A stretch of 32,794 nt of DNA from Granulicella sp. (lineage in GTDB: Bacteria > Acidobacteriota > Terriglobia > Terriglobales > Acidobacteriaceae): positions 11,874 to 44,667 of the forward strand of contig PLUT01000321.1 in NCBI GenBank assembly GCA_003162875.1. The letters run 5' to 3'. The notes under the pieces are model-generated. The model saw only the letters and a program-made list of their open reading frames with translations. It ran no database searches and was not told the origin of the DNA. Below, piece after piece: positions 1-32,794 of this stretch. Every line of letters starts with the position of its first letter. Position 1 is the stretch's first letter. The position numbers and the translations under genes were made by a program.

Positions 1-496
1 CGCCAATGCGCTCTTTGAAAAGCGATTAGTACCGAAATGTCGGCCAGCGTCCGGGATCTCGGCTACGCTGGCAGCAGAGGGCGAACAGTACCAAGTCTCC
101 ACATGCAGGCAAACGGTTTTGCTTGGGGGCACTCCGTTTGAAACTCAACGAACATGAGAGGGTCCCGAACGCCGAATTGGCGAATCCCCTTATTCCTGCG
201 GTATTCGCCGTTTTTGTTGAGTGCCGCGATGCTTTCTTTGTTCCCACCGGCTGCGCGGCGATTTGCACGGCCTTTGCCGCAACTCCCGAGGCCTTCTTGG
301 CAACTCACCTGACCTTCGCCCAACGAGCCTTCATCGCGGCGGAAATCCTTGCGCGCCCGCGGCAGACATCTTGCGGCGAGGCTGAGCCTTCGCCTTGGAT
401 GGTAGCGCTACGGGGAGTGTATTGCCCAAGCCACTCCCAATCGGGCGACCGTTCCCTACCCCCGGAGCTTTGCTCGGTTAACTTCATTCCGAATAT
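1..496 (-). pseudogene. Decayed region with a possible remnant of a basic, lysine/alanine-rich protein gene
   Basis: No intact gene is visible here. Reading the minus strand from about position 511, the frame gives a segment ARISAAMKARWAKVR, then an in-frame TGA near 305-307, then VAKKASGVAAKAV in the same frame. A basic K/A-rich tail after an R-I-S-x-A-x-K-x-R-W motif resembles short DNA-binding or histone-H1-like proteins common in Acidobacteria, so this may be the broken 3' part of such a gene. No convincing start codon or ribosome site is visible. The competing plus-strand frame 123-518 has low-complexity, non-protein-like composition and overlaps the operator. The assignment is weak, and the stretch may simply be intergenic. 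Confidence 0.2.
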
Positions 497-510
497 CGGC
501 AACGTTGCCA
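497..510. promoter_or_regulatory. LacI-type operator O1 upstream of the GH3 gene
   Basis: The site reads CGGCAACGTTGCCA, with the 12 bp at 498-509 perfectly self-complementary. It matches the window consensus TGGCAACGTTGCCA at 13 of 14 positions. LacI-family operators are typically even-length palindromes with a central CG, as here. It lies 222 bp before the GH3 start. Its right end, TTGCCA (505-510), could serve as a -35 box with CACTAT (527-532) as a poor -10 at 16-bp spacing, so binding would block transcription. The promoter part is tentative. Confidence 0.7.
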
Positions 511-731
511 TTTTGTGAGAGGATTACACTATGGGCGTTGCGATGGCCTGTCAAATAAAACTTTGAGCGGAACGATGCGTTTACAGACATCGGCGAAGCC
601 GCGCTTTAGATGGTTGCGGGTTGTGGTGTCGGATTATCCGCAACACACGGGCGGTCGACCAATTCCGTCCAAATTGACGAAAATCCCGACAACCAACATT
701 CCATTCCGTTAGAAACGATGTAAGGAACAAC

Positions 732-3398
732 ATGAAAGTCTCTTATTGCTGCGCACTTCTGCTCGTCTTGTGTTGTATGGGTCAACGGGTTTCGCATTCG
801 CAATCGGTTTGTACCCGGGCTACTTGCCCTTACCTGGACCCGACTCTGTCTCCGGAGCAGCGCGCGAAGGATATCGTTGCCAGAATGACCCTCCAGGAGG
901 AGGTTTCGCAGACGATGAATCAGGCGGCCGCCATCCCGCGGCTCGGAGTGCCGAATTATGAGTGGTGGAGCGAGGCGCTCCACGGCGTGGCGCGCAACGG
1001 CGTGGCGACCAACTTTCCGCAGTCGATTGGACTGGCCGCCAGCTTCGACGCGCCACTAGTGCGAAGGGTCGCCGATACGATTGGCACTGAGGGGCGGGCA
1101 AAGTATAACGAGGCGCAGCGCAATGGGGATCACCGGCGGTTTGCGGGCCTGACGTTCTGGTCGCCGAACATCAACATCTTTCGTGATCCACGGTGGGGAC
1201 GCGGGCAAGAGACTTTTGGAGAAGACCCCTACCTGACGGCCCGGCTCGGGGTGGAGTTCACGCGCGGTCTACAGGGGGACAATCCTAAGTTCCTGAAGCT
1301 GGTCGCAACGCCCAAACACTATGCGGTGCATAGCGGTCCAGAACAGGACCGGCACCACTTCAACGCGCAGATATCCGACCATGACCTGGAGGATACGTAT
1401 CTTCCGGCGTTCCGGGCCTCGATCGTGGAGGCGCGTGCGGCGTCGATTATGTGCGCGTATAACGCCATTGATGGAAAGCCAGCGTGCGCGAGCGATATGC
1501 TGTTGCAGCAACACTTGCGCGAGGATTGGAAGTTCGACGGCTATGTGGTATCGGACTGTGACTCGGTCGCGGATGTGAACCGCGGACACCACTATGCGGC
1601 CGACGACGAGCATGCGTCGGCGGTATCGCTGAAGGCCGGCACGGATCTGGATTGCGGCAGCGCGTACCGTGCGCTGACGGCGGCGACGAAGAGTGGCCTG
1701 GTCTCGAAAGCGGAGCTTGATCGGGCGGTGGAGCGCCTGTTTGCGGCGCGGTTTCGGCTAGGGATGTTCGACCCGCCCGGTAGCGTCCCCTTTGATTCGC
1801 TGGGGGCGTCGTCGGTGGATACGCCGGCGAATCGCGAACTGGCATTACAGGCGGCGCGGGAGTCGTTGGTGCTCTTGAAGAACGATGGCACGCTGCCATT
1901 GAAGGGGAACGGCAAAAGGATAGCCGTGATCGGCCCGACGGCTGATCTACTGGAGGCGATCGAAGGCAACTACAACGGGGAAGCAGCCGAGCCGGTGACT
2001 CCGCTTACTGGGCTGCGCAAACAGTTTGGCGCGGACAAGGTACTATATGCACCGGGTTCGATCCTGGCCGCGGGTACACCGGCGCCGATTCCGTCCCGCT
2101 ATCTCCGTCCGAACGCGGATGGCACGGAGCCTGGGTTGAAGGCCGAGTTCTTCACGAATGCGGATTTTACAGGAACGCCGGTCGCCTCACGCATCGACGC
2201 TAAGGTGAACTTCGACTGGAATCGAGTGTCGCCGATGCGAGGGGTTCCGGCGGAGAAATTTGCCGTCCGCTGGACTGGCGAGTTGATTCCGCCAGCGCCG
2301 GGGGACTACACGCTGAGCTTCCGTTGCATCAAGCGCTCGACAACCTATGACCCCACCAGTGCAAAGCCAGGTTCACCGTGGCACTACCGGATGTATCTCG
2401 ATGGCAAGCTGGTGCTCGAAGACCGCGCTCGGGATCAGGATCTGAAGGTGACGTTTGTGGACACTAAGCCGCACGCGTTACGGGTGGAGTATCAGCACTC
2501 GAGCGAAGACCGGTTCGTGGATCTGGAGTGGCAGCCACCGGCCCAACCGATGCTGGACGAGGCGTTGGCCACTGCGCGCAAGGCCGATGTCGTGGTTGCT
2601 TTTTTGGGTCTGTCGCCGAACCTCGAAGGCGAAGAGATGCCGGTGTATGCGGATGGCTTCGCGGGCGGCGATCGCACGGCCATCGGGTTGCCGGCGGTGC
2701 AGGAGCATCTGCTCGAGGCGCTGGGCGGCCTGGGCAAGCCGCTGATTGTGGTGCTTACCTCCGGAAGCGAAGTCTCGATGCCGTGGGCGCAGGACCATGC
2801 CAATGCGGTTCTAGCGGCGTGGTATCCGGGGGAAGGCGGCGGAACAGCCATCGCGCAGACATTGACAGGAGAGAACAATCCGGCTGGTCGTCTTCCGGTT
2901 ACGTTTTATCGCTCGGTCGCGGACCTTCCGGACTTCTCCGACTATTCGATGGCAAATCGGACCTATCGCTACTTCAAGGGGCGGGTGCTGTATCCGTTCG
3001 GATTTGGATTGAGCTACTCGCACTTCGACTACGGTCGACCTGAGCTATCTGCCGCGACGGTGAAGGCTGGGGAGAGCGTGACGGTGAAGGTCAAGTTGAA
3101 AAATACAAGTGCCGTGGATGGCGATGAGGTAGCGCAGTTGTACGTGACTCCGCCTCGCACTGAGGTGTCGCCGCAGCTTGCTCTCCAAGGATTTGAACGG
3201 ATTCACCTGGCTGCGGGCCAGAGCCGCGAAGTGACATTCACGCTGGATCCGAGAGCTTTGAGCGAGGTCGATGCGAAAGGAGTTAGGCGTGTGATTGCGG
3301 GCGAATATACGGCCTTTGTCGGCGGCAGCCAGCCTGTGCGCGATGACGCCAACACTGTGCGAATCCGAGTCATAGGGGAGCTGACGCTGCCTCGTTAG
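732..3398 (+). CDS. Secreted GH3 glycosidase with PA14 insert (beta-xylosidase / alpha-arabinosidase-like)
   Basis: This 888-aa exo-glycosidase probably removes terminal xylose, arabinose or glucose from hemicellulose or pectin side chains outside the cytoplasm. A signal peptide covers about residues 1-24. The GH3 N-terminal barrel (about 60-350) contains the EWWSEALHGV motif seen in the beta-xylosidase/arabinosidase branch and the KHYAVHSGPE segment. The nucleophile is D275 in VVSDCDSV. The second GH3 domain (about 385-735) is interrupted by a PA14 carbohydrate-binding domain (about 465-600). The LEGEEMPV loop at about residues 635-642 is the likely acid/base region. A fibronectin-III-like domain (about 770-860) ends the protein. 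AAGGAA at 722-727 supports the ATG at 732. Operator O1 upstream suggests control together with the pectin genes. Exact substrate specificity cannot be read from sequence. Confidence 0.93.
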   Translation: MKVSYCCALLLVLCCMGQRVSHSQSVCTRATCPYLDPTLSPEQRAKDIVARMTLQEEVSQTMNQAAAIPRLGVPNYEWWSEALHGVARNGVATNFPQSIGLAASFDAPLVRRVADTIGTEGRAKYNEAQRNGDHRRFAGLTFWSPNINIFRDPRWGRGQETFGEDPYLTARLGVEFTRGLQGDNPKFLKLVATPKHYAVHSGPEQDRHHFNAQISDHDLEDTYLPAFRASIVEARAASIMCAYNAIDGKPACASDMLLQQHLREDWKFDGYVVSDCDSVADVNRGHHYAADDEHASAVSLKAGTDLDCGSAYRALTAATKSGLVSKAELDRAVERLFAARFRLGMFDPPGSVPFDSLGASSVDTPANRELALQAARESLVLLKNDGTLPLKGNGKRIAVIGPTADLLEAIEGNYNGEAAEPVTPLTGLRKQFGADKVLYAPGSILAAGTPAPIPSRYLRPNADGTEPGLKAEFFTNADFTGTPVASRIDAKVNFDWNRVSPMRGVPAEKFAVRWTGELIPPAPGDYTLSFRCIKRSTTYDPTSAKPGSPWHYRMYLDGKLVLEDRARDQDLKVTFVDTKPHALRVEYQHSSEDRFVDLEWQPPAQPMLDEALATARKADVVVAFLGLSPNLEGEEMPVYADGFAGGDRTAIGLPAVQEHLLEALGGLGKPLIVVLTSGSEVSMPWAQDHANAVLAAWYPGEGGGTAIAQTLTGENNPAGRLPVTFYRSVADLPDFSDYSMANRTYRYFKGRVLYPFGFGLSYSHFDYGRPELSAATVKAGESVTVKVKLKNTSAVDGDEVAQLYVTPPRTEVSPQLALQGFERIHLAAGQSREVTFTLDPRALSEVDAKGVRRVIAGEYTAFVGGSQPVRDDANTVRIRVIGELTLPR

Positions 3399-3412
3399 GC
3401 CAGAGGCTAACG
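3393..3412 (+). terminator. Weak hairpin at the GH3 stop codon
   Basis: CGTTAG and CTAACG form a 6-bp stem around an 8-nt loop, and the stop codon lies inside the first arm. No T-run follows, so an intrinsic terminator is doubtful. Confidence 0.2.
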
Positions 3413-3612
3413 TGCTGAGAGGGCTAAGAGGCGATTTGTGGCACGTCAGCAGGGTGCTGATGCGGGGTTTGTCTTCGTGGCAGGCCGCTCTCGCCCGTTA
3501 GCGCCAATCTGCTTGATAGGGTGCCGCTTGGCTATGACCTCGTCTTCTGGCTGACATCCGGATGGCAAGCCTCTCAGAGCTTCGGCAATGTATCCAAAAG
3601 GGTGGTGCTAAG

Positions 3613-3626
3613 TGGCAACGATGCCA
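3613..3626. promoter_or_regulatory. LacI-type operator O2 (distal of tandem pair)
   Basis: TGGCAACGATGCCA differs from the consensus by one base. It starts exactly 20 bp before O3, close to two helical turns, so two dimers could bind the same DNA face or a tetramer could bridge them. Confidence 0.7.
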
Positions 3627-3632
3627 ACAAAT

Positions 3633-3646
3633 TGGCAACGTTGCCA
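3633..3646. promoter_or_regulatory. LacI-type operator O3 (proximal of tandem pair)
   Basis: This is a perfect 14-bp palindrome, TGGCAACGTTGCCA, ending 8 bp before a TTGACA box. A repressor here would cover the upstream face of the promoter of the 13.2-kb gene. Confidence 0.8.
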
Positions 3647-3654
3647 TTTTTCCC

Positions 3655-3683
3655 TTGACACTGCCATCCGATGCCCCAATAAT
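3655..3683 (+). promoter_or_regulatory. Predicted sigma-70-type promoter of the giant gene
   Basis: TTGACA (3655-3660), a 17-bp spacer and AATAAT (3678-3683) match the classical consensus at 11 of 12 positions. It lies directly downstream of operator O3 and about 150 bp before the start codon. Confidence 0.6.
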
Positions 3684-3839
3684 TGCCCGCGACAGTTCAA
3701 CAGGTTTTCGTTTCGTCCTGGCAGAAATAACCCACAACAAGAGGCCGGTTCCCCTGGAATCCGACCGCCGAGCGAATAAGAGCTTTTTCCGGATCGAGCT
3801 GGGCAGAGCCGGTCGGGCCACTCTTCAAGAGGTGCTTTT

Positions 3840-6800
3840 ATGCAGTTACGTCATCTTGCCTTCGTCGTCGCTTGCCAGTTCACGTTCAGTCTGTTGGTAG
3901 CTCCGGCTCAATCACCGGTAGCGCTGCCGTATACGATGACAACGTTGGCGGGGCAATCGCCAATGACCGGCGCCTCAGGAACTCAGTGTCCGGGCCTCGC
4001 GACAGGAATTAAGTCGTCCAACGCGTACGGCGACGGTTGCCTCGCGGGCAGTGTGGTGCTGGGGGCAGGAATCCACGGCGGCGCTGTAGTGGACTCGATG
4101 GGCAACGTCTTCCTCGACGATGATGTGAAGGGAATTCTACACCTGATCGACCAGGCAACCGGAATGGCTACGGTGGCCGCCGGCGGCGGTGCGACCTGCT
4201 CGGGCAAAGTTACCGGTGCCGGGGACGGCTGCATTGCGGCGACGCAGACGTCTCTGAATGGCCAGCGCGGAGTGGGCATGGACCCGTGGGGTAACGTGTT
4301 GCTTGCCGGCTACGGAGACGGCCTTCTGCACGTAGTCTGTCGCGCCGCCTCACCCTTGTGTGCCGCTTCACAGATCGGTTACATGGAAATGCTTGGCGGC
4401 TGTGTAGCGACGCCAGGAGGCAGCTCGACCGGAAGCAGCACCACACTGATCGGTCTTTCCAATCTCCCGGCCAAAGTCGTCGGGAGCGCTTGCACTCTTT
4501 CCTCGGGCGGCGTGCTGGCAAGTCCTCGCGGCATCACATCCGACATTTATGGGAACGTCTATTTCGCCGACACGAACACGTCGCGCTATAGAGTCATTCT
4601 GGGGCCGCAAACCTCAAGCTACTTCAGTGGGACAAATCCACTATATGCAGCCTTGAGTGTTTATTATCCTTCGCTGACCGCCGGCTATTTTTATTCGATC
4701 GCGAACACTCTCGACAGCGCCGCCTGCGACGCAACCTACACCACGGCTTGCGGAGGAAGCGCCGACTCCCCGACGGCTGCCGGGATGGCCTGCTCGGTCA
4801 CGACGAACAGTGTTACGTATTCCGGCACTTCAACCGACATTTATGGAGATGGATGTCCGTTCAATAACAGCTCTATCACTTCGAGTTCCGGATACACCAC
4901 TGGAAACGCGGTGGATGCAGCAGGTAATTTCATATTTCCTGATCATGGAATGCGGGTCTTCTTCGTTAGCGGCGCGGGCACTGCGGGCGCGGCGATGGCG
5001 AATGCCATCAAGGCAAACAACCCTGGTGTGACGCCACAGCCTGGATTCATCTACCGCCTGGTTGGTGGCGGCTCCACCTCGACATCGGCGACTCCTATCC
5101 TTGGTACCAGTTCTTCCTATACGAGTTCCGGGAGCGCCAGGGTTGCGGTGAGCCCGCAAGGATACATCTATCAGTCGGACGGTGGGAAGCTGTACTTTTT
5201 CGATATCACCACCGGATACTTCCGGCTGGTTTTCTCCGCGAGCAGTAACGTTGCAGCGGGCACGACCTGTGGAACTGGTCTAACGCAGACTTCGCTGAGC
5301 GCGTACAGCGACGGGTGCCCGGCTTCAGACGCTGAGTTTTCCGCGGTAGACGTGTCGATCGACGGCCAGGGCAATCTTTACATGATCGACTCGGGCAGCA
5401 ATACAACGAACAATATTGTCCGCAAGGTACTGGCGCAAGGCCTTGCCTCGGAGACGGTCAGCACCCCCCTGACACAGACATTCGAGGTACACCTGCCAGA
5501 GACGATATCGGGGTCGGTGTCGACTGCGAGCGCGAGCCAAACAACCAACGCGGACATCAGCTTGAGCGCTTTGACGGCCTCCTCGTGCAGCCAGAACGCC
5601 GACAAGACGGTCGACTGTAAGGTCTCGGTGACGGCAACACCTTCGATGCCAGGTCAGCGATCGGAAGACGTCAGCGTGACACTACCGTCAGGGACGAGTT
5701 GGACGAACGCGACGGCGGCGATCAACCTGTCTGGGATCGCTAGCGGTTCAGCGCTGGTTGTCGATAACGGTGCAACGACAAGTTCGGGTACGACGACCCC
5801 GGTTGCACCGGCAACCACAAATGTCTTCGGGAGTATTGTGCCGGCCGGTGTCGCAGTGGATGGCGCCGGTAACGTGTATGTGATGGACAAGGCCAGCGGC
5901 GGAGTTCTCGAGTCTATCGGCGGCTCGGTCTTTACGCTCTCAACGAGCCTGCCCTCCACCCCGCAACAGATTGCCGTCGATGAGTCGGGCAATGTATATA
6001 CCGTGGGCAGCGGCACGTCTGCCATTCAGAAGTTGCAACTTGCTGGAGCGGGTTCACCGGCGACTTACACAGCGACATCTCTTTCGTATACGCCCGCGAC
6101 GGGTACGCCAAGTCCAAGCGCGGTTGCAGTGGATGCGGCCGGCAATGTTTATGTAGCCGACTACCAGTCCGGCGGAGCGTCTATCTATAAACTGTCGCTG
6201 ACGGCGAATACGCTGCAGACTCAAACGACGGTCGCCACCGGCCTGAGCAATCCGGTGTCGCTGGCGGTCGATGGCGCGGGCAACATCTACGCTGCCGATC
6301 AGGGCGCTCATGCGGTTCTTAAATTCGCGCCGGGGCTCAGCGCCGGAGTTTATGCGTACGTCAACTCGACTCTGCTCAGCAGCGTGACACCGGTGGCCGT
6401 GGCCGTGGACGCGGCCGGCGACGTGTATGTGCAGGACATGGCGAGCGTTTCGGTGCTCGAGATTCCAGTCAGCGGCCCAAGTACAGCGACAGTGCTGACC
6501 GGGCTTTCGTCGCCCAGCGGTTTGGCGGTTAACGGTCAGGGCAACGTATATAGCGCGGACACCAGCCTGAACCATATTGTGAAGGTGGTTCGCAATGCGA
6601 CGACCGAGAATTTTGGCACCAGCACGTCGACAACTTACAGTGCCACGCTGACAAATGCTGGGAACCTCGCAGCGACTGGCCAGAATACTACGAACTCGAA
6701 CACAATCAATTTCACTGTCACGGGTGGTTCGAATAACGGCTGTGCTTTCAGCAGCAATATTCTCGGCGCGGTACCGGCAGGAGCCGCATGTACCCTGTCG

Positions 6801-9800
6801 GCAAACCTCACGGGCTCTGGAACAACTGTTGTCTACGACTACCTGAGCTTCTTGCCATCAGCGTCGACGGTTGGCATTTTGACGCTGGAAGGGCAGTTGC
6901 AGGGAACATCTTATCCGACCTCGACTACAGTCAGTGGCCCGTCGCAGCCTTCACCGATCTACTCTCCGTCTGGTACCGAAGCTACGTTTACTGTGACGGT
7001 GAGCGCCAGTACGGCACCCTCATATCCAGTCGGCTCTGTCGACGTTTATGTCGATTCAACGTCCTCATTCACTCAGTACAGTCTGAGCCAGGTGAGCAGC
7101 ACCACATCGAGTGTCTCGGTGCCGGTTTCCGGAGTCGTTGCCGGCACCCATACCTTCGCCGTTGTGTATCCAACCACCGGCATGTTTACCGGATCGGGAT
7201 CGGTGAGTACCACGACCGGCTTTACAATTTCTCCGACCGGCACGGCGGTGAGTTGGACACCCGGGGCCACGACCCAGCAGGTGAGTGCAGCGATCGGGAC
7301 CAGTGTTCTAAACCCAACCGTTTTGCCTGCGACACCTGGAACTTTCATTTATTCGATCATTGCGACGCCGAGCTGCAACAGCACAAACGGGGGCACCATC
7401 AACTCGGCGACCTATCTCCCGATAGGCAGCTACACGCTCTATACCATCTTCTGCCCGATGGACTCAAACGACTACAGCAGCTCGTCGGCATCAGTCAGCA
7501 GCTATACGGTCACGCCGGCGGCGACGACTGCCGCTGTGGGTGCATCGACCAGCGTGGTTGCGGCCGATGGGACCGGCAACTACACAACGCTTTCCGCAGC
7601 CCTGGCAGCTCTGCCTACGACCGGCGGCACCATATACATCAAGCCGGGGACCTACTCGGGACAGAACGCGATTACCTTTCCCAATGTGTCTCTGCGCGGT
7701 CTCGGCGGAGATCCGACAAAGGTGATTTTGACCGCTGAAGATGGCGCGTTCTCAAGTCCCTACTTCGGCTATCTGGGAACTGGAACCGGCGCCGGCAATG
7801 CCAGTGCGGGCGGCGACCAGGGATCGTCGACCCTTGACATCACGTCGGGCACGTACATGGGAGAGACCTCGGGTAGCACGTCAAGCCCGATCGGTTCGCA
7901 AAGCAGCAGCTCGCACAACCCCAACAATTTTTATGCCGAGTACCTGACGATTCAGAATACCTGGGACTACAGCCTGGATACCACGTCTATTTTCTACAAC
8001 GGTTCCACTTGTCTTTCCGGCGCGACGGAGACCCTGCAGTTTCTTTACAACAATGGCGAAGCATGCGCCGGGCAGGCACTGGCGGTCTGGATGACCTCGG
8101 ATCAGGCAATTCTGAACAATGTCAACCTCTACAGCCAGCAGGACACGCTCCTAGCCGGCAGCCAAGGCTGCGGCTCGACCTGCACTGCGGCCCGCGAATA
8201 CATGTGGAAGGGTTTGATTTCCGGTGACGTGGATTACGTCTTCGGCGACGCCGCTCTGGTCTTTGACCACACCACATTTTTTACAACCTTTCACGGTTCC
8301 GCCACCGGCACAAATACGATAGAGGCGCAGAACAAGCATTTCCAGACCGGCAGTTCCGCCGATTACCTCAGCGGCTACATCTGCAACGGGTGCACGCTGT
8401 TGTCGCAAGGGCCGGGAATGACAAATCTCTTTTACGGCCGGCCGTACGGCCCGTACTCTACCTGGATCATGCTCGACTCGTCTGTCGATCAGGTCGGTCC
8501 GGCGGGCTGGATCGAGTTTTCCGGCGACACGAATCTGCCTACCTCGACTTACGGGGAATACAACACCATGCCATATACCGATCCTGCGGTCGGCGTTTCG
8601 CCTTACCCAGCGACGGTCAATGGAGCAACGCCGGCGGGCGGCAATACGGGATCGGGAGCAACTAGCTTCAGTTCCCGCGAAACCACATCGGCATCGCCAG
8701 GAACATTGCAGGCTTCAAACGCCGATCCACGACTGCTGACCGCGGCGGAAGCGGCCCAGTACTACCCGATTAACTTCCTCTCGACGCCGATTCCATCCGC
8801 GAATCTATCGTCAGGCGAATCCTCAACCTGGAATCCGGTGACGAGTCTCGCGACCCTTATCAACGCATTCGTACCGGCGGCGCCCCTAGGCAGTCATGCG
8901 TATGGATCGTCGATCACCATCCTTGGGCGCCCGGAAACACCGGGCGCGGGCTTTGTTCCGACGGGTTCGTATGCCTTCTATGACAGCATCGGAACGAACC
9001 AGGTTTGCACTGTGGTCTCCAGTAGTTGCACGCAGTTGGCGAGTGGATCGCTCGACGCATCCGGCGAAGCATATCTGACCACGGGATCGTCCTCCAGCAT
9101 CGCGCTGCAGTCGGGCACCCACTACATCACGATGGTCTACGGCGGCGACTCGAACTTCGCCGGCAGCACCTCCGCCACGTATGTAATTAACATTGCGGCC
9201 CAGGTGATCGGCACTGCCACGGCTCTGACGGTGACCAACCCCAGCAGCACCTACGGCGGCACGATCGGCGGTACCGTGACCGCAACTCCGGCATCGGGCA
9301 GTGATTACGCCGTCGGAACCGTGACGCTGTCATCGGGATCGACGTCGCTGGGCACTTGCGCACTGAATGGAACCTCCAATACTTGCAGCTTCTCGCTGAC
9401 CAACGTTCCCGCCGGCGTGCAGACGATGATCGCAAGCTTCGGCGGCGGCACAAGTCTGGACGGGACCGAAACGCTAGGCAGCAGCACTTCAGGCGGCGTG
9501 ATCTTCACCGTCAACCAGGTCGTGCTGCACGTGGCAGCGAATAACGCCACGATGATCGCTGGCACCAGCTTGCCCATCTTCACTTACACTACCAGCGGCT
9601 ATGTAAATTCGGATACCTCCGCGGTGTTGACCGGCGCGCCTTCGATAACTACAGCTTCAACCGGCACCTCCATAGGCGAATATCCGATCTCGATCACGAC
9701 CGGAACGCTCGCGTCTAGCAACTACACCTTCACCTTCAGCGGCGGCTACCTATACGTCACCGGCACCGCGCAGGCTCCCGCCGTGGCTACCGGCGACACG

Positions 9801-12800
9801 CGCACCGTCACCGAGCCATCGTTCCCGGCGGTTTGCCAGCAACTCAACGCAGATATCACCCAAGTCAACAACGATATCCCGACTTCGGTCGATACGGTCG
9901 CAACGCCGCTCACCAATGCCAATCTCATCAATCCTACGGTTACCAATCCCGACGGCGGACGCATCCAGGCAGCATTGAATGCCTGCTCGGCGAGCTATCC
10001 TGGCTCGGGTCAGGGGCTCGCTGTTGAGCTTTCGGTCGACGGTGCTGGTAACAATGCGTTCCTTGCAGGCCCGCTGACGATACCATCCAATGTCACGCTG
10101 CTTGTCGACCCAGGAGTGGTGCTGTTCTTCTCGCGCAATGCCCGGGATTACGACACGGTCCCCGGAAACTACCAGTGCGGCAATATCTCCACCGCGTCGA
10201 ACGTGTGCCAGTCGATGGTCACTATTCCTAAAACTGCGGCGAATGTCGGCATTATGGGTTACGGCAAACTGGACGGACGCAGCAGCGATCCACTGCTCAA
10301 CGCCATCCCGCCCTATCAGGGGTACAGTTGGCTGGGTCTTGCCGCGGCGTATGTCAGTCCAAACGGCGCCCAGGTGCCACCGTTTGTCACGGTTACAGCA
10401 GGAGCGACCAACGTCACTCTGTACAAGATCACGATTCGCAATGCGGCCAACCGCCATATCGGCGACGGGGCAAACGGCTCGACAATCTGGGATGTCAAAC
10501 TCATCACGCCTACATCGGGGCGCAATACCGACGGCATCGATACCGGCAACTCCAACATCACAATTACTCGTTCGTGGATATCCGATGGCGACGACAACGT
10601 GGCAATCGGCGCTGCGAATACTCCAGCCAACAACATCTCTGTAACGCATAATCACTTGTTCGCGGGTCACGGACAGTCGATCGGGAGCTATACGGGAAGT
10701 GGGGTCAGCAATATTCTCTGGGATGGCAATATAGCTGTGGGCAACGGTTTTGCCGGCAGCAGCTCTGCCACCCATGGGAGCGCGGTCAGCGGCACCGGAA
10801 CCTTCTTGAACGGGGCAAGTGACAACAGCTCGACCGGCGTTCGAATTAAAACCGCTAATGACCGTGGTGGTCTGGTCACCGGCATTCAGTACTCCAACGA
10901 GTGCATGCTGGACCACAGTATCGATGTTCAGTTCACCCCGTATTACAGCACTGGCGATTCTACGAATGCGTTTCCGAACTACAAGAACATCCTGCTGCAG
11001 AATGTGGTCTTCGCGAACGACGCTTCCAGCACTGGAAGCGTGGAGTTTACCGGCGAGTTCAACACCAATCTCAATGGCACTCCCAGCCCGGTTATCAACC
11101 CTATCTATGCCACGCTGGATAACGTGACATTCCCATCTGCACTCTCCAGTTCCAGTCTGGTGAATTCGACGACACCGTTCGAGACTACCAGCGTTTGGGA
11201 CAATGGAAACTATAGCGGCGGCACCGGACAATACGCGAATCTTACCTACGGTCCCGGCGAAGTTTCGGCCAACTTTATTACGGCCTTCGGCACGTTGGTC
11301 AATGTTGCGGCCAACAACGACACGGTGACCAACAACATCACGGCCACCAGTCTGAATCCGCCAGTATGCAGCTATACCTACATCGCGCCAGAGTTGACCG
11401 GACCGACCGGTCTGCCGCAGGCCATCACCTCCGGGCAGAATACCTCGGCGGTCGTGATTCTGACACCGGCCGTCGGTGGCGCAGCCTATCCGACTGGAAC
11501 CGTCACGCTGACCGATGCGCTGACCAGCACGACTTACACGGCCACCCTTCCGGGAAACACCGACACGCTTACGATTCCCCTGCCCGGATTGGCGGTCGGC
11601 ACACACACCTTCACCGCGGCCTACTCAGGCGACACCAACTATGTAGTTCCCAACGGCCAGACTGTCTACACGACGACAGCGCCCTACGACATCACCGTCA
11701 ACGCCGGCAGCCTGAGCAGCACCACCACGGAGGTGGGGCTGCCCGTGAGCACCTCTATTACCTCCAACTACGGCACGCCCGTCACCGCAACGGCCACCGT
11801 CACCGGCAGCAATCCCGCCGGCTCGGTGCAGTTTGTCATCAGCGGAGGCGGCCTCACCGGCAGCTACACTTATGCCACTGCGGCGCTTGCCTACTCGACG
11901 GGCACAACCAGCACGGCTTCGGCCAGCATCAACCTGCCTCTCAGCTCCACTGCCTACAGCATTACCGCGGTCTATAGCGGCGACCTGGCGAACGCAGGCT
12001 CTACTTCGTCCGTGGCTTCGCTGACTGTTGGCGCGGCCGCAACGGTGACCACGGTGACGCCGAGCGCCTCGAGCGCCGCGCTGGGCAATCCCCTGGTTCT
12101 GACGGCTACCGTCACCTCCGTGGTTGGAACGCCCGTGGCCGCTACCATAACCTTCGCGTATTCCACTACGCCCACTGGCGCGCAGACCACCCTGGGCACC
12201 GCTGCTTTGTATAACGGATCGAGTGCGTACTTCGTCAACTCCTTGCCGATCGGTACGTACTATCTTCACGCGAGTTATCCGGGCGCCGGTAGTTTTGCAG
12301 CTTCGAGTTCCACGGTTCCAACCACCATCACTGTCACCGCCGCGACCAACATCGTGCAGTTGTTCAACAACCCAATCGCGCTGCCCTACACGATCACCAC
12401 CATCGCTGGTGGGGGCGCAGCAGTGTCCAGCAGCGGCAATATGCTATGCACCGGGGCCACCGACAAATATGGCGACGGCTGCCAAGCCATTGCGACCGCA
12501 TTCACTTCTGGCGACGATCTGCGCGGCGTCGATGCCGATCCATTCGGCAACGTCTATGTGACCGACGGCAGTGCCGCTCGGATCCGCCGCATAGCGCCCA
12601 ACGGCATCATCAGCACCTTTGCAGGTGGCGGCTCGACCTGCACGCTTCCGGCCTCAACGTCGGCCATAGGCACTGGCTGCACGCCCACGCTAGTCACTAT
12701 CGGCAAGACGCGCGGCGTCTCCTCCGATGTGGCAGGCAACATCTATATCGCCGATTACGCTGACGGTAAGGTCTACGAGGTCAAGGTCTCCGACGGTCTG

Positions 12801-15800
12801 ATGTACTTGGTTGCGGGCAATGGCACCTCGGGTACCAGCGGCGATGGCGGACCGGCCATATCTGCCGAAATCGCTTCTCCGCGTAGCGCGTGGGGCGATA
12901 GTGTGGGCAACATCTACATTGCCGACACCAGCAACGAACGGGTTCGCGTTGTCGACACCGCGGGCAATATCCACACCTTTGCCGGTGCGGGAGGCACAAC
13001 TTCAACAGGCGACGGCGGCCCGGCGCTATCTGCGAATTTCGACAATCCGCAGGGCGTCTTCGCAGACCCGAATCTGAATGTATATGTCACCGATTCCCTG
13101 GGAAGGATCCGCGTCGTCTGCGTTACCTGCGGAACCGGCTCGCCGCTGGATACGCTGTTGAGCAAGCTGGGAATCACTTCGCCCGTGAATGGGGATATCT
13201 ACACCGTCGCCGGCAGTGGATCGTCCGTAGCTTATACCGGCTCCTATCCAATCCTGAGCACCAGCGTTTCGATGTCTCCGCAGAAGCTATCCATGGACAA
13301 CGCCGGTAACCTATACATCTCCGACAGCAATGGCATTATCTGGCTTCTGGATTTCCATACCGGATATATCCGCGCGATTGCCAAGAACGGTACAGTTTGC
13401 TCGGGCGCGTCCAACACGTACGGATACAAGAGCTACGGCGACGGATGCCCCGCCACTCAGGCCAGCTTTGGCAGCAATGGCGGTAACGGCTTCGGCGCCG
13501 GAACAGACACGCAAGGCAACCTTTACATAGGAGACACGACCAACCAACTTATCCGCAAGGTGATCACCGGACTGGCGTCGCCTTCGACGACAACGGCGGC
13601 GACGACTGCGCTGCCTGAGCAATTGCACTTCACCGTTGGCGACACATTGGCGAGCAGCAATGGACTGGCTTATACATCGAGCGAGTGGACGCTGGGCACG
13701 CCCAACTGCACCACCAATGGCGACAGCACGGCTGATTGCCTGTTCATTTCCAGCTTCACTCCGGCGGTTCCCGGCCTGCGCTCCGCGCCGCTGACCGTGA
13801 ACAGCTCTCTCGCTAATAAGGCGAACCTTGGCCTGATTGGCGTTGGCGTCGGCGCCGGCGCCACGCTCGATCCTGCTTCCCAGGTTAGCTTCGGGAGCGG
13901 CCTCTCCGTCGCCGGTCTGGCTGCGGACAACGCAGGTAACATCTACGTCTCCGATGCCAACAGTAACAAGCTGTATCGCTACGCGCTATCCGCGATCGCG
14001 AATGGAACCAGTGCAACCGGAACCGTTCTAGCGACTCTGGGAGCGCCAGGAGCTGTGGCCGTCGACGCGCGCGGCTATGTCTACATCGCTGATACATCTG
14101 CGGGGACCGTGACGCAGATTTCCCCCGTGGGCTCGGGCACAGTCTTGCCGTTCACCTTCAGCAAACCTGCCGGTCTTGCCCTCGATGCGCTCAACAATCT
14201 TTACGTGTCGGATTCCTCCGCGCAAGCCGTCTATCAGGTCAACCCCATCACGGGAGCATCGAAGACCCTGGCTATTGGAAAGCTGGTTGCGCCCGCGGGC
14301 CTGGCCATCGATCCGTCTGACAACCTGCTCATCACCGACCCCGGAGCACCGGCCATTTACCGCTATAGCTTGCAAAGTGGAGTCACCACCACGGTTTCTT
14401 CCACGGCCGTCAAACCGTTAGCCACGGTGACAGACGCCGCCGGAAACTTGCTCATCGCAGACACAGCGCAGATTCTCGCAGTGCCGGCAAGCACGAAGAG
14501 CGCGTTGTTCGTCGTATCGAACGTCACGCCCTCGGGTTTTGCAATCGATTCGGGCGGCAACCTGTACACCGGCCAGTCGGGCGCTGTCCTTGAGCTGATG
14601 CGTACCAAGGGCTATTTCCAGTTCGCGGGACCGTCCGCAGCGCCACAAAACTTCAGCATGCTTGAATCGGGCAACAGCGCCTTCGCGGGAACCTCGTTCA
14701 GCCAGACCGACAGCGCCGATTACAGCCTTGTTCCAGCGCCCTCGACCGATTGCACGCTCTCGAGTGCTGGGGCCGGGGGCCTGACGATTGGCGGTGTCTG
14801 TGCGCTCACGGCCAGTTATACCCCCACTACATACGCGACAACCATCGATACGGTTACGTTCAACGGCAACCTGACCAACGCCGCCCTCTCCAGCCCGTCT
14901 GTGGTCGAACTCGTGCTCACTGGGCCCGCAATAGCTCCTGCATCCACGATAACGTTAGGTTCTTTGGCACCTGCATCGCCTGTCTACGGTCAGGCCGTTA
15001 CTCTCACCGCCACGGTCTCCGGCGCGGCGCTCACGCCCGCCGGCACGCTCGTGTTTATGGTCGACTCCTCAATCTACAGCACCACGGTCAGCAACGGCGT
15101 TGCTACAGCCATGGTTACCGGTTTGAACGCGGGCACCCATAGCCTATCGGCTTCCTACACAAGCAGTAACGGATATATGGCTGCGACGCAGGTAACACAG
15201 AGCATCGTGGTCAGTCAGGCCACCCCTGCGATCACCTGGCCGACGCCAGCGGCGATCTCCTATGGCACGGCGCTCGGCGCAACCCAGCTCGACGCCAGCT
15301 CAACCGTGGCCGGAACATTTGCCTACTCACCGGCTGCCGGAGCGGTGCTGGGGTCTGGATCACAGACGCTCTCGGTCACCTTCACCCCGACCAATACCAC
15401 CAACTACACCACAGCCACGGCCAATGTCACGCTGATCGTGAACAAGGCGTCGCTTCTGGTGACGGCAAACTCGCCAGCCATCGCTTACGGCGCGGCGTTG
15501 CCGTCCTACACTGCGGCAATCACCGGCTTCCAAGGCACGGACACAGCGGCAACGGTCGTGACCGGCTCGGCATCGTTGACGACCGTGCCGGCGGTGCCGA
15601 GCGCGGTGGGTGGCTACACCATCACCGTGGCGCAGGGCACGCTGGCCGCGGCCAACTACACCTTCGGCTTCGCCAACGGCACGATGACCATCGCCAAGGC
15701 CACGTCCTCGTTGACCGGCCCGGCTTTGTCGGCGCAGCCGGTGCAGGTGGCCTTCAACCAGGCAGGATCGGTCTCGGTGATGGTGGCGGGACAGTACTCG

Positions 15801-17072
15801 GGCGCGGGCATTGCAACGCCGACTGGGACCATCAGCTACACGATCGGCACAGGCAACGCCCAGACGGCGGCAATCTCCAGCGGCACGGCCACCGTGAGCA
15901 TTCCGAATACGCAGGTCTCGGGGCTCTACACGGTTGCGGTGAGCTATACGGGCGACACCGACTATAGGGCAGCCACCGCCTTGAGCTTCCAGGTGCAGGT
16001 GGGCCCGCAGGCGCAGACCATCGCCTTCAACTCGTTGACGCCGGTGACCTACGGCGCGGTGCCGATTACGCTGAGCGCAACGGACACTTCGGGCCTGCCG
16101 GTTACGTTTACCGTCAAGTCCGGTCCGGCGACACTCAGCGGAAACGTGCTGACGGCGACCGGCGCTGGATCCGTGGTGGTTGCTGCCGACCAGGCGGGCA
16201 ATGCGCTCTGGCAGGCGGCGACCGAGGTCACGCAGACCCTGACGGTCGGAAAAGCTGCACCGGCGGCGATTGGGCTGGCATCCTCCTCCAACCCGGTGCT
16301 GGTCCAGAACGCGGTGACGTTGACGGCGACGGTCTCCTCGGCGGCCGGACCGCTGACCGGCACGGTGACCTTCCTGGATGGCGCGACGCCGCTGGGCACG
16401 GGCACACTGGCTGGCGGAGTGGCGACCCTGACCACGTCGAGTCTGGCGGTCGGTTCACACACAATCACGGCGGTCTACAGCGGCGACGGCAACTTTGTCT
16501 CGTCAGCCAGCGCGGCGCTGACCGAGGTGGTCGACGACTTCGGCGTTGCCATCTCGGTTACCAATGGCTCCAGTTCGATCACCTCGGTGACAGTGTTGCC
16601 CGGTGGTACAGCCGTCTACACCTTCACCGTGAGCCCACTCAACGCGACTACCTTCCCGGCGGCGGTGACACTGTCTGTCAGTGGCCTGCCAGCAGGCGCG
16701 ATAGCGACCTTCTCGCCGGCCACGCTGCTCGCGGGGTCGGGGACGACGACAGTGACGCTGACCATCCAGATTCCGCAGACTGGTGCAGCCCTGCAGCCCA
16801 CCCATGACCCGGGCCGCAGGCTGGCTCCGTTCGCGCTTGCGCTGCTGCTGCTGCCATTTGCGGGTCAATTGCGCCGCGCGGGCAGACGGCTCAAGCGTGC
16901 GGTTTCGCTGCTGTTGTTGCTCGGCGCAGGCCTGGTCGTAGCGGCTGGACTGAGCGGATGCGGCTCCGCCAGCGGCTTCTTCGGTCAGCAACAAACAACT
17001 TACACGGTGACGGTGACCGGAACCTCGGGCACGCTGTCGCACTCCACCACCGTGACCCTCACGGTTGAGTGA
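3840..17072 (+). CDS. Giant secreted pectinolytic protein: NHL/Ig repeats with CE8 pectin methylesterase and GH28 polygalacturonase
   Basis: One uninterrupted 4,410-aa frame. Approximate order by residue: signal peptide 1-24; NHL repeats 28-530; linker domain 535-650; NHL repeats 665-915; Ig-like 920-1235; CE8 pectin methylesterase 1240-1610; Ig-like/MBG 1670-1985; GH28 polygalacturonase 1995-2500; Ig-like 2515-2840; a second NHL-linker-NHL module 2845-3595; an anchor-type beta domain to about 3700; Ig-like/MBG repeats to 4325; a hydrophobic hairpin 4329-4376 with LSGCGS; and a short beta tail. CE8 residues present are Q1412, Q1434, D1435 (QQDTL), D1465 (GDVDYVFG) and R1534 (GRPYG). GH28 residues present are D2231 (NTDG), D2251/D2252 (DGDDN), H2277 (GHGQS) and R2335/K2337 (RIK). 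Both enzymes therefore look active. In pectin breakdown CE8 demethylates homogalacturonan and GH28 hydrolyses the product, so the fusion couples successive steps. The repeats probably make an extended surface or secreted scaffold. Tandem operators and a strong promoter precede it. Confidence 0.93.
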   Translation: MQLRHLAFVVACQFTFSLLVAPAQSPVALPYTMTTLAGQSPMTGASGTQCPGLATGIKSSNAYGDGCLAGSVVLGAGIHGGAVVDSMGNVFLDDDVKGILHLIDQATGMATVAAGGGATCSGKVTGAGDGCIAATQTSLNGQRGVGMDPWGNVLLAGYGDGLLHVVCRAASPLCAASQIGYMEMLGGCVATPGGSSTGSSTTLIGLSNLPAKVVGSACTLSSGGVLASPRGITSDIYGNVYFADTNTSRYRVILGPQTSSYFSGTNPLYAALSVYYPSLTAGYFYSIANTLDSAACDATYTTACGGSADSPTAAGMACSVTTNSVTYSGTSTDIYGDGCPFNNSSITSSSGYTTGNAVDAAGNFIFPDHGMRVFFVSGAGTAGAAMANAIKANNPGVTPQPGFIYRLVGGGSTSTSATPILGTSSSYTSSGSARVAVSPQGYIYQSDGGKLYFFDITTGYFRLVFSASSNVAAGTTCGTGLTQTSLSAYSDGCPASDAEFSAVDVSIDGQGNLYMIDSGSNTTNNIVRKVLAQGLASETVSTPLTQTFEVHLPETISGSVSTASASQTTNADISLSALTASSCSQNADKTVDCKVSVTATPSMPGQRSEDVSVTLPSGTSWTNATAAINLSGIASGSALVVDNGATTSSGTTTPVAPATTNVFGSIVPAGVAVDGAGNVYVMDKASGGVLESIGGSVFTLSTSLPSTPQQIAVDESGNVYTVGSGTSAIQKLQLAGAGSPATYTATSLSYTPATGTPSPSAVAVDAAGNVYVADYQSGGASIYKLSLTANTLQTQTTVATGLSNPVSLAVDGAGNIYAADQGAHAVLKFAPGLSAGVYAYVNSTLLSSVTPVAVAVDAAGDVYVQDMASVSVLEIPVSGPSTATVLTGLSSPSGLAVNGQGNVYSADTSLNHIVKVVRNATTENFGTSTSTTYSATLTNAGNLAATGQNTTNSNTINFTVTGGSNNGCAFSSNILGAVPAGAACTLSANLTGSGTTVVYDYLSFLPSASTVGILTLEGQLQGTSYPTSTTVSGPSQPSPIYSPSGTEATFTVTVSASTAPSYPVGSVDVYVDSTSSFTQYSLSQVSSTTSSVSVPVSGVVAGTHTFAVVYPTTGMFTGSGSVSTTTGFTISPTGTAVSWTPGATTQQVSAAIGTSVLNPTVLPATPGTFIYSIIATPSCNSTNGGTINSATYLPIGSYTLYTIFCPMDSNDYSSSSASVSSYTVTPAATTAAVGASTSVVAADGTGNYTTLSAALAALPTTGGTIYIKPGTYSGQNAITFPNVSLRGLGGDPTKVILTAEDGAFSSPYFGYLGTGTGAGNASAGGDQGSSTLDITSGTYMGETSGSTSSPIGSQSSSSHNPNNFYAEYLTIQNTWDYSLDTTSIFYNGSTCLSGATETLQFLYNNGEACAGQALAVWMTSDQAILNNVNLYSQQDTLLAGSQGCGSTCTAAREYMWKGLISGDVDYVFGDAALVFDHTTFFTTFHGSATGTNTIEAQNKHFQTGSSADYLSGYICNGCTLLSQGPGMTNLFYGRPYGPYSTWIMLDSSVDQVGPAGWIEFSGDTNLPTSTYGEYNTMPYTDPAVGVSPYPATVNGATPAGGNTGSGATSFSSRETTSASPGTLQASNADPRLLTAAEAAQYYPINFLSTPIPSANLSSGESSTWNPVTSLATLINAFVPAAPLGSHAYGSSITILGRPETPGAGFVPTGSYAFYDSIGTNQVCTVVSSSCTQLASGSLDASGEAYLTTGSSSSIALQSGTHYITMVYGGDSNFAGSTSATYVINIAAQVIGTATALTVTNPSSTYGGTIGGTVTATPASGSDYAVGTVTLSSGSTSLGTCALNGTSNTCSFSLTNVPAGVQTMIASFGGGTSLDGTETLGSSTSGGVIFTVNQVVLHVAANNATMIAGTSLPIFTYTTSGYVNSDTSAVLTGAPSITTASTGTSIGEYPISITTGTLASSNYTFTFSGGYLYVTGTAQAPAVATGDTRTVTEPSFPAVCQQLNADITQVNNDIPTSVDTVATPLTNANLINPTVTNPDGGRIQAALNACSASYPGSGQGLAVELSVDGAGNNAFLAGPLTIPSNVTLLVDPGVVLFFSRNARDYDTVPGNYQCGNISTASNVCQSMVTIPKTAANVGIMGYGKLDGRSSDPLLNAIPPYQGYSWLGLAAAYVSPNGAQVPPFVTVTAGATNVTLYKITIRNAANRHIGDGANGSTIWDVKLITPTSGRNTDGIDTGNSNITITRSWISDGDDNVAIGAANTPANNISVTHNHLFAGHGQSIGSYTGSGVSNILWDGNIAVGNGFAGSSSATHGSAVSGTGTFLNGASDNSSTGVRIKTANDRGGLVTGIQYSNECMLDHSIDVQFTPYYSTGDSTNAFPNYKNILLQNVVFANDASSTGSVEFTGEFNTNLNGTPSPVINPIYATLDNVTFPSALSSSSLVNSTTPFETTSVWDNGNYSGGTGQYANLTYGPGEVSANFITAFGTLVNVAANNDTVTNNITATSLNPPVCSYTYIAPELTGPTGLPQAITSGQNTSAVVILTPAVGGAAYPTGTVTLTDALTSTTYTATLPGNTDTLTIPLPGLAVGTHTFTAAYSGDTNYVVPNGQTVYTTTAPYDITVNAGSLSSTTTEVGLPVSTSITSNYGTPVTATATVTGSNPAGSVQFVISGGGLTGSYTYATAALAYSTGTTSTASASINLPLSSTAYSITAVYSGDLANAGSTSSVASLTVGAAATVTTVTPSASSAALGNPLVLTATVTSVVGTPVAATITFAYSTTPTGAQTTLGTAALYNGSSAYFVNSLPIGTYYLHASYPGAGSFAASSSTVPTTITVTAATNIVQLFNNPIALPYTITTIAGGGAAVSSSGNMLCTGATDKYGDGCQAIATAFTSGDDLRGVDADPFGNVYVTDGSAARIRRIAPNGIISTFAGGGSTCTLPASTSAIGTGCTPTLVTIGKTRGVSSDVAGNIYIADYADGKVYEVKVSDGLMYLVAGNGTSGTSGDGGPAISAEIASPRSAWGDSVGNIYIADTSNERVRVVDTAGNIHTFAGAGGTTSTGDGGPALSANFDNPQGVFADPNLNVYVTDSLGRIRVVCVTCGTGSPLDTLLSKLGITSPVNGDIYTVAGSGSSVAYTGSYPILSTSVSMSPQKLSMDNAGNLYISDSNGIIWLLDFHTGYIRAIAKNGTVCSGASNTYGYKSYGDGCPATQASFGSNGGNGFGAGTDTQGNLYIGDTTNQLIRKVITGLASPSTTTAATTALPEQLHFTVGDTLASSNGLAYTSSEWTLGTPNCTTNGDSTADCLFISSFTPAVPGLRSAPLTVNSSLANKANLGLIGVGVGAGATLDPASQVSFGSGLSVAGLAADNAGNIYVSDANSNKLYRYALSAIANGTSATGTVLATLGAPGAVAVDARGYVYIADTSAGTVTQISPVGSGTVLPFTFSKPAGLALDALNNLYVSDSSAQAVYQVNPITGASKTLAIGKLVAPAGLAIDPSDNLLITDPGAPAIYRYSLQSGVTTTVSSTAVKPLATVTDAAGNLLIADTAQILAVPASTKSALFVVSNVTPSGFAIDSGGNLYTGQSGAVLELMRTKGYFQFAGPSAAPQNFSMLESGNSAFAGTSFSQTDSADYSLVPAPSTDCTLSSAGAGGLTIGGVCALTASYTPTTYATTIDTVTFNGNLTNAALSSPSVVELVLTGPAIAPASTITLGSLAPASPVYGQAVTLTATVSGAALTPAGTLVFMVDSSIYSTTVSNGVATAMVTGLNAGTHSLSASYTSSNGYMAATQVTQSIVVSQATPAITWPTPAAISYGTALGATQLDASSTVAGTFAYSPAAGAVLGSGSQTLSVTFTPTNTTNYTTATANVTLIVNKASLLVTANSPAIAYGAALPSYTAAITGFQGTDTAATVVTGSASLTTVPAVPSAVGGYTITVAQGTLAAANYTFGFANGTMTIAKATSSLTGPALSAQPVQVAFNQAGSVSVMVAGQYSGAGIATPTGTISYTIGTGNAQTAAISSGTATVSIPNTQVSGLYTVAVSYTGDTDYRAATALSFQVQVGPQAQTIAFNSLTPVTYGAVPITLSATDTSGLPVTFTVKSGPATLSGNVLTATGAGSVVVAADQAGNALWQAATEVTQTLTVGKAAPAAIGLASSSNPVLVQNAVTLTATVSSAAGPLTGTVTFLDGATPLGTGTLAGGVATLTTSSLAVGSHTITAVYSGDGNFVSSASAALTEVVDDFGVAISVTNGSSSITSVTVLPGGTAVYTFTVSPLNATTFPAAVTLSVSGLPAGAIATFSPATLLAGSGTTTVTLTIQIPQTGAALQPTHDPGRRLAPFALALLLLPFAGQLRRAGRRLKRAVSLLLLLGAGLVVAAGLSGCGSASGFFGQQQTTYTVTVTGTSGTLSHSTTVTLTVE

Positions 17073-17083
17073 CAAGGAGACGG

Positions 17084-17719
17084 ATGAAGATGCGTCGATC
17101 AATCCGCGGAAGGGTGCTCCTAGTGGGCGCATGCATGCTGGCCGGAGCTACCGCTTGGGCGCAACAGCCCCATTCCGGCGCAAGCCCGGCCATTGTCTCC
17201 ACCGACCTGGCCGTAACCTATGCGCCGGAGCGGGCAGAACTTGAGCCCGGCAACTGCGGCTGTTCCTGGCTGCAGGGAGGCAGCGCAGACGCGGCAGTGA
17301 CTTTCAGAAGGGGGCTGGGCATCGCCGCCAGCCTGACCGGAGACCATGCCTCCAACTTCGCGCCCGGCGTGGATGTGAACAAGATCGCATTCATGGCCGG
17401 TCCGCGCTATACCTATACCGCACGGGCCGGCCACGCCGCGACCACGGATGTGCGCCACCTGCAACTCTACGGCCAGGGGCTCTTCGGCGGCGTTCATGCC
17501 TTCAACGGCGTCTTCCCCGCAAGCTCGGGAACCACGTCCAGCGCCGGATCGTTTGCCCTCCAGGTCGGCGGAGGCATGAATCTGTTCTTCTCGAAGAGTT
17601 TCGGCGTGCGCTTGCTGGAGATGGACTATGTAAGGACCGCGCTGCCAAATAGTGCCTCCAACACACAGAACGACCTGCGGCTCGCTTGCGGCGTTCTCTG
17701 GCACATCGGCAGGCACTGA
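17084..17719 (+). CDS. Small outer-membrane beta-barrel protein
   Basis: This is a 211-aa exported protein with a signal peptide (positive start, hydrophobic run, cleavage near AWAQ at about residues 23-26). Alternating hydrophobic/polar strands follow, ending in a strand with DLRLACGVLWHIG, the pattern of Acidobacterial outer-membrane beta-barrel proteins of about 200 aa. I chose the ATG at 17084 because AAGGAG (17074-17079) precedes it. A GTG at 17069 would overlap the upstream stop and leave no room for a ribosome site, while an ATG at 17090 is also possible. It starts 11 nt after the giant gene and is very likely co-transcribed with it, which suggests a role in anchoring or exporting the giant protein. 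That partnership is inference only. Confidence 0.8.
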   Translation: MKMRRSIRGRVLLVGACMLAGATAWAQQPHSGASPAIVSTDLAVTYAPERAELEPGNCGCSWLQGGSADAAVTFRRGLGIAASLTGDHASNFAPGVDVNKIAFMAGPRYTYTARAGHAATTDVRHLQLYGQGLFGGVHAFNGVFPASSGTTSSAGSFALQVGGGMNLFFSKSFGVRLLEMDYVRTALPNSASNTQNDLRLACGVLWHIGRH

Positions 17720-17743
17720 GGAAAAAATCAGAGAGGTTTCCGG

Positions 17744-17760
17744 CAAGAAGGTGCTTCTTG
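17744..17760. terminator. Small perfect hairpin after the beta-barrel gene
   Basis: CAAGAAG and CTTCTTG form a 7-bp stem with a 3-nt loop, 25 nt after the stop codon. No T-run follows, so it could be a transcript-end stabiliser rather than an intrinsic terminator. Confidence 0.3.
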
Positions 17761-17787
17761 GGAACAACGCAAGGGCGAGTTAAATCT

Positions 17788-17923
17788 GAATTCACCGAAT
17801 CGAGCGGTTTCACAGTAGGCGTGCCCCGGAGCGAAGGGCGCTCGCGTGGTTTTCTCTCAAGGAAAACCACATTGCACAATCTTTGCCAGGCCACAGGTAC
17901 TGTGAAACCGCTCCAGTGAATTC
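17788..17923. repeat. 136-bp nested inverted-repeat element (MITE-like or structured element)
   Basis: The outer arms are GAATTCAC (17788-17795) and GTGAATTC (17916-17923). Inside them is a perfect 16-bp inverted repeat, GAGCGGTTTCACAGTA (17802-17817) and its complement (17898-17913). The centre holds two further hairpins: GAGCG/CGCTC (17829-17833, 17839-17843) and GTGGTTTTC/GAAAACCAC (17846-17854, 17862-17870). No coding frame is apparent. It sits exactly at the truncated 5' edge of the following pseudogene, so it may be a non-autonomous mobile element or the scar of a rearrangement. Confidence 0.65.
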
Positions 17924-17926
17924 CTA

Positions 17927-19341
17927 TTGGCAGCAGCGCTCGGCTCCTGCGCAACGCTGCTGGCGAACGCCAATACCACGTTCATCACGATGGACGAGGT
18001 CACCACCGTCGCAATGGCTTATGCTCTTGCGCCGCTCACTTCCAGCCTCACCAGCATCTGCGCCAGCGGTTCGAACCCAACAGGCCTGGTTAATGCCTTC
18101 GCCAACGCCGCACTGCTGGCCAACACCACCTCGGGCACCCCCGGGGGAGCGAACCTGGCAGCAGGAGTGAACGTGCCCACTACGGAGCTGAACACCCTCG
18201 CCGACATTCTGGCTGCTTGCGTGAATACCAATGGTGCCTCCAGCACGGCTTGCACCTCATTGTTTGTGGCCACCGGTGCGAGCGACACCTTCGGTGCGGC
18301 GCTGGCGATGGCCAAGAATCCCGGTAACGCGACGATTACAGCCTTGACCTCGCTGGTGTCCGCGCAAGCGCCCTTCCAGCCCTCCGTGGGCGTGGCTCCT
18401 AACGATTTCACATTGGCCGTCACGATGGGCGGTAGTAGCACTCTCTCTACATGCTATGCGATTGCAGTCGACGCTGGCGGCAACGTCTGGGTCACGAACG
18501 AAGGTGGGTCCACGGTAGCTGAGTTCTCACCGACGGGCAGCGTTCTGGCCACCCCCACTGCCGCCGGCCTCATCGACGCCCAAGGCATCGCGTTCGACTG
18601 CAGCGGCAATCTCTGGGTTGCCAATACCGCCGGCAACTCCGTGATCGAGTTCACCGTGGCCTCCAACTTTGCCACGTCCAGCAGCTATACGGCGGGTGGA
18701 ATCTACGCGCCTTCGGCCATCGCGATTGACTCGGCCGGCACCGCCTGGGTTGCCAACTTCAATGGCAACTCCGTGACCGGCCTCAGAGCGGGAGGGACAG
18801 CTCTCTCAGGCTCGCCATTTACGGGGAACACCAAAATCACCGTGCCGAGCGGCATCGCTCTGGACTCCAACGGCAACGTCTACGTCACCAGCGGGACCAA
18901 CGGTAGCAGCGTCGTGAAGCTCAGCAACGCGGGTTCTTATATCTCAACTTTCACGGACAATGCTCTACAGGGTCCGGTGGCGGTGGCGATTGATCCCTCG
19001 CAACGGGCTTCACCACAGGCGCGGCTATGGCTGGCGCTCTGAGCGAGTTCAGTTCGGGTGGCGTACCCACGCCGTCCAGCCCGCTGGCATCCACCTCTGT
19101 CACTGCCGGGGGAGTCGCCAGCGATGGTACCTCGATCTGGGCCGCCAACGCCTCGGTGTCCGGTGGTCTCGGCCAGTTTGTCTACGGCACCTCCTCTGGC
19201 TCCGATCCTGCGGGGGGCTATGGTTCGCTGAACACGCCGATCGGAGTTGCGGTGGACAACTCCGGCAGTAACATACTGTCCAAGTTCATCGGCCTGGCCA
19301 CCGCGGTCACGACGCCGCTGGCGGCGAACGTCGGACCTTGA
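17927..19341 (+). pseudogene. Truncated and frameshifted NHL-repeat protein
   Basis: The frame begins abruptly at AALGSCATLL after the inverted-repeat element, with no signal peptide and no ribosome site; the first possible start is a TTG at 17927. An alpha-rich segment with the FITMDEVTTVA motif is followed by NHL-type beta-propeller repeats of the form AIDxxGNxWVAN. Relatives normally begin with a lipoprotein signal and a roughly 100-residue domain, both missing here. Near 18995-19010 the frame shifts: frame one ends at 19042, while a second frame continues with GFTTGAAMAGALSEFSSGG and ends at 19341 in FIGLATAVTTPLA, the usual family C-terminus. A propeller segment also seems deleted near the shift and another near 19262. 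A sequencing error could explain the shift but not the missing 5' part. Confidence 0.75.
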
Positions 19342-19448
19342 TCCGCCGCCAGCACAGTCGACACCTCCAGTTGAGGCGCCAGAGTTACCTGCGATTTATC
19401 GGCCCACACTTATTAAGGATAAGGATTCCCGAATGCCATCGAACTCCC

Positions 19449-20477
19449 TCAATCGCAGCCGCAGGAGCGGCGACAAACGAGTTCACCAGCTAACGTAATG
19501 ATCTGAGCGCCTTGCGGGGCGTCCCCGGGCGATGTTACTTTTTCTCGCCCATCTATTTTACGGAACAGAAGATCGAGGGCATAACGGACCATCAGGTCCA
19601 CCGGCTGTCGGATCACTGTAAGTGCAGGATTCATGAGCGGAGCAAAATCAAAATCATCAAAACCTATGAGTGGCAGTCTGTCCTTCGCTGCAAGACCCAT
19701 GTCATTGAAGGCGAACAAGATGCTGCCGGTTGCCATATTGCTTAGAGAAAGGAGTGCGTCTGGGTGTTGCCGGTGGGATAGAGCGGAGGCCAGCATTAAC
19801 CGTAGATCACTATAGTCGAGAGCCTCCATCACTTGGGGTTTGTGCCCTGCGCTGTGCATTGCGTCGGTATATCCCAGGATGCGTTCTCTGAAAGTGACTA
19901 GATCCGTTTTTGCGGTCACACAAGCGACACCTGTATGCCCATGGCGGAGGAGGTGGTCCGTAGCGACGCGGGCGGCCTCCCGATTCCTCAACATTACGGA
20001 ATCAAAGTCCATCGAGAGTGCCCGGTCGAACGCAACGGCGGGGGTTTCTCCTAAAACCGATGCGATCTCATCAGGCGTACTTCCTGTAGCGGAGGCAAGA
20101 ATGACACCATCGGCGCGGTAGCGCCTGAGGGTGCCCAACTGTTGGAGCTGGCGGTCCTTATCTTCTTCATGAAGCAGCAGGATGATAGCGAAGCCTCGCC
20201 GATGCGCTTCAGACTCAATCGCCTGAATCGCCCTGCTGAAGAAGGTGTTGTCGACTTGCGGTACGACGAGTCCGATGGTGCGGGTTGAGCCCCCCCGCAA
20301 AGCCCTCGCTGCTTCGTCGGGCGTATAGCCAAGTTGCTTTATAGCGGCCGAGACGCGCAGTGCTGCGTCCGAGCGGATACTGATACCCCGCAAGTATCGG
20401 GACACAGTCGACGCACCCACCTTTGCCATTCTCGCAACGTCGGTGACTGTTGGCCGTCTTTGCCGGGTACCCCTCAC
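19449..20477 (-). CDS. LacI-family transcriptional regulator 1
   Basis: A cytoplasmic DNA-binding regulator of about 342 aa. The N-terminal helix-turn-helix has PTVTDVARMA followed by the recognition region VGASTVSRYLRGI, and a hinge motif DEAARALRGG that inserts into the central CG of LacI-type operators. A periplasmic-binding-protein-like sugar-sensing domain follows (IGLVVPQVDNTFF, GFDDFDFAPLM, VIRQPV), ending in SCGCD. An ATG at 20483 directly abuts the AAGGAG element, whereas the GTG at 20477 is spaced 6 nt from it, so GTG is my preferred start. It is divergent from the GH28 gene with operator O4 between them, which points to autoregulation and control of pectin genes by a sugar ligand. 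The ligand is unknown. Confidence 0.9.
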   Translation of the reverse strand: MRGTRQRRPTVTDVARMAKVGASTVSRYLRGISIRSDAALRVSAAIKQLGYTPDEAARALRGGSTRTIGLVVPQVDNTFFSRAIQAIESEAHRRGFAIILLLHEEDKDRQLQQLGTLRRYRADGVILASATGSTPDEIASVLGETPAVAFDRALSMDFDSVMLRNREAARVATDHLLRHGHTGVACVTAKTDLVTFRERILGYTDAMHSAGHKPQVMEALDYSDLRLMLASALSHRQHPDALLSLSNMATGSILFAFNDMGLAAKDRLPLIGFDDFDFAPLMNPALTVIRQPVDLMVRYALDLLFRKIDGREKVTSPGDAPQGAQIITLAGELVCRRSCGCD

Positions 20478-20564
20478 TTGCATCTCCTTTTCAAATAAAC
20501 ATCTTGGCCGACAAGACCATTATGGCAGCGTCTGAGGAATTGTCCCCAAAACCGTTGCCTTAAG

Positions 20565-20578
20565 TGGCAACGTTGCCA
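20565..20578. promoter_or_regulatory. LacI-type operator O4 between lacI-1 and GH28
   Basis: This is a perfect TGGCAACGTTGCCA palindrome in the 294-bp divergent region. An extra half-site GTTGCC at 20554-20559 lies just to its left. Symmetric placement between divergent genes would let one bound repressor control both directions. The remaining intergenic sequence (20579-20771) shows only a ribosome-binding site for the GH28. Confidence 0.8.
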
Positions 20579-20771
20579 TAGAATGATCAACGCAGCAATA
20601 TGTTGGGGGGCATAACACGGCTGTCCATTTAGGTCGTCGAGGGCTCGTTGGGGCGCCTTCCTCCAGTTAGCGTGGCATCGATGCTTCCGATCCGCTGGGG
20701 GCGCGGTCGATTTGTTTCATTCCCCATTGCACTAGCGTCAACCGCTTCCTGAATCATGAGAGGCAGTGAGA

Positions 20772-22004
20772 ATGCGCTTCAACTTGTTACTTGTTCTTGT
20801 CTTATTCTCCGTCTCAAGTGGAGCAAGTGCTCGCGCTGAGAAAATCTGCGACGTTCATACCTATGGCGCAACTGGCGACGGCCGGACGAAAGATACAGCT
20901 GCGATTCAAGCGGCGATCGACGATTGCGCAAAGACGGGAGGAACGGTCAGGGTAGCAGGCGCACCGACCTTCATCAGCGGGCCTATCACTCTGCGAAGCA
21001 AAATCACCTTGTCCGTCGCCGCCGGAACAACCCTCGCCGCATCCAGTGATCACGACGACTTCCCCGAGGAGCAGCAGTTTGGAGAATTGTCGAGAAGAGC
21101 GTTTCTGACGGCGAAAGATGCGATTGACGTCGTGATAACGGGCGGCGGTGTGATCGACGGGCGAGGAGACAGTTGGTGGCCCCATCGCGAGCCGGGCTAC
21201 ACGCGGCCAAGACTCATCGTGTTCGACCATTGCAAACACGTGAGGATGGAGAACATCACGGCACAAAATTCTCCCATGTGGCAGATCGTACCTTATTACT
21301 CCGATGACGTTGTCTTCCGCAATATGAAGGTCTTGGCACCCACGACTTCGCACAACACAGACGGGATCGATCCGTTCTCTTCCAGCCATGTCGTAATCGA
21401 CCATGTGGTCATCGACACGGGCGATGACAATATTGCGATCAAGAGCGGGCAGCCGAATTCACCCGGACCCGATGCGCCGAGCACTGACATCAGTATTAAG
21501 GATTGCACATTTCTGAACGGACACGGACTTTCCATTGGAAGCGAAGTATCCGGCGGAGTCCAGAGAGTTCGTGTCGAACGGGTCCATTTCAAGGGCACAG
21601 GAACAGGCATTCGTATCAAAGCGAATCGAGACCGCGGTGGCGATATCGGACCACTGAGCTACAGCCACCTCGACATGGAGGATGTGGGTACCGCAATCCT
21701 GATCACTGAGTTTTACCCAAAGATCCCAACATCGATCGATCCAGCTCCGATTACGCGGCTGACGCCCCGCTTTCATGACATTACCATCTCAAACGTTCGC
21801 GCAAAGAGGTCGAAGGAGGCCGCTGTCGTTGTGGGTTTGCCGGAGTCCCCGATCCTCGGTCTCCGGCTATTCAATGTGTCCATTCAGGCAACTAAAGGTG
21901 CCACGCTGCAGTACGTCCAGGTCGCAGTGAAGAGCTTCAACGTGCAAGCATCGGCCGGTGCCAGCATAGCGATGGGCCAGGGTGTTACGAAGATTGAGAA
22001 ATAG
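20772..22004 (+). CDS. Exported GH28 polygalacturonase-family glycoside hydrolase
   Basis: A 410-aa right-handed beta-helix enzyme predicted to hydrolyse alpha-1,4-galacturonosyl or related pectic linkages after export. A signal peptide covers about residues 1-22 (LLLVLVLFSVSSGASARA). All GH28 signature residues are present: N195-T-D197-G, D218-D219 in TGDDNIAIKSG, H251 in GHGLSIGSE, and R281-I-K283. The length is typical for a single-domain family member. I chose the ATG at 20772 because GAGAGG (20758-20763) gives normal spacing; a GTG at 20766 is too close. It differs clearly from the GH28 embedded in the giant gene, which has larger loops, so the two may prefer polymer versus oligomer. Operator O4 lies upstream. 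Confidence 0.93.
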   Translation: MRFNLLLVLVLFSVSSGASARAEKICDVHTYGATGDGRTKDTAAIQAAIDDCAKTGGTVRVAGAPTFISGPITLRSKITLSVAAGTTLAASSDHDDFPEEQQFGELSRRAFLTAKDAIDVVITGGGVIDGRGDSWWPHREPGYTRPRLIVFDHCKHVRMENITAQNSPMWQIVPYYSDDVVFRNMKVLAPTTSHNTDGIDPFSSSHVVIDHVVIDTGDDNIAIKSGQPNSPGPDAPSTDISIKDCTFLNGHGLSIGSEVSGGVQRVRVERVHFKGTGTGIRIKANRDRGGDIGPLSYSHLDMEDVGTAILITEFYPKIPTSIDPAPITRLTPRFHDITISNVRAKRSKEAAVVVGLPESPILGLRLFNVSIQATKGATLQYVQVAVKSFNVQASAGASIAMGQGVTKIEK

Positions 22005-22212
22005 AGAATGAATAAATGGGGACGGTTGCCTCTACGTCTGCCTACGAGCCTCCCTAATCGGCCATTCAGATCGGAGCGATTTAGATAGTGGCCTCTTCTC
22101 CATCAGTTTTGTATGAAGCGCGCGACGAGAAGGACCTGATGCCAACCCAAAACGCGCACAAGGTTCACTACAGGACTGCCAAACGATAGATAGCAAAAGT
22201 GAGAAAAGTTTA
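22005..22212. other. Spacer between GH28 and IS remnant, nothing recognised
   Basis: About 200 bp with no supported gene on either strand. No terminator-like hairpin is evident after the GH28 stop codon. Confidence 0.5.
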
Positions 22213-22213
22213 G

Positions 22214-22500
22214 GGGCTGTCCTAGATAACTACTTTTCTATGAAGTAGGGATAGGATGGTCTGGCGATGCGCAAGAGTCGTTTGTCGTGGTCGATCAGAA
22301 GAACCACATCAACGGCATCGAGAACTTCTGGAATCAGACCAAGCGTCATATGCGTCGTTTCAACGGCATCCCCGCCACCCACTTTTACCTCTACTTGAAG
22401 GAGTGCGAGTGGCGTTTCAACACCCCTCAACCAAAACTACAACAAACCCAATTGATTCAATGGGCTAAAACTCATCTGAGATAGTTATTTGGAGTGTCCA
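22214..22500 (+). mobile_element. Relict IS1595/ISXO2-like insertion element, internally deleted
   Basis: Only the C-terminal part of a DDE transposase remains, in frame from about 22266 to 22484. It includes DQKNHINGIENFW, KRHMRRFNGIP and LKECEWRFN, the HxNGIExFW and KECEWRFN blocks typical of ISXO2-like transposases. Imperfect ends face each other: the left begins GGGCTGTCCTAGATAACTA (from 22214) and the right, read in reverse, GGACACTCCAAATAACTA (from 22500). They share the ATAACTA block and TCC. The upstream catalytic region is deleted, and no target duplication is evident. The right boundary is uncertain by about 15 bp because it merges with GH2 coding sequence. Confidence 0.7.
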
Positions 22501-22950
22501 TATCCCATAGCTTGGTGGAGGGCGCGCTGAGTGAAGAAGAGATGGTGGTGCTTTGGCCGGCGGCGAGGTCCACCGGCATATCGACCGACACCAGAACTTT
22601 TTGGCCAACGGGATCAATCACTGCGAAGCGCAGGTTTCCTGTAGCCGCGCCGCTGGATTTGTTTTCCAGCGTGGCGTGCGCCGTTATCTGCTTTGGCTGG
22701 GGAGTATTTAATACCCAAGCGTCGGCGATGCGGAGGTCGCCATGCACGCTGAGCATCATGGCGCGATCAATGCCGCCGAATCCGTGGCTCTTCTGGAACT
22801 CGACGTGGCCCCAGGTGATGCGGCTCCCGTCGACCCAGTCCAGACGTCCTCCGGGGTTGGTAATGCGAATGCAGAGCAGGTTTTTTCCTGGCTGGGCCGC
22901 TTGGGTGAGATCGCACTCAAACGGTAGTTCTTCCATGATGGAGTAGCCAA

Positions 22951-22954
22951 CTAG
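22951..22954. repeat. CTAG target-site duplication, left copy
   Basis: This is the left copy of the 4-bp duplication flanking the IS5-family element; the right copy is at 23766-23769. CTAG-type targets are known for IS5-group elements. Because CTAG is palindromic and the element ends begin GG, a shorter duplication (TA or CTA) cannot be excluded. Confidence 0.75.
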
Positions 22955-23765
22955 GGCGTGTTCACACTAACGCAGTGCTTCGATGATGAGGGTGAAGGTG
23001 AGGAAGCCGAGGAAGGGGACATCGAGCTTCTCGAAGCGAGAGAAGATTCTGCGGAAGCCCTTGAGTCGCCGAAAGAGCCGTTCGATCTCATTGCGTTTCT
23101 TGTAGAGGGCGCGATCGTATTCCCACGGTTCGATGCGGTTGGACTTGGGAGGGACGATGGGGACCATGCCGAGGCTGAGCACCAGCTGCCTGGTCTCGTC
23201 GCCCTCGTAGGCGCGATCCATCAGCATCGGCAGACCCTCCGGCATCGGACCAAGCTCGGTCAGCAGGGCGCGTCCTTCGGGTGCATCGTGGGCGTTGCCA
23301 GGAGACAGCGCGAAGGTTATGGCCGTTCGAGCATTCGCGGCAACCAGATGAACCTTGGTGTTCCATCCGCCGCGCGACTTGCCGATGGACTGGGGTCCGT
23401 TTTTTTTAGATCGCCGGTGCCATCCGGATGCACCTTGATAGAGGTGGATTCGAGAGCGAAGGCCTCGATCTTGATGCGAACGATCTGTTCGGCCTGCAAC
23501 TTCTCGAACACCCGGTCCAGAACGCCGTTCTTCGACCAGCGATTCATCCGCGTGTAGATGGTGTGCCAGCGACCGAAGCGCTTCGGAAGACCACGCTATT
23601 TGCAGCCCTGTTCCGCAACGTACAGCCCCGCATTCAGCACCTGCAGATTGCTCAGGCGAATGTTGCCGCGCTGTACCGGCAACCCATCCTTGATCCGTTC
23701 ATACTGCGCTTCCGTAAGCTCCATTCACAGACATTAACACAGATTTGGAATAGTGTGAACGCGCC
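22955..23765 (-). mobile_element. IS5-family insertion sequence, 811 bp
   Basis: Terminal inverted repeats are GGCGTGTTCACACTA (22955-22969) and, in reverse from 23765, GGCGCGTTCACACTA: 14 of 15 matching. CTAG flanks both sides. It carries one two-frame transposase on the minus strand. Size, end sequence and frameshift organisation fit the IS427-like group of the IS5 family. Exact repair of the GH2 frame on removal indicates a comparatively recent insertion. Confidence 0.92.
22967..23724 (-). pseudogene. IS5-family transposase in two frames, with an amber codon
   Basis: The reading starts at ATG 23724 (MELTEAQYERIKDGLP). Codon 43 (23598-23596) is TAG where relatives have tryptophan in CKWRGLPKRFG, so translation should stop early. 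Beyond it the frame continues through RMNRWSKNGVLDRVFEKLQ and LESTSIKVHPDGTG, where residue 92 is Glu at the position usually occupied by the first catalytic Asp. It reaches a run of eight A (minus strand, 23407-23400). A -1 slip there joins KKNGPQSIGKSRGGW to the second frame, with MDRAYEGD and YKKRNEIERLFRRLKGF (second Asp and catalytic Glu), ending at 22967. The A-run slip is a normal feature of this group; the amber codon and D-to-E change are probable inactivating lesions. Confidence 0.85.
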
Positions 23766-23769
23766 CTAG
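23766..23769. repeat. CTAG target-site duplication, right copy
   Basis: This is the right-hand partner of the copy at 22951-22954. Deleting the element plus one copy restores the GH2 reading frame exactly. Confidence 0.75.
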
Positions 23770-24445
23770 TTTGCGGTTTAAATAGACTTCGGCACGTTGG
23801 CGCGTAGCTCGGATGTGCAGCAGGATGCGCTTGCCTTGAAAGCTGGGAGGAATCTCAATTTCCCGCCACCACCAGGAGACACCGTAGTAGGCGCCGTTCT
23901 TTAACTCATCGTCGGTCGTCTCAAACTTATATTCCTCGCGATATGGACGAAAACCGGTGAGGCCCCAGTGGAACTGTTCGACCGTAGCCGGTAGTGTCAG
24001 CTCCGTTCCGAGTTGATTGTCGAGTACCTGCCATCCGCCGGTAGGCGAATTCGTGGGAAGCTTCTGGAACTCAATATCTTCGGGGAGGAATATCTCGTCA
24101 TCCTGCCAGGCGGCCTTCGTGTCTGGCCACATGCGCCAACCTTCGTCGGGAACCATAATGCCGTTCTTACCGAACGGTGTATTTCGCTGAACACCCGTCG
24201 CTTCCCTAATGGCAGGTGCATTGACGGAAAGCGAAAACAGAGGCTTTGCAAGCGCCGCAGATCCGACTACAGCTGCGCTGCGAAGAAAAGTACGGCGTTT
24301 CATGGGTGGCCTCGGGGAATCAAACGACATTTCGAATTCAAGTAACTGCCACCACCTTGGTGAGAGCTGGTGGAACTGGGAACTGGAGGGCTTCCAACAC
24401 GAATTGTGAAGTCTTAGCTGTCCATTTGACTATTATCACAAAAAC

Positions 24446-24459
24446 TGGCATCGTTGCCA
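24446..24459. promoter_or_regulatory. LacI-type operator O5 between the GH2 remnant and the GntR gene
   Basis: TGGCATCGTTGCCA differs from the consensus at one position and is extended to 16 bp by flanking C and G (24445-24460). It lies 143 bp before the GH2 start on the minus strand, next to a GATAAT box, and 69 bp before the GntR-family start on the plus strand. It could govern either gene or both. Confidence 0.7.
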
Positions 24460-24527
24460 GTAACCGGCGGCTTTGAAATGGGGGTAGCGGTACGGGCTCA
24501 ACGAACATCAAGCGCGAACAAGCTTCC

Positions 24528-25241
24528 ATGCAGGTTCGAAAACACTTGTGCGCGCTTGCGATGCGAGGCGAACTAAAACCAGGAGACCGCTTGCCGACCG
24601 AGCGTCAGCTCGCTCGCGAGTTGTGCATCAGTCGAGCGAGTTTACGCGAGGGCATCACTCACCTCACCGCATTCGGAGTTCTCAAGAGCGTTCATGGCGT
24701 CGGAACCTTTGTTGCGATGGACCTGCACTACGGGCCGCTCGAAGCAATCAGTGAGTTCTACAACTTCTCCGTCTGGCAAATGTTTGAGACACGTCTCGCA
24801 CTCGAACCACAGATTGCGGCGCTCGCCGCAAAACGTGCAACAAGAAGGCAGATTGCTGACCTTGGCGAACTTGTCGCATGCCTATGCGGTGCAGAGGTTA
24901 CGCCGGAACGACTCCGCGTCCAAGACATTCGCTTCCACAAGATGGTGGCCCTCGCATGTGGCAACCCTATTCTGAGTGCAATGATTGATGGCGTTACCGC
25001 GAGCGACGACGCCAAAGACCGAAGTTGGGAGCAATCCCTAGACTTCGCAGAAGAGGCCGAAATGCACAACAGTATCTATTTTGCTATTAGGTCTCGGGAT
25101 CCAGGACGTGCATGTCTGGCGATGGAACAACATCTGCGACGGTCCCGCGCGGCTCTCATTCCGGAACCCTCGGACGTGGTGGTCGAATTTGTTCCGTTCG
25201 CGGCGGATCACCTCGGAGTATTGGTTGGGGAGGCAGTCTAG
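24528..25241 (+). CDS. GntR-family (FadR/FCD subfamily) transcriptional regulator
   Basis: A 237-aa cytoplasmic regulator. The winged helix-turn-helix spans about residues 1-62 (GELKPGDRLPTERQLAREL, ISRASLREGITHL, GVGTFV). An all-helical FCD effector domain follows (about 75-215) with the usual metal/ligand set D133, H137, H180 and H202 (RVQDIRFH, EMHNSIYF, MEQHL). FCD regulators commonly respond to sugar acids or other organic acids, which would suit galacturonate catabolism, but the ligand is not determined. The N-terminus is a little short, because the in-frame codons upstream (GSTNIKREQAS) look like domain sequence but contain no ATG, GTG or TTG before a stop. No good ribosome site precedes ATG 24528, so initiation may be weak or non-canonical. 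Confidence 0.88.
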   Translation: MQVRKHLCALAMRGELKPGDRLPTERQLARELCISRASLREGITHLTAFGVLKSVHGVGTFVAMDLHYGPLEAISEFYNFSVWQMFETRLALEPQIAALAAKRATRRQIADLGELVACLCGAEVTPERLRVQDIRFHKMVALACGNPILSAMIDGVTASDDAKDRSWEQSLDFAEEAEMHNSIYFAIRSRDPGRACLAMEQHLRRSRAALIPEPSDVVVEFVPFAADHLGVLVGEAV

Positions 25242-25277
25242 CTTCCGGACACAACCGGTCTCCTGATCGCCCGCATA

Positions 25278-26501
25278 TCAGAACACCATAGCATCGGCCT
25301 TATTCGATTGGCCCCGGCGGATAAAAACAACATACAAAATGAGCGAAACAAGCCCGGTTGCAACCATGGTCAGGGTGGTGGCGGCTTCAGCGTGCACCAA
25401 GTTTCGCGAGCAGTAGGCGGCAAGAAATCCGCTCGTGCCCGAACCGAAGATCATCAAAATCGAGCGTTGCGCACCGGATCCCGATCCGGCCAGTGCGGGC
25501 AGCGGTTCCAGAGCTTCTAAGGTTATAGCCGGCCCAGTTAGGCCGAAACCGAAGAGTGTCAGGAAGGCTGGAATCACAATCGCAATTGGCTGGTGTATCC
25601 GTGCCAATTGCAGAGCAGCCGCGCCGGACGAAGCGACGACCATGAGAACCTGTCCGAAAATCACCATTCCGCCGAGTGGGTGCTGACGACGGCTAAGAAT
25701 TCCGCTGGTAAAGGAACCGAGGAGAGTTCCCATCGCGATCACGGTAAAGATCCCGGCATAAGCGAAACGAGTCACACCCAATCGCTGCATGAGGATCAGC
25801 GGGGAGGATGAAACGAACGAGAACATGCAAGCGAAGTTGAGAGCGTACATCAGAGAGTAGACCACGAACGTGCGATTCGTCATCAGTTGGCCGTAGTTCT
25901 TTAGGACATGAGCCAAGTGCAGCCGCTGGCGGAGCGCCAAAGGAAGTGACTCCTGAAAGTCTATGAGAAGAGTAATAACGATGGCTGCGGCAAAGACCGC
26001 CTGAGCCTCAAAGACAATTCGCCAACTTCCCAAAGTCATCAACGAAGAGCCTATGATCGGGGCCACGATTGGCATCATATTGTTGATCGTCGTGACCTCG
26101 GAGATGCGCTGCCGTGCCAGACTACCCTGCAGCAGGTCCCGCACAATCGCGAGCGGAAGAGTTGTAGCAACTCCTGAGGCGCAGCCTTGCAGGAGCCTGC
26201 ACACCAGGAGCATCGTGTAGCTGGGAGAGATAGAGCACGCGAGTGCCGAAGCTCCGAAGAGAATCAGCGAAATCAGGAGAACTGGGCGGCGGCCGAAGCG
26301 ATCTGCGAGTGGTCCGCCCGCCAGCGGAGTTAATCCGTACCCGGCGAGGAAAAGACTCACGGTCAGGCCACCGCGTCCTGCGGCCACACCGAATGCGTGC
26401 TCAATTGCGGGCACGGCCGGGAGGCTCATGTCGATCGATATCGAAGTCAGTGCGCCGATGGAAGCTAGGAAGACAGTAAAGCGTGTTGATTGGGTCTGCA
26501 T
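25278..26501 (-). CDS. MFS transporter, Bcr/CflA-like
   Basis: A 407-aa inner-membrane protein with about 12 hydrophobic segments and the MFS motif GPLADRFGRRPVLL after the second helix. IDMSLPAVPAIE in helix 1 and the VRDLLQG-type segment after helix 4 resemble the Bcr/CflA drug-export branch, whose members export drugs or small metabolites. It is convergent with the GntR gene (36-bp gap) and divergent from the TonB receptor. In this context it could move a pectin-derived sugar or an unrelated compound. The sequence supports the family, not the substrate. No strong ribosome site is visible before the ATG at 26501. Confidence 0.88.
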   Translation of the reverse strand: MQTQSTRFTVFLASIGALTSISIDMSLPAVPAIEHAFGVAAGRGGLTVSLFLAGYGLTPLAGGPLADRFGRRPVLLISLILFGASALACSISPSYTMLLVCRLLQGCASGVATTLPLAIVRDLLQGSLARQRISEVTTINNMMPIVAPIIGSSLMTLGSWRIVFEAQAVFAAAIVITLLIDFQESLPLALRQRLHLAHVLKNYGQLMTNRTFVVYSLMYALNFACMFSFVSSSPLILMQRLGVTRFAYAGIFTVIAMGTLLGSFTSGILSRRQHPLGGMVIFGQVLMVVASSGAAALQLARIHQPIAIVIPAFLTLFGFGLTGPAITLEALEPLPALAGSGSGAQRSILMIFGSGTSGFLAAYCSRNLVHAEAATTLTMVATGLVSLILYVVFIRRGQSNKADAMVF

Positions 26502-26813
26502 CGCTTAGGCCAGCATGCGACCGAACAGAAGAATCGCAACCAACGCCGTGGTCCTCACTGTTCAGCAGGTTACATTAGACGTCGCTGGAGTGACACGCAA
26601 AAGGTTGGGGGCTGAGACTATAGCCTGGCTCCGACCTCCCGTGCGAGGCGGCTTGGCGTATCGGCGGTTCTGATGCAACTAAGGCGGGTCCTTCTAAGAG
26701 ACTTGGGCCAGCGACTTGCATCGAAGCTTCTTGGTTGATCCGCTGGGCAACTAAGCGTTAAACTACTCATAAATAAATAGTTAGTTCGGATATGTTTACT
26801 GAGGCAATTTTAT
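26502..26813. other. Divergent intergenic region between MFS and TonB receptor, nothing further recognised
   Basis: About 310 bp without a supported gene or repeat. It becomes AT-rich from 26755 onward, leading into operators O6 and O7. Confidence 0.5.
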
Positions 26814-26827
26814 TGGCAACGCTGCCA
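26814..26827. promoter_or_regulatory. LacI-type operator O6 upstream of the TonB receptor
   Basis: TGGCAACGCTGCCA differs from the consensus at one position. It starts 24 bp before O7. Both sites lie inside the longest open frame but upstream of the probable true start at 26969. Confidence 0.7.
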
Positions 26828-26836
26828 CTTTTTATA

Positions 26837-26866
26837 TTGACAACGTTGCTAGTTAGGGCTGATAGT
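26837..26866 (+). promoter_or_regulatory. Predicted promoter of the TonB receptor, overlapped by operator O7
   Basis: TTGACA (26837-26842), an 18-bp spacer and GATAGT (26861-26866). The -35 box lies inside operator O7, so a bound repressor would exclude RNA polymerase. The position implies a leader of about 95-100 nt to the ATG at 26969. Confidence 0.5.
26838..26851. promoter_or_regulatory. LacI-type operator O7 overlapping the -35 box
   Basis: TGACAACGTTGCTA keeps the central CAACGTTG and differs from the consensus at two outer positions. One of these changes creates the TTGACA -35 box. It is likely a weaker site used together with O6. Confidence 0.55.
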
Positions 26867-26968
26867 GCTCCAGTCCGCAATTTACGGAAGAGACCTAATT
26901 TTTCAGGGATGCCGTCAAAGGCGTTCCAGAACGGAATCGGCATGCAGATGTCTAAGAGGCCAACAATC

Positions 26969-29900
26969 ATGAGAAGTGATGTTGTGATGTACAAGCGAAC
27001 ACGATGCGCCCAGACGGCAACATCCTTTTTCAAGAAATGCTCGAGACGCGGCTTTGGGTTGTTCGTAGTGCTCTTGTTGATTGCAACCGTTGCGAAGGCT
27101 CAGATGGCCGGCACCGGCGCGATCTCCGGCACGGTAACTGACCCGACCGGCGCCGTGATTGCGAAGGCAATGGTTATTGCAACCGCGGTCGACACGAACG
27201 TGAATACGACTCGCATTACCACCACGGCAGGCGACTACAACATCACTCCGCTCCTACCCGGCGTCTACGCCGTCACGGTGACGGCTGCGGGCTTTGAGAA
27301 GTATCAGCAGAAAAATGTGACGGTAGATGCTCTGCAAACCGTCGCGGTCAATGTCAAACTGACTGTCGGCGGAACTGATGTCACTGTCACCGTATCCGAT
27401 GCGCCTCCTATCTCTACGTTGGGGACGACCGACGCCCAGATCGGCGGCGTGATGGACAACGAGATGTATTCCAGCCTTCCGCTTTTGATGGGCGCGAGCG
27501 GCCAGCCCGATCAACGGCGCGCCACCGACTTTGCCTATCTGATGCCCGGCGTTCAGAACACCTATGCTGCCTCAGCCGGCGGCAACCCCACCGATGCCTC
27601 GGGCGCCGCCAACGGCGGCAACCCCGGCGGCGGCACCTCTGAAGTCTACATCGATGGCGTCAATCTGCCCGAGGGAGACGGCGTCGGCGATGTGCGCTAC
27701 ACCTGGACGGCCCTTGGCGTCGACGCCGTCGACCAGTTTCAGGTGGAGACCGCAGGCTACTCCGCCCAGTATGCCGGCCAGGGAGTGCAAAACTACACGG
27801 TCAAGTCCGGCGGAAACCAGATCCATGGCTCAGTCTATGAGTACTTCCGCAACACTGCATTGGATGCGTGGTCTTCCGCCAACAAGATCCCGACTAACAC
27901 GGGCGCGACCATCCCCCAGGGCGGCGTCTGCAGCAGCGCGGCATTGACGGCGTCGACCCCTTGGTGCAATTTGGGCGGTGTCAAGTCCGCCGAACACATG
28001 AATGAGGCCGGCATCGCGATAGGCGGTCCAATCATCAAGAACAAGCTCTTCCTGTTTTACAACTATGGTACATATCGCTACGCGGCTGGACCTGCGCCCC
28101 ATGCCCAGACCATCCCAACGCTTGCTATGTTGGGGTATAGCCCGTCCGGAGCGCCGCTGGGATACGCCGACTTCAGTGGATATGCGACAGCGAATGGCAA
28201 ATCGGGCTGTGTGATCGGCTCGACCACCAATCCTTGTTACGACATCTACGATCCCGGATCGCAGACTGTGCCGAATTGCGGAGGCGTCAATCCCGTCTGT
28301 CAACGGACGGCCTTCCCGAACGACCACATTCCTGCCAGCCGTTTTTCGACCGCTTCGAACTACATCAACCAATTCATGGAGCCCTACTCGGCACAAGCCG
28401 CTCAGGGTTTTTATAGCAATAACCTCACCATCGGCTATCCCAGCGGACTGTCCAACTGGTACCAAATGGGACGCTTGGACTACAGTGCGAGCGAGGCGAA
28501 CCGCATCAGCCTGATCGTTGCCTTCGGCCGCCAATCCGTCGCCGGAGGATACGACCTCGCCGGGGGCGCCGCCAACGCGCTTCCGCCGCCGTTCAATGGC
28601 AATCAATTCTATGCGCCGACGACCAACATTGATATTCTTAGGGACACCTCTACTATCAACGCGCATCTGGTGAACCAGGTCGCCATTGCCTATGGGCGCT
28701 ACAAGAGCCTGGATTCCAACCAGAACCAAAAAGCCATCTACAACGCCGCAGCGACCGGTCTGCTCAATACACCTCCAGGGCAGGCAACCGTCGGCTTCCC
28801 GGGCATCTCCTTCTCCGGCGGCGTCGATTCCCCCGTCAACGAGGGCGGCTATAACTGGCATGGGCAGGTTAACGACTCCTACGCGCTGATGGACAATCTT
28901 CAGTGGCAACACGGCAAACACAACCTCACCTTCGGCGGACAGTCGGTTGAAGTGCAGTTCAACTCATGGACAACCGACAATTCAACACCGCTGACATACA
29001 CATTTTCCGCAGCTCAAACGGAAGGGTATAACTCCGCAGGGTCCGGACTGACCACGGGCTCATCCTTTGCCAGCTATATGCTGGGCGCCGTGAGCGGCAG
29101 TAGCGTGAGCATCAGTCCCGAGTGGGGGGCGCGCTGGTTCAGCCCCTCCTTCTGGGCGGAAGACGACTATAAGGTGAACTCCAAGCTGACCTTGAACCTG
29201 GGCGTGCGTTGGGATCTCTTCGGCTCCTTTCATGAAGCTCACGACCAGATGACATGGCTGAACCCGACCGGCTCCAACTTGAACACGGGGAACTTTGGCA
29301 CGCTTGCGTTTGCCGGCGGTACAGCCAGCAACGGCCCCTATACCGGTCTGCACTCGCCTTCCGCGATGTGGTACAAGAACATTGCGCCGCGCCTTGGACT
29401 GGCCTATTCCATAGATAGCAAGACCGTCATTCGGGCCAGCTACGACGTCGCTTATTCACGTGGAGACTGGACTGCCGGTGGAGGATCGCAGCATGTGCCT
29501 TCCCAGATGGGACTTATCCCTTCGGCATCAGCTCCTGGTGGCGTCAGCAACGCTCCTTCTTTCTATTGGGATGGCAGTTCATGCGCCAATAATTCCAGTG
29601 GATTTGCAAACGACGGCTTTACCCCCTGCGGATGGACGGGCTCGATATCGAATCCATCGATTGTGATAGCTCAGCAGGTTGCGGCCGGCAAAATGCCGGT
29701 GGGAGCCAATCTGTCTGAGTTCGGCACGGCCGAAACCGCTTTAGAAGCGAATTCGAATAACGGATCGCCCGCTTACTTCGATTCGTATCTCGGATCCCGC
29801 TCTCCCGAGTACATCAACTGGACCTTCGGCTTCCAGCGCGCACTCACCAAGAATATGTCCGCCACAGTCACATACGTCGGCAGCGAGGGTCACTTCATCA

Positions 29901-31069
29901 GTGTCGGTAGCGCCAACTACACAAGGAACAATGGACTTTCTCCATCCATGATTCCGCTCGCTGGATATGCTCTTCCCACCCAAACTGCAACCACGGCAGC
30001 GCCTTGCACCGGTGCCGCTTGCCTCTATTCCCTTATAGGCCAGAAAGCGACCACAACCAACCTTGCGCTGGCACGAGGGTTCGGTTTCACGCCACCCAAT
30101 CCTTACAGTAACCCTGCCAACTACTATGCCAGCAATTCCGTGTCTCAATACTACTCGGCCTTTCCTCAATACAGCGGCGTCAGCGACCAGACCAGCTTTG
30201 TGGGCAACGAGAACTGGAATGCCCTCGAAGTGAGCGTTCGGCAACGTCTCTCCAACGGCCTAAGCTTCATGGTCAACTACACTTGGTCGAAGTCGATCGA
30301 CGACCTGGGAACATTCCGCGAATCAGGCAATAACCGCCTCGATCGTAGTATCTCCGCCGCCTCGCAGCCCCAGAACCTGACTGCGACCGTGGTTTACCAG
30401 TTACCCCTTGGTCGCGGGCACTGGGGTGGAGACAACTTTGCGTACCGCTCTATTTTCAGCGATTGGACCGTCTCCGGCATCGGCACCGCTCACTCCGGTC
30501 TTCCAATCCTGGTAACAGGCAGCGGTTGCGCCGGCAGCGGAATTCTGGGTACTTGTATGCCCAGCGTCGTTCCCGGACAGACTGGACGCCAGAACAGATG
30601 GGGCAAAACCCCAACCGGCGCCCCGGTAAGCTTTGATACGAACAGCCCCAACTCTATAAGCAAGGTCGACTATCTCAATCCGGCTGCATTTACGGTGATT
30701 AACGGCGGTACATGCACGGCAGGAACAGCAACACCCTACCATTCGACAATTGAACAGGCCTACTACGTATGCAATGGCCCTGAAGACTATGTTCCCGGCA
30801 CGGCGGCCCGGGTGGCGGCTTTACCTGATCTTTGGACGCAGCCCACTTACAACCTGGACTTGGCCGTCAAAAGGAGCTTCCCGATCTATCACGAATGGAA
30901 GCTTCTGTTTGAAGTTGACGCGACCAATGTGGCCAACCACGTAATATACGTCGGACCGGGTACCCTGTCGGTTTCTAGCACCTCTGACAACGTGGGCAAC
31001 TTCGGCGTGCTCTCGAAGATCGCTAATTACCCACGCGAGTTCCAAGGATCAGCGCGCATCAGCTGGTAA
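26969..31069 (+). CDS. TonB-dependent outer-membrane receptor with carboxypeptidase-regulatory-like domain
   Basis: A large outer-membrane importer, 1,366 aa from the chosen start. The signal peptide has a basic start and a hydrophobic run (FGLFVVLLLIATVAKA) with cleavage near residue 44. A carboxypeptidase-regulatory-like beta domain follows (about 48-140: GAISGTVTDPTGAVI, LLPGVYAVTVTAAGF). Then comes a plug domain (about 145-260: EVYIDGVNLPEGD, VDQFQVETAGYSAQYAGQGV), and a long barrel ending in an aromatic residue (ARISW). This is the SusC/Oar-like form abundant in Acidobacteria. The frame is open back to 26792, but operators, the promoter and non-signal-like sequence lie there. AAGAGG (26954-26959) before ATG 26969 supports the later start. 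No SusD-like lipoprotein is adjacent. Shared operators suggest that it imports pectin or hemicellulose fragments. Confidence 0.92.
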   Translation: MRSDVVMYKRTRCAQTATSFFKKCSRRGFGLFVVLLLIATVAKAQMAGTGAISGTVTDPTGAVIAKAMVIATAVDTNVNTTRITTTAGDYNITPLLPGVYAVTVTAAGFEKYQQKNVTVDALQTVAVNVKLTVGGTDVTVTVSDAPPISTLGTTDAQIGGVMDNEMYSSLPLLMGASGQPDQRRATDFAYLMPGVQNTYAASAGGNPTDASGAANGGNPGGGTSEVYIDGVNLPEGDGVGDVRYTWTALGVDAVDQFQVETAGYSAQYAGQGVQNYTVKSGGNQIHGSVYEYFRNTALDAWSSANKIPTNTGATIPQGGVCSSAALTASTPWCNLGGVKSAEHMNEAGIAIGGPIIKNKLFLFYNYGTYRYAAGPAPHAQTIPTLAMLGYSPSGAPLGYADFSGYATANGKSGCVIGSTTNPCYDIYDPGSQTVPNCGGVNPVCQRTAFPNDHIPASRFSTASNYINQFMEPYSAQAAQGFYSNNLTIGYPSGLSNWYQMGRLDYSASEANRISLIVAFGRQSVAGGYDLAGGAANALPPPFNGNQFYAPTTNIDILRDTSTINAHLVNQVAIAYGRYKSLDSNQNQKAIYNAAATGLLNTPPGQATVGFPGISFSGGVDSPVNEGGYNWHGQVNDSYALMDNLQWQHGKHNLTFGGQSVEVQFNSWTTDNSTPLTYTFSAAQTEGYNSAGSGLTTGSSFASYMLGAVSGSSVSISPEWGARWFSPSFWAEDDYKVNSKLTLNLGVRWDLFGSFHEAHDQMTWLNPTGSNLNTGNFGTLAFAGGTASNGPYTGLHSPSAMWYKNIAPRLGLAYSIDSKTVIRASYDVAYSRGDWTAGGGSQHVPSQMGLIPSASAPGGVSNAPSFYWDGSSCANNSSGFANDGFTPCGWTGSISNPSIVIAQQVAAGKMPVGANLSEFGTAETALEANSNNGSPAYFDSYLGSRSPEYINWTFGFQRALTKNMSATVTYVGSEGHFISVGSANYTRNNGLSPSMIPLAGYALPTQTATTAAPCTGAACLYSLIGQKATTTNLALARGFGFTPPNPYSNPANYYASNSVSQYYSAFPQYSGVSDQTSFVGNENWNALEVSVRQRLSNGLSFMVNYTWSKSIDDLGTFRESGNNRLDRSISAASQPQNLTATVVYQLPLGRGHWGGDNFAYRSIFSDWTVSGIGTAHSGLPILVTGSGCAGSGILGTCMPSVVPGQTGRQNRWGKTPTGAPVSFDTNSPNSISKVDYLNPAAFTVINGGTCTAGTATPYHSTIEQAYYVCNGPEDYVPGTAARVAALPDLWTQPTYNLDLAVKRSFPIYHEWKLLFEVDATNVANHVIYVGPGTLSVSSTSDNVGNFGVLSKIANYPREFQGSARISW

Positions 31070-31093
31070 ACCACTGCAACGCCTCAACCAACG

Positions 31094-31121
31094 GGAGGAG
31101 CCGGGAAAATCCGGCTCCTCC
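31094..31121 (+). terminator. Strong hairpin after the TonB receptor gene
   Basis: GGAGGAGCCGG (31094-31104) pairs perfectly with CCGGCTCCTCC (31111-31121) around a 6-nt loop, 25 nt after the stop codon. The following sequence is pyrimidine-rich but not a true T-run. It probably ends or protects the long receptor transcript. Confidence 0.6.
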
Positions 31122-31236
31122 TCTCACTTAAGCTTCCTTACCAACGGGTTCTCGGGCGTGCGGTATCCGACATACTGCCCCCATGACTTATGATCAAATT
31201 TGAGCCTGAAGCTTAAGATGAGGTGTCATCGTTCGA

Positions 31237-32229
31237 ATGGCGAAAAGATCGACCGTTATAGACGTTGCTGAATCCGCTGGCGTGGGCGCGTCCACCGTTT
31301 CGCGCCATCTTCGTGGCATCACGGTAAGGCCTAAACTTGCCGAGCGGATAGAAAAGGCTGTTCGTGAACTCGACTATGAGCCAGATGAGACCGCGCGATC
31401 GTTGCGGGGCGGCCGCAGCCGGACAATTGGTGTTCTGTTCCCTAAAGTCTCCAATGCCTACTTTAGCCACGCTCTGCAAAGAATCGAAGAGCTAGCCAGT
31501 GAGCAGGGCTACACTGTGGCGCTCCTCACCCATCACAACGATCCCAAAGAACAATTGAACGACCTTCTTACTTTACGGCGCTGTCGCGCGGAAGGAGTCA
31601 TCATAACTGCGATGCCCGGGACAACACTCCAGGACATCCGTGCTGTCCTCCCTAGTGAACCTATCGTCTCTCTGGATAGTTTCTTTTCACCGGAGTTGGA
31701 CTCAGTGCTTCTTCAGAATCGACAGTCTGCGGCTAATGCCACTAGGCATTTTCTCGAGCATGGATACAAGGCTGTGGCATGCGTTACTGCCAGGCCGGGA
31801 ACCTACAGCTATCGGGAGAGGATGGATGGGTACTCTGCAGAGTTGCGATCCCGTGGCCTTCAATCAAGAATGATCGTTGCCCAGGACTATCCTGAGCTCG
31901 ACGAGATGCTACGCGTAGAGCTTTCTTCAGAGCAGAGGCCAGAAGCCCTTCTTGCGCTTAGCGACACTGCCGTGCTCCACATCATGAAATTATTCCAAGA
32001 ACTTCGGCTCTCGCCTGCGCAGCGACCAAAAATGATCGGTTTTGACGACTTTGAATTGGCGGCCTTTCTCGATGTGCCTCTTTCCGTTGTGCGGCAACCA
32101 ATCCCGGAGATGGTCGACGCGGCGATGAATTCGCTGTTGCGACAGATCAAAGAGGGTACGACTCCGGGAACCCAAACCCTTTCAATGCCGGGCCAACTAA
32201 TTATCCGCAACTCGTGCGGCTGTAAGTGA
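31237..32229 (+). CDS. LacI-family transcriptional regulator 2
   Basis: A 330-aa regulator paralogous to the one at 19449-20477. The N-terminal helix-turn-helix (STVIDVAESA followed by VGASTVSRHLRGI) matches regulator 1 in all but one position of the recognition region, and the hinge reads DETARSLRGG. The sensor domain has IGVLFPKVSNAYF, MIGFDDFELAAFL and VVRQPI, and the protein ends in SCGCK, like its paralogue. The two probably bind the same palindrome with different or overlapping ligands. It follows the TonB receptor in the same direction, separated by a strong hairpin, so it probably has its own promoter. The ribosome site is poor (a GAGG 13 nt upstream). No good operator copy is seen directly before it. 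Confidence 0.9.
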   Translation: MAKRSTVIDVAESAGVGASTVSRHLRGITVRPKLAERIEKAVRELDYEPDETARSLRGGRSRTIGVLFPKVSNAYFSHALQRIEELASEQGYTVALLTHHNDPKEQLNDLLTLRRCRAEGVIITAMPGTTLQDIRAVLPSEPIVSLDSFFSPELDSVLLQNRQSAANATRHFLEHGYKAVACVTARPGTYSYRERMDGYSAELRSRGLQSRMIVAQDYPELDEMLRVELSSEQRPEALLALSDTAVLHIMKLFQELRLSPAQRPKMIGFDDFELAAFLDVPLSVVRQPIPEMVDAAMNSLLRQIKEGTTPGTQTLSMPGQLIIRNSCGCK

Positions 32230-32408
32230 GTTCGAGTTCACCGGCCGCGGGGGCAGAAGCCATCAAGTTTAAGGGCTAGAGACGGACCGCCAGACAGGTG
32301 GACACACTGTCGTTGGCTCCGAACGCCGACATGGTTCTCGCTCACGGACCTCGGCTTTACGCGGCACTCCAGCATTGGTCTGCCCGATCTTTTGCACCAG
32401 TTGGATTG
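32230..32408. other. Spacer between lacI-2 and the IS3-family element, nothing recognised
   Basis: About 180 bp with no supported gene. The end of the IS3-family element should lie here, but I cannot fix its inverted repeat because the partner end is outside the window. Confidence 0.4.
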
Positions 32409-32792
32409 TTAGTGTAGCGCAACGAGTTGGTTAGTAATCTCGTCGCAGTCGGGGGTGTGGAGAAGTGGGAAGCGCGTAGCGGTTTCCACTTCTCCATACC
32501 CCAAGCTCTTTGCCACCCATACCTCTGGGGCCGGTGGCCGGTAACCCAGCGAAGAGTGCGGCCGGACGGTGTTGTAGTGGACTCGCCACCGCTCCGCCAG
32601 CACCCTGATCTCTTTCATCGAGTAAAAGATCTCGCCGTTCAGGAACTCGTCCCGCAGCTTCGAGTTGAAGCTCTCGCAGTAGCCGTTCTCCCATGGGCTT
32701 CCTGGTTCGATATAGGCCGTCTTCGCTCCCGTACCGGCGAGCCACTTCCGCAGATCCCTGGCGACGAACTCCGGGCCGTTGTCGGAGCGAAG
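32409..32792 (-). CDS. IS3-family transposase OrfB, C-terminal part (cut by window edge)
   Basis: The last 127 residues of a DDE integrase-type transposase. The frame enters from the right edge with LRSDNGPEFVARDL (second catalytic Asp). It continues with PGSPWENGYCESFNSKLRDE (catalytic Glu), HYNTVRPHSSLGYRPPAPEVW (the classic IS3-family C-terminal signature) and a roughly 35-residue tail ending at TAA 32409-32411. The rest of OrfB and OrfA must lie beyond 32794, and the surviving part has no stop or frameshift. Its origin by insertion next to the lacI-2 gene adds to the mobile-element load on this side of the locus. Confidence 0.92.
   Translation of the reverse strand, partial: LRSDNGPEFVARDLRKWLAGTGAKTAYIEPGSPWENGYCESFNSKLRDEFLNGEIFYSMKEIRVLAERWRVHYNTVRPHSSLGYRPPAPEVWVAKSLGYGEVETATRFPLLHTPDCDEITNQLVALH
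32458..32496. repeat. 11-bp perfect inverted repeat inside the IS3-family transposase tail
   Basis: TGGAGAAGTGG (32458-32468) and CCACTTCTCCA (32486-32496) are exact complements separated by 17 bp within the coding tail of the transposase. It may act as a transcript or mRNA structure near the element end, or may be chance. Confidence 0.4.
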
Positions 32793-32794
32793 AT

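Follow-up and report, generated by a model that had tools for sequence, protein, structure and literature searches.

A giant protein joining CE8 and GH28 domains on an NHL/Ig repeat scaffold, a candidate surface-tethered pectin-degrading enzyme of Acidobacteriaceae

In pectin breakdown, separate esterase and hydrolase enzymes are the norm. Does the giant open reading frame at 3840..17072 (+, stop codon included) of the window, the whole stretch of 32 794 nucleotides analyzed here, encode both activities in a single chain, and where would such a chain be placed? A preliminary description had claimed one uninterrupted frame holding CE8 and GH28, ten catalytic residues, Ig-like spacers and flanking NHL modules, and had proposed a domain search, structure prediction and a search for other proteins joining CE8, GH28 and NHL repeats as checks. 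The frame (4410 aa) starts with ATG and contains no internal stop. In all seven 2-kb steps the G+C content at third codon positions (0.66–0.80) is higher than that at positions 1 and 2, which fits one coding frame and bears out the first claim. Pfam finds CE8 (PF01095) and GH28 (PF00295), both above their curated cut-offs, together with eight stretches of Big_3_5, MBG_2 and NHL/propeller repeats, so that the spacers and flanking modules are recovered as well; all ten residues were found at the positions given for them. A probable Sec signal peptide (about residues 1–24; 3840..3911, +) can be read from the sequence.

The CE8 pectin methylesterase region spans residues 1226–1700 (7515..8939, +) and is supported by Pfam, alignment, solved relatives and predicted fold. 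The Pectinesterase model scores 87.9 bits against a cut-off of 27 (6.8e-25; best stretch 1403–1576). Besides Q1434 the region holds Q1412, D1435, D1465 and R1534, the Gln/Asp/Asp/Arg catalytic set of CE8, which are invariant in the alignment of all nine fused homologues. Among solved pectin methylesterases the region matches 1xg2 from tomato (2.9e-19) and 1gq8 from carrot (1.2e-15). The structure model built from 38 sequences (mean pLDDT 71, pTM 0.80) resembles solved pectin methylesterases, as the preliminary description would lead one to expect: the first 15 PDB hits are all pectin methylesterases or their relative YbhC, with 1xg2 as the best (4e-15). One departure from other CE8 enzymes is GRPY instead of GRPW, which is shared by the other four rows of alignment A1.

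The GH28 polygalacturonase region follows at residues 1981–2510 (9780..11369, +), identified by Pfam and alignment. Glyco_hydro_28 scores 90 bits against a cut-off of 22.9 (2e-25; best stretch 2134–2400), and D2231, D2251, D2252, H2277, R2335 and K2337 are invariant in 9/9 fused homologues. The best solved relative is 1bhe, a named polygalacturonase (2.2e-38). Of the GH28 polygalacturonase motifs NTD, DD, GHG and RIK, the first three are matched in the alignment to 1bhe, and RIK lies in a further, weak stretch. As judged from sequence, the giant contains a CE8 and a GH28 domain, each with intact catalytic residues; chance or degenerate matches are ruled out by the Pfam scores and the invariance of these residues.

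Both domains are embedded in a repeat scaffold, all module borders of which are approximate. NHL propeller module 1 (about residues 30–920; 3927..6599, +) and module 2 (about residues 2843–3620; 12366..14699, +) were found by Pfam and align to each other with 28% identity (7.5e-33), so the scaffold has an internal duplication. Between the catalytic domains lies an Ig-like/MBG spacer (residues 1701–1980; 8940..9779, +; best MBG_2 stretch 1896–1971, plus Big_3_5 stretches) that can be aligned over the nine homologues and includes invariant positions. Ig-like repeats (about residues 3700–4302; 14937..16745, +; best Big_3_5 stretch 4147–4231) lead to the C-terminal end.

We searched 398 genomes of the family Acidobacteriaceae. 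The window genome (G000; contig G000:C29) is one of a set of 62 genomes that belong to a single genus. With the giant CE8 model, 13 loci in 12 genomes score at least 496 bits, and the next match falls to 129 bits. Nine of the 13 carry GH28 in the same frame (the window, G007, G055, G243, G258, G206, G278, G349 and G301), so that eight further genomes hold the fused giant, and in all nine Pfam matches CE8, GH28, NHL and Big_3_5. This common design makes the giant look like a genuine form of a familiar type of enzyme. The other CE8 loci have no in-frame GH28 (G020, G000:C111 and the CE8 giant of G287) or are cut by the contig end (G378). The locus G000:C111 is a second CE8 giant of the window genome (2055 aa, L024 8424-14588) without GH28. 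Conversely, GH28 giants without CE8 in frame occur, among the matches listed, in G061, G321, G396 and G287, and that of G315 starts at a contig end; in G287 the CE8 giant and the GH28 giant are divergent neighbors, with a tail on each. Among 376 genomes drawn from the phylum, every giant CE8 locus found belonged to a member of Acidobacteriaceae. Fused members form no single clade in either the CE8 or the GH28 domain tree, which suggests that the linkage is easily gained or lost. The trees do not support just one origin of the fusion: well-supported branches force at least three changes in the CE8 tree and at least five in the GH28 tree, counts that may be too high because the contig-cut G378 and G315 and the distant G020:C10 were scored as unfused.

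The pairing of the two enzyme families also occurs in a compact form. At least 48 loci in at least 47 of the 398 family genomes (lower bounds, with the best four candidates per genome scored) encode GH28-CE8 fusions in frames of 789–995 aa. Like the giant they hold both families in one chain, but they are far shorter, GH28 comes first in 48/48, the opposite of the giant, and their CE8 is far less similar, with about 92–125 bits to the giant CE8 model versus 496–857 for the giants. Pfam finds both domains in 6/6 scanned of the 48, all six of which are cut short by a locus end, and also in a protein outside the 48 (L026 of G043); eight further CE8 frames of 623–824 aa have no GH28 partner among the matches listed. 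Outside the phylum, one of 80 loci, searched with a GH28 model built from three giants that may miss distant GH28, carries CE8 followed by GH28 in a single 836-aa frame. This protein of Actinospica durhamensis shares the order of the giant, but it belongs to a different phylum and Pfam reports no NHL/Ig repeats in it. At the same locus (L110 3180-7065) a GH28-like frame directly precedes the fusion frame. Large CE8 proteins with S-layer homology (SLH) domains, such as one of Paenibacillus doosanensis (L099, 2447-aa frame), resemble the giant in placing CE8 on a long repeat scaffold (fn3/Ig) with a surface-attachment domain; they differ in that GH28 is not reported and SLH domains stand in place of the tail described below. 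Two actinobacterial frames, L073 (3143 aa) and L079 (2922 aa), have five Pectinesterase stretches each plus fn3 domains.

That CE8 and GH28 are paired in more than one arrangement supports a functional link between them. It also narrows the earlier statement that no enzyme of this architecture had been described: for the NHL/Ig giant this agrees with our literature searches (titles and abstract starts, with most subscription journals outside scope), in which no CE8-GH28-NHL enzyme was found, whereas the CE8 plus GH28 pairing itself is common in the family as compact fusions and also occurs in Actinospica. What is unusual is the giant form with its NHL/Ig repeats. The enzyme families and an anchor modeled by NCBIfam are already known, and what we did not find described is their conserved combination.

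The preliminary domain list did not include the C-terminal end of the giant. Here, on the last 110 residues, the NCBIfam model NF058595.1, 'lipo-invert putative C-terminal anchoring domain', matches with 66.1 bits against a cut-off of 37 (3.2e-18; residues 4303–4409; 16746..17066, +) and ends one residue short of the C-terminus. The end of the last Ig domain is followed by a short hydrophobic segment, an Arg/Lys-rich loop, a second hydrophobic segment, L-S-G-C (residues 4371–4374, with the codon of the lipobox cysteine C4374 at 16959..16961, +) and final strand-like stretches. A full-length NCBIfam scan of the giant did not show NF058595, and no convincing Pfam family was found for the tail; the NF058595 match rules out a wholly new C-terminal tag. 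NCBIfam labels this model putative, and it spans nothing but the tail; the association between one tail subtype and a barrel gene comes from the present analysis. No use of the lipo-invert names was found in the literature searched (most subscription journals outside scope). A single-sequence structure model of the tail was poor (mean pLDDT 57).

The tail is present on seven of the nine fused giants (absent from G007 and G206), and 13/13 tails of one tail alignment match NF058595.1 at E≤1. Removal of redundancy from 60 tail frames left 48 distinct tails, which consist of a hydrophobic segment, an Arg/Lys-rich stretch with a median of 5 basic and 0 acidic residues, a second hydrophobic segment and mostly L-T/S-G-C. 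Position −1 of the lipobox is G in 47 of them and A in the remaining one, position −3 is L in 33 and position +2 is G in 40; a median of 36 residues separates the lipobox from the end, with a strand-like finish such as VTLTVQ. Tails at E≤0.001 occur in 62/62 genomes of the genus, and at E≤1e-6 in 32 of a draw of 297 phylum genomes, 30 of the same family and two of another. The order of elements rules out membership in MYXO-CTERM: that tag is a cysteine, one helix and an Arg-rich end, whereas in the window tail a hydrophobic segment, an Arg-rich loop and another hydrophobic segment come before the cysteine and the strand-like end. LspA scores above cut-off in 5/5 genomes examined; Lgt-like matches are found in all five, above the curated cut-off in one and below it in four. 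As for Type II secretion as export route, secretin-type matches are likewise present in 5/5, none above the gspD cut-off. The tail of the repeat scaffold probably anchors the giant at the cell surface, and its presence gives an extracellular, tethered reading a basis.

Directly downstream lies a candidate partner of the tail, an outer-membrane beta-barrel-like protein of about 211 aa (17084..17719, +). Its ORF was listed from GTG 17069 (216 aa); the likely start is ATG 17084 behind AAGGAG, 11 bases past the stop codon of the giant. Pfam reports nothing at E≤0.001 on the 216-aa ORF, and the only NCBIfam match, TIGR04565 OMP_myx_plus, is weak (0.00096, 19.2 bits versus a cut-off of 60); this match and the sequence itself are the basis for calling the protein barrel-like. 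Homologues of the barrel occur in 47/62 genomes of the genus. Among 30 barrel loci listed, 22 directly follow an in-frame tail; the other eight comprise a tail in another frame (L176), a broken barrel (L185) and six longer proteins, with an OmpA-type domain in the two of these that were scanned.

Seen from the tails, 51 distinct loci (those with the best scores in the genus and phylum searches) include 26 with the barrel next door (leaving out L240, which has no tail frame, and the duplicate L244). An aromatic motif after the cysteine separates the two groups: 26 of 28 motif-positive tails are barrel-adjacent versus 0 of 23 motif-negative ones, by a rule shaped on these same data. One of the barrel-less positives, L196, is counted as such by VIL and not by an aromatic residue. 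We then held the motif and distance rules fixed for 40 further tails, hand-picked among the matches listed, with the barrel coordinates of some already known and no rows dropped, and found 14/17 motif-positive versus 2/23 motif-negative tails to be barrel-adjacent (Fisher 2.8e-6, a value that overstates independence because the genomes are related). One of the 40 (L256) had been seen earlier and seven (L251, L259, L262, L263, L264, L270 and L282) are at least 80% identical to earlier tails over the last 60 residues; without these eight, the numbers are 9/10 versus 2/22. The window tail belongs to the motif-positive, barrel-adjacent type. Pectinase giants as a whole do not come with a barrel partner: the gene was found to adjoin only one of the nine fused giants, that of the window, while G243 and G278 are not judgeable because their contigs end about 400 bases further on. 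It is also found next to the giant of G396, which has GH28 only.

Among working systems, TraA/TraB of Myxococcus comes closest to the tail plus barrel; according to PMC11980579, a surface protein with a cysteine-bearing C-terminal tag has there a partner gene of overlapping reading frame. As we read that source, TraB has a barrel plus an OmpA domain, unlike the window barrel, whose 216-aa ORF has no OmpA match, and this rules out membership in a TraA/TraB-type pair. The order of the tag differs, and the resemblance is thus one of working and not of membership. We tentatively propose, as a possibility that we would not yet call probable, a two-gene surface-display module of Acidobacteriaceae: the lipo-invert lipopeptide of a giant passenger would dock by its aromatic motif (CGSASGFFGQ, CAGGYFAL, CGAGFALP) into a small outer-membrane barrel dedicated to it, the product of the next gene downstream, while the strands of the lipopeptide would complete the last Ig domain of the passenger, which here would be a two-step pectinase.

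What would the giant do? We consider it reasonably likely that it is an enzyme that an Acidobacteriota bacterium close to Granulicella secretes and tethers to its cell surface, and that it degrades pectin in two steps. Sec would export the chain; CE8 would then strip methyl esters off homogalacturonan and GH28 would cut the freed polygalacturonate close by, as is known of these families. With its two hydrophobic segments the tail would make a hairpin in the membrane, and Lgt/LspA would lipidate the L-S-G-C and perhaps cleave it as well. In the event of a cut, the lipopeptide of 37 residues would remain attached, since the final Ig domain would take its last strands from it. The beta-barrel protein next door may help to position the giant at the outer membrane or to keep it there.

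An unlikely but serious alternative is that the giant is a precursor, cut between Ig repeats after export, such that CE8 and GH28 act separately and are possibly released; the single frame would then only ensure equal amounts. The long Ig/NHL linkers would suit such processing, the fused state has been gained or lost repeatedly, and the three CE8 giants without GH28, those of G287 and G020 and the second locus of the window genome (G000:C111), imply that the linkage is not essential. However, no processing site was noticed on inspection of the giant, the spacer between the catalytic domains aligns with invariant positions in the nine homologues, and the two fusion orders hint that the linkage as such is favored. 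More doubtful still is the idea that the domains have some other main substrate, an esterified uronic-acid or rhamnogalacturonan one, or are binding modules of a large adhesin. GH28 spans several specificities, and adhesion scaffolds often contain NHL and Ig repeats; yet all catalytic residues are kept in 9/9, the best solved relative of GH28 is a polygalacturonase, and CE8 beside GH28 fits methylated homogalacturonan. An assembly artefact fusing separate genes is very improbable although the assembly of the window genome is broken into 394 contigs and 84.6% complete, as the ORF is one uniform coding frame, eight other genomes have the same fusion, including G007 (9 contigs, 99% completeness), and the named catalytic residues are invariant throughout.

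If the two-step, surface-tethered reading holds and both enzymes sit on one surface chain, products would be kept near the cell and the protein would be a natural test of enzyme coupling, for which the two opposite fusion orders within one family offer a ready comparison. The tail subtype and the adjoining barrel gene give a sharp, testable hypothesis on how common soil bacteria may display very large proteins.

The giant is set near a stand-alone GH28 gene and LacI regulators. The former (412 aa; 20766..22004, +; Pfam 5e-50) possibly belongs to the same pectin locus, and a LacI-family regulator, identified by family match, is divergent from it (19449..20483, −). A carboxypeptidase-regulatory plus outer-membrane barrel protein of 1425 aa (26792..31069, +; PF25183, PF13620) is a candidate importer. 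At 22472-24330 (−) of the window lies a possible broken beta-galactosidase-like gene: 22472-22936 weakly matches GalA (3.1e-8, far below cut-off), and 23734-24330 (−) has a twin-arginine-like signal at its start, with no family match found. Upstream of the window, on the same contig (L028, G000:C29:1-11873), a nif cluster at 779-11401 (+) includes a NifS-like cysteine desulfurase that misses its cut-off by about 1 bit, and nifD, nifK, nifE, nifN and a nifV-type homocitrate synthase above theirs.
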